Positions 1-64,000 of a stretch of DNA of 64,000 nt are shown one piece after another (position 1 is the first letter of the stretch; each line of letters starts with the position of its first letter). The stretch is from assembly GCF_018446385.1 (NCBI RefSeq), contig NC_055987.1, positions 3,656,205 through 3,720,204 on the forward strand, in the 5' to 3' direction. The stretch comes from Zingiber officinale (lineage: Eukaryota; Streptophyta; Magnoliopsida; Zingiberales; Zingiberaceae). Both the position numbers and the translations under genes were made by a program. The notes beneath the pieces are model-generated. The model was not told the origin of the DNA. It saw only the letters and a program-made list of their open reading frames with translations, and ran no database searches.

Positions 1-2590
1 GAGTGTATACTAAAAGCCTAGCTTTTGGTATAAACATTTATCTAGAAATAAGAATCACATTGGTCAAATATCTACATTTATGACAAATGTAGATGTTCAA
101 TTAATTTATATTGTAGATAACATAGTGTGTGGTGTCACACACAGAAGATCGTGTTATCGGTTCTTTATAAATTATAAACAGTAGCACACGACCAAGATGG
201 AAAGGAACAAACCATTGGTAGGTCATAGTGTAATTAGGTATTAGTTTATTTTAACTATATAATTACACTAGTACACTTAGAGTGTATTGAGTAGGACCAT
301 TAGAGGTCATTTCTTTTATACTGACTTTATAAAGGAACAAAGACCTCAGTTATTATGGAAGTGTGTGCTCTTAATCCTAATATAATAACAAGCACATATA
401 TTTGATATTTATTTCTTTAATTTATCAATGGGTGAGATTTAGTTCGATAAATCAATAAACCCGATAAGTTGGGAAATGATATCACTTATAGTGTGTGTTG
501 TTGATTATAGAAGGAAATTGTGTCCTAGTGATCTAGGTTGATAATGTCCCCAAGAGGAGCTCATAAGGATTGTCATGTTAAACCCTGCAGGTGGACTTAG
601 TCCGACATGACGATAAGGTTGAGTGGTACTACTCTTGGACTAAGATATTAATTAAATGAGTTGTCACTAACTCACTTAATTAGTGGACATTCGACATCTT
701 AAACACAGGGAGACTAACATACTCATAATAAGAAGGAGCCCAAAATATAATTTGGGATTGGTGCGGTAGTTCAATAATAGTTCTTTAGTGGAATGAATTA
801 TTATTGATGAAATTAAGTTATGTGTTCAGGGCGAACACGGGATGCTTAATTTCATCGGGAGACCAAAACCAATTCCTCCTCTCGGTCTCTATCGTAGCCT
901 CTTGTATATAGAGATTTATACCCACCACATACTCACCTTCTTACCCAACCTATAGGGGCCAGCCAAGCCAAGCTTGAAGCTCAAGCTTAGGGTCGGCCAA
1001 GCCTAAAGGTTGAGCCTTAAGGTGGCCGACCAATAGCTTGGAGCCCAAGCTTAGGTGGCCGGCTACATCATATTAAAAATGGATTTTTATTAAAATTATT
1101 TCTTATGTGGATATCATGGTTTTAAAAGAGAGTTTGAAATTTAAATTTTTTCTTTTATAGCTTTCTACAAAAGATTAAGAAAAGATTTGAAATCTTTCCT
1201 TATTTGTAGAGTGAAAGGTAGATTTTAATTTTGAGAAAACTTTCCTTTTTAACCATGTTCATGATTTAAAAGAGAGTTTAAAAATTATATATTCTCTTTT
1301 ATAAGTTTCTACAAAAGATTAAGAAAAAATTTGATATCTTTCCTTATTTGTAGATTGAAAGAGATTTTAATTTTTTAGAGATAACTTTCTTTTTATCCAC
1401 ATGTTTAAAAGAAAGGTTTTAATTTATAAAATTTCCTTTTTATAATCCACCATGAAGGGAAAAATTATTGAATAAATTTTTATAAATTTCCGGAAACAAA
1501 TAAGGAAGTTTTAATTTGTATTTAAAATTTTATTTGCTTGGAGATTTTATTAGTGGTCGGCCATTGTAAATTGAAAAGAGAAAATTGTTTTTAATTAAAT
1601 AAATTTTCCTTTTCATGGAAAAAGAATTAAGGAAGTTTTTATTTAAATTTCCTTATTTGCCAAGACCAAGGATTATAAAAGAGGGGGTAGAGGTGCCTTC
1701 ATGGCTAACGACTCTATTATTCTTCTCCTCTCTTTTCCTCCTTGGTGGCTGGCCCTAGCTTCTCCTTCTCTTCTTCTTGTGGCCGGCGGCAACCCCTCTT
1801 GGAGCTCTTGATGGTGGCCGGTTCTAGCTAGGAGATGAAGGAGAGAAAGGAGGCTTTGTTTCTTGCATCCCTTGGAACTTGGTGGTGGTGGCCGGACCTC
1901 TACTTCTCTTGGAGAATTGTAATGGCCGAAACCTAGAAGGAAGAAGAAGGTGCTTGGTGGTTCTCATCTCGGAAGATCGTTGCCCACACAACGTCTGAGG
2001 TTAGAAGAGGAATACGGTAGAAGATCAAGAGGTTATTTTTGCTTACAAAGAAAGGTATAACTAGTAATTGTTTTCCGCATCATACTAGTTTTCTTTGTAT
2101 AGTTATTTATGAAAATACCAAACACAAGAGGCATATGATTCTAGAGTTTTCGAAATAGTTTTTTCGAGTTTGTGTTTTCTTCTTTTTCGAATTTGTGATT
2201 CGATTGTTCTTTTTGGTTAACCTAGAGTTATTTAAGGAAATAAATATTAGCTTTCCTTAAAAGGCTTTACCTAGGTGGTGGTGGTTGCTCGCATATCCAA
2301 GAAGGCCATGTGCCTCGCCATGCAGTCCTGGAAGCCAATTTTGGAAATTAATATTTATGGAATTAATAACTTAGGTAGATTTGAATCAATAGTGTTAAAT
2401 TTCGCTTGCGATTCAAATCTAAACCATTAAGAATAGATAAGTTAAATTTGGAATCAATGATGATAAGTTCCGTCTGCGATTCCTAATTTAACTTCTAAAG
2501 AACACAATAGGTTATTTTAGGAAAGGTTCGACACTTGTACAAAAATTTTGTACAGTGGAACCGGTATGATCTTCCTAGGACTAACCAACA
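1..2590 (+). repeat. 5' LTR of the Copia element (missing first ~5 bases)
   Basis: It matches 7192-9789 along its whole length and ends CCAACA directly before the primer-binding site. It contains AT-rich low-complexity stretches at 1080-1680. The GC-rich segment near 1730-2050 is probably transcribed leader. Confidence 0.93.
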
Positions 2591-2592
2591 AT

Positions 2593-2604
2593 TGGTATCA
2601 GAGC
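2593..2604 (+). other. Primer-binding site, initiator Met tRNA type
   Basis: TGGTATCAGAGC begins two bases after the 5' LTR end. This is the complement of the 3' end of plant initiator methionine tRNA, the usual primer of Copia elements. Confidence 0.9.
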
Positions 2605-5600
2605 TAGGGTTTGCCTCTGTGTGTTTGGTTTTCAAATTAGGTTATGCACATGCCATACATAATTTAGGCAGGATAATAGTAGGATGTGCTAACTTTGTGC
2701 TTGCAGGCTCCAACTATTATGGCTTATAGATGTTGTGTGTGATTGGACCCTTGGACATGTCAAGGGCATTATTTTGTATGTGCATGATTGTATGTAACTA
2801 ATACAGCAAGAGCTATATTAGCCCTAGGATTTTAGAATTTTATTTTCGATCTAGATTACATGTACATTCCCTCGTGGAATATAGGATCGATATATGTAAA
2901 ATTCTATTTTTGTCGCAGATCGGATTCTTGCGAGGCGTGGTACTTTTGGAGCACCAGAGGCGCAGCGGAATAAGAAGCAAGATGGATGCAACGACTCGAC
3001 CCGATGGTGGTGGCTAAAGATGGCAGCAGCTAGGGTTGGAGCACACGGAAGATAGTGATGGAAAAAGGCCATAATAGTTGGAAAATAATTTTTCATATTT
3101 ATTGCTTTTATTTACTGTGATGTGTATGTATGCATGTGATGTATACTAGGATAGTTTAAAATTCCTCACTTTAAATAACTAAGTGGGAGAGGGATTTATT
3201 TTAATAAATTCCACGGTCTCCATTACTGGTTTGTAAGTGATGCAACAAGCTTGCGCGTTGGCTCTGACTGCCTTCCTCCATATCGGATGAGCTTGTTTGC
3301 GGATCACTAGATCAAACTTCCATTTTGGATGACTATAGGAAGTTAATTAAGAGCGTGTGATCTTCCCCATCGGAAGGGGCACTATCTTATTAATGGACTT
3401 AGTGTCAAGTAATGGTATACACTTAGGCACGTCTAATAGTATCCTCCCCATCGGAGTCACTGCTATTATTTGTTTGACCGAAGAAAACCAACTATTAATT
3501 TGTCAAATAAATAGGTTGACAAGATAATAAAATTAAAAACCCCTCTTACAAATGTTTAATTTTGTATACGTCCACACTATCGTGGCATACAAAATTCATG
3601 GTGTTTGAGGTAATTTTATTTGTCATAAAGATTTATTGACAAGATAATTAATGGATAAAACCCTCCTCTTACAAATGTTTAATTTTGTATACGTCCACAC
3701 TATCGTGGCATGCAAAATTCACGGTGTTTGAAGTGTTGGTGAATTTAAATAATATTGTTTGAGGAATCAATGTTATTTTAAATTCAAAAGTTTTGACCAA
3801 ATATTTGATCAAAGACAGATTAACTATTAATTTTATTCATCATAAAGTAAAGTTGACGAGATAATAAAATTAATGGATAAAATCTCCTCTTTGATTTTGT
3901 ATACGTCCACACTATCGTGGCATACAAAATTCACGGGGATTTTAAGGAGTTGACCTTGACCAAATATTTTTGTGATTCTTAGGATTTAAAATGTTTGTCA
4001 ATTCCCTAGTTGTTATACTATAGAAAAGACTTAGTAGTCCCAATTGTAATAATTGGAAATAGGACTTGGACATTAAGGTAGACTGTCTTCTTAGAACTAA
4101 GAACAATATAGGTGTATTTAATTCATTAGTTGAAACATGTTTAGTGGTGTTATCTACCAGAACCTGGAGTGTAGATACAGATGCCATTAATCATGTCCGC
4201 AATTCATTGCAGGGTTCCAGGAAACCCAACAACTAAATGAAAATAAAAACACCGTCCACATGGGCACTGTTGTAAAAGTGGCAGCTGTTGCAGTGGGAGA
4301 TGTTTATCTTTTGATAAGAATAAAACATGGATTTTTGAGTAATTGTCTTTACGTACCAAGTTTAGAAAGAAATAGCTTTCAGTTTCTAAACTATTCAAAG
4401 AACTTGATATTCTGCCTCTTTTAATAACAAAGTTGTTATCAAGAAAAAGAGGTAAGTTATCTGTTCTGGTACGTTGGTTGACAATTTGTAAATCCAATAA
4501 CTCCCACAATGCAACAAATGGAAATTAGTAACACATCTTCTAACTTTAAGAGAAAGTAACCTTCAGAAATGAATCAATCATATTTTTGGCATCTAAGGCT
4601 AGGTTATATTAACTTGAGTAGGATTTAAAGGATAATAACCAATGAACTCTTGGGTTCATTGGTAGTGGAAATCTTTCCAACCTGCGAGTCTTACTTGGAA
4701 GGAAAGATAACCAAAAGGCTTTTAAGTCTAAGGGGTATGGAGCCAAAGATATATTGGAATTGGTTCATTCTGATTTGTGTGATTCTATGACTATCTAGAC
4801 AAGAGGTAGTATCGAATATTTCGTCTATTTTATAGACAACTATTCAAGATACAAATACATTTACTTGATGTGCCGCAAGACTAAGTGCTTTGATTAGTTC
4901 AAAGAGTACAAGGCTGATGCGGAGAAACGTTAAAGTAAAATTATCAAGTCACTATGGTAAGATCGTAGTGGCAAGTATCTCTTGGGACAATTTAGGAGTC
5001 ACTTATCAGAAGTCGGGACTCAATCCCAACTAATTATACCTAGTACACCCCAACAGAATGGTGTAGTAGAAAGAAGGTATAAGGCTCTTATGGAATAATT
5101 AGATAGACGATGAGTTATTCAGAAAATTACCAAATTCATTTTAAGGATATACTCTAAAAATGAAAGTGAACATAGTACCTTCCAAGTCAGAACTCTCTAC
5201 TCATATAGAATTGCTGAATAGGTGTAAATCTATTTTGAAGCATATTCGGATTCGGGTAGTCCAGCACATATGTTAAAGAGAGACAATGATAAGTTGGATA
5301 GGAGTTCACTTGTTTGTAGGTTATCCTAGATAAACAAAAGTAAGTTTATAGTCTTAAAAATTAGAAGGTCGTTGTTAGCATCAATGACCGATTTTAGAAG
5401 AAGACTATATAATGAACCACAAGCCCATAAGAAAATTTGTTCTTAAGAAAATAATAAAAGACACGTCTAATCTAGTACCAACTGTACAAGATGAAATATC
5501 ACAAGAAACTGCAACACGTATCACAATTGATACACAATTATAGATAGTACCTCATCGTAGTGGGAGGGTTGCCAAACAATCTAAAAGATTCATGTTTTGG

Positions 5601-7176
5601 GAGAGTCTTTGGACTTGATCCCAAATGAACATGAGCCTGATCTCGGACACATGATGAAGCACTCCAAGATAAAGATGCAGCATCTTGGCAAAGAGCAATG
5701 AATACAGAATTAGAATATATGTATTCTAATAAAATTCTGGGAGCTTATAGAATCACCAAATGGTGTAAAAGCCATTGGGTGAAAATATGTCTACAATAGA
5801 AAAAAGGGATTGATGGGAAAGTGGAAATTTTCAAAGCAAGGCTTGTTAAAAAAGGGAAACCTTTTATCGGTAGCCATGCTTAATTCTATCTTGATTCTTT
5901 TATCTATTGCTGCTCATATAGACTATGAGATTAGGCAAATGGATGACAAGACAGCTTTCCTTTATGGAAGTCTTGAAGAATGCATCCATATAAAGCAACC
6001 AAAGAAGTTCATTGCAAAGGGCAAAGAGCATCTAGTATGTAAGCTTAATCAGTCTATGGACTGAAGTAAAGCTTTAAGGTCTTGGAATATCCAGTTTAAT
6101 AAAGTAATCTAGGCCTATGGATTTATTTTATAACCGAATGAGTTTTGTGTATATAAGAAATGTGATAGAAACGTGGTGGTATTTCTTGTACTATACGTAG
6201 ATAACATTTTTGATAGTTGGAAACAATATCAAAGTGTTGTCAGAAGTAAGGGTATGTTGTCCAAACAATTCGATATGAAGGACTTAGGAGAATGCATATA
6301 TTCTTGGGATCAAAGGGATCGCAAGGAAAAGAATGTTATGCTTATCCCAAGCTTCATACAATGAGCTCGTTTTAGCATGCAGAACTCCAAGAAAAGGTTT
6401 CTTACTTTTTAGGCATGGAGTAGCTTTATCTAAAGAGATGTCTCCGAAGACATCAAAGTAGATAGAGGAAATGAAGGCAGTTCCTTATGCTTCAGCTGTC
6501 AGAAGCCTAATGTATGCTATGCACGAGATCAGAAATCTATTTTGTCAAGGGCATAGTTAGCAGATATCTAACTAACCCTAGACAAGGATATTGGACTGCG
6601 GTAAAGCATATATTAAAGTACCTTAGAGGCACTGGAGATTATATGCTAGCTTACAAGGCAGATAATTTGGTCCCTGTGGGTTGCACGGATTTTGACCTCC
6701 AATCGGATAGGGACAATAGTAAGTCGACCTCGGGGTTTTGTGTTTAGTTTAGGAGGTAAAGTCATAACTATGGAAGAGTGATAAGCAAAGGTGTTTTTTC
6801 GGACTCCACCATAGAAGCTGAGTAAGTGGCAGCCTCTTAGGCAGTCATAGAAGTTGTATGGCTCAGATATTTCATGATGGACTTAGACATATTTTCTGGT
6901 TTACCCAGAAATTATTACAATTTATTGTAATAATAATGGTGCAGTAGCAAACTCGAAGAAACCATAAGTCCATAAGGCGAGTAAACACAATAGAGCACAA
7001 GTACCACCCAATACGAGAAATCGTATAAACGAGGAGAAGTTGTTGCCGCCTAGATTGCATCAGATGATGACCTATAGATCTTTTCACTAAGACCCTTAAG
7101 GCAAGAGCTTTTGATGGGCATGTTGAAGGGTTGGGAATCAGATGTATGGCAGCAGATATGACAGCTTAGTCTTTTA
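2605..7176 (+). pseudogene. Degenerate Copia gag-pol relic
   Basis: Only fragments of the polyprotein are readable, in different frames with many stops. An integrase-like stretch runs about 4560-5440. Reverse-transcriptase fragments lie at 5810-6064 (TAFLYGSLEEC, the block around the first catalytic aspartate) and 6173-6364. An RNase H region lies at 6514-6747, including KYLRGTGDYML and STSGFC. In the RT active site the second aspartate of the YVDD box reads as Asn (YVDN near 6202-6213), consistent with a G-to-A change. Gag, expected at about 2730-4200, is not readable in one frame. The element cannot encode its own replication proteins. Confidence 0.85.
3560..3930 (+). repeat. Three spaced copies of a ~36-bp imperfect hairpin
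   Basis: The segment from TTTTGTATACGTCCAC to GTGGCATACAAAA occurs at about 3560-3595, 3682-3718 and 3894-3930. Its two arms are imperfect reverse complements around an ACTATC loop. Each copy is followed by a variant of TTCACGG. It sits in the degenerate gag part of the Copia element. Confidence 0.75.
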
Positions 7177-7191
7177 GTATAAGTGGGAGAT
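7177..7191 (+). other. Polypurine tract of the Copia element
   Basis: AAGTGGGAGAT lies directly before the 3' LTR start (TGTTAGAG at 7192). This is the expected place for plus-strand priming. Confidence 0.75.
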
Positions 7192-9789
7192 TGTTAGAGT
7201 GTATACTAAAAGCCTAGCTTTTGGTATAAATATTTATCTAGAAATAAGAATAACATTGGTCAAATATCTACATTTATGGCAAATGTAGATGTTTAATTAA
7301 TTTATATTATAGATAACATAGTATGTGGTGTCACACACAGAAGATCATGTTATCGGTTCTTTATAAATTATAAACAGTAGCTCACGACCAAGATGGAAAG
7401 GAACAAACCATTGGTAGGTCGTAGTGTAATTAGGTATTAGTTTATCTTAACTATATAATTACACTAGTATACTTAGAGTGTATTGAGTAGGACCATTAGA
7501 GGTCGTTTCTTTTATACTGACTTTATAAAGGAACAAAGACCTCAGTTATTATGGAAGTGTGTGCTCTTAATCCTAATATAACAACAAGCACATATATTTG
7601 ATATTTATTTCTTTAATTTATCAATGGGTGAGATTTAGTTCGATAAATCAATAAGCCCGATAAGTTGAAAAATGATATCACTTATAGTGTGTGTTGTTGA
7701 TTATAGAAGGAAATTGTGTCCTAGTGATCTAGGTTGATAATGTCCCCAAGAGGAGCTCATAAGGATTGTCATGTTAAACCCTGCAGGTGGACTTAGTCCG
7801 ACATGACGATAAGGTTGAGTGGTACTACTCTTGGACTAAGATATTAATTAAATGAGTTGTCAGTAACTCACTTAATTAGTGGACATTCGACATCTTAAAC
7901 ACAGGGAGACTAACATACTCATAATAAGAAGGAGCCCAAAATATAATTTGGGATTGGTGCGGTAGTTCAATAATAGTTCTTTAGTGGTATGAATTATTAT
8001 TGATGAAATTAAGTTATGTGTTCGGGGCGAACACGGGATGCTTAATTTCATCGGGAGACCAAAACCAATTCCTCCTCTCGGTCCCTATCGTAGCCTCTTG
8101 TATATAGAAATTTATACCCACCACATACCCACCTTCTTACCCAACCTATTGGGGTCGGCCAAGCCAAGCTTGAAGCTCAAGCTTAGGGTCGGCCAAACCT
8201 AAAGGTTGAGCCTTAAGGTGGCCGGCCAATAGTTTGGAGCCCAAGCTTAGGTGGCCGGCCACATCATATTAAAAAGGGATTTTTATTAAAATTATTTCTT
8301 ATGTGGATATCATGGTTTTAAAAGAGAGTTTGAAATTTAAATCTTTCCTTTTAGAGTTTTCTACAAAAGATTAAGAAAAGATTTGAAATCTTTCCTTATT
8401 TGTAGATTGAAAGGTAGATTTTAATTTTGAGAAAACTTTCCTTTTTAACCATGTTCATGATTTAAAAGAGAGTTTAAAAATTATATATTCTCTTTTATAA
8501 GTTTCTACAAAAGATTAAGAAAAGATTTGATATCTTTCCTTATTTGTAGATTGAAAGAGATTTTAATTTTTTAGAGATAACTTTTTTTTTATCCACATGT
8601 TTAAAAGAAAAGTTTTAATTTATAAAATTTCCTTTTTATAATCCACCATGAAGGGAAAAATTATTGAAAAAATTTTTATAAATTTCCGGAAGCAAATAAG
8701 GAAGTTTTAATTTGTATTTAAAATTTTATTTGCTTGGAGATTTTATTAGTGGTTGGACATTGTAAATTGAAAAGAGAAAATTATTTTTAATTAAATAAAT
8801 TTTCCTTTTCATGGCAAAAGAATTAAGGAAGTTTTTATTTAAATTTCCTTATTTGCCAAGACCACGGATTATAAAAGAGGGGGTATAGGTGCCTTCATGG
8901 CTAACGACTCTATTATTCTTCTCCTCTCTTTTCCTCCTTGGTGGCCGGCCCTAGCTTCTCCCTCTTCTCTTCTTCTTGTGGCCGGCAGCAACCCCTCTTG
9001 GAGCTCTTGATGGTGGCCGGTTCTAGCTAGGAGATGAAGGAGAGAAAGGAGGTTTTGTTTCTTGCATCCCTTGAAGCTTGGTGGTGGTGGCCGGACCTCT
9101 ACTTCTCTTGGAGAATTGTGGTGGCCGAAACCTAGAAGGAAGAAGAAGGTGCTTGGTGGTTCTCATCTTGGAAGATCGTTGCCCACACAATGTCTGAGGT
9201 TAGAAGAGGAATACGGTAGAAGATCAAGAGGTTATTTTTGCTTACAAAGAAAGGTATAACTAGTAATTATTTTCCGCATCATACTAGTTTTCTTTGTATT
9301 ATTATTTATGGAAATACCAACCACAAGAGGCATATGATTCTAGAGTTTTCGAAATAGTTTTTTCGAGTTTGTATTTTCTTCTTTTTTGAATTTGTGATTC
9401 GATTGTTCTTTTTAGTTAACCTAGAGTTATTTAAGGAAATAAATATTAGCTTTCCTTAAAAAACTTTGCCTAGGCGGTGGTGGTTGCTCCCATATCCAAG
9501 AAGGTCATGTGCCTCGCCATGCAGTCCTGGAAGCCAATTTTGGAAATTAATATTTATGGAATTAATAACTTAGGTAGATTTGAATCAATAGTGTTAAGTT
9601 TCGCTTGCGATTCAAATCTAAATCATTAAGAACAGATAAGTTAAATTTGGAATCAATGATATTAAGTTCCATCTGCGATTCCTAATTTAATTTCTAAAGA
9701 ACACAATAGGTTATTTTAGGAAAGGTTCGACACTTGTACAAAAATTTTGTACAGTGGAACTGGTATGGTCTTCCTAGGACTAACCAACA
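7192..9789 (+). repeat. 3' LTR of the Copia element
   Basis: The full LTR is 2598 bp, starts TGTTAG and ends CCAACA. It matches 1-2590 throughout. Open frames in it, such as 9062-9259, are not conserved coding sequence. Confidence 0.93.
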
Positions 9790-10878
9790 ATTTTGGATTT
9801 GATAAGATGTTAACCCTCATCTTTGTCAATTTTTATTGCCTTAAGTTGACCAGCAATGTGGCTCACTTTATAGACCTATGTTTTGTGTGTCAGCGGCCTA
9901 AGAGGGTTCTCACCAATACAGGCCTGTACACTCCCTTACATGTTCCTGAAGCTCCTTGGTTCAATGTCAGCATCTATTTTGTCTTAGGATTACCCATCAC
10001 CCAACGAACCTTAGATTCAGTTCTTGTTGTGGTTGATAGATTCTCAAAAATGACACATTTCTTTGCTTGCAGGAAGACTATGGATACTGCTCGGATTGAC
10101 CATCTTTACTTCAAAGAGATTGTGTGTTTATATGTCATTCCTCGGTCCATGATTTCAAATTGAGATACCAAGTTCATCAGTCATTTCTGGAAGAGTTTAT
10201 GGGGAAAATTGGGCATAATGTTGAACTTTAGCAGCGCCTACTACCCTCAAATAAATGGACAAACTGAGGTGGTGAATCGAAGTCTGGGTAATCTTCTAAG
10301 ATGTCTCACAGGAACTAAGCCAAAGTAGTGGGACTTTACATTACCTCAAGCAGAGTTTGCCTACAACAGATCAAAAAAATAGAACCATATGTTAAGTCCT
10401 TTTGAGATTGTCTATGGGTCAAACCCATCTGGGATTCTAGATTTATCCCCTATTCCATGTGTAAGACGATTTAGTCCTAAAGCAGATGAGATGACAGAGC
10501 ATCTTCGAGGTATTCATGAGCAGGTGAAATTGGCAATTCTGGAGAGCAATACCAAGTACAAGACTCGGGTTGGTAATCACCATCGTTAGGTACTTTTAGA
10601 GGTCAGAGATTTTATCTGGGTTATATTAACTTGTGGTTGTTTACCTGTTGGTGAGTATAATAAATCGGAAGATTGGACTATGTGAGATACTGCAGAAGAT
10701 CAATGACAATACCTACAGGTTGCATCTTCTTAGTCTTTTGAAGACTTATGATGTCTTCAACATGAAGCACTTGACTCCTTATTCGGTGGATGCTGATGAG
10801 GCTACTATGAACTCGAGAGTGAGTTTTTTTCCCAATCAAGGGCGACTGATGCATGATCAACTCAATATGACTTATTGA
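9790..10878 (+). pseudogene. Ty3/Gypsy integrase 3' relic
   Basis: Directly after the Copia LTR the sequence reads as the C-terminal half of a Gypsy integrase. A zinc-binding CFVCQR remnant lies near 9880, followed by a core-like stretch with VVVDRFSKMTHF near 10030. The block QINGQTEVVNRSL near 10250 surrounds the third catalytic position, and SPFEIVYG lies near 10395. In-frame stops interrupt it near 10161, 10326, 10380 and 10588, and a frame change follows near 10620. No chromodomain is seen after it. The upstream part of this element was displaced by the Copia insertion and lies outside the window. No LTR for it was found. Confidence 0.85.
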
Positions 10879-12033
10879 ACTTTAAAAAATCATAACTTTT
10901 GAGTCGAGACTCGAAATCAGGCTCTATTTGCGCTCATGCGCGAAGAATTCAGAGATCTACATTATTATAAGGGAACCTCTAATCGCCAAGTTTCGGGCCC
11001 AAAATCCATGGTTTAGCCGCCAAAAATATTTTTACTATTTTTAGTAATTTATGTTTTTATGGTATTTAAGATAATTTTGATATTTCTGGTATATATTGGT
11101 CAATGCTTGTCTATATCAACATCATATTTTGTTAAAAAAATTTTGTCAGAATTTTTATTAAAATTTTTTTAATAGGATTTCGTTTCGTTCTTTACAAGAT
11201 AGAAATTGAAATCTATATATTGTGATTTCTTTACCTTTTAAAAGTTTCATTTTTCTTAACAAGTTGATTTCATTGGTTTTTTCTTCTTTTTTTGTCTCCT
11301 CCTCAATCTTTCTCATCGATAGTTTACAAGATAATCAATATATCCGTTGGATCGGATAAAAAAATTATTAAAAAATGTATATTGACAACAAAATTCTTAT
11401 AAAAAATTTGAATTTAAAGCTCTAATGATAATAATTGTATTAGATAGTTAAAGCTATTAATGATAATTAATATTAATTAATCTATTAATAAAAATATGTG
11501 TAGTGAAAACTTTTTAGCATTAAATTTGCCTAAGGACATAGCAGACGGTGGACACATGACATCTTTGATGTAATGTTTAGGATCGATTTCAGGTATTAGG
11601 GGCCGCTAAAGTAGCGGATCTACTTTTTTTTTAGCATTAATTTTTATTGCATTAGTTATATATTAAACCGTATTAATGGTGGTAAAAGAAGAATACGTTC
11701 ATTTCTAGCGCCTCCGATAATTTATTTTAAGATTAATACGGAGGAGGTAAAACAGGGACGATTAAATTATATTGATAACACGAGATAAAGATGCTTAGTT
11801 TGTGATTACTTTTTAGCCCTCAAACAAAAGTCTGATAAAATCTAAATATCATCAACATCAAATCGAGCATGTACGTACGTACTTGCACTAAACTAATTAT
11901 ACGCTTCCTTTCTGTGAGAGTGTGACAGTAAAATAATTCCTACATTATAAATATATATCTGACTGTCCAGGGATTCAAGCGGCCGGTGTCAGGTGGCCAC
12001 CTCCTATGTCACTATTATTTTTTGATTACCCAG
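10879..12033. other. AT-rich non-coding stretch after the Gypsy relic
   Basis: There is no credible open frame. It may hold the 3' untranslated part of the Gypsy relic near 10880-11200, followed by AT-rich DNA. A short GTAC tandem occurs near 11870. I see no other feature. Confidence 0.5.
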
Positions 12034-12085
12034 ATGATGTTCATCCAACGCCGAAGGCCCGAAGGAGCAGTCAAAATCTAATCCC
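12034..12085 (+). pseudogene. Possible 3' tail of another NLR gene
   Basis: The stretch GATGTTCATCCAACGC...GGAGCAGTCA...AA matches the last codons of the LRR pseudogene near 35569-35600, apart from an 8-base insertion. In the LRR gene these bases encode DVHPTLKEQSE, just before its stop. The match is only about 45 bases with no LRR sequence upstream, so it is at most a relic of a neighbouring paralogue. It could also be chance. Confidence 0.4.
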
Positions 12086-12175
12086 TTCATAACACAAACC
12101 TTCATTGTGCTTGTGCGCATGTACGTAAGAGTTGATCGAAGAAGTTATAGACAAGTGTCGTTGGAAGAGAAGAAC

Positions 12176-13290
12176 AAAAGAGTGGCAAGGAGCATCTTTG
12201 GTAGAGAGACCATGGGAATGTACAAGAGAGTTAATTAGATCTCCAATGGGTCGGCATGTGACAGGTCGGGATAGGATTATTTAGCGGGACAGGACAAATC
12301 GATCTATTATCTTAGCGGGTTAAAAATTACCAATCTAATCCAATTCAAGACCAATTACGGGTTAGATGAATCAATCTACGGGTCATCAAAAATTTTAAAA
12401 AAAATTAAAAATATCTTAAATATTTTACTTTGGAAATGTTTCATAAATAAAATGTATATCCAAAAATAAATATTATAAATATAAATGAATGTAAATAAAT
12501 ACTCATGTTTAATAAAAGTGCTATTTTTATTTGAAATAATAATATAAAAAATTATAAATTGACATAAAATTTCATTTGCATGTGTTTCTTAATTCGTCGA
12601 TCAACCCAAACTCATTGCAGACCTAGGCGGATTGACTTAACTTAGATTAACTTAGATTGATAAAAGAGTGGCAAGTATCTAAAAGATGGCAAGGAGCATG
12701 TTTGGTAGAGAGGTCATGGGAATGTATAAAAGAGTCAATTAAATCATTTTCTTGATGTCATAATTGAAAAGAGTATGATTTACGCCTCCGACGGATCGAC
12801 ATGTGGCGAAGTAGGTCGGTCTGTGATGGGTCGATTATTTAGCGAGATAGGAGAGACTGATCTATCATCTTAATGGATTAAAAAATTACCCATCCAATCA
12901 AATTCAAGAGCGATTACGGGTTAGATGGACCAATCCACGGACCATCAAAAATTTAAAAATAAAAATAAAAAATATATCTGGAACATTTTACTTCGGAAAT
13001 GTTTTATCAATGAAATGTATATCTAGAAATAGATATTTTTAAATACAAATGAATACAAATAAATATTCTTTTTTTTTTTTTGATGAAAGTACTATTTTAT
13101 CTCAAAATTATAATATAGAAAGATAATAAATTGATATAAAATTTTGTTTACATGTGTTTCTCAATCCGTCGATCAATCCAAGTTCGTCGCGGGCCTAAAC
13201 GGGTTGGCCCACGGTAGACTTAAATTGATAAAATTTTAATCTAACCTATTTAAATTGTTTGATAGGATATACTAATTTGACGGACCTAAT
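12176..13290. repeat. Degenerate ~0.5-kb tandem duplication
   Basis: The segment from GAGTGGCAAGGAGCAT near 12180 to about 12660 is repeated with divergence from about 12661 to 13290. Shared landmarks are the TGGTAGAGAG block and the block near 12255 with GGGTCGGCATGTG. Further landmarks are ATTACGGGTTAGATG and the ends with CGTCGATCAA. Both halves are AT-rich and non-coding. Confidence 0.65.
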
Positions 13291-13384
13291 TTAAATTGAC
13301 AGTCCTATTTACGCCAAATGTTTATTTAATAAATTGGCACGAGTAATTTAATTCTTTTTCTAGATCTAGTGGTGGACCTTGTGC

Positions 13385-14095
13385 TAGGTCGCACGTTGAT
13401 GTAGCCAGGAGCCGAGCTATGATCATTTTGGAGGTACGTCGCACGTGTCGCCAACTGGATTTAATTTACTAAATTATATTTTAGAGTTTAATTTGCAGTG
13501 ATAATTAGGCTAAACGCTATTTTAGGAAGATGAGAATGAAATTAATATACCGTATCTATTGGCATATCAACGTCAAATCAATAAGCTCAAACAAGGCATT
13601 TTACGTGGATTAAGGGAAAAAAAAACGAGGCATTTTGCAAGCTATTCCTTTTTGTCCGTGAGAAAAAACATTTCATCTTCCGTCACGTGGGTGGTACAGA
13701 AAAGCTGGCTCGAGTGTATGATCCCGTCCTCAGGGACAGTGTCCTTATCCCAATGGACCCCACTAAGCCTATGATCATTTTAGAGGCGCGCTGCACATAG
13801 GCTGCCAGCTGGGTTTAATTTACACAATTATAATTAGGCTATTCGATTAATTATGAAGATGGAAATGAAATTAATATACAAAATCTATTTGCATATCAAC
13901 CTCAAATCGATAAACTCAAATAATTGAGTTATTTTTCATTTGTCCATGAGAAAAATATTTTAGTACCAATTTACATGGATTAATTAAGGAGGAAAAAAAA
14001 CATTTTTGTAAGATAAAAGGATTCCGTCTCAGATAAACATTTCATGGATCTTCCGTCACATCAATTACAGGTGGTACAATAAAAAGCAGCGGGAA
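13385..14095. repeat. Second degenerate tandem duplication (~0.35 kb units)
   Basis: 13385-13720 and 13768-14095 share CTATGATCATTTT, GAAATTAATATAC, GCATATCAACCTCAAAT-like text, a TTTGTCCRTGAGAAAAA block and a CTTCCGTCAC block. Identity is moderate. The short open frame 13559-13774 falls inside it and has no conserved features. Confidence 0.65.
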
Positions 14096-14163
14096 ATTGA
14101 ACGCTGCCCTACCAGTAGTGTTGGCGGAATTGTCCCATTACACGGTCTTCTTGTAGTAAATGC

Positions 14164-14823
14164 GTAATGTATTTAATGGTCCGGATAGATTATCTATTTA
14201 TCTATGTAATTATAAATTAAATAGTCTTAATTAACGTTTGATTCATAAGCTTCCATACAAAACATGAAAGGGAGAGAGTTTAGTTTAATTGAATGATGGG
14301 TTCCAATTCAGATAGATTCATTTTTGTAATTATATTATATATTAAATATTTTTAATTATGTAAAATGATACTTATAATAAAATAAATAATTAGTTTAAAA
14401 GTATAGTAATAATTATATAAAATGATAGATTAATTAAGTACGTAAACTTTTAATTTTAGATAAAAAAAATAAAAGTAAGAAAAAATATTAGATTTTTTAC
14501 TCTTAACTTTTGGGTAAAAATTATAGGACTGAAATAGAATTTGACATTCACAAATAGTTTCATGCATTTAGAATTTAAAAAATGATCTACTAAATACTCC
14601 TTAATGGTCTGAATAAACTTCAACTTATGAAAGTGAAACGAAAAAAAAAACATAAAGAAGGTTAGTAATGAATTTAATGGTCGAGATAGATCTATTTATC
14701 TATATAATTATAAATAAAATAATCTTAATTAAATTTTGATTAGTAAGCTTCCATACACAAATGAAAGGAAAGAGAGTTTAGTTGAATTGAATAATGAGTT
14801 TTAATTCAGATACATTCATTGTT
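14164..14823. repeat. Dispersed duplicate of a ~150-bp segment
   Basis: About 14170-14330 and 14676-14823 share the run from TAATGGTC through TAAGCTTCCATAC, GAGAGTTTAGTT and TTCAGATA. The downstream text of the first copy (TTTTTGTAATTATATTAT) reappears at 15832, after the fold-back element. This suggests the fold-back element interrupted the second copy. Confidence 0.6.
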
Positions 14824-14825
14824 GT

Positions 14826-15802
14826 CTATCAATTTGCATTTTGCCCCTTTTGTTTAAAAAATTACACTTAACCCCCTTTCATATGAAGTAAAAAAGAAAA
14901 AAAAAATAGCCAAAATAACTCAGACTTCTAAAAAAAGGAAAATAAAAATAAAAAAATCTCATAAGACTGTTGAAAACTTAACCTTAACCCAACTTGATTT
15001 TTATATAGAAAAAAATCTCACTTATTTATGGAAAGAAAATCTTCACAAAATTTATACACGCTAGCATAAACAATATAAAAATAGCAATTTTAAAAAAGAT
15101 AATCAGTCAAAAACTCATTCCACTATTTTCACCAAATTAAAAAGAGTCATGATTCTAAATTGATGAATCAAAATTAAATGAAAAAAATGGAATAAAGTTT
15201 ATCATTAAAAATTAAAATGAAAACCTTGGCGACTTGGGAAAAAAATTTACTCTTTTATGTTTTGTTCAAACGTAAATTTTCGTTTCAAAACAACTAAAAA
15301 GTACTTTTCGTTTCAAAAGGGTGCTGTTTTGAAATGAAAATTTACTTTTAAGTAAAAATAAAATGGATGATTTTTTTTCTAAATCGTCAAAAAGTCTTCA
15401 TTTTAATTTTTAATGATAAATTTTGTTCTATTTTTTTTATTTTAATTTATCAATTTAGAATTTTGACTCTTTTTGGTTTAGTGAGCGGTGAAATGAGTTG
15501 ATAGGTTATCCCTTTCAGAGTTGTTGTTTTTTCTGTTCTTTATACTGGTGGTGCATCTATGAATTTTATGAGAATATTTTTTCAAAGAATAAATGAGATT
15601 TTTGGCCTATATATAAATTAAGTTGGATTAAGGTAAAACTTTCAGCGGTCTTATGAGATTTTTTATTTTTATTTTTATTTTTTTTAGAAATCTAATTTAA
15701 GTCAAGATTATTTTGATCATTTATATTTTTTTCTTTTTATTTCATATCTAAAAGGGATTAAGTGTAATTTTTAAAATAGATAGGGGGAATGCAACTAGAT
15801 AG
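14826..15802. mobile_element. 977-bp fold-back (long inverted repeat) element
   Basis: The left arm starts CTATCAATTTGCATT and the right arm ends AATGCAACTAGATAG, which are reverse complements with two mismatches. The complementarity continues inward for hundreds of bases. Examples are the ATTACACTTAACCCC block against GGGATTAAGTGTAAT, and the CTCATAAGACTGTTGAAAA block against its complement near 15635-15655. The centre lies near 15310-15340. No protein is encoded. It could be a non-autonomous DNA element, or a segment duplicated in inverted orientation. No clean target duplication was found. Confidence 0.75.
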
Positions 15803-15962
15803 AAAATATAATAGGGATTAAAGGTATTAACCTTTTTGTAATTATATTATTTTTAATTAATCCTGGCTGAGTCAGCTTCCACCGAACTGAAAACGCGTGG
15901 GTAAAAGACATTCTCACGTGCCATTCTTATTTCTAAGCGAAGAGGCGGAAGTCTGTACGTAA

Positions 15963-16123
15963 CTTCACTTTGATTCCAAACTTTCTTTTTGCAATATTTG
16001 CTCTTCCGGAGACTATTCTGTAGTTTGCAGGAGCATCGCCAAACTTTGCTTTGATCTCCAACTTCCTTCTAGCAATATTTGCTTCCTGAGACTATTCCGT
16101 AGTTTGGAGAAGCATCGCCCACT
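15963..16123 (+). repeat. ~82-bp tandem duplication in the NLR leader region
   Basis: Two adjacent diverged copies share TTTGATYCCAA, GCAATATTTGCT, GAGACTATTC and GTAGTTTG...AGCATCGCC. They lie upstream of the probable splice donor of the NLR leader. Confidence 0.6.
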
Positions 16124-16165
16124 CAACGGCAGCAACGATCACCTCCTGATCCACTTTATTGGGAG

Positions 16166-16293
16166 GTAATCAAATATCTTATACATATATATTACTTTGC
16201 TATATTAATCCTGATAATTTGCCACCAATCAATCAATAGTTCGATCTACAACATGACGTGTGTCCTTAATGACTGCTGTTTTTGTTTTTGCAG
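16166..16293 (+). other. Probable 5'-UTR intron of the NLR gene
   Basis: A donor GAG|GTAATC and an acceptor preceded by a T-rich tract (TTTTTGCAG) enclose 128 AT-rich bases. They lie just upstream of the NLR start at 16357. Leader introns are common in plant genes. Splicing is inferred, not shown. Confidence 0.5.
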
Positions 16294-16356
16294 CTCTTTT
16301 GGCTTCCAGATCTGAAAGAAGAGCAAGGATCTGCCGCTGCTCTCTTCTGCAATCAG

Positions 16357-16382
16357 ATGGCGGTGTCACTAACGGTGGGGGT
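16357..16382 (+). pseudogene. NLR gene, first codons of the coiled-coil domain (split by Copia insertion)
   Basis: The ATG at 16357 opens MAVSLTVG, after which a Copia LTR begins at 16383. The frame resumes at 21197-21205 with GGW and continues into FAQAFIHTLIDKASD, a typical start of an Rx-type coiled coil. The 5-bp repeats flanking the Copia element are GGGGT (16378-16382) and GGGGG (21197-21201), one base apart. Counting one copy preserves the reading frame across the junction. The host gene therefore started here and was interrupted within its first exon. Confidence 0.85.
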
Positions 16383-16521
16383 TGTTGAAAAAGGAATTAT
16401 TGGAGAAGAAATAAAAGGATTATAGAAAAAAAAAAATGTGGAAGAGGTGAAGATTGAAGAATCTCTACGTGGAGAGGAGGAGAATAAAATAAAATACACA
16501 ACTTACTTCATTCTTTGAAAA
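16383..16521 (-). repeat. Truncated 3' LTR of the Copia element
   Basis: It matches 20871-21009 (starting TGTTGAAAAAGG on the + strand) and stops matching after TTGAAAA at 16521. A 7-base indel and a few substitutions separate the copies. Confidence 0.9.
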
Positions 16522-17489
16522 CACATAATCCAACGTAATTAACGAACCCTAATCAACACATAATCTTCTACTACAAAACATATCAAATTCCTACCCCTTA
16601 CCTAAATTCACAGTCATGATTGCTGCTGGATCAAGGGCTGTTGAATGGGGTTGCTGTCGGAAATCAACAAACCACAGCAAACCCTACTGGAAATCTTCCT
16701 TTCCCCACTGTCAGATTAAGATGTGTACATCATCAATCAAAAATCCTAATACAGAACACAATTCCTTACCTCCCAGATCATCGGGAATTAGGGCACGAGA
16801 GGACGTCGGCGTTACTGGAGGGTGCCTGCTGATCGGCGGCGGCAGTAGCCCATGGCAAGGGGGAAACAGCTAGGGCACAGGGAGGACAACACCACCAAGG
16901 TCAGCAGAGACACAATGGAGGAGAGTCGGCGGAGGATGGCTCGGCCGACGGTGGCGCGACAGCAACTCACCGAGAAGTCGGGATCGGCGTCGGCGCACAA
17001 GGATGAGCGGCGCTAGAGCAGAGGCGATAAGACGCTGCTCCGGATCAGAGAGGGTAGCGGCGTTGGCAAGGCTCAGTGGCGGCCGGCGGCACTTCCGTGT
17101 GGCTGCAGCGCGCTGCAGATCTAGGGCACGGGTGAGGAGCGGCGCGATGAGGGAGAAGAAGAAGAGTATGCCAGAAACCCTCGACCACACTTAAATCGCG
17201 AGGAGAAGGGAAACTGCCCCAGCGTCGGTTAGGACTCGGGAGGAGAAAGCGCGCGGGGAAAAGAGAATGAACGGCGAAAAAGAATGAAGCAAAAGGGAAA
17301 ATAAATAAAGGAAAGGAATTAATAAATTCAACTTTTCCTCATTTAAATGGGGTAGCCAAAACAGGCTTTTCCCAGCCCCGTTTTCATCCCCGTTAACTCG
17401 TTCATACGAGCTCTGAAAAATTCCCAGAAAATTTCCAAAAATTTCGGAAAATTCCCTTATTAATATTCGCCTATTTTCGGTATTTTACA
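16516..17489 (-). repeat. Solo or partial Ty3/Gypsy LTR, reversed
   Basis: On the minus strand it starts TGTAAAATACCG at 17489. It contains the segment with TTCAGAGCTCGTATGAACGAG that I associate with Tekay-like Gypsy LTRs, and ends near TTTTCA at 16516. A GC-rich part (16800-17270) is typical of the transcribed leader of such LTRs. No Gypsy coding sequence accompanies it and no matching target duplication is visible. The junction with the Copia LTR shares the bases TGAAAA, so a deletion or microhomology join is likely. Open frames here (for example 16870-17190) are incidental. Confidence 0.65.
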
Positions 17490-19890
17490 TGCTCACAAGA
17501 CCGACTCCATATAATATATCCGGTCGAGTGCAAGTTAGGTACCGCAAGCTTCCCACCAAACTTTTAAAACGTGTGGGATCAACCGTCTTTCCTTCGTCAC
17601 TCTTGGATAGCTTTGTTCCACAGTCCACCGGTGTGTTAACTGGATTACAATCATCCATTCTAAATCTCTTGAGGACCTCCTTTGCATATTGTTCTTGAGT
17701 CATAAATATGCCATCAACTCCTTGTTTCACCTCCAAGCCGAGAAAGTAGGACATAAGTCCCATATCGGTCATATCGAATGCTTTTGTCATAGCTTCCTTA
17801 AAAGATTTTATCATTTGAGGCGAACTTCCTATCACGATTAGATCATCTACATATAATGATACCAATAAGATGTTATCATTGTCTGCTCTTACATAAAGAG
17901 CATGCTCATAAGGGCATTGCATAAAGCCATTTTCTTTGAAGTATGCATCAATTCTTGAATTCCATGCTCTCGATGCTTGCTTCAAGCCATAGAGAGCTTT
18001 CTTCAACTTCAACACCTTTCTTTCTTGCCTCCCTTGATGTAGCCAGCCGGCTGTTCAATATAGACTTCTTCTAAGTAGCCATTAAGAAATGTCGATTTAA
18101 CATCAAGCTGAAATATTTGCCATTTTAGTTGAGCGGCTAAAGAGATTATCAACCTTATAGTCTCCATTCGGGCAACAGGAGCAAACACTTCTTCGTAGTC
18201 AATGCCGACCTTTTGTTTGTAACCTTTTGCCACAAGTCGCGCTCTGTACTTTTCTATTTCTCCTTGAGCATTTTTCTTCACTTTATAAACCCACTTCACA
18301 CCAATGGGTTTATGGCCATCGGGCAAAGTAGTAAGATGCCAAGTTTCATTCTTCTCAATTGCTTTCATCTCTTCATCCATAGCTTTCTTCCATTTGCTAT
18401 CTTTAATAGCTTCTTCAAAAGATACAATTTCTTCATTAGCATAAAGACAAATGAGATTAAGTGGAGTTGTCACCTCATATAATTCTTGAAGACTTCTTGT
18501 CTTTTGTGGTGGAGGATCTTCTTCATCCAAGGGTGATGAAGAAGTAGACGATGGTGGTGGAGTTGGTTCTTTCTCCTTCACTTGTTCTTCTTCTTGAATC
18601 ATCACCATATTAGTGCTCCAATTTCAAGCACCATCTTCTTGAAATTCAACATCTCTACTTATGATAATCATTCTGTTCACTGGATTATAGAGTCTGTAAG
18701 CTTTCGATCTTGCATTGTAGCCAATGAAAATGCAAGGTAAGCTTTTGTCATCAAGCTTCGTTCTTCTTTGATCTGGAATGTGTGCATAGGCAATACATCC
18801 GAAAATCTTCAAATGAGATACACATGGCTTGTATCTGGTCCATGCTTCTTGAGGTGTAATTCCTTCTAAATTCCTTGTAGGAGATCTATTTAGCAAATAC
18901 ACCGCATAGTTTACAGCTTCGGCCCAAAATTATTTGGGTACTTCTTTCGTTTTGAGCATACTTTGAACCATGTCGAGAATAGTTCGGTTCTTCCTTTCAG
19001 CAACTCCATTTTGTTGAGGGGAGTAAGGTGCTGTTAAAGGCCTCCAGATGCCATGATTTTTGCAGAATTTTTCAAATTCTTTTGAGGTGAATTCACCACC
19101 ACGATCTGGCCGCATTGCTTTGATAGTATAGCCAGATTGAATTTCTACCAATCCTTTGAATTCCTTGAACTTCTCAAAAGCATCGTCTTTATTCATCAAA
19201 AATAGACCCAAGTTTTCCTGCTAAAATCATCAATAAAGGTTAGAAAATATCGACGACCTCCAAAGGAGGTCGGAGTGATTGGCCCACATATGTCCGTATG
19301 AATGAGTTCAAGAGGCTTCTTAGCTCGATTGTGCGATTCATTCAGAAAACTTGCTCTAGGATGTTTGCCAAGAATACACCCTTCACAGATATCATCTTGA
19401 GCATTAATATGAGGAAGACCATTCACCATTCCTTTGCTTGAGAGAAGCTTTAGAGCTCTGAAGTTTACATGCCAGTACCTCATATGTCATAGCCATGTAA
19501 TATCCTTTATGCATGCACTTAAGCATTTTGCAGTAACATGCTTAATATCAAGAGAAAACATCCTATTTTTAGACATAGGAATATGAGCAATAAGTTTGCT
19601 TTGCTTTTTCAGACGAAGACTAACATCTTTTAGTTGCATATTAAAACCTTTCTCAAGCAATTGTCCAAGACTAATAATATTTGTTTTCATGTCGGGCACA
19701 TAATAAACATCAGTGATGTATGTGTGAGCTCCGTCTTTAAGTTTGATAAGAATCTTACCAACGCCTTTTACTTGGATTTTGGATGCGTCTCCAAATGAAA
19801 CTTGTCCATTCACCGTTTCATCCAACTAGACAAACATATCTTTACGCCCGCACATATGATTGCTTGCCCCGGAATCTAAATACCACAAAT
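17490..19890 (-). pseudogene. Copia pol relic (protease, integrase, reverse transcriptase), broken
   Basis: Read on the minus strand, the order is protease, integrase, reverse transcriptase. Protease near 19890-19840 has WYLDSGASNHMCG. The pre-integrase zinc region and integrase run about 19490-18930, with DRGGEFTSKEF and SPQQNGVAERKNR. The integrase C-terminal region follows to 18624, and reverse transcriptase runs 18560-17490 with [12 protein letters not shown] and YVDDLIV. Breaks are a stop after MFV near 19827, frame changes near 19490, 19200, 18915 and 18615, and another near 18010. The frame ends at DILYGVGLVS, where the Gypsy LTR begins, so RNase H is absent. The catalytic aspartates of RT are still present, but the protein cannot be made whole. 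Confidence 0.9.
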
Positions 19891-20854
19891 TCTTATTTGT
19901 GGAATCTCCATCCTTTCTTGCTAGCAAAACTACATCATTGTCATTGTCTTCTTTTGACGCGTAATTAGCATTCCCTTGCACATTGTTAGAGCGGCATTTT
20001 GTTGCATAATGACCAAATTTGTTGCAAGTATAATATCTTACATTTCTTTTGTCATACCTTTGGTCTCTACCTTGATTGTTGTCTTTACTTCTTCCTCAGC
20101 CTCGAGCAAAGCCCCTGCCACGGCCTCTACCTCGACCACGTCCACGGAAGTTACCACGACTACTGTCATTTTCTTGCGAACCTTCGGTCTTTGACTCTTC
20201 TTTTTGGTCAATAATGGTGAGCTTGGTTTGTAGAGCCTGCTCCATAGGCTCTCTCCTTCTTCTTTGCATTCTTGCTTCATGAGCTTGTAGAGAGCTTAAT
20301 AATTCTTGCACCTTCATTTCTTTCACATCTTTTGATTCTTCTATAGCCGCAACTACATAGTCCTACCTTGATTCCAACAAGCGTAGAATTTTCTCTACGA
20401 CGCGACTATCTTCAATGTTATCGTCATTTCTTCTCAATTGGTTGACAATAACCAATACCCTTGTAAAGTAGTCTAATACATTTTCGGACTCTTTCATCTC
20501 CAACGATTCAAATTCCCCTCTCAGGATTTGAAGGCGAATACTTTTTGCTCTTTCATCACCTTTGTATTCTACTTGTAAGATCTCCAATGCCTTTTTGGAA
20601 ATTGTAGCTTCGGCTACTTTCTCAAAAGTAGCTTCATCAAGAGCTTTATAAATAAAGAAAAGAGCTTTTTTATCTTTTCTCTTTTGTACCGCCATTGGCG
20701 TCTTTTCTGCCTCCGTTTGGTGGACTCCTTGAGGCTCTTTATAGCCTCTTTCAACAATATCCCACAAGCCTTCGCTCTCCAGTAAGGCACTCATTTGGAT
20801 ACTCCAATTGTCATACTTCAAATCAACAAGAGGAGGGATAAGAAGTATCGACAT
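19891..20854 (-). pseudogene. Copia gag relic
   Basis: The minus-strand frame starting at 20854 begins MSILLIPPLVDLKYDNWSIQ, the N-terminus of a Copia capsid-type gag. It stops at a TAG near 20360 and continues in frame through an RG-rich tract near 20100-20150, then meets another stop near 20095. A zinc knuckle follows near 20040-19990, with TCNKFGHYATKC. The first cysteine of the expected CCHC set is replaced by tyrosine. It lies directly downstream of the primer-binding site, as expected for gag. Confidence 0.88.
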
Positions 20855-20856
20855 GA

Positions 20857-20868
20857 CTCTGATACCAC
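20857..20868 (-). other. Primer-binding site of the minus-strand Copia element
   Basis: CTCTGATACCA on the + strand is TGGTATCAGAG on the minus strand. It lies two to three bases inside the 5' LTR edge at 20871. Confidence 0.85.
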
Positions 20869-20870
20869 TT

Positions 20871-21196
20871 TGTTGAAAAAGGAATTATTGGAGAAGAAAT
20901 AAAAGGATTATAGAAGAAAAAAAAAATGTGGAAGAGGTGAAGAATCTCTACGTGGAGAGGAGGAGAATAAAACAAAACACACAACTTACTTCATTCATTG
21001 AAAAGATGTACATATTTATAGACTTATTGGATAAGCACTAATAATCAAGATTTTTTTTTTAATTCTATCTCTACGAAACTCTTATCCTATCATTGACAAC
21101 TCAACAATCCTATCACTAAGTTTAGTCAAACTTACCACCTCATCCTTCTATCTTCACAAATTTTATCAACATCAAAATAAAGTTTAATCTCCAACA
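20871..21196 (-). repeat. 5' LTR of the minus-strand Copia element
   Basis: This complete 326-bp LTR starts TGTTGGAG on the minus strand at 21196 and ends CAACA at 20871. Its 3' partner survives only as 16383-16521. Confidence 0.9.
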
Positions 21197-22723
21197 GGGG
21201 GATGGTTCGCGCAGGCCTTCATCCATACCTTGATCGATAAGGCCAGCGACAAAGCCATCCAACTGTTTGTCGAACGCAGGGGATTCGCGGAGGACATGGA
21301 AACTCTGTGCACATCGCTGCTGAAGACTCAAACCATGCTTGCCAAGGTAAAGAGTAGTCAGAGCAACGACACCAAGTGGATGCCAATCATGCCATTGATG
21401 CAGAAACTCAAGGATGCTGCTTATGATGCTGAGGACTTGATAGATGAGTTCCAATACCATGTACTCAGGCAGAAGATCAAAGGTGAAGAAGAGGACAAGG
21501 CAGCAAGTGGCTCCGGTGGCCTTCCAAACATTTTGCCTGCTGCAAAAGAAAAGTTGTTTGGTCCTTCTCATTCCTTGGAGGAAGATGCCATGAGAACTAG
21601 CGTGGTGGAGATTCAAGGAAGGCTGGAGAGAATTGCTAATAGTATGGAGGGCATCATGAATGTGCTACCACTAAATGATAGAGGGACGCAACTTGAGGTG
21701 AAGTTTCAGTCCAGAGAATCATGCTCTTCCCCGGCGACGGACATATTGTTTGGCAGAGAGAAAGAACTGAACCAAGTGGTAGAGTGGTTGTTGGGGTCAG
21801 CTAATCAGGTGGAACCTGCACCCGGAGTTGTCAACGATACCTTCTCCGTCTTGCCCATTACCGGGATCGGAGGGGTGGGAAAGACTACTCTAGCTCAGTA
21901 CGTGTACAAAGACACCAGAATTCAGCATCATTTTGACCTCAAGATTTGGGTTTGTGTGTCTCACAATTTCAGTGTACAGGGACTCACTAAGTCTATAATA
22001 CAGTCAGTAACTCAGCAAAAACAACACGATAATATGTGTTTGGAATCTCTTCGAAAAATACTCGATGAGCATATTGCGAACAAGAAGTTTCTGCTTTTTC
22101 TTGACGACATGTGGAGCGATAAGGAGAGTATCTGGGAGAACTTCTGTGCACTGCTCAAAGATGGAGGAGCTCATGGTAGTAAAATCATTGTTACAACTCG
22201 AGTTATGAAAGTTTCTAAAATGGTTAACCCGGCAGAATCAATCTTGCTCCATGGTTTAGACGAAGATGTCTTTTGGCAATTGTTCAATAAATGCTCATTT
22301 GGCATACTCAACCCTGAAGACTATCCGGGGCTAGAAGATATTGGTAGAAAGATTGCTCGCAAGTTGAAGGGCTCACCATTAGCTGCAAAAACAATTGGCA
22401 AGGTTATGAAGTCAAATTTGTGTTGGCAACATTGGACCACCATAATGGAGAGCGACATATGGGAAGTAAAACAAGATGAAGATGGCATTATGCCAGCTCT
22501 GCAGTTAAGTTATCAATATCTCGATGAAAATATGAAGCAGTGCTTTGCTTTTTGCTCGATGGTTCCTAAAGATTACACATTCGATAAAGTTGAGTTGGTT
22601 CTAATGTGGATGGCCGAACGAAGATAAAAACACAAAGAGGATGGAAGACGTTGGAAGTGACTATTTTCTTGAGTTTGTTGATAGGTGTTTCTTTCAAGAA
22701 TCTGAATATTGTGGAATTATGAT
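21197..22723 (+). pseudogene. NLR gene, coiled-coil and NB-ARC region
   Basis: This is the second piece of the CC-NB-ARC-LRR immune receptor, an intracellular sensor-type ATPase in plants. The EDVID-like DAAYDAEDLIDEF lies near 21413-21452. The P-loop GIGGVGKTT is at about 21863-21889, followed by FDLKIWVCVS near 21940. Kinase 2 (FLLFLDDMW) lies near 22090-22113, RNBS-B (GSKIIVTTR) near 22177-22203 and the GLPL position (GSPLAAK) at 22369-22389. RNBS-D (CFAFCSMVPKDY) lies near 22542-22577, then LMWMAE. After WMAE the frame hits TAA at 22625. The expected following block (MEDVGSDYF...) is readable in another frame from 22641, so a small indel removed part of the linker. The Tat element begins at 22724. 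Coiled-coil type and motif set point to a CNL, not a TIR-type receptor. Confidence 0.95.
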
Positions 22724-23457
22724 TGATCCGGTGGTAAGAATCCGGAACCCCATAACGAGGGGTCAACACCACGGGGAGGTCAAAGGGTCCAGTGGCCCGC
22801 CGGAGAAGGACGAGCCGACCGGATTTAGAAGAAAGGGACATCTGGTAGTAAAAGACACCCTGGTAGGGACCAGGGTTCCGACGCTCAATGAAATAGTACA
22901 TAATGACCGAGCGGAGGGACGGGCCGCCCGGCCGACGCAGGGAATTAAGGCCGTTCGGACGACGTTCTTCGCCCGGTCGGCCGGACGGACGTCCCGGCCG
23001 GGCGGTGGGTAAAGGAAGGGAACACCCTCTGACAGCCGTCAAGTCGTATGGCTACGCCATACCCCTAGTCTGGCGACGGGGTGTCCTGTTGTCCCATCGA
23101 AGACATGCTCGGACTGTAGCAGTATGGTGTCAGGTAAGCTCTCTGACAAGTACATACCGAGGTATGGGTTGCTGACACGTCTGCACCTCGGTGAGCGTGC
23201 ATTAGTTCTCTCCTTGCTCTATATATATAGAGCCTCTTACTTCGCCGCAGGTACGCGAAAAATCATCTCTGGAGCCACCTTTTGCATTATTTGCTTGCCT
23301 GACTTGAGCGTCGGAGGGTCGACGCCGGGAACCCTTCCCGGCCCGACTTCTGTGCAGGTTCGCCGGAGATTCGTGCGACCAGACGGAAGCCTACGTCCTC
23401 GACTAGGAGCGCGCCACGTGCCCAGCGTCCTTTGGTTCGGTGATTCGGACAGGATCA
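22724..23457 (+). repeat. 5' LTR of Tat element 1
   Basis: It is 734 bp long, with a TATATATA box in CTCTATATATATAGAG near 23218-23231. It carries a GC-rich transcribed part and ends GGACAGGATCA. Confidence 0.95.
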
Positions 23458-23460
23458 ATT

Positions 23461-23477
23461 TGGCGCCGTCTGTGGGA
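23461..23477 (+). other. Primer-binding site of Tat element 1
   Basis: TGGCGCCGTCTGTGGGA lies three bases after the 5' LTR. The same site occurs in Tat element 2 at 37553. Confidence 0.85.
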
Positions 23478-23502
23478 ACGCTCCTGCATCCGATCGGGAA
23501 CA

Positions 23503-25141
23503 ATGGACGAGGCTGGACAACAACACGTGGTGACGCTTTCGAACGAGGAACTCGACGCTCTGATCGAGACAAGGGCCGCTAAGCTCGTGGAGCAAAAACA
23601 GAAAACCGCATCCGAGCGGCCGGAGCAGCAAGCAACATCAGCATCTGGTGGCCGAACGGAAGCACCACCTGCCACCGTCGCATTTCATTGGGCTCTGTTC
23701 CGCACCAACTCACAGGGATAAGGGGTCTTCTTCGGAGGAAATGCCTCGACGAGACGACAGGAAGGGGAAAGCCCCCCGAGCGGACGCGTCGCCCGAGCGG
23801 ATCAATCGCCAATTTTCAGAGGTCATTCTACGAGACCCTCTGCCCAAGCACTACACGCCCCCGACGATTGGCGAGTATAATGGGACAACCGACCCGGATG
23901 ATCACCTGGGTAAGTTTGATAACACGGCAACCCTCCATCAATACACAGATGGAGTAAAGTGCCGAGTTTTTCTCACCACTCTCTCGGGATCGGCTCAACG
24001 GTGGTTCCGGAGGCTGCCGGACGGATCCATCACAAGCTTCAAGGACTTCCGAACGGCCTTCCTCCACCACTTCGCCAGCAGTCGGCGTTATCAAAAAACA
24101 AGCGTAAGTCTGTTCGCCATCAAGCAAGAGGCCCGGGAATCGCTTCGAGCTTACATCCAGCGATTCAACCAAGTGGCGATGGACATTCCAACGGCCACTT
24201 CGGAAACCATGATGAATGCCTTCACACAAGGCCTAGTGGATGGAGATTTCTTCCGATCGCTCATCCGAAAGCCACCCCGGGATTACGATCATATGCTACA
24301 TCGGGCTAACGAGTACATTAACGTGGAAGAAGCACAGGCGGCCAGGAAAAAAGAAACTCCCGCCGAGCGGCCTCCTCTAGCCGAGCGGAAACAGCACGCC
24401 GCTCATCAGCCGCCTAGAGGACCAAGGGCTGAAGCAATCCGATCTTCCCATGTCCGGTCCCATGTGCAGGAGGTAGCCGCCGCCCGGCCCAAACCGAAGA
24501 AGAGGTGGACCCCGATGTTTTGCTCCTTCCACCGGACGGATATGCACAACACAAGGGATTGTCGAAGTCTTCCCTTCGTGGCTCATCCTGTGCCACGGAG
24601 TGCTGGACGGCGATCTCCCTCAGTCGATCGGCGACAGAGAATTCAGGAAGCCGATCGGACGCGAGTTGATAGGCCACGGCAACAGACTCCCGATCGGCAT
24701 CGCTCTCCCAGGCGAGAGAATCGCCGAGCGTCCAGAGAACGGTCCCGACCATCCGCTCGGGAAGAGGAAAATAAAAGCAACACTTCCCGAGGCGAGATCA
24801 ATGTCATCGCTGGCAGGCCGACCGGAGGATACTCCAATCGAGCTAGAAAGGCGAGCGTGCGGCAGCTCCAAATCCATGCCGTCGGTTGCAGCATAGAGCG
24901 AGCAAGCGGACCTGAAATCAGTTTCGGGCCCGGGGACTTGGAAGGAGTTGAAGTGCCTCACGACGACGCTCTGCTCATCAATGCGGTAATAGCCAACTAC
25001 ACTATTCACCGCGTATTTGTTGACACAGGGAGCTCAGTTAACATCATATTCAAGAGGGCGTTCGATCAGCTGCAAATTGATCGAGCCAAGCTGTTACCTA
25101 TGACGACTCCGCTCTACGGGTTCACGGGTAACGAAGTTTAG
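23503..25141 (+). pseudogene. Tat element 1 gag-protease, frameshifted
   Basis: Gag likely begins at the ATG at 23503 (MDEAGQQHVVTL), whose counterpart in element 2 starts MEESGRIHVTM. That frame ends at 23721. The capsid part runs in another frame through 23648-25141, so a small indel lies near 23690. The capsid region contains RWFRRLPDGSITSF near 24000. A basic, zinc-poor tail follows, then an aspartic protease (VDTGSSVNIIF near 25018-25050). The frame ends at TAG 25139-25141 just after GFTGNEV. The same frame resumes immediately afterwards, so this is a nonsense change inside a continuous gag-pol frame. Confidence 0.9.
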
Positions 25142-28100
25142 CCGGTCGGCCAGATCCGGCTGGCTATCTCGCTGGGAGAAGAGCCGCTCAGGAGGACGAG
25201 AACAACAAACTTCGTAGTGGTTGACTCTCCCTCGTCCTACAACGTCATTTTGGGACGACCGGCACTCAGCGAATTCCGGGCGGTCGTCTCAACTTTTCAT
25301 CAGAAGATCAAATTCCCCGTGGAGGACCATGTGGGAGAAGTACGAGGAGACCAGCTAGCAGCTCGGCGATGTTACATCGAGATGGTCCGAGCAGAGGCCA
25401 ATTCTGCTCGGAAAACGCCCCGGATCGAGGTAAACGCCATCACCGAAAGGCCACCCACTTTAATTTATGAGGAAAAAGAAGAAGTGCAGATTCATCCAAC
25501 CCGATCGGAGGCCACAACCTTTATTGCGTCCGATCTGGAGGAGAAGCAGAAAGAGGAGCTGATCCAGTGCCTCAGGAGAAATCATGATGTCTTCGTCTGG
25601 TCGACACATGAGTTGCCCGGAATTTCGCCAAACATAGCGCAGCATGAGTTGCATGTCCGACCGGATGCTCGGCCGGTAAAACAAAGAAAAAGAGATTTCA
25701 GCGCCGAGCAGAACGCCATCATCCGGACGGAGGTGGAGAAACTTCTGGAAGCCGGCCATATACGTGAGGTGCAGTTCCCGAGCTGGCTTGCAAATGTAGT
25801 ATTAGTCTCCAAGCCGGGCAACAAATGGAGGGTGTGCATAGATTTCCGGGATCTTAACAAAGCTTGCCCGAAGGATTTTTATCCTCTGCCCCGGATAGAT
25901 CAGCTGGTGGACTCCACGACCGGTTGTGAATTAATCTGTATGCTAGACGCCTACCAGGGCTATCACCAAGTGTCGCTCGCCCGTGAAGATCAAGAAAAAG
26001 TCAGCTTCGTGACGGCCGACGGCACTTATTGCTATAATGTGATGCCGTTCGGATTGAAGAATGCTGAAGCCACATATCAGCGCTTGATGAATAAGGTATT
26101 CAGAGAGCAGATCGGGCGGAACCTAGAAGTTTATGTGGACGACATTCTAATTAAGTCTGTCCGAGAGGTCGACCTCTTCAAGGACATGGAAGAAACCTTC
26201 CGAACGCTGCGTAAGTATGGAGTCAAGCTGAATTCTCAGAAGTGCCTGTTCGGAGCGAAAGGAGGACGCTTCTTGGGATACATAGTGACCGAGCGGGGCA
26301 TCGAAGCCAATCCCAGCAAGGTGAAAGCTCTGCAAGATATGCCGCCTCCCAGAAATACAAGGGAAGTTCAGCGATTGGCCGGTCGGATAACTGCTCTGTC
26401 TAGATTCATCTCTAAAACCGCCGACCGGAGCCTTCCTTTCTTCAAAATCTTGCACAAAGCCACAAAGTTTCACTGGGATGAAGAATGCGATCGGGCGTTC
26501 GAAGACTTGAAGGTATATCTGAACTCTCTTCCGGTGTTGGCCAAACCAACGGCGGGTGAGCCGCTTTATATGTATTTGTCTTCAACCGAGCATGCGGTCG
26601 GCTCAGCATTAGTAAGGTCGAGCGGAGAGGAGCCTGTGTATTTCCTCAGTCACATTCTAAAAGATGCTGAATCTCGCTACACTGGGCTCGAGAAACTAGC
26701 ATTCGCTCTGGTCCTCGCCGCTCGGCGCCTTCGTCCATACTTCCTGGCGCACACGATCGTTGTCAAAACCAATAGCCCGCTCGGACGAGTGCTACTAAAT
26801 CCAGAGGCATCCGGACGGCTCATCAAATGGACGACGGAGCTGAGTGAATTTGACATCCAGTATCAACCCAGATCGGCGATCAAAGCTCAATCCTTGGCCG
26901 ATTTCGTGACTCAGGTGCAAAGGCAGGAGTCGGAAGCTATGTGGAGAATATATGTGGATGGATCATCTACTCGGCTCGGAAGCGGAGTCGGAATATTGCT
27001 GCTCTCTCCTCAAGAAGAAAAGATGCACTTATCCGTCCGGCTGGATTACAAAGCTACCAACAATGAGGCAGAGTATGAGGCCCTCATAGCTAGCTTGCAG
27101 GCTGCCAGGCATGTGGGAGCCGGTTGGGTAACTATTCACTCGGATTCACAGTTGGCCGCTCAGCAGCTCTCTGGCACCTTCGAAATCAATAGCGCTCGGC
27201 TTAAACTCTACGCTGAAGCCTTCGAGAAGCTCAAAGCTGAGTTTAGAGAAGTTATTGTCCAGAAGATACCCAGAGCGGAAAATCAAGCAGCCGATGAGTT
27301 AGCCAAACTTGCGAGCCCAATAACGCCGGTCGACATGCAGCAACCCATCGAAAAAGTACTGTTGGTAGCGCACGTCGACCGGATGAAAGGTCTCACATTT
27401 CCCAGCGATTGGCGGACACCCATCATAGAATTCCTCCGTTCGGGCGCCACACCATCCGATGAATATGCAACCCGGCTCCTCAGAAGGAGAGCCGGTCGGT
27501 TTACACTCATCGGAGATCAGCTTTACAAGAAAGCTTTCTCGCGCCCGTTGCTGAAATGCGTAAGCTCGGAGGACTCAGCTTACATCCTCCAGGAAGTACA
27601 TCAAGGATCATGCGGGGGGCATCCGGGCGGGCGCTCGTTGGCCAAGAAGATCCTCTTGGCCAACTTTACAAGCAGACGCCGCTCGGACAGTATCTACCTA
27701 CCTTTCATGCCAGAAGTATCACAACTTCTCCCACCGACCGGCCGAAGAAATGAAGGCGTCAAGCGTTTCATGCCCGTTCAACCAATGGGGAATGGATATT
27801 GTCGGTCCATTTCCGATGGCGGCCGGACAGAGGAAATTTTTACTAGTGGCTGTCGACTATTTCTCCAAGTGGGTGGAGGCCGAACCGCTAGCAAAGATCA
27901 CTGAACAAATGGTTAAAAAATTCATCTGGCAACACATCATTTGTCGGTTCGGCATCCCTCGCCGACTAGTGTCCGACAACGGGCGGCAGTTCACAGGGAA
28001 GATGTTAGAGGATTGGTGCAAAAGCTACGACATTGAGCAACATTTCACGTCCGTGGCTTATCCTCAGAGCAACGGTTAAGCTGAAGTGGCCAACCGGGAA

Positions 28101-28622
28101 ATTCTTCGTATTCTGCGCGCTCAGCTCGACCATTTGGGAGGAAGTTGGCCGGATGAAGTGCCAAGCGTCTTGTGGGCCATTCGAACGACGCCAAAAGAAG
28201 GGACAGGAGTCACACCGTTCCATTTGGTATATGGCGGCGAGGCAGTCATTCCGGTTGAAGTCGGCGTTGAGTCCGCCCGGATCCAGAGCTACGATGATGA
28301 CAACGCCGAACGGAGGAACATGGAGCTGGATTTGGTAGAAGAGGAGAGGGCAAAGGCGTCCGTTCGACTGATGGCATACCGGCAGCGGATGAAGCAGAAC
28401 TACAACCGACGAGTAATCCCCAGATCGTTTCAGGTCGGCGATCTCGTTTGGAAGAAAGTCAAACCCGTCGGCGACGTTGGCAAGCTTGAAGCCCCTTGGG
28501 CAGGTCCCTTCAAGGTTATTGAGAAGCTCCGTTTGGGAGCCTATTATTTGGAGGATGAAGATGGACGGCAGCTGGAGCGACCGTGGAGTGCAAATCACCT
28601 CCAGCCTTATCGGGCTGGATGA
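25142..28622 (+). pseudogene. Tat element 1 pol (RT, RNase H, second RNase H, integrase), broken
   Basis: The frame 25217-27904 continues protease (VDSPSSYNVILGRPAL) into reverse transcriptase (YVDDILIKS near 26132-26158). RNase H (FLSHILKDAESRYT near 26645) follows, then a second RNase H-like domain (IYVDGSSTRLGSGVG near 26950, NNEAEYEAL near 27060, SDSQL near 27140). In the integrase the frame shifts near 27660. Compared with element 2 near 54190-54230, 14 bases between two TGGCC repeats are absent. Integrase continues in the new frame (WGMDIVGPF near 27790, LVSDNGRQF near 27967), meets TAA at 28077-28079 and runs on to a stop at 28620. Spliced or suppressed forms are not indicated. Confidence 0.93.
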
Positions 28623-28658
28623 AAGGCCGCAAACATCGTTCGCCGAACGGGGATTATA

Positions 28659-28829
28659 GCTCGAGAGCGAAGGCCCCCGAGCCGATCGGCCGGGAGGTTT
28701 ATATCCGAGCCGGGAGCTCGAGAGCGAAGGCCCCCAAGCCGATCGGCCGGGAGGTTTATATCCGAGCTGGGAGCTCGAGAGCGAAGGACCCGTACTGTTC
28801 GGCCGGGCATAAATATTGTTCGAGCGCGG
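28659..28829 (+). repeat. 57-bp tandem repeat, about three copies
   Basis: Copies begin GCTCGAGAGCGAAGG at 28659, 28716 and 28773, the last diverging after its first third. It lies directly downstream of pol. Confidence 0.85.
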
Positions 28830-28878
28830 GATATGATACGAAAGCCAAGGTCGCTCGGCCTGGTAAGGAGTTAGCCTT

Positions 28879-29593
28879 AAAAAGCCGACAAGCCCCGTCA
28901 TTAAAAATCGAGAGCCGCGCCGACCGGCTATAAATAACCGCGCCGTCGAGCACCGACGTTAAATATCGAGAGACGAGCCGGCGTCTATAAACGTCCGAGC
29001 GGAAAGCCGACGAGCCCCGTCGTTAAAAATCGAGAGCCGCGCCGACCGGCTATAAATAACCGCGTCGCCGAGCACCGACGTTAAGAACCGAGAGACGAGC
29101 CGGCGTCTATAAACGTCCGAGCGGAAAGCCGACGAGCCCCGTCGTTAAAAATCGAGAGCCGCGCCGACCGGCTATAAATAACCGCGCCGTCGAGCACCGA
29201 CGTTAAATATCGAGAGAGGAGCCAGCGTCTATAAACGTCCGAGCGGAAAGCCGACGAGCCCCGTCGTTAAAAATCGAGAGTCGCGCCGACCGGCTATAAA
29301 TAACCGCGCCGTCGAGCACCGACGTTAAATATCGAGAGATGAGCCGGCGTCTATAAACGTCCGAGCGGAAAGCCGACGAGCCCCGTCGTTAAAAATCGAG
29401 AGCCGCGCCGACCGGCTATAAATAACCGTGCCGTCAAGCACCGACGTTAAATATCGAGAGACGAGCCGGCGTCTATAAACGTCCGAGCGGAAAGCCGACG
29501 AGCCCCGTCGTTAAAAATCGAGAGCCGCGCCGACCGGCTATAAATAACCGCGTCGTCGAGCACCGACGATAAATATCAAGAGACGAGCCGGCG
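28879..29593 (+). repeat. 122-bp tandem array, about 5.9 copies
   Basis: Units start AAAGCCGACGAGCCCC-like at about 28879, 29001, 29123, 29245, 29367 and 29489, an exact 122-bp period. Each unit carries GGCTATAAATAACCG and CGTCTATAAACG, both TATA-like, and a CGTCGTTAAAAATCGAGAG block. Copies differ at only a few positions. The array lies between pol and the antisense gene, a position where Tat elements often carry tandem repeats. Confidence 0.92.
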
Positions 29594-29908
29594 GTCGAGC
29601 GGCTCTCATCCAGCGAAAACCCCTTTGAGGTAAGGCGCGAAGCAAAGGATGGTTAATCGGAATTAAAGAGGCAAACAAGTTTGCGCGCTGAGCGGCTGAT
29701 CAGGCGCGTAATGAGACATTAAAGATAATTCGCTTGTCTGGCATAGCGAGGTGCCGAGCGGAATGGTTATAAAGAATACTTAGTAAGTTCTTGCCACAAT
29801 AAAGGGTGAAAGGAACAGAAGATCATCTATTACGCAAGCCAAAAAAGTCATTACAGAGATAGTCTGGGCCAAACGGCGAGAATACAAAAAAGTTTATAAA
29901 AACGCTCC
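29594..29908. other. Spacer between tandem array and antisense gene
   Basis: It is GC-rich at its left and has no coding signal. It probably contains the 3' untranslated region of the antisense gene. Confidence 0.5.
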
Positions 29909-32103
29909 TCACACATCAAAATCAAAAAGAGCGTCGGGGATGGTGTCCATCACGCTCGCTAGATCCTCGGGGGGGATGGTCAGCTCGGCAGGCAGGTGAC
30001 CTTTGGTCTTTAGATATCCCACCGCCGCCTTGATCGCCTCCTCGAACGTGAGGGATATCTTGTCGGTAAACTTCTCTCCGAAGCCCTCCGAGCAAAGGAA
30101 CGCTTTCCTCACTTCGTCAAAGCGGGCCGACTCCCCCTCTTGGTATTCCTTGAGCGCGGCGTGGGCGGCATCGCTGGCGGCTTGGAGCTCTGCCAAATCT
30201 CCGTCGAATCTTTGGAGATCCGCCGAGTGGCCCTCCTTCTCGGTGGCCAGCAGGGCGTCCAAGTCTTTGACGCGTTGTTCCAACCCCCTGATCTCCACCT
30301 TCATACGGTCCATATCATTGATGGCCTGTTGCTTCCGAGTGGTCGCCGTTTTGATCTCCTTATCTCGTTGCTTGATCATCGCTTCAAGCCGAACGACTTT
30401 GCTCGCCAAATCGTTAGCCCTTTTCCGTTCGGCATCCAGCGATTTTTTGGCCTTCTCCAGAGCGGCAGTCGACTGCCCGTTACCCCCCACGGTTTTTTGT
30501 TTTTTCAACTCGTCCTCCAGCTCGGCCAATCGATCGCTAATAGCGATCTGCTCCACCCAGTTCTACCAACAAATGTCCACAGGTTAAAAACATAAATTCG
30601 AATATGCAAACAAAGAAAAGGAGAGCATACCCCGGTGGCCTGTTGAAGGTTGCTATCGCCGAGCTGCCCGGGAGTCATCTTGGCTATGCGACGCCGAGCA
30701 TTTATCCAAGCTTGGGAAAGAGGGCCCGTCAGAGTAATCTGCTGCTCGGGGACCATTGGCCGATCAGCAGCAGCCATGTACGCCTCTGAGGGGAGGCGCA
30801 GAACGGTCTTTATCAAATTCTGGCCGCTCGGCTCGCTCTGAGAAGCAGCGGCCTTATCGGACGGCCCACCGGCAGAAGAGGAGGGAAGCTCACCCATACG
30901 CCTGATACGGCGCAAAGTTCTGGAAGGGCTGGACGGCGGCACCTCAGAGCTGGCCCTCGGAGAACCCTGAGGGGTTGGGGTACTCTCGAGGGAAACCGTC
31001 CCGGACAGCACCGGTGCGCCCGCGCTCCGCTCGGGCTGTGGCTCATCAAGTTTAGAGGCATGGGCAGATTTTGGTCGTCGGCGCTTCCGAGTGCGTAGCG
31101 GCACATCATCGGTCAAACGACCCTCTACCTCAACCTCGGTAGGAGGTTCCAGGTCGCCCGCGACCTCATTGTGAAAGGCAGGGACATCTGAGGCTTCGGG
31201 GACAATTGGTGCCCCCTCACCTTCTCCGCCGGCCGGATCAGATGGAGCAAGGCCCTGCTCGGCGGCCTCCTTGTTCGTCACCTCCTCAATCTGAGCGGCC
31301 TTCAGTTTGAGCTTCTCGGAAGCTCTGGCACGCCACATGACTTCAGCTGCAGAAGCAAAAAATAAATCAGTTAGAACAAAACAAATGGGAAGATAAGGAA
31401 ACTTACTCATGCTGCAGGGCAGATCGGCTGGGGTAGAAGACAAGCCGAATATATGCATTACTCCAGGAAGGAGCATCTCGTCAATATGATAGCGCTGACC
31501 GACTAGCCGTTCGGCTGCATGGAGATAGTCCGCGTCGCCTCTAAACTTGCCGAGCTCCGGTTGCACGGGCATAGCCGTCTGCCACTTGGTGCGGAAAGTC
31601 GGCCGCTCGGGAAAACGTATATAGAAAAAATGCTCCTTCTAATGTTTGTTGGAGCTCGGCATATGATCAAAAAGCACGAAGCCTATCCTAGACTGGAAAA
31701 CAAAGGTACCACACTCGTCTTGCTTGGGATAGTAGAAGTAGTGGAATATTTTTGGGTCCAAGGGGATGTTGTTCAGCTTGAACAAAACTATCACTCCGCC
31801 CAGCAGCCTAATAGAGTTGGGAACTACCTGGCCGAGCGGAATGCGGAAATAGTTGCAGACTTCTAAGAAAAATTTGTGGGGTGGAAAACGCAGTCCGGCC
31901 AGAAATTGGTCTCGGAAGAAAAGCACTGTGCCGGACGGCGGTGCATGAGGCCGATCGGCCGGTGTGGCTAACACTATTTGGTGGTCGGTCGGCAGGTCAT
32001 AAGTCCGGACGAGACGCAATGCGTCTTCCTCATCAAAACGGCTCTCCATGGTCGTGTACCATAGACCTGGAGCGCCGCCGGTCGACTGTGAAGTGCTAGT
32101 CAT
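29909..32103 (-). CDS. Antisense spliced gene of Tat element 1 (one internal stop)
   Basis: This minus-strand gene of unknown function is predicted to have three exons: 32103-31407, 31346-30631 and 30562-29909. Both introns have GT-AG ends (GTAAGT...TTCTGCAG, 60 bp; GTATGC...TTGGTAG, 68 bp), and joining the exons keeps one frame. Exon 1 (MTSTSQSTGG...) holds a block with FRIPLGQVVPNSIRLL, resembling the plant 'putative gypsy-type transposon' domain. Exon 2 is Ser/Pro-rich and probably disordered. Exon 3 is a long coiled coil (QIAISDRLAELEDELKKQ...) with a C-terminal block around KEYQEGESARFDEV. A TAG near 31638-31640 lies where element 2 has Trp, so this copy is probably broken. The same exon layout recurs in element 2. 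Extra antisense frames are known in Tat elements. The function is not known to me. Confidence 0.78.
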
Positions 32104-32752
32104 GGTCAAGGGACGAGAATATAGGATTCCGAGGGAAGGGGTGAGCAAAGAATGGAGAAAAGCCGATTGAAGGAAACGGGTAACAAAAAGAAGAAAACGC
32201 TGGGAACAAGAAAAAAGGCCTTACAACCAAAGAAGATGATCGACGAAGGGCTGAGGTTTGCCGAAGAGTTGAGGGGCGAGGTCGCCGGAAGAGAAAACGA
32301 GCAGAGAAGTGCCGGAGGAGAATGAAGCAGCGAGGCGGCGGCAGAAGCGGAGCCGCAAGCTTTATATTGCCGCCCGGAAGCAACCTCCACCGTCCGATCC
32401 AGGTCGTTGATAACGAGGTCATCATCCAGCCGTTCATTTCAAACGGCGGCTGTCCTATCAGAAGTGACGCCACCGCCATGCGCTGACAAGCGCACGATCG
32501 CCACGCGTCAGCGAGATACTGGCCACATTTAATGAGCTCCCCTTACCGTGCGCAGTGCACGTGATAAACAGTGGGGGGGAGCATTGGACATGGATTCCGA
32601 GAGAAGCACAAGGCACGGACAAGATACTGCCGAACGGATGAGCATCCTTATGCCTGGCCGAGCGGACTAATGCAAGGATCATTGCTCAGTCAGATCGGCA
32701 ATCCAGTCAGTCGGACTTCGCCTCCTTCAACTAGACTCGAGGGAGAGGCAAG
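32104..32752. other. Region between antisense gene and 3' LTR, with antisense TATA box
   Basis: It holds the 5' side of the antisense gene and, near 32738-32752, the purine-rich tract GAGGGAGAGGCAAG before the 3' LTR. Open frames such as 32096-32479 have no conserved features. Confidence 0.6.
32359..32366 (-). promoter_or_regulatory. Candidate TATA box for the antisense gene
   Basis: GCTTTATA on the + strand reads TATAAAGC on the minus strand, about 256 bases upstream of the antisense ATG. Element 2 has TATAAAT in a comparable place. Confidence 0.5.
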
Positions 32753-33486
32753 TGATCCGGTGGTAAGAATCCGGAACCCCATAACGAGGGGTCAACACCA
32801 TGGGGAGGTCAAAGGGCCCAGTGGCTCGCCGGAGAAGGACGAGCCGACCGGATTTAGAAGAAAGGGACATCTGGTAGTAAAAGGCACCCTGGTAGGGACC
32901 AGGGTTCCGACGCTCAATGAAACAGTACATAATAACCGAGCGGAGGGACGGGTCGCCCGGCCGACGCAGGGAATTAAGGCCGTTCGGACGACGTTCTTCG
33001 CCCGGTCGGCCGGACGGACGTCCCGGCCGGGCGGTGGGTAAAGGAAGGGAACACCCTCTGACAGCCGTCAAGTCGTATGGCTACGCCATACCCCTAGTCT
33101 GGCGACGGGGTGTCCTGTTGTCCCATCGAAGACATGCTCGAACTGTAGCAGTATGGTGTCAGGTAAGCTCTCTGACAAGTACATACCGAGGTATGGGTTG
33201 CTGACACGTCTGCACCTCAGTGAGCGTGCATTAGTTCTCTCCTCGCTCTATATATATAGAGCCTCTTACTTCGCCGCAGGTACGCGAAAAATCATCTCTG
33301 GAGCCACCTTTTGCATTATTTGCTTGCTTGACTTGAGCGTCGGAGGGTCGACGCCGGGAACCCTTCCCGGCCCGACTTCTGTGCAGGTTCGCCCGAGATT
33401 CGTGCGACCAGACGGAGGCCTACGTCCTCGACTAGGAGCGCGCCACGTGCCCAGCGTCCTTTGGTTCGGTGATTCGGACAGGATCA
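32753..33486 (+). repeat. 3' LTR of Tat element 1
   Basis: It is 734 bp long, 98.2% identical to the 5' LTR by hand count, and ends GGATCA directly before the NLR LRR frame. Confidence 0.95.
33248..33260 (+). promoter_or_regulatory. TATA box of the Tat 3' LTR, facing the LRR frame
   Basis: TATATATATAGAG is the LTR core promoter. No ATG occurs between about 33270 and 33489. The first ATG downstream is 33490-33492, the Met of the MHD motif, in frame with the LRR. Confidence 0.6.
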
Positions 33487-33780
33487 GTGATGCATGACCT
33501 TATACATGATTTAGCTGAGTGGATTTCTGTGGAAGAGATATGTAGGATTGAAAATAATAGACAAACAAAGCCGCCTTCCACAACTCGACATCTACGAGTA
33601 GAAGAAAAATTGCCACAGGAGTTCTCAGGATACAACAAGTTGCGCACCTTGGTGTTGAGCGATTCATTGTCCGATAGCCTCTTTGAAAAACTAAGAAGCA
33701 TTCGTGTTCTAGATGTAAGTGGGTGTGGCTTGCAGGAGTTATCTGAACATATTGGTAAATTGATTCACCTCCGTTACCTT

Positions 33781-34068
33781 GATATATCATGGAATTCTAA
33801 AATTAAAATTTTGCCTGACTCATCATGTGACCTTTATAATTTGCAAACACTGAAGGCAGAAGGTTGTTCTGAACTAGAGTCTATACCACAAGAATTGGGT
33901 AAGTTGGTCAGTTTGAGACACGTTGATATATCATGCAATTCTGAAATTAAAATTTTGCCAGACTCATTATGCGACCTTTATAATTTGCAAACACTGAAAG
34001 TAAAAGGTTGTTCTAAACTGGAGTCTATACCACAAGAATTGGGTAAGTTAGTCAATTTGAGACAAATT
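33781..34068 (+). repeat. 144-bp in-frame tandem duplication in the LRR region
   Basis: GATATATCATGG/CAATTCT at 33781 recurs at 33925. The following 144 bp are nearly identical and keep the frame, giving two copies of a 48-residue LRR unit. Confidence 0.9.
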
Positions 34069-35364
34069 GATGCAGATGGAAAGTTTTGGGTGATGCTAAA
34101 AGATGTACGGAGACTAACTAATCTTCAAGAATTGCCAATATTTAGTGTTCAAGAGGACGATGCATTCAAGCTTGGACAACTAAAGGATTTGACACAGCTT
34201 CATGGAACACTTCGTATTGAAAATCTTGAGAATGTTGATAGCAAAGAAGAAGCACAGCGGGCTGAGTTAAAGAGCAAAGTCCACCTAAAAAAATTGGTGT
34301 TGGAATGGGATTATTGGAAACTGTATGGTGAGAAGGGTACCACATTGGGCGAGGAAGTAATTGAAGGTCTGCAGCCACACGAATCACTTAAAATATTGAA
34401 AATTGATGGTTACAGTGGAGGTAGGTCGCCTAGTTGGTTGATGCTAAAAGTTCTATCCAATTTGGAAAAACTTGAATTAAAAAATTGCCCGGGATGGGAT
34501 GACCTGCCATTTATTGGTCAACGTTTGCATCTGACTAAACTTCGCATGACCAACATGACTGCTTTGAAACGACTGAGTCATGAATTTGAAGGCAAGTGTT
34601 TTCCCAGGTTGGAAGTGCTTGAGTTAAGCGATTTTCCGACATTGAGAGAGTGGTCTTGGACTGAGGGCAAAGACCTATTTCCCTGCATGCGTGAACTTCG
34701 CGTCTGCAGTTGTCCCAAACTAAAGAGATTACCTCCCTTCCCTCCTTCCCTAGAAATGTTGACAATAGAATGTTGTCCCAGGCTCATATTAAATAGCAAA
34801 ACGGATGATGACGAGGAAGGTGGCCGCCATCTACCGCCCTCACTCAAGGAATTGAAACTGACCGACTGTGGCGAATATGCAAGACTTTTGTCCGACTGCT
34901 TGAACAACCTTACTCGATTGGAAATAAATGATTGTCTATACATGCCGTCTATTTCTCTGGTTCAATTGGTAGAACTGCAATGCTTGTACATCTCTGATTG
35001 TGATGAGTTGAGAAGGATGGAGTGCTTAGGACTCCTTAAATCCCTCAAGGAATTGAAGATTGTAGGATGTCCTCAGCTGGTTCAGTTGGATGATGAGCTA
35101 GCAGGAAGCTTGTCATCTCTGCGTAAATTATGCGTAGACAACACTGCTCTACTTAAAATGTTTCCTTTAAAAAACTCACTGCCATTCATCACAGAACTTG
35201 AAATTAAGTCATGTTCTGAGGAGGTGATATTTGAGGAGGCGATATTGGTGCGAAGCCTCACTGCCGTTACATCTCTAACTTTGCGTGATTGCATGAAACT
35301 ACAATCTCTGCCGACAGAGTTGCTGCATGGCCCTCCCTTACTTGAAAGTTTAACTATGCAAAAC

Positions 35365-35550
35365 TGTCCACGGATCAAATCACTGCCAGAGAAAGGACTT
35401 CCTCCTCTTCTCCAACACCTAGATATATCTAACTGTCCACAGATCAAATCACTGCCTGAGAAAGGACTTCCTCCTCTTCTCCAACACCTATATATATATG
35501 GTTGTCCACATATTCAAGCAATACCAGAAAAGTTGCTTCCCATGTCACTA
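35365..35550 (+). repeat. 69-bp in-frame repeats at the LRR C-terminus
   Basis: TGTCCA...ATCAAATCACTGCC recurs at 35365 and 35434, with a diverged third copy at 35503. This is a 69-bp, 23-residue period (CPxIKSLPEKGLPPLLQHL). Confidence 0.88.
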
Positions 35551-35628
35551 TCATCTTTCAATTGCTTTGATGTTCATCCAACGCTGAAGGAGCAGTCAGA
35601 AAAGTTTAACGCGTATTGGATGGGATAG

Positions 35629-35783
35629 TAAGCACCTTTGACTCCCGTTATTTTCATATATATATTACTCTTAGTTAATCTTAGCAATAGAAGAATCATA
35701 GTCTCTCTTTTCATGTATATATATGATTCATCGACTTCTTCTTTGCCATATGATACGGTACATATTTTGTGGTGTCAATAAGA
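35629..35783. other. NLR 3' flank
   Basis: This AT-rich sequence with TATATATA runs is probably the 3' untranslated region and flank of the NLR, before the second Tat element. Confidence 0.5.
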
Positions 35784-35794
35784 TGATATGGCTT

Positions 35795-35965
35795 GAAGTC
35801 AAGCCAACATGGCTGGTCAATAGTCCAGCTGACAAGGAAGTCAAGAAAGTCAGAAGTCAAGCCAACGTGGCTGGTCAATAGTCCAGCTGACAAGGAAGTC
35901 AAGAAGGTCAGAAGTCAAGCCAACGTAGCGGGTCACCAGTCCTGTTGACGTGGAGGTCAAAAGAA
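35795..35965 (+). repeat. 58-bp tandem repeat, about three copies
   Basis: GAAGTCAAGCCAAC starts at 35795, 35853 and 35911. Each is followed by GGCTGGTCAATAGTCCAGCTGAC or a variant. Confidence 0.88.
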
Positions 35966-36008
35966 TCAGAAGGGGCTTAGCCCTGCATAGTAAAGGGGGT
36001 TCTGAGGC

Positions 36009-36950
36009 CACATACAGCAAATAGATGCGGGTCGGGAATCAAACCTAGCGTACAGGTCGCGACGTTCATACCTTGGATGAAAGTAAATAGATGCGGGTCG
36101 GGAATCAGGCCCAGCGTGCAGGTCGGGATGTTCATGCCTTGGATAAAAGCGAATAAATGTGGGTCATGAATTAAACCCAGTGTGCAGGTCGGAACGTTTA
36201 TGTCTTGGATGAAAACAAATAGATGCGGGTCGGGAATCAGGCCTAGCGTGCCGGTCGGGACGTTCATGCCTTGGATGAAAGCAAATAGAAGCGGGTCAGG
36301 AATCAGACACATCGTGCAGGTCGAAACGTTCATGCCTTGGATGAAAACAAAAAGATGCGGGTCGGGAATCAGACCCAGCGTGCAGGTCGGGACGTTCATG
36401 CCTTGGATAACAACCAGTAAATGCAGGTCGGGACGTTCATACCATGGATAACAGCCAGCAGATGCGGGTCGGGAATCAGGCCCAGCGTGCGGGTCGGGAA
36501 TCAGGCCCAGCGTGCGGGTCGGGAATCAGGCCCAGCGTGCAGGTCGGGATATTCATGCCTTGGATAAAAGCGAATAAATGTGGGTCAGGAATCAGACCCA
36601 GCGTGCAGGTCGGAACGTTCATGCCTTGGATGAAAGCAAATAGATGCGGGTCGGGAATCAGGCCCACCGTGCAGGTCGGGATGTTCATGCCTTGGATAAA
36701 AGCGAATAAATGTGGGTCAGGAATCAGACCCAGCGTGCAGGTCGAAACGTTCATGCCTTGGATGAAAGCAAATATATGGGGGCCGGGAATCAGACCCAGC
36801 GTGCAGGTCGGTACGGTCATACCATGGATAATAGCCAGCATATGCAGGTCGGGAATCAGGCCCAGCGTGCAGGTCGGGACGTTCATGCCTTGGATGAAAG
36901 CAGATAGAAGCGGGTCAGGAATTAGACCCAACGTGCAGGCTTTGAGTAAC
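36009..36950 (+). repeat. 66-bp minisatellite, about 14 copies
   Basis: The period is 66 bp, e.g. GATGCGGGTCGGGAATC at 36024 and 36090. Typical text is CAGGTCGGGACGTTCATGCC, then TTGGATGAAAGC. Near 36470-36540 a shorter 33-bp sub-unit repeats. Because 66 is a multiple of three, long open frames run on both strands with a 22-residue period (for example minus 35977-36399 and 36476-36958). They are a by-product of the repeat, not evidence for a protein. The array lies inside the LTR. Confidence 0.92.
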
Positions 36951-37190
36951 ACAGACAAAGGTGGGTCAGAGGGTCAGACACTACATGACAAATAGACCTG
37001 CAAGAAATCGTAACCACTTGTCAGAGAAAAATCATCACATGTCAGGGAATATTCTAACGGGGGGAAGCTCATATCCTTCTTGGTTCATCCGCCAGCCTAT
37101 AAGAGAAAGACACGTGTCGATCACTGCCAGACAAAGCCTGTCATCCGACATTCCCTGACATTCACCAGGTTCCAGAAGCCTCGGTTGCAG

Positions 37191-37199
37191 TATAAAAAG
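37191..37199 (+). promoter_or_regulatory. TATA box of Tat element 2 LTR
   Basis: TATAAAAAG lies in a GC-richer context about 360 bases before the LTR end, the usual place of the LTR core promoter. Confidence 0.65.
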
Positions 37200-37552
37200 G
37201 GAAGCTTTGTCCCTTACGCAGGGACGCTCACTCGTCATTTTCTTACCAGTCTTTTACTTTTCTTTCCGTCTTTTCTCTGTGATTTTCTGGGGAAAAAGTA
37301 TCCAACTTGAGCATCGGAGGGCCTGACCCGGGGACTTTTTCCCTGGTTTTGGGTCTCTAACGACTGGTGGACTTGTCGGAGTGTGTGCAGAGCCATATCG
37401 TCATCATCCTGATCATTTCTCTTCGTGGAACTGCCCGCGCGAATCGTTCCAAGGGGGTACCTCGCTGACTCAGCATCTCGACGACTCTCCGTTAACTTTT
37501 AGTACAACAAGGCCCGCCTTCATCCGACTCAGCTTCCGGACGAGATCAAATT

Positions 37553-37569
37553 TGGCGCCGTCTGTGGGA
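37553..37569 (+). other. Primer-binding site of Tat element 2
   Basis: TGGCGCCGTCTGTGGGA is identical to the site in element 1. Confidence 0.88.
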
Positions 37570-37598
37570 AACACAACATCCTGATCCGGAACGTGACG

Positions 37599-37866
37599 AT
37601 GGAGGAGTCTGGCCGCATTCATGTCACTATGACCGCTGGAGAATATGAACTCTTCAAGGAGGCCAAAAGATTGGCAGCTTCGGAGAGACAGGCAACTGTC
37701 TCGCGACCACGACAAGCCCCTGCTGAGGCTTCCAAGGAGCCCCTCCCTGTTTCAGATCGGGGTTCCAAAAGAAAGCAACCTGAGGTCTTTCCTCAACATC
37801 CTTATCGCGAACCTGGTATGGGATACTATCATCCGGAGCCCCAAGCGCAAAGCCTCAAGAAGGAGC
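37599..37866 (+). pseudogene. Tat element 2 gag, N-terminal part (split by Copia-like tandem)
   Basis: The ATG at 37599 opens MEESGRIHVTMTAGEYELF, the counterpart of the element 1 gag start. The frame is cut after KKE by the LTR at 37867 and continues at 50240 in the same phase if one copy of the GGAGC target duplication is counted. Confidence 0.88.
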
Positions 37867-38941
37867 TGTAAGACCGTTGGATTCGATAGAGGGGGGGTGA
37901 ATATCGATTCGAAAATCTCGAGTTAAAACGCAGCGGAAATGTAAAGAAGTAAAGAGATGAACACTATTGATTTTTACTTCGTTCGGAGCCTGTGACGACT
38001 CCTACTCGAAGGCCCGTACTCCTTGAGTACTTTCGTTGGGCAATTCACTAGCAATTCGGATAATTACAATTTACGTACAAATATTGCTAATGAAAAGAAG
38101 GAAAACAAAGCTAACCGACAAACAATAAATTAAGAAGGAGAGCCGGAGTGAGTCGTCGGAGCTTTGTGAGCGTCGTTGGAGCGCAGAGCAGCAGAGTGAT
38201 TGGATTCAGAGTTCTCAGAAGACTGATGTTTTGAAGCTCCTGCCTGGGGCTTCTTTTATATGCTGCTCCGGGCGCCTGGATCCCTTCCGGGCGCCTAGAA
38301 TGTGACGTAACACTCCCAACCAGCATTCTCCAAGTGTCAACGTCGTCCTGGGGATAAAACTTGCCTCCGGGCGCCCGGGCCCCTCTTCTCCAGAAAGTCC
38401 TTCTCCTGCAAGAAAAGGTTAGTCCGAGGCAAATGTACCCTGCAGCAAAGAATGTTAGCACAGTTTTATCGATAAGCAAAGTATGACTTAGATTCCGTCT
38501 TTCCGAGACCGGAATCTAGTCACGATCTCGACTTAGATATCCGAAATGGATCTAAGCCGGATCGACGCCTAATGTCCCCTTCCCGGGAACGCGTCCTCAC
38601 AGTCACTCCCCTCCAGTGACTTACCTCACTTACCTGCCAGACGTCCGGTCAGCCCGTCGACCCGTCTGGACTTCTCGCCAAGCGTCCGGTCAGCCCGTCG
38701 ACCCGCTTGGACTTCTCGCCAGCTATCCGGTCAGCCCGTCGACCTAGCTGGACTTCTCGCCAAGCGTCCGGTCAGCCCGTCGACCCGCTTGGACTTCTCG
38801 CTAGCTATCCGGTCAGCCCGTCGACCTAGCTGGACTTTTCCTGCACACTTGATCAAAGTGTCAGACAACAACACAACTAACTTAACCTATTTGTCATTCA
38901 TCAAAACCTGGGTTAGACCGTTAGTGCTACCCGCACCAACA
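37867..38941 (-). repeat. LTR 1 of the tandem element (outer, 3' on minus strand)
   Basis: It is 1075 bp long and reads TGTAAGACCG...CACCAACA on the + strand. It contains five copies of a 41-bp repeat (38642-38846) and one CCGGGCGCCCGG unit near 38355. Confidence 0.93.
38642..38846 (-). repeat. 41-bp LTR minisatellite (five copies in LTR 1)
   Basis: The unit is YRTCCGGTCAGCCCGTCGAC followed by a variable CCGCTTGGACTTCTCGCYA part. LTR 2 also has five copies (44330-44534) and LTR 3 has three (50022-50144). Confidence 0.9.
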
Positions 38942-41895
38942 ATCTCCCCCTTTTTGATGGAATGACAACCTGGTTAAGTTAGTGAAAGCATATGTATGAA
39001 ACAACATGCATTTGTGTGGTTTTAAAGTTAGTTTGTGTTTTCAAATTGGTTTAGCTAACTTAACCACCTAACCCTTCTCCCCCTTTGGCATTCATAAAAA
39101 AGTAAGCAGGGGTAAACAAGCATAGTGTAGAGTAATAAAAAGTTTGGTTAAAAAAATTCAAAGATATTGATAAAATTAACAGTAAAAAGATAGTCAAGTT
39201 TGGGGAGTTTACTTTTGAACATTTAGTTTGTAAACGATTTAATTTAAAACTTAAGTTTTGACAGTGATTTAAGTTTGAAAAAATCTAACTTTCATAATTT
39301 TTAACACTTGAGTTTTTGCAAATCAAATTTCAGTTTGTAAACATTGATTTTGAACTTTACTTTTAGTTTTCAAAGGAGTTTGGTAGAACTAATTTTGATA
39401 AAGTAAAAATAATTAAATCTAATTTTCAAAAATCAAAATTTTAAAGTTCAAAAGTACTATTTTCTAAACCATGGTTTAAAATACTTGAAAAGTTGAGTTT
39501 TCAAAGACTAAGTAACAAGGATAAAAAGTTTGTGATTTAAAATAAAGAATTTTCACAATTTTAAGCAAGTTGATATTGAAAATTGATTTTCAAAAGTAAG
39601 GAAAGTGATTTTGAGAAGCTTAGTTTGTAAACTTAAGTTTTGAAAAATCTAATTTCCACAATTTTCAAAACTAAGTTAAATCTAATTTTCAGAATCAATT
39701 TTCAATAAAAAGTAAAACCCAATTCTTAAAAACAACTTAGTTTTATAAGAGTTAGTTTTCAAAAGTAGGTTTAAGAAATTTTTGGGAGAACATTTTTCAA
39801 ACAAGATTTAAAATATTTTATATAAAGGAAAAAAATTTTAATTAATTCCTCCCCCTGAACCTGACATCACTTTAACCAGTTGTCTAACCAATTAGGTACT
39901 AACTAACTATCAGAAGATAGTAGCTTTCACTTGGTTAGTCAGATTAAGTTAATTACAACCAGTCAGTGTTTGACTTGACTGATGAACTTTAATCTGATTA
40001 ATATCTGAATTGTATTTAACGTCCAGACTTATGTTAATGCACTGAAATTAGCATCTTAAGTCCGGACAGTTGGCCTATGCATCTCACCCCTTTCTATGTT
40101 TGTCAAACACAAGCAAGGTAACCCTAGGGTGTTGGTGAGATGCTCAAAAACTAGTCCTATGGGTACATGCTTTCTAAGGATGTAAACCTAGTCTAAGTCA
40201 AAAAACTGTTTTTGAAAGTCTAAAAATGGAAATTTTGAAAACAAACAAGTTTAGCCTATAAGTTGATAAAATTATTTTTGAATTTTTTTTTGAAATTTCC
40301 TAGTCTATTGAGATAGAGCATATTCAATGTAAGTTTGAAATGTCACTAGATAAATCCAAAATATTTTATAAATAGTGTAGCTACAGAAGTAGGTCATCAC
40401 TAAAGCTACTGCGATGATGAAGGGGGTGGTCCAGATCCCAAGGATCGAAGAAGTGCCATCATCTCAGTGTGGCGGGTGTCCCCGGTGAGAATACCAGGGG
40501 CGCCCGCCCCTGGTTTTTGACTTCCTTTTTTTTTTTTTTTTTTTTTTTTTTGAGATTTGAAATTGATTTAAGTTTTAAAAAATTTTAAGTTAAAGTTTTG
40601 AAAATAATTTTTAAGTTTAAAATTGAAATTTTTAAAATTTTGCAAATAATTTAAAACAAATTTTTAAAAATAATTTTTAAGTTTAACACCAAATTTTTTA
40701 AGAATAATTTTTAAGTTAAAATTTTGAAAGTAATTTTTAAGTTTAAAAGCAAATTTTTAAGTTAAAATTTTGAAAATAATTTTTATGTTTAAAAAGAAAT
40801 TTTGAAAATAATTTTTAAGTTTAAAAACAGTTTTTTAAGTTAAAATTTTGAAAATAATTTTTAAGTTTAAAAACAAATTTTTAAGTGAAAATTTTGAAAA
40901 TAATTTTTAAGTTTAAAAACAAATTTTTAAGTTAAAATTTTGAAAATAATTTTTAAGTTTAAAAACAAATTTTTAAATTTAAACAAATTTTTAAGTTAAA
41001 ATTTTGAAAATAATTTTTAAGGAAAAAAAACAAATTTTTAAGTTAAAATTTTGAAAGTAATTTTTAAGTTCAAAAACAAATTTTTAAGTTAAAATTTTGA
41101 AAATAATTTTTAAGTTTAAAAACAAATTTTTAAGTTAAAATTTTGAAAGTAATTTAAGTTTTATTCATCTCACCCGATTTATATTATCAATCAAGGAATC
41201 CTATGATTTTGTGAGATGAAATTAGTTAGATTACAGAGTTTTGTTTTAACTTGTGTTAGATTCAGACTTAGCTTTGGTTTCCACAAATAGGCATTCTTCG
41301 GATAAACTTCTAAGCTTGGTGAGTCACAAGGACATCATTAGAAGTAACCAACCTTTCGAGGTTTTCCGAATAGTCCTATCCACGAAACTTAGTACTAAAT
41401 CTTGGTCTAACTGGTTAGGATTCGTTTAAGGGTAGCTTCGGTCAGTTCCACTTGGCCAAATGCACCAGATCGAAACCATATCTTTCTAGACATGCGATGC
41501 CCAAGCTTCCCTAACGTACTATCATCCAAAAACTTCACCAGTACCATGAGTCAAGTTAAACTTGGTCTCTCTTTAACCAATCCTAATTACCCTGCCAGGT
41601 TAGTTTGTTTTGGGTTACCCTGTCGGGTAGGTTAGTTTTGGAGGTGTCAGCTATTCTGGAGCCTCCCCCTGAATTATTGGCCATTAATTTAGATTTTGGG
41701 TTTGTGTCGATTCTTTTTATAGTTATAATCAACTTGGTGATAATCTAAATTTTGTTGAGTTTTGAATTTTGATTTTAATTTATATTTTAGTTTTTGATCT
41801 GATTTATTCAAGTTTATATAATGTATTTTATCTTTAGGTATATAGAATTGATTAAGTGCTACTTGTGTGGTTAAGCACGCTTTCGGGACCCAAGC
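38942..41895 (-). other. Non-coding AT-rich part of internal region 1
   Basis: Where pol would be expected in a complete Copia element there is only AT-rich sequence without open frames. It includes a long poly-T near 40527-40552 and a minisatellite (40560-41160). Confidence 0.8.
40560..41160 (-). repeat. ~46-bp AT-rich minisatellite, internal region 1
   Basis: Degenerate units of AAAATTTTGAAAATAATTT, TTAAGTTTAAAAACAAATTT and TTAAGTT follow each other. The matching array in the other copy is 46250-46800 and differs in unit count. Confidence 0.85.
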
Positions 41896-43314
41896 TTATT
41901 TGGTTGCTTTGTGTTGGGTTAATAATGATTTAAAGGTTTTGTTTGAGTTTGACTTATATCCAAGTCCGGTTTTATTATAGCATGCCTTTTGGTTATTTAG
42001 AATTAAATCTAAATTTTTAGATCTTGTTGTGAATTTTTCCAACAATTCTTTTAACTTATTAATTTCATTTTTTAATGATAAATTCTCCTCCTCAAGTGTT
42101 CGGTCTTGAGTTGGATTCGAATTTTTTAATTGTTCCTTGAGGTTTTGATTTTCCTCAAGAAGAGATTTACTTTCATTTTCCAATTTAACTAATTTTTTAT
42201 TTAAACACGAGATAATTCTAAAGAATTTATGATTTAAGTTTAGGTATACCTCTTCGGAACCTTCGGAAACGAGTGCGGACTCGTGGCTTGATTCGGGTTC
42301 GGACCCGTCTTCCGTTTCCTCTGATTCATCTTCCGTTTCAGCTTCGCGAGCCATCAGCGTGAGGTGACTTTGGTGCTTTTGCCTTTCTCCCTCCGATTCG
42401 TCTGAGGAGGAATCGTCCCATGTTGCTTTGAGGGCTTTCTTCTTTGTTGACTTTGGTTTGTCAAGTTTCAATCTTGGGCATTCGTTCTTGTAGTGCCCCT
42501 TTTTGTTACATCCGAAACATGTGACATTTCTTGAGTCGGCTGGCGAACTGATCTTCCTGAAGCTTCTCTTTTTCTGGTGAACATTTTCCTTACCGGGTTC
42601 ACCAGGTGTTCTTCTTCTGAGTCTTGATCGGAATCTTCTTGATTCGGGTTTGTTCTTCTTTTCTTTAGAGGAACCTGCAAATAAAGCTATACCTTTCTCG
42701 ACCCGTTAGTTTGCTCATGAAGTTCTAATTCACAGAAGAGTTCATCCAATTTTAATTTAGATAAATTTTTGAAATTTTGTAGGCATCTACAATTGATGCC
42801 CTAAATTATTTCGTGGAAAAGCATTTAATGCGTACCTTATTAAGTCTCGGTTCTCCATTTGGTGGCCTATCGCGTGGAGACCGTTGAGGATATCTTTGAT
42901 CCTCGCGTGGAGTGACTTGCCGTTTCTCCTTCCTGCATTTTTATATTAAAATTTTATTTAAAAAAATCTTTTTGTTACCTTCGCATCGCTTGTTCCTTCG
43001 TGCAGTTTATCCCAAAGCTCCTTAGCGTTTTGATGCGGTCCGACTCGGTTCAGTTCTTCTCGTGTTAGTCCGCAATGTAGAGTATTGATGGCTTTGTTTT
43101 CAATTGATGCCTTTTTCTTTATATCATTTGTCCAGTCTTCAGGATCTACTATGTTCCCGGAGTTGTCTACTGGAATTTTGTAAGCCTTTGTGACGCTCAT
43201 CCATTGGTCGTAGTCTGTCTTCATGTAGACCTCCATTCTCCTCTTCCAGTACGAAAAGTCATCCCCGTTGAATAGGGGAGGACGTACTGTGCTGAAGCCT
43301 TCTTGTTGAGACAT
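41896..43314 (-). pseudogene. Gag of tandem element, copy 1 (frameshifted)
   Basis: The minus-strand ATG near 43314 starts MSQQEGFSTVRPPLFNGDDF, a Copia gag N-terminus. The frame continues with ELNRVGPHQNAKELWDKL, but is lost near 42958. The middle part (about 42700-42950) is shifted. The zinc-knuckle bases are present near 42475-42530 but out of frame. A coiled-coil tail (LEEENLSLKNEINKLKELL) is open at 42471-41896. No protease or polymerase follows. Copy 2 preserves more of the frame. Confidence 0.85.
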
Positions 43315-43540
43315 CTTATCCTGCACACACTAAATTAACTGGAAAAAGAAAATCCCAAGACTTCGTCTTGGATTAGCAGTGCGGGAAAAAATAGAAACTC
43401 TAAGTTGGTGTTGTACCAATTTAGATTTTAAATGCAACGAAAAAAATCTTCCAAAAAGATAATAATATCAGTTTAGAATTAAAAAAAATTATTTCACCCC
43501 CTGTCTGATTGGTGGTTGCACCAAATCAGAGCGGTACCTG

Positions 43541-43551
43541 CTCTGATACCA
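43541..43551 (-). other. Primer-binding site next to LTR 2
   Basis: CTCTGATACCA on the + strand is TGGTATCAGAG on the minus strand. It shows that LTR 2 is the 5' LTR of internal region 1. Confidence 0.85.
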
Positions 43552-43553
43552 CT

Positions 43554-44629
43554 TGTAAGACCGTTGGATTCGATAGAGGGGGGGTGAATATCGATTCGAA
43601 AATCTCGAGTTAAAACGCAGCGGAAATGTAAAGAAGTAAAGAGATGAACACTGTTGATTTTTACTTCGTTCGGAGCCTGTGACGACTCCTACTCGAAGGC
43701 CCGTACTCCTTGAGTACTTTCGTTGGGCAATTCACTAGCAATTCGGATAATTACAATTTACGTACAAATATTGCTAATGAAAAGAAGGAAAACAAAGCTA
43801 ACCGACAAACAATAAATTAAGAAGGAGAGCCGGAGTGAGTCGTCGGAGCTTTGTGAGCGTCGTTGGAGCGCAGAGCAGCAGAGTGATTGGATTCAGAGTT
43901 CTCAGAAGACTGATGTTTTGAAGCTCCTGCCTGGGGCTTCTTTTATATGCTGCTCCGGGCGCCTGGATCCCTTCCGGGCGCCTGGAATGTGACGTAACAC
44001 TCCCAACCAGCATTCTCCAAGTGTCAACGTCGTCCTGGGGATAAAACTTGCCTCCGGGCGCCCGGATCCCTTCCGGGCGCCCGGACCCCTCTTCTCCAGA
44101 AAGTCCTTCTCCTGCAAGAAAAGGTTAGTCCGAGGCAAATGTACCCTGCAGCAAAGAATGTTAGCACAGTTTTATCGATAAGCAAAGTATGACTTAGATT
44201 CCGTCTTTCCGGAATCTAGTCACGATCTCGACTTAGATATCCGAAATGGATCTAAGCGGATCGACGCCTAATGTTCCTTTTCCTCACTGGATCCCTCTCC
44301 TCGGTGACTTACCTCACTTACCTGCCAGACGTCCGGTCAGCCCGTCGACCCGTCTGGACTTCTCGCCAAGCGTCCGGTCAGCCCGTCGACCCGCTTGGAC
44401 TTCTCGCCAGCTATCCGGTCAGCCCGTCGACCTAGCTGGACTTCTCGCCAAGCGTCCGGTCAGCCCGTCGACCCGCTTGGACTTCTCGCTAGCTATCCGG
44501 TCAGCCCGTCGACCTAGCTGGACTTTTCCTGCACACTTGATCAAAGTGTCAGACAACAACACAACTAACTTAACCTATTTGTCATTCATCAAAACCTGGG
44601 TTAGACCGTTAGTGCTACCCGCACCAATA
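43554..44629 (-). repeat. LTR 2 of the tandem element (shared middle LTR)
   Basis: It is 1076 bp long and ends CACCAATA (the others end CAACA). At about 44265-44310 it reads ATGTTCCTTTTCCTCACTGG where LTR 1 and LTR 3 share CCCGGGAACGCGTCCTCACAG. It has two CCGGGCGCCCGGA units and five 41-bp repeats. Confidence 0.93.
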
Positions 44630-47330
44630 ATCTCCCCCTTTTTGATGGAATGACAACCTGGTTAAGTTAGTGAAAGCATATGTACGAAACAACATGCATT
44701 TGTGTGGTTTTAAAGTTAGTTTGTGTTTTCAAATTGGTTTAGCTAACTTAACCACCTAACCCTTCTCCCCCTTTGGCATTCATAAAAAAGAAAGCAGGGG
44801 TAAATAAGCATAGTGTAGAGTAATAAAAAGTTTGGTTAAAAAAATTCAAAGATATTGATAAAATTAACAGTAAAAAGATAGTCAAGTTGACTTGGGGGAG
44901 TTTAAGCTTTTGAAAATTCGTTTAAAGCATTTAGCTTTTAGCTTTTAGAAAGCTAGTTAAGTTTTGACAGTGATTTAAGTTTGAAAAAATCTAACTTTCA
45001 TAATTTTTAACACTTGAGTTTTTGCAAATCAAATTTCAGTTTGTAAACATTGATTTTGAACTTTACTTTTAGTTTTCAAAGGAGTTTGGTAGAACTAATT
45101 TTGATAAAGTAAAAATAATTAAATCTAATTTTCAAAAATCAAAATTTTAAAGTTCAAAAGTACTATTTTCTAAACCATGGTTTAAAATACTTGAAAAGTT
45201 GAGTTTTCAAAGACTAAGTAACAAGGATAAAAAGTTTGTGATTTAAAATAAAGAATTTTCACAATTTTAAGCAAGTTGATATTGAAAATTGATTTTCAAA
45301 AGTAAGGAAAGTGATTTTGAGAAGCTTAGTTTGTAAACTTAAGTTTTGAAAAATCTAATTTCCACAATTTTCAAAACTAAGTTAAATCTAATTTTCAGAA
45401 TCAATTTTCAATAAAAAGTAAAACCCAATTCTTAAAAACAACTTAGTTTTATAAGAGTTAGTTTTCAAAAGTAGGTTTAAGAAATTTTTGGGAGAACATT
45501 TTTCAAACAAGATTTAAAATATTTTATATAAAGGAAAAAATTTTTTAATTAATTCCTCCCCCTGAACCTGACATCACTTTAACCAGCTGTCTAACCAATT
45601 AGGTACTAACTAACTATCAGAAGATAGTAGCTTTCACTTGGTTAGTCAGATTAAGTTAATTACAACCAGTCAGTGTTTGACTTGACTGATGAACTTTAAT
45701 CTGATTAATATCTGAATTGTATTTAACGTCCAGACTTATGTTGATGCACTGAAATTAGCATCTTAAGTCCGGACAGTTGGCCTATGCATCTCACCCCTTT
45801 CTATGTTTGTCAAACACAAGCAAGGTAACCCTAGGGTGTTGGTGAGATGCTCAAAAACTAGTCCTATGGGTACATGCTTTCTAAGGATGTAAACCTAGTC
45901 TAAGTCAAAAAACTGTTTTTGAAAGTCTAAAAATGGAAATTTTGAAAACAAACAAGTTTAGCCTATAAGTTGATAAAATTATTTTTGAATTTTTTTTGAA
46001 ATTTCCTAGTCTATTGAGATAGAACATATTCAATGTAAGTTTGAAATGTCACTAGATAAATCCAAAATATTTTACAAATAGTGTAGCTACAGAAGTAGGT
46101 CATCACTAAAGCTACTGCGATGATGAAGGGGGTGGTCCAGATCCCAAGGATCGAAGAAGTGCCATCATCTCGGTGTGGCGGGTGTCCCCGGTGTGACTTT
46201 CCTTTTTTTTTTTTTTTTTTTTTTGGAGTTTGAAATAGGTTTAAGTTTTAAAAATTTTAAGTTAAAGTTTTTAAAATAATTTTTAAGTTTAAAATTGAAA
46301 TTTTTAAAATTTTGCAAATAATTTAAAACAAATTTTTAAAAATAATTTTTAAGTTTAACACCAAATTTTTAAGAATAATTTTTAAGTTAAAATTTTGAAA
46401 GTAATTTTTAAGTTTAAAAGCAAATTTTTAAGTTAAAATTTTGAAAATAATTTTTAAGTTTAAAAAGAAATTTTGAAAATAATTTTTAAGTTTAAAAACA
46501 AATTTTTAAGTTAAAATTTTGAAAGTAATTTTTAAGTTTAAAAACAAATTTTTAAGTTAAAATTTTGAAAATAATTTTTAAGTTTAAAAACAAAATTTTT
46601 AAGTTAAAATTTTGAAAATAATTTTTAAGTTTAAAAAGTTAAAATTTTGAAAATAATTTTTAAGGAAAAAACAAATTTTTAAGTTAAAATTTTGAAAGTA
46701 ATTTTAAGTTCAAAAGCAAATTTTTAAGTTAAAATTTTGAAAATAATTTTTAAGTTTAAAAACAAATTTTTAAGTGAAAATTTTGAAAATAATTTTTAAG
46801 TTTTATTCATCTCACCCGATTTATATTATCAATCAAGGAATCCTATGATTTTGTGAGATGAAATTAGTTAGATTACAGAGTTTTGTTTTAACTTGTGTTA
46901 GATTCAGACTTAGCTTTGGTTTCCACAAATAGGCATTCTTCGGATAAACTTCTAAGCTTGGTGAGTCACAAGGACATCATTAGAAGTAACCAACCTTTCG
47001 AGGTTTTCCGAATAGTCCTATCCACGAAACTTAGTACTAAATCTTGGTCTAACTGGTTAGGATTCGTTTAAGGGTAGCTTCGGTCAGTTCCACTTGGCCA
47101 AATGCACCAGATCGAAACCATATCTTTCTAGACATGCGATGCCCAAGCTTCCCTAACGTACTATCATCCAAAAACTTCACCAGTACCATGAGTCAAGTTA
47201 AACTTGGTCTCTCTTTAACCAATCCTAATTACCCTGCCGGGTTAGTTTGTTTTGGGTTACCCTGTCGGGTAGGTTAGTTTTGGAGGTGCCAGCTATTCTG
47301 GAGCCTCCCCCTGAATTATTGGCCATTAAT
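44630..47330 (-). other. Non-coding AT-rich part of internal region 2
   Basis: It matches 38942-41895 closely and likewise has no open frame. It differs near 44885-44960 and in poly-T and minisatellite length (array about 46250-46800). Confidence 0.8.
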
Positions 47331-48989
47331 TTAGATTTTGGGTTTGTGTCGATTCTTTTTATAGTTATAATCAACTTGGTGATAATCTAAATTTTGTTGA
47401 GTTTTGAATTTTGATTTTAATTTATATTTTAGTTTTTGATCTGATTTATTCAAGTTTATATAATGTATTTTATCTTTAGGTATATAGAATTGATTAAGTG
47501 CTACTTGTGTGGTTAAGCACGCTTTCGGGACCCAAGCTTGTTTGGTTGCTTTGTGTTGGGTTAATAATGATTTAAAGGTTTTGTTTGAGTTTGACTTATA
47601 TCCAAGTCCGGTTTTATTATAGCATGCCTTTTGGTTATTTAGAATTAAATCTAAATTTTTAGATCTTGTTGTGAATTTTTCCAACAATTCTTTTAACTTA
47701 TTAATTTCATTTTTTAATGATAAATTCTCCTCCTCAAGTGTTCGGTCTTGAGTTGGATTCGAATTTTTTAATTGTTCCTTGAGGTTTTGATTTTCCTCAA
47801 GAAGAGATTTACTTTCATTTTCCAATTTAACTAATTTTTTATTTAAACACGAGATAATTCTAAAGAATTTATGATTTAAGTTTAGGTATACCTCTTCGGA
47901 ACCTTCGGAAACGAGTGCGGACTCGTGGCTCGATTCGGGTTCGGACCCGTCTTCCGATTCCTCTGATTCGTCTTCCGTTTCAGCTTCGCGAGCCATCAGC
48001 GCGAGGTGACTTTGGTGCTTTTCTCCTTCCGATTCGTCTGAGGAGGAATCGTCCCATGTTGCTTTGAGGGCTTTCTTCTTTGTTGACTTTGGTTTGTCAA
48101 GTTTCAATCTTGGGCATTCGTTCTTGTAGTGCCCCTTTTTGTTACATCCGAAACATGTGACATTTCTTGAGTCGGCTGGCGAACTGATCTTCTGAAGATC
48201 CTGTTTGCTGAAGCTTCTCTTTTTCCTGGTGAACATTTTCCTTACCAGGTTCACCAGGTGTTCTTCGTCTTCAGAGTCTTGATCGGAATCTTCTTCAGAT
48301 TCGGGTTTGTTCTTCTTTTCTTTAGAGGAACCTGCAAATAAAGTTATACCTTTCTCGACCCCGGCGTTAGTTTGCTCATGAAGTTCTAATTCACAGAAGA
48401 GTTCATCCAATTTTAATTTAGATAAATTTTTTGAAATTTTGTAGGCATCTACAATTGATGCCCACAAATTATTTCGCGGAAAAGCATTTAACGCGTACCT
48501 TATTAAGTCTCGGTTCTCCATTTGGTGGCCTATCGCGTGGAGACCGTTGAGGATATCTTTGATCCTCGCGTGGAGCTGACTTGCCGTTTCTCCTTCCTGC
48601 ATTTTTATATTAAAAATTTTATTTAACAACAAATCTTTTTGTTACCTTCGCGTCGCTTGTTCCTTCGTGCAGCTCGATCAGTTTATCCCAAAGCTCCTTA
48701 GCGTTTTGATGCGGTCCGACTCGGTTCAGTTCTTCTCGTGTTAGTCCGCAGTGTAGAGTATTGATGGCTTTGTTTTCAATTGATGCCTTTTTCTTTATAT
48801 CATTTGTCCAGTCTTCAGGGTCTAGTATGTTCCCGGAGTTGTCTACTGGAATTTTGTAAATCCTTGTGACGCTCATCCATTGGTCGTAGTCTGTCTTCAT
48901 GTAGACCTCCATTCTCCTCTTCCAGTACGAAAAATCATCCCCGTTGAATAGGGGAGGACGTACTGTGCTGAAGCCTTCTTGTTAGACAT
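47331..48989 (-). pseudogene. Gag of tandem element, copy 2
   Basis: A 433-residue frame (48632-47331) covers most of gag: KIFNIKMQEGETASQLHARI (capsid), then a zinc knuckle CFGCNKKGHYKNEC near 48150-48110. Next come an acidic serine-rich stretch and a coiled-coil tail. The N-terminal part lies in another frame (48912-48619), with a one-base difference at the start codon region (48980-48989). A second frameshift lies near 48630. It ends without protease, integrase or RT, so the family is gag-only and would need another element's enzymes to move. Confidence 0.87.
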
Positions 48990-49231
48990 CTTATCCTGCA
49001 CACACTAAATTAACTGGAAAAAAAAATCCCAAGACTTCGTCTTGGATTAGCAGTGCGGGAGAAATAGAAACTCTAAGTTGGTGTTGTACCAATTTAGATT
49101 TTAAATGCAACGAGAGAAAAAATCTTCCAAAAAGATAATAATATCAGTTTTGAATTGTAAAAAAAATGATTTCACCCCCTGTCTGATTGGTGGTTGCACC
49201 AAATCAGAGCGGTACCGGCTTTGATACCACT

Positions 49232-50239
49232 TGTAAGACCGTTAGATTCGATAGAGGGGGGGGGTGAATATCGATTCGAAAATCTCGAGTTAAGACGCAG
49301 CGGAAAAGTAAAGAAGTAAAGAGATGAACACTGTTGATTTTTACTTCGTTCGGAGCCTGTGACGACTCCTACTCGAAGGCCCGTACTCCTTGAGTACTTT
49401 CATTGGGCAATTCACTAGCAATTCGGATAATTACAATTTACGTACAAATATTGCTAATGAAAAGAAGGAAAACAAAGCTAACCGACAAACAATAAATTAA
49501 GAAGGAGAGCCGGAGTGAGTCGTCGGAGCTTTGTGAGCGTCGTTGGAGCGCAGAGCAGCAGAGTGATTGGATTCAGAGTTCTCAGAAGACTGATGTTTTG
49601 AAGCTCCTGCCTGGGGCTTCTTTTATATCTTTCGGGCGCCTGGAATGTGACGTAACACTCCCAACCAGCATTCTCCAAGTGTCAACGTCGTCCTGGGGAT
49701 AAAACTTGCCTCCGGGCGCCCGGACCTCCGGGCGCCCGAATCCCCTCCGGGCGCCCGGACCCCTCTTCTCCAGAAAGTCCTTCTCCTGCAAGAAAAGGTT
49801 AGTCCGAGGCAAATGTACCCTGCAGCAAAGAATGTTAGCACAGTTTTATCGATAAGCAAAGTATGACTTAGATTCCGTCTTTCCGAGACCGGAATCTAGT
49901 CACGATCTCGACTTAGATATCCGAAATGGATCTAAGCCGGATCGACGCCTAATGTCCCCTTCCCGGGAACGCGTCCTCACAGTCACTCCCCTCCAGTGAC
50001 TTACCTCACTTACCTGCCAGACGTCCGGTCAGCCCGTCGACCCGTCTGGACTTCTCGCCAAGCGTCCGGTCAGCCCGTCGACCCGCTTGGACTTCTCGCC
50101 AGCTATCCGGTCAGCCCGTCGACCTAGCTGGACTTTTCCTGCACACTTGATCAAAGTGTCAGACAACAACACAACTAACTTAACCTATTTGTCATTCATC
50201 AAAACCTGGGTTAGACCGTTAGTGCTACCCGCACCAACA
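49232..50239 (-). repeat. LTR 3 of the tandem element (outer, 5' on minus strand)
   Basis: It is 1008 bp, shorter because it has three instead of five 41-bp repeats, and it carries a deletion near 49628. It has three CCGGGCGCCCG units near 49715-49765. The adjacent primer-binding site is mutated (TTTGATACCA, 49220-49229). Confidence 0.93.
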
Positions 50240-51863
50240 GGAGCAGCCTCAAGCATCTGTAGCTGAGAGTTCACAGCCGCGAGATTCGAAGAAGGGAAAG
50301 GCCCTTGTTATACCTGAAGCATTCCCCGAGGATCCAGACGAGAAAGTACCTTTCTCAGCCATGATTCTAAATGAAAGACTGCCTAAGGGTTATAGAGCTC
50401 CATCGATCGAAGAATATGATGGGAGCAAGGATCCGGAAGATCATCTGTGAAAATTCAAAAACGCAACCCTGCTGCACCAATATAGCGATGCTGTTAAATG
50501 CAGAGCTTTCCTAAATACTTTATCTGGTTCATCCTTAAAATGGTTTGACGGGTTGCCTCAAGGGTCCATCACCTGTTTCCTGGACTTCAAAACGGCTTTT
50601 CTGCGCCGATTTGCCAGCAGTAAGAAATATCAAAAGACAGATCATTGTCTTTTCGCTCTAAAGCAGAGGCCGACTGAGCCCCTAAGAAGTTATATAAACC
50701 GCTTTAATCAAGTGACTCAAGATGTTCCCACTGCCACTTCGGAGATTCTGATGAGTGCCTTTTCCCATGGATTGGGAGAAGGTGAATTCTTCAGAGATCT
50801 CATTAAGAATCCTGCTCGGAATTTTGATGAGATGGTGGAAAAAGCTGCTTCTTACATCAAGGTAGAAGAAGCACAAGCAGCTCGCAGGAAGGCCGAAAAA
50901 CCACTTCCTCCCACCAACAGGCAGGAAAGAAGAGCGCCTCAACCACCCCCTCAACCTCTGCCACGAGCCCGGGAGGTCCGACCTGCCTTTCATTCCGGAC
51001 CCGAAATTCGACCTGCCCCTCGAGTGGCCGCTGTACATATCCCCCGACCTAGGCCAGGGAGTAATCGATATTGCACTTATCATAGATCCCATACACATGA
51101 TACTAACCATTGCTTTCAGTTTGCTCGGGACTCTAAGCGAGTTGCTGAGATGGGTTTGCCCCCACCTGAGCTAGCTCCTCAGTTAATCAAGATGATGGAA
51201 GAACAAAGGGTGGCGGGACAAGCCGGGCCATCTCGCCCTGACCTCGCAGGCACTCATCAGCCTGGCCGAGGAAAAGAGCCAGAAGGATCACGAGAAGTTG
51301 AGAACAGAGGCAATGCGGCCGTCAGAGAGATAGGCATGATCTCAGGGGGGCCAACCGACGGGGACTCAGGGAGAGCACGAAAATCTCATGTTCGGCGATT
51401 GGAGGTTCATGCTGTTGGGTGCAGTCAGGATCAAGCTGCTGGCCCTGTTATTAGTTTTGGGCCAGCAGACCTGGAGGGCTTGGAGTTGCCTCATGACGAC
51501 GCACTCATCATCAAAGCCATCATTGCCAACAACCGAGTGGCTCGGGTTTTTGTCGATACCGGGAGTTCAGTCGACATTCTATTCAGGACTGCATTTGAAG
51601 AAATGCAGATTGATGCTGCTGAGCTTCAACCAGTAGCCACCTCTTTATATGGATTCACGGGCAATGAAGTGAAGCATATGAGTCAGATTAAGCTGGCTAT
51701 ATCTCTGGGGACCGAGCCACTGGTGCGCACAAGGAGGAGCACGTTTATAGTGGTGGATTCCCCTTCTTCTTATAATGTTATCCTAGGGAGGCCCGCCCTG
51801 CATGAATTTAGGGCCGTTGTCTCCACCTTTCACCAAAAAATCAAGTTTCCTGTGGGCGAGTAG
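50240..51863 (+). pseudogene. Tat element 2 gag (rest) and protease
   Basis: This is the same frame as 37599-37866 after the nested tandem. TGA at 50448-50450 interrupts the capsid just before KFKNATLLHQY, where element 1 has Gly. Capsid (KWFDGLPQGSITCF near 50540) and basic linker follow. The protease part reads VDTGSSVDILF near 51550 and VDSPSSYNVILGRPAL near 51754. TAG at 51861-51863 ends this part, and the frame resumes directly after it. Confidence 0.9.
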
Positions 51864-54800
51864 GCCGGGGAAGTTAGAGGGGAACAGAAGGTCTCTCGGC
51901 GATGTTATATCGATATGGTCCGAGTTGAGGCTCGGAAACATCAAAGGATGCAGGATGGAGGTGTTCATGTCGTTCAAGAGGAGCATCTTCCTATATCTGA
52001 GGAGCCTATCCCCTGGGAAGAAGTGCAACTACATGCTGAGCGACCTGAGAGTCTGACTAGGGTTGCGAGCGATCTGTCCTCTTCCCTCAAAGAAGAATTA
52101 ATTCAGTGTTTAATCCGCAATAGGGATGTATTTGCCTGGTCTACGGAGGAACTTCCTGGGGTTAAGCCAGAGGTGGCTGAGCACAAGTTGCATTTGTTAC
52201 CTGAGTCCCGGCCCGTGAAGCAAAAGAAAAGAAATTTCTCAGCTGACCAGAATAAAATAATAAGAACCGAGGTGGACCAGCTCAAGAAGGCCGAACATGT
52301 TCGAGAAGTGCAATTTCCCTCATGGCTTTCCAACGTGGCCTTGGTAAAGAAGCCTAACAACAAGTGGAGAGTATATATAGATTTCCGAGACCTTAACCGG
52401 GCCAGCCCCAAAGACTGTTATCCTCTGCCTCAGATTGATCAAATGATGGATTTCACAGCCGGATGCGAAAGAATATGTATGCTGGACGCTTACCAGGGGT
52501 ATCATCAAATACCTCTAGCCCGGGAAGATCAAGAGAAGGTTAGTTTTATTACGGCTGACGGTACTTTCTATTATACTGTCATGCCCTTTGGCCTCAGGAA
52601 CGCCGGAGCCACATACCAGCGAATGATGGATAAAATCTTCCGGGAGCAGATCGGGCGAAATGTGGAAGTTTACGTAGATGACATACTTATCAAGTTCCCG
52701 CTGGCTGAAAACTTGATCAAAGATGTGGAGGAAACGTGCAGAACTCTTCGACAGTATGGGTTGAAGCTCAATCCCTTGAAATGTCTATTCGGGGCTAAAG
52801 GAGGAAAATTCTTAGGTTATCTGGTGACCGAGCGAGGAATAGAGGCCAATCCTGAAAAAGTTCAGGTACTCAAGGATATGCAGCCGCCTCAGAATTTAAA
52901 GGAAACTCAGAAGCTGTTCGACAGAATAACAACCCTGTCAAGATTCATTTCCATATCTGCGGATCGGGCCGCCCCTTTTTTCAAGGTGTTAAGGAAAGCC
53001 TCCAAGTTCCAGTGGGATGAAGAATGCACTAAAGCTTTTGAAGAGTTGAAGAAGTATCTGGAGACCCTGCCTTCTCTTTTTAAGCCAATTATAGGGGAAC
53101 CCTTATGGGTTTATTTGTCAGCCACCCCTGAGGCTGTAGGGGCAGTGCTCGTTAAAGAGCATGACAATGTATAACGACCAGTGTATTTCTTCAGCCATTT
53201 ATTGAAGGGCGCCGAGTCCCGATATACGACACTCGAGAAGTTGGTTTACGGATTGGTTCTTATGGCTCAGCGGTTACGACCTTACTTTTTATCGCATCCA
53301 ATCACAGTTTTAACCAATAGCACCATGGGAAGAGCACTGACTAATGTCGAAGTTGCGGGTCGGCTTATTAAATGGGCCACAGAGTTGGGAGAATACGACA
53401 TACAATATCAGCCTCGCACCACTATTAAGGCACAAGCCCTAGCAGATTTCTTAATAGAGGTACATCAAGCCAGCCCTGAGGAAACGTGGAAGATTTATGT
53501 GGATGGGTCTGTTAATCATCAAGGGAGTGGAGTCAGTGTCTTAGTAATATCTCCTCAAGGAGATATACTGCAGGTGGCAGTGCGATTGAATTTCCGAGCC
53601 ACTAATAATGAGGCAGAGTATGAAGTTTTGTTGGCTGGGTTGCAAGCAGCCCGACATGTTGGAGCAGCCCGGGTAATCATCTATTCAGATTCCCAGTTGG
53701 TGACTCAACAGGTTACTGGCAACTTTATTATAAATTGTGATAAATTGCAAATGTATCGGGAAGCCTATGAAAAGATGAAGGCAGAATTTACAGAGGTCAC
53801 TATAACAAAGATACCCCGGTCAGAGAATGAGCGAGCAGACAAATTAGCAAAGATGGCCAGTTCCTTAACTACTTGGGTGCTGGATCGGTCAACGGCGCAA
53901 ACCTTTATGATAGCCCAGATAGATTTGCAAAACAATGCAGGAGCAACTATTGATTGGCGGGCACCCGTGATTAGTTATCTCAGGCAAGGGATCTTACCTA
54001 CAGATCCCGAGGAATCCCGATTAATAAGAAGGCAAGCCCATGCTTATGTCATGATTGGGGACCAGCTATACAAAAGATCCTTCTCTCGACCCTTGCTTAA
54101 ATGTTTGAGTATAGAGGAAGCCGACCAGGCCTTGCGAGAAATACATTTAGGATGTTGTGGCAGTCATGTGGGAGGTCGGACGTTATCTCGCAAGGTACTC
54201 CTGGCCGAGTATTTCTGGCCTACTTTACAAAGGGACACTCAGAGATTGGTGAACACCTGCTTGTCCTGCTAGAAACATCAGAACTTGACACATCGACCTA
54301 CAGCTTTGTTGAGAACGTCGATCGTGTCCTGTCCTTTTGATCAATGGGGCATGGATATCGTAGGACCATTTCCGATGGCACCCAGTCAAAGGCGTTTCTT
54401 ATTGGTAGTCATGGATTATTTTTCCAAGTGGGTAGAAGCAGAAGCCTTGACCCGGATTACGGAGGATGCGGTTATTCAATTCTTGTGGAAGAGCATCCTT
54501 TGCTGATTTGGTATTCCTCATAAGCTGGTGTCTGACAATGGAAGGCAGTTTCAAGGACAAAGAATACAAGCCTGGTGTAAGGGATTTGATATAACGCAAG
54601 TTTTCACTTCAGTAGCTTATCCTCAAAGCAATGGTCAGACTGAAGTAATTAACAGAGAAATAGTCCGAGGTCTGAAGGTTAAGCTAGAGCATGTAGGAGG
54701 CAATTGGGTGGAAGAGCTACCAAGCATTCTATGGGCTTATCGTACAACATCTCGGGAAAGCACAGGTCTGACGTCATTTCACCTGGTTTATGGCAATGAG

Positions 54801-55178
54801 GCAGTGGTACCCATAGAGATTGGTGTACCGTCAGTTAGAAGGATACTCTATGATGAAGGAAATACGGAGCGACGGCTAGCTGAGCTGGATCTTATTAGCG
54901 AAACCCGAGATCGAACGATGGCTCGGCTAGAGGCTTATCGGCAAAGAATGAGACAAAATTACAACCGAAGAGTAGTTCCCCGATTCTTTGGGGAAGGAGA
55001 TCTGGTCTGGAAGCAAATCAAGCCAATAGGAGATGTGACTAAGTTAGCACCGCAATGGGATGGACCTTATAAGGTCATTAAAAAGTTAGTTTCCGGAGCT
55101 TATTATTTGCAAGATGAACAAGGTAAGAGGCTGGATGGGCCCTGGAGCGCTAATTACCTACGACCTTATCGAGTTTGA
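51864..55178 (+). pseudogene. Tat element 2 pol, four-stop relic in one continuous frame
   Basis: Reverse transcriptase (YVDDILIKF near 52672) is followed by RNase H (FFSHLLKGAESRYTTLEKL near 53190) and a second RNase H (IYVDGSVNHQGSGVSV near 53490, NNEAEYEVL near 53604). Integrase follows with its zinc region near 54150-54270, WGMDIVGPF near 54345 and LVSDNGRQF near 54526. All parts are in one frame to TGA 55176. Stops at 51861 (TAG), 53172 (TAA), 54270 (TAG) and 54504 (TGA) interrupt it. At 53172, 54270 and 54504 the comparison with element 1 or the family suggests Gln or Arg codons changed by C to T. Confidence 0.93.
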
Positions 55179-55389
55179 AAAGACAGGCCGGGAAGTGCAG
55201 ACCAAATGATGAGCCTAGCTGTGACTCATCTCATAGGTCGGGTTAGTATACCTGAAAAGGCGGATCGGGAAAAGCGGGAAATGTAAGAACAGATTGTATG
55301 AAAAACTTTATGACAAAGCTAAGCATCTTAAAGCAAGCATCAAAAAGTAAGCGAAGAAACAATAAAGTAGTTTACAAGCAATTTTCAGG
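55179..55389. other. Spacer between pol and antisense gene, Tat element 2
   Basis: It lacks the tandem array found in element 1 and has no coding signal. It probably holds the antisense gene's 3' untranslated region. Confidence 0.5.
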
Positions 55390-56954
55390 TCATTGTATAT
55401 CGAAAGGATCGAATATCTCGTTTGATATCTCTTTAAGGATTCGATCATGGTCCAGGAATTCAGGAGGGGAAATGGATTTTAAATAGTCTTGCTCGTGAAG
55501 TTGTCGTAATGCTCCGCCCGGCCAGTAAATAACAGACGTGGAAAAATGATGTCCCACTTGGGCGCAAAATTCTGGAGAACGCAGATACACAGCGCGGCTC
55601 TGTAAGCATCGATCGTTCTCCCCTTCTTTATAAATCGTTAAAGTCGTTGACATGCCCTCTGTTGTGGCTCTAGCCTGAGCTAGTTCATTTCTGGCAGTGG
55701 CCAAGTCTGTCGCTTGGGAACTCAGACGGGTCTCCTGAGATTGTAAAAGGGCCTCCTGTGATTTTAACTTTTGATCCTGATTCTGCACCAGAGTCTCGGC
55801 CGCACGCAGTTTTTGAACCAACTGGTCCATAGCTCTTTGCTGCTCTAGAGCCTGCTGATCCATATTCTGTTGGTGCACAGTATCGGCTTGACTTTGCTTT
55901 TTCTGGAGATCTTTAAGTTCGTGGTTGGATAGAGCTAGGGACACTTCTAGACTATTTTTCCTTCTGGCCAGCTCTTTTATTTCCGCTCGCAAAGCATGAC
56001 TGGCTTGGGTAGGATTGTTTAGTTGTATTTCTAGTTCAGCAACGCGGTCTCGCAATATCTTATTCTGATGATGAGCAGCGTGGAGAGAATGATTCATTAT
56101 CAGAGATTCTGCATAGGCCTGCGACACATAAGAAGTATCTGATAAGAGTGAGAAAAGCAACAGTTGGGGAATCTTTAAGGGGTACCTTGGTATATAACTC
56201 TGCAAATGGGTCCATCTGGGCCGGGGGGGGGGGAGGGGCAAGGAATCCATATGCCGCAGGCTTTCTTCCCATATAGTGGCCAGACGACCTTTCATTTTTA
56301 GGGAGCTGGTGGGAATATCCGTTCGAGGCCATAATTGTGCCTCAGAAGGAAGAGTGGTGCAATAATCCTGATAAATAAGCGGAGGAGGGCCTGAGGGACC
56401 CGCAGCGGAATTTGGAGGAGCTGAAGGCTCGTCGGTTGCATCGAAAGGAGCTGAAAAAGGTCCTTGAGGAGGTACTGCAGGTGGGATAATAAAGGGGCGC
56501 TCCGAGGGGCCGGCTTCATCTTCTTGAGCATGTGGCGAGGGGGCAGAGGGAGCAGATGGGGGCTCGGCCCGATTATTAGATGGAGGAGGATCAGCTGCCT
56601 GACTCGGGGATGAAGGGGGAGTCACCTGAGGGTGTGTAGGAAAAGCAGCTGCATTTGGAGGAGAAGGGATAGATGATGGGCCAGAGTCAAATATTGGGCA
56701 AGGAGCTCGGTGCCGACGTCTCTGAGACAGCGGCTGATCGTCAGAGTCAGAGTCGACGGAAGACGATCGAGCCGTGCGTCTAGAAGGAATAGAGACATTT
56801 TGACTCAGGCGTACATTTGTGGCACGAGCCCGACAAGCCGCATGAGAGGCCTCTCTGAAAGCAGGATCAGCAAAGGGGACGTTGCTCGTTCTTCCGCCAA
56901 GGCCCATAAGCCTTGCACTAAGACCCAGACCAGGGATGTAAGAGGCCCGGGGAG

Positions 56955-57236
56955 CACTACAAGAAAAAAGCCAACGGTTTTTCACCGTTGTCGTAGCCCT
57001 TTTCGGACTGTTGTTAAAGGCTGTGTTGTTAAAGGGGGTACTCAAAGACAACAGTTTTTAACCGTTGTCTTTGAAGGCAAAGACAACAGTTTTACAACAG
57101 TGAAAAACCGTTGTCTTTTCATTCAAAGACAACAGTTTTTCACCGTTGTCTTTGAGCGTCTACCTTTAATAACAGGGTCTTCAACAACAGTTTTAAACTA
57201 TCTACGACAACGGTGAAAAACCGTTGTCTTTTTTAG
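56955..57236. repeat. CACTA left terminal and sub-terminal repeats
   Basis: Short motifs around CAACGGT/ACCGTTG and CAACAGT occur at least ten times in both orientations and can form hairpins. Confidence 0.88.
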
Positions 57237-57406
57237 ATAAAAAATAAAAAAAATTAATGCACAATTTTCCAATATTATAAATCATTCAAAATACTAAATT
57301 TCAAAATAAAATTTAATATACAATTTTCTAACATTCAAAAATAATATCTATAACATTCTGAAGAAATTTCATAAGCAACCAACAAAATTTCATAAGCAAC
57401 CAACAA

Positions 57407-60390
57407 AATACAACAAAGCTATGACCAAGTGCTTTTGAAGCAAATTCTCCCCTAGGAAGGCTATCACATTGTTTGCTCACTTCAGCTAAAATTGCATCAA
57501 CATTGACACCATCTCCAGCAATGACAAGAACTACCTGACTGTCAGGACCATGTTCTGCCTGTAAAATTAGCGATTTTATAAAAGAAGAGCACCAAACCCA
57601 TGGAACAACTATCCTTATAGCAATTTGAAAGGTTTCATTGTGGATTTTTATCAAGTCTTCAGGTAATAAATTCCAGCTACTGAAAATTACAACAAAAAAC
57701 ATTAATAACACAGGCACAATAGAACAAAAGACTCTGCACCTGAGAGAGTAGATCTGCAGCTATGTGAACTGGATTGGCATGTCTATCGGCGATGACCAGC
57801 ACCTCTAAAGGGCCAGCAGGCATATCAATGGAAACCATGGCTTCACTATTCTGCAAATCAGCCAAAGTATTCGCCAAGGATCATTCTCTTCGTGATCAAC
57901 AAAATGAACAGCTATGAGGATTGAACAAAAATTTAACTATTGTAGAGACATATCTCTAATACAATATCTATGAGATATATCCATACCAATTGAACACATT
58001 ACTGGGAATCAAAAATGAAGCCACGACACTGGCAAAGGTTATCGGAATTAGGGAGAAACAAATAAATAACACCCAAGTTGATAGGTCAAAGCAGATTTAT
58101 CTTTTTAAGTGTCAGAAAATTGATTGTAGATGATTTGTGTATTACCTGGGCAATGATGTAGTTGTTTCCACTCCAATCCTGAGTCTAGTTTTAATCGCTC
58201 AAAAATGATATTTGCATTCACTATTTAGAGGCTATCAATGTCACAATTTTTTAAGCTAAGAACATAAACATTATTATAGTTCCCACTGGCTATGAAACTT
58301 TCTTGATAAAATTTGGTTCCTGTGTTTCTGTTAATCACTTTTCCAGGAAATAACAGTACCTGAGGTACAAGATTCAATTTTATTCTTAAGGCAGGGATTT
58401 AGCTGAATGATTGTTCCTAACAAATCTTATCTGACCTATAGCTCCAAGTTTCTGATTAACTACAAAGGGAAAAGAGCTAATAGTTTACAGAAGAGCCAAC
58501 TGATCTGTCATTTCATTCCTGAAAGATCTAGAAAGGAATGGCCATATTATCTGTTACATTTTGATCTTCTTACTTAACATATTATCTTCTTCCAAAAATC
58601 ACCACAAAACAAGATAATTAATACTACAGATTTGATTTGATTTGATCACTACATTTCCAGTACCTCATGACAAGGAAAAAGTCATTTGTGCATAGGACTA
58701 AAACAAGGTAAGTAGATGTAATCAAATGATAAGAGCAATATTCATAGAAATGTGAGGCTACAGAATTATTATCATACCTAGAGAATCATTTTTGCAGCAG
58801 TAACATATTGATTTCCTGGCCCAAAAAATTTTTCAACCTGAAAAAAGCAATTAAAACATAGACGTAAAAGTAAGTGCAATCAATATTACATAATGCTTAA
58901 ACCAAATGAAGAGGAGTATCAATTAAAAGCTTGACAGAAAACAAAGATTGAGTTAGTAGGGAGATCCTGCACCACAAGAGAATCTCATATAGGTGTATAT
59001 TTGTTCATGTATGATATGTAGGATTGACACAACAGCTATAGGAGGGGGTAGTGAATAGCTGATGTCTGAAATACACAAATCAAAATCTTGAGTGCAAAGC
59101 TTAATTAAATGTTCGTTACTCAATGAAATAAAATAAGCAACACTAACTCCGTTGGTTCAGAACGCCTACATTCCAAATGTTTTTGTACTAACTAAATGAG
59201 AGATTCAAATATAGAATGCAGCAGAGAAATTTGCATACAATGCTCAGGCAACAAAATCCACCGTAATATAGTATCATATTCATGAAACAAGGCTTAATAT
59301 ATGTATATATATAATTGAAGCATGAGAATAATAGTTTGTGGTCAAGATTGCAAAAATGATGATTTTGTATGCAAGACAGCTCTCCTGTAAAAAAGTTTGT
59401 AAAAGTAGAAGATGAGTTAGTGCTAGTGTTCCTAGTTCCTACTCTTTCTAGCCAAGATGCTCACCTATCACTATTAAGTTTCCCAAAATGATAAAGAGAT
59501 ATCACCTCAAAATCAAGCTACATATACAAAGCACAAAATTACAATCCAGATAAAGCAAAGACAGAAGAAACTTGAAAATACTGCCAAACAAGAGATGCAA
59601 CTTTCAATGGTGAGGGTTTGCAATCAACGTATTAGATGTTTGTAAGGATTACCTTTGGGCAAGATGATGTTCCCCAAGCCATCGCTGAGATCGCCTAAGA
59701 TAGAATGCATTGATACCATTGTGAGAAAAGACTTGTTGAAGAAAAAAAGAATGAAAAGGGTTAGAAATTGACGAACCTGAGCTCCCCCAGCTTTTAGAAT
59801 GTGGGTGACGCTAGCTTTCTTTGCACAATATAACACTTCCTGTTGTCACATAATCATGTTAACCTATGTCTTAACATGGAAAACCAGTGTAGGGATAGTG
59901 ATGATAGATTATTTTTTAAGGCTACCTTGCAAATACTGCCATCACGACTAGGCGGAGTTGCTAGAACAATGGTTTTGCACCCGACAATCTGTGTAGGCTG
60001 GTGCATACATAAATAAATTAAAAGTTAAACCAGATCCTTTTGCCTAAATGTGTCAAAATTCACTATGACTACAACATTGGATATTGTAAACAAGGATACT
60101 ATACCACCGAGAGAATCAAAGCAGTTGAGGGTAAGACTGCAGTACCCCCTGGAACATAAAGGCCAACAGATGCAATGCACCGTGCTATTCTTTTGCACCT
60201 CACCCCCTTATGCATGTTCATTCTATGAATTCAGTCACAAGTACAAGGAAAATAAACAAGAAAAAGAAGGCTAGTGCCTTATTCTTACTTTCATATTCTC
60301 AATCTCCTTCTCAGGAATCCTTTGAGCAGCATGAAATGCATTAATATTGTCATAGGCCACATCAAACGCTTCTCTTACTATAGGATCAAG
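57407..60390 (-). pseudogene. HDH: Captured histidinol dehydrogenase gene segment, eight exons
   Basis: Histidinol dehydrogenase catalyses the last two steps of histidine synthesis in plastids. On the minus strand eight exons can be read: 60390-60289 ([19 protein letters not shown]), 60206-60105 ([15 protein letters not shown]), 59997-59926 ([15 protein letters not shown]), 59839-59777 (THILKAGGAQ), 59694-59653 (AISAMAWGTSSCPK), 58837-58778 (FFGPGNQYVTAAKMIL), 57850-57740 ([15 protein letters not shown]) and 57558-57407 ([12 protein letters not shown]). All junctions are GT-AG and keep frame. The zinc-ligand region LLSQ|AEH is retained across the last junction. The N-terminus (transit peptide) and the C-terminal third with the catalytic Glu-His are absent. 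TAG ends exon 6 where Gln is expected, and the conserved Ser of GPSEV is Leu. Intact introns show capture at the DNA level. It cannot make an enzyme. Confidence 0.93.
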
Positions 60391-60835
60391 CTTAACAATG
60401 ACAGAAAAATAAACCCACGGACAGCAGCTGGATCGAAAGAGAGGAGCTCGACGTCGGCAAGATCGGGAGAGGAACTCAGCGTTGGCTTGGAGAGGAATGC
60501 GGCGACACTGCCAGGCTGGGCTCTACACCGTGAACAGATGGCGATGCCCTAGCGCGAGGAGGCGGCGGTAGTCGAGTGGTGCCAGTGTGATCTGCGATGG
60601 CGGCTGCGTCAGAGCGACTGCAATAGGAAACTAGGGCACGGGAGAGGGGAAAGGGCGGCGGTGATTAGCAGTAACCGGCAGCACCCTCGACGGCTGGCGA
60701 TGGCTGTGGCTTCGGGAATGTGAGGGTAGCGGCGGCTGCGTCTTTCGCGGAGAAGTCGCGAAGGAGGAGTCGGAGATAGGTTTTTGTTCGTTTGAAGAGT
60801 CATAGAGAAGTGAGTTTTAGGTTTTTTTTCATGAA
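60391..60835. other. GC-rich segment inside CACTA, origin unknown
   Basis: It lies upstream of the first captured exon and is much more GC-rich than the rest of the element (60420-60780). It may be a further captured fragment such as a 5' end and promoter of another gene. The 64-codon frame 60803-60609 (minus) has no recognisable features. Confidence 0.4.
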
Positions 60836-61125
60836 GTTAAAAAAACTGTTGTGTTTTTAGGATTCAACAACATTCAATAGACAACAGTTTAATAAAACTG
60901 TTGTATATTATCACATAAGCAACACTAAAAGATAATAGTTTTTTAAAACCGTTGTCTTTGACACACATTAGACAACAGTGTTTTGAAAAACTGTTGTTAT
61001 TTAAAAAACATTATGGTGAACAACAACAGTTTTCAATAAAACTGTTGTTAAATGGAAAAAAGACAACAATTTCTTAAAAAACTGTTGTCTATTAGGTGTG
61101 GTTAAATCCAAAAATTCTTGTAGTG
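60836..61125. repeat. CACTA right terminal and sub-terminal repeats
   Basis: Repeated ACAACAGTTT and AAACTGTTGT motifs lead up to the TTCTTGTAGTG terminus. Confidence 0.88.
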
Positions 61126-62232
61126 AAGGGTTCTCCAATGGGGATGTTGCAGCAATAGGCTGAGCCGTACGTGGGGCTCGGGGGCTAGAGGGAGCTCGAG
61201 GGCGAGTGCGAGTAGCCGATCGAGGGACGCGAGCAGTCCGAGGGCGAGTGGGACGAGCCAAAAAAGAAGGTCGAACAGCAGGAGGTCTTCGGTGAACAGG
61301 TCTGGGCGGTGGATTAGCCGAGGAAGCCCCACCGATTGAGGTTGAAGATGAAAAGGGGAGGCTCTTCTTTCCAGGATAACTCGCCCTCGCCTCATTATCT
61401 CCATGTCACTCAGAGGAAGGGGATGAACCTCCGAGGCATGAGTTAGGACTTCCGCTGCACCAGGTAAAGTGTGAAGCAACTTGCCACCGAAGAAGAGTAA
61501 AGTACTCAAGAAATGAGGACAGAACACAAAGAAATACTTACCCAGTGAGCGAGGCGTCTCCTGGGTCAGATTGCTCAGGCGGAAGTAGGACAACATTTCC
61601 TCCGATAGTAGACGCACTAAGTTAATGCGCCAGCCTGCCAAGCGAGATGAGGCTTCCAAATAGGAAGTGTCGAGATGAAATTCGCCCAGTTCAGGAGAAG
61701 AGGGAAGTGATTGTTGCCATCGTAGAGGCCACTCTACGTCGCGAGGAAAGGCAATAAAGAAAAATTGGTTTCTCCAGCTATGGTCGGAAGGCGGTAAGGA
61801 GGAGAAAAAAATTAGTGCGAAGACGGGGCTGAAAGCGAAATACGCTTTCTTCTTGGTGCCGTAAAGTGAAGAAGCAATGAAATAAGTAGGCGGACCAGGA
61901 TATTTCACACACTTCACACAAAATTACAAAGCTGCAGAGGAGCCTTATGGAATTGGGTGTCAGCTGCCCCAGAGGAATACGGAAATAGCGGCCGATATCG
62001 ATAAAGAAGGGATGGATGGGAAGACGGAAACCAGCCACAAATTGTTCTTGGAAAAAGGTACTGGAGCTAATAGGGGGCTCAAAAAATCGATGTACTCCAG
62101 TTGGGATGATCACTTGCATGTCATCCTCGACCCCATAAGTGTAGCGTAAGTCATCTCGAACACATTCATCAAAAGAAGAAGAGCCAGGGTAAAAAATGAC
62201 ACCAAAGAAGAAAGGAAAGAAGAGGATGTCAT

Positions 62233-63028
62233 GATAAGAGGCGAAAAAGGATCAAATAGAAAGGAGCGGAAGCGGGAAGGCCGCAAGTACAGGGTAGAAG
62301 CAAAGAAGGCCAAACGTTGCAAAGCGAAAGAAAGGAGAATATTTATAGGCGCCTGGCAAAGGGGTATTTTCGTCAGATTATCATCCGTAAGCGCAAAATA
62401 ATTGGCGGGAACAACAAGAGCGGTAGGATCAGCTTTGGGAATAACGCCTAGGGGCATGCGGGGAAAAGTGTTGGCACGAAGTACGAAGAGGCGGACATTG
62501 GGAAAAGACATCTTGGTCTCAAAAAAGTAGTTGTGCTTTCCCGAGCTGGCTTATCTCCTAAATAATAACTGGCATATGAGCAGACCTGAAGAAAGAGTGG
62601 TTCAGATCTATAGTTGATTTCCTAGTCATCCTCAACACAGACCGGAACCCGGACGAATACTGGCCTGTAAATTTTTAAGGACTTGGACTTCAAACTTAGA
62701 CCGACCTGTAAAGGAGAACGAGGAAAGATCGAAAAGTAAGAATAAGGCAAAATTAGTAGGAGAAGGTAAGGAAGCAGGTCAGGAAATTAGAGAGATCCCT
62801 GACCATGGGTAAGTGAGATCTAAAACAAAAGTCCAAAATATGAACAGGAGAAGGATCGAGTGTCAACAACAATAGATCAACACAATGTCAGCTGATTACT
62901 ATGATAAACGTCAAAGGTCCACTACTAAGGCATATCAAAAGAAGCACAAGCATGTCAAAGAAAGACGTTGGAAGTAGAGGTTGTTCAAGTACAGTTTCAC
63001 ATCAAGGCATATAATACACAGTGCCTGT
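62233..63028. other. Region upstream of Tat element 2 antisense gene
   Basis: It contains a minus-strand TATA box at 62341-62347. Otherwise it has no credible coding sequence. It shows no resemblance by eye to the Tat element 2 LTR, so the 3' LTR does not lie here. Confidence 0.5.
62341..62347 (-). promoter_or_regulatory. Candidate TATA box of the Tat element 2 antisense gene
   Basis: ATTTATA on the + strand reads TATAAAT on the minus strand, about 110 bases upstream of the antisense ATG at 62232. Confidence 0.5.
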
Positions 63029-63933
63029 CTAGAGAGGGTTGTCTGCGGGAGTCGAGTTATCAACAACAGGGTCTGCGGGGGGTTCAGGCGAGTCTGGAGC
63101 AGGGGCAGCCGGAGGTTCAGGTAGAAGGAAGAAGTCGTCGTCATCCTTGAAGGAGGGGAAGGACCCATCAGGAATTTCATCCAAGATGCGGTCTACGTCT
63201 ACAAAATCCTCCGAGGGGACAGATAAAATCATGTTCTGTTCCAGCATTTGACGAGCTCCTCCATCCACGCCGCAACATACCATGAAATGCATTGCATCAC
63301 CTATTTTCTTTATGAAGAAGGGGGAGGTGACATATGCTCGTCTGTAGGCCCTCAGTCGACCCACTTCGCCTGCTTGATACTCGGCCAACTGTGTCTGGGC
63401 TTTCTCCGTGGCGCGCGAGCTTGAGTCAGGGCCTCTCGACTTTGGGTGACCTCCTCTTAAGCTTGCAGAAGGTTGGCTTGCACAGCCTTAAGAGTTGCTT
63501 GGCTGGCCTCCCATTGGGTTTGGAGAGTCTTCTCCCGGTCGGCGCTAGAAGCAAGCTGACTTTGGACTTCCGCCAGGGTCTTTTGAAGACTCTCTCTGGT
63601 TCCTTGTAAGCCGGCCAGTTGAGCATCCTTCTTTTCTAGCTCAGCCGCCAGCTCTTGGCGCTTTTCTACCTCGGAGGCCAAAGCCGACTTACTGGTCTGC
63701 ACATCTGCTTCCAAGACCCTTATTTTGTCAAAAGCTGCATGGGAAATATCGCGGGCTGTGTTAGCAGATTCTCCAAGAAAGTGAAGATATTGTGCTAAAT
63801 CTCCAGGAGTGGGGTTAAGTGGGTCGCGAGGAGTCAAGGGCAGCTCTACTTCCTCTAGTCGAGCTTTCAGCCTTTCATTTTCTCTGAGCAAGTCACAGGC
63901 GTACTTAACGATACTTAGATTGGCGGAGCAGGC
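63029..63933 (-). pseudogene. Further antisense gene of the same family, last exon only
   Basis: A splice acceptor (TAACACAG) precedes an exon starting at 63933 (ACSANLSIVKYACDLLRENE). It encodes a coiled coil (LRENERLKARLEE...) and a C-terminal block (AEYQAGEVGRLRAYRRAYVTSP...VDVDRILDEIPDGSF). This matches in order the last exons at 55390-56118 (IYKEGENDR...DHDRILKEI) and 29909-30562. An acidic, proline-rich tail (63120-63030) follows. A frameshift lies between 63388 and 63457. It is either a tandem second antisense gene in Tat element 2 or the end of another Tat-like element. Upstream exons are beyond the window. Confidence 0.75.
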
Positions 63934-64000
63934 CTGTGTTAGATATCAAAAGAAAAGTTATAAAAATTGACAGTCAAGGGACATAAAAGCAATAGGACTT
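63934..64000 (-). other. Start of an intron of the partial antisense gene
   Basis: This AT-rich sequence lies next to the acceptor at 63934-63935. The donor is not certain within the window. Confidence 0.4.

Follow-up and report, generated by a model that had tools for sequence, protein, structure and literature searches.

The analysed window, 64,000 nucleotides of Zingiber officinale contig NC_055987.1 (positions 3,656,205 to 3,720,204 of the forward strand), holds at 56955-61125 a non-autonomous transposon of the CACTA (En/Spm) type, 4,171 bp in length. The superfamily is recognised by inverted ends that start with CACTA, a 3-bp target-site duplication and a subterminal motif repeated near both ends, and its members depend for movement on a tnp2-type transposase from their own family. 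The main parts of the element and its flanks are:

56955-61125, minus strand (that of the carried histidinol dehydrogenase sequence): complete non-autonomous CACTA element
56952-56954, unstranded: left target-site triplet, GAG
56955-56965, plus strand: left terminal inverted repeat, CACTACAAGAA
56966-57240, unstranded: left subterminal region, with seven copies of AACRGTTTT in 56955-57240 and a strong foldback
57241-57405, unstranded: stretch of 18% GC separating the left end from the captured gene
60414-60800, minus strand: GC-rich block, not histidinol dehydrogenase, borders approximate
60835-61114, unstranded: right subterminal region, with seven copies of AACRGTTTT in 60835-61125 and a foldback
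61115-61125, minus strand: right terminal inverted repeat, CACTACAAGAA on this strand
61126-61128, unstranded: right target-site triplet, AAG, with one mismatch to GAG

Direct reading of the terminal inverted repeats gives identity at 11 of 11 positions, with divergence further inward. When all inward-facing CACTA...TAGTG pairs in the window with a spacing of 300-20,000 bp were scored, that at 56955/61125 was the sole 11-bp match among 542, the next two reaching 9; the perfect 11-bp CACTA-type ends described in the initial annotation are therefore upheld. The 3-bp target-site duplication agrees at two of its three bases (GAG versus AAG), and mismatched duplications are reported for 14 of 339 Tpn1 elements (PMC5105172). 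Matches to TTCTTGTAGTG at 42485 and 48121 were weighed as additional CACTA ends but discarded because they occupy the equivalent place in two near-identical Copia-like gag frames, themselves identified by a weak Pfam match below the cut-off, and have no adjacent subterminal motif.

The motif AACRGTTTT, picked after the repeats had been seen and counted on both strands, occurs 17 times in the window: the element's left 286 bp and right 291 bp contain seven copies each, and three lie outside the element. There are none on either strand of the 3,594-bp core, and in a control in which the left, right and core parts were each shuffled 300 times, no shuffle had more than two copies. The copies are arranged as overlapping inverted repeats. 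When each end is folded as a single DNA strand, the z-scores are -15.8 on the left and -6.6 on the right, and all 200 shuffles fold less well in both cases, so that the subterminal hairpin motifs noted earlier are present at both ends. Repeated subterminal stem-loops have been described in soybean CACTA elements (PMC2613891).

Between these ends lie eight consecutive exons of histidinol dehydrogenase (HDH), which run from 60390 down to 57406 on the minus strand, a correction to the earlier description. Exon borders were placed by hand with homology as the guide:

60289-60390, minus strand: HDH exon E1, 34 codons
60105-60206, minus strand: HDH exon E2, 34 codons
59926-59997, minus strand: HDH exon E3, 24 codons
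59777-59839, minus strand: HDH exon E4, 21 codons
59653-59694, minus strand: HDH exon E5, 14 codons
58778-58837, minus strand: HDH exon E6, 20 codons; ends in TAG at a position that is Gln in Medicago HDH
57740-57850, minus strand: HDH exon E7, 37 codons; Leu replaces the NAD-binding Ser277 of Medicago HDH
57406-57558, minus strand: HDH exon E8, 51 codons, ended by the capture breakpoint

The exons total 705 nt and each has a length that is a multiple of 3. All seven introns (82, 107, 86, 82, 815, 927 and 181 nt) are in phase 0, begin with GT and end with AG. Thus the initial description of eight in-frame GT-AG exons stands with respect to the exons, their introns and their lengths, but not to an open frame throughout, since E6 ends in TAG. 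Retention of the introns indicates that capture was from DNA and not from mRNA; this is no retrocopy. The roughly 24 nt directly upstream of E1, with an AG, resemble the 3' end of the original intron. The stretch 57364-57405, which abuts the left breakpoint of the captured HDH segment, comprises two copies of a perfect 21-bp unit, which might be the trace of a repair event that joined the pieces.

The HDH peptide matches Pfam PF00815 with an E-value of 2.1e-82 and the chloroplastic HDH of Medicago (PDB code 5vlb) with an E-value of 8.7e-128, 193 of 234 positions being identical in an ungapped alignment. A chance origin is rejected, as this match and the motif counts given above are far beyond shuffles. 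The best available match is to a plant HDH of known structure and shows homology, not the donor locus. The aligned fragment corresponds to Medicago residues 116-349 only and, as first proposed, both ends of the enzyme are missing. No second HDH piece, no long match to the element and no related copy with the same ends was found elsewhere in the 64-kb window.

The copy is damaged. The TAG that closes E6 is codon 147 of the spliced fragment, and in E7 a conserved serine is replaced by leucine. We number this residue Ser277 by aligning Gln299 and His302 with the QAEH of the fragment, which shifts the chain numbering by 32. Gln299 and His302 are themselves retained, in E8 and the last residue of E7. 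Ser277 of Medicago HDH binds NAD+, while His368, Asp401, Glu455 and His460 are substrate or zinc contacts (PMC5585171); these four residues, like everything before residue 116, lie outside the captured segment. In view of the stop in E6, the change at Ser277 and the missing contact residues no working HDH is expected, and any product of the fragment would be inactive. The zinc, substrate and cofactor residues and the open frame of a functional HDH are not found together in it. Where Medicago HDH and a bacterial HDH (PDB code 6an0) agree, the fragment deviates at 12 of 121 positions, the stop included, although several of these substitutions are conservative and do not necessarily reflect damage.

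Both the TAG in E6 and the leucine at Ser277 are compatible with C-to-T changes. Observed/expected CpG ratios are 0.32 in the HDH exons, 0.21 in the introns and 0.20 in the right end, against 1.14 in the GC-rich block and 1.06 in the left end. These contrasts fit decay or differing sources alike and decide nothing. Decay by cytosine deamination was considered and not adopted as an explanation.

The interval 60410-60800 between E1 and the right subterminal region (391 bp) is 61% GC. In the maize En/Spm element a GC-rich leader adjoins the subterminal repeats, and the block seen here may be a leader native to its CACTA family or a second captured fragment. The latter, taken as a second captured gene, gains no support from Pfam, as all 12 frames of at least 35 codons in 60391-60860 were scanned (ten at E up to 1, two at E up to 0.1) and none gave a match. 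In the core of the element, 21 frames of at least 50 codons overlap 57241-60400, the longest of 143 codons and containing E8. Five carry HDH exons; the other 16 gave no Pfam match above the cut-off and one weak match with an E-value of 0.077. The core therefore appears to contain no transposase-like frame, on a measure of frame length that could miss a transposase in short exons, and this agrees with the earlier designation of the element as non-autonomous. Known RNA families gave no matches within the element at the gathering threshold.

The element sits within a Gypsy retrotransposon, for which the relevant features are:

50451-55175, plus strand: gag, reverse transcriptase, RNase H and integrase frames of the host Gypsy
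55393-56952, minus strand: antisense frame, left part, 520 codons, without Pfam match
61127-61405, minus strand: antisense frame, right part, 93 codons; its last codon spans the junction when the parts are joined
61781-62251, minus strand: separate antisense frame of the host Gypsy, Transposase_28 (PF04195), E-value 7.9e-15

The 93-codon part, like the left part, has no Pfam match. At present both open stretches of the interrupted antisense frame extend slightly into the CACTA element. Deletion of the element plus one triplet joins the 93 and 520 codons into a single antisense frame of 613 codons. Restoration of the frame by chance would occur roughly one time in three, and the result cannot separate removal of 4,171 bases from removal of 4,174. 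A search of the window yielded no relative in which the 613-codon frame runs uninterrupted, the only other match to it being 36.7% over 79 codons at 63173-63409. The host resembles Retand-type elements in its antisense PF04195 frame, a likeness judged from frame layout. Retand Gypsy elements are described as characterised by antisense frames located after pol and before the 3' LTR, found in 97% of PF04195-bearing clusters (PMC11963269).

How did HDH coding sequence come to lie between CACTA ends in such a place? We are highly confident that the element is a Pack-CACTA, in which CACTA ends surround an intron-containing slice of a plant HDH gene, and which inserted in the Gypsy antisense frame and then decayed. 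Host coding DNA, here HDH, is present between the ends, and the survey of 21 core frames revealed no transposase gene inside. A Pack-CACTA would also be expected to have a parent gene at another place in its genome and to share its ends with related copies. If, instead, an HDH pseudogene had been resident first, two separate CACTA insertions or fragments would have to flank it by coincidence, which we judge extremely improbable. The 613-codon frame closes once the whole unit is removed, so the HDH piece most likely arrived with the CACTA element and was not an earlier resident. Nor does the element show any CACTA ends in its interior. In the whole window there is a single CACTACAAGAA against three instances of its reverse complement, and the two of these that lie beyond the element are at the matching place in two near-identical Copia-like gag frames. 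As judged from the sequence, a CACTA element with HDH cargo most likely entered a retrotransposon.

A plausible history of this Pack-CACTA would begin with two neighbouring CACTA insertions that flanked part of an HDH gene. The pair could then have been mobilised as a single unit by transposase acting in trans, in keeping with the published capture model in which neighbouring CACTA copies move jointly (PMC8903248, PMC13317346). The composite would next have transposed into the Gypsy antisense frame, and decay after insertion might have left the stop in E6, the change of Ser277 to leucine and the single triplet mismatch.

Might the element act on its parent gene? siRNAs that dampen the essential HDH gene could putatively arise if the HDH copy is transcribed or the ends fold back. 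This is compatible with a Pack-CACTA, and we regard it as unlikely. Both ends fold back strongly, 38 of the 145 captured genes on wheat chromosome 3B (26%) are reported as transcribed (PMC4290129), and the soybean element Tgm-Express1 is described as giving chimeric transcripts (PMC1947982). However, the HDH sequence sits between the ends and is itself no inverted repeat, and a transcript from the GC-rich right end would be sense to the HDH exons, one from the left end antisense. Given the wheat and soybean transcripts, a regulatory effect on the parent HDH gene is by analogy possible in principle. That the element is a live regulator, with a promoter or leader at the right end, a spliced HDH copy, and siRNA or decoy RNA that tunes the parent gene, is very unlikely.

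Expression of the fragment as a useful chimeric protein, the GC-rich block serving as first exon, is scarcely credible. E1 does retain its AG acceptor, GT and AG are intact in seven of seven introns, and no stop interrupts the frame between 60522 and the end of E1. Nevertheless, there is no in-frame ATG between the upstream stop and E1 and, in the unspliced sequence, not one of the six ATGs that precede E1 inside the element starts a frame leading into that exon. The best-looking donor in the block, chosen by eye from donors that were listed but unscored, is only 24 nt from the acceptor. Moreover a protein would have to contend with TAG at codon 147, the altered Ser277 and the lack of His368, Asp401, Glu455 and His460. 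The Pack-CACTA would yield, at most, spliced chimeric or siRNA-generating transcripts and in its present state is most likely a silenced pseudogene copy within a transposable element.

Tgm-Express1 is non-autonomous, as is the present element. It is likewise described as a CACTA element with host gene fragments that keep their introns and splice sites, but it carries five unrelated fragments, is located in an intron of F3H and produces chimeric transcripts (PMC1947982), whereas here we observe one long HDH slice plus a GC-rich block, located in a retrotransposon. The Tpn1 family of Ipomoea nil, as described, is similar in being mostly non-autonomous with the interior replaced by captured genic DNA, in its conserved ends with subterminal repeats (a comparison of their presence, not of motif sequence) and in 3-bp duplications, some of them mismatched; the terminal inverted repeats are 28 bp in Tpn1 compared with 11 bp here (PMC5105172).

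On wheat chromosome 3B, 140 CACTA-mediated capture events are reported for 145 genes, of which 46% are rated as probably functional in structure and the remainder as pseudogenes (PMC4290129). Those captures average 3.05 exons and 488 bp of coding sequence (PMC4290129), so that the cargo of the ginger element, with eight exons and 705 nt, is above this average. The Pack-CACTA elements of Arabidopsis, rice and maize share the presence of coding DNA inside and the absence of transposase, and the Arabidopsis ends, CACTACAA, are like those found here (PMC8903248). In that account the duplications are 5 nt, as opposed to 3 bp with one mismatch in our case, and the pipeline requires related copies so that singletons are dropped (PMC8903248). 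Captured gene fragments have also been reported in CACTA elements of Chenopodium (PMC8978399).

HDH as CACTA cargo may be new, whilst this kind of capture is already well known; no co-mention of histidinol dehydrogenase and CACTA was found in the literature searched, a scope that excluded most subscription papers. The element leaves existing knowledge of such transposons unchanged. Its value is that it illustrates DNA-level gene capture cleanly, with donor introns, splice sites and reading phase still legible and a landing site that closes. It also carries a warning for annotation in that a multi-exon HDH-like gene model at this position would be a transposon passenger.

Other repeats are evident in the window. 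A short way before the host Gypsy's gag frame lies a Copia-like element (37867-50239) with three LTRs (37867-38941, 43554-44627 and 49232-50239), two internal regions that are 95.5% identical and a single 5-bp duplication, GGAGC, at its flanks. This arrangement suggests a single insertion of a tandem double element with a shared LTR. A second Gypsy element (22724-33486) has 734-bp LTRs (22724-23457 and 32753-33486) of 98.2% identity, an antisense PF04195 frame at 31645-32220 and 5-bp flanks of ATGAT and GTGAT. Between its pol and antisense frames is a tandem array (28881-29593) with a 122-bp offset in self-comparison. Direct repeats at 1-2593 and 7197-9792, 96.9% identical, are possibly the LTRs of an element cut by the start of the window. 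Another tandem array, at 36016-36939, has self-comparison offsets that are multiples of roughly 66 bp, 132 bp among them.
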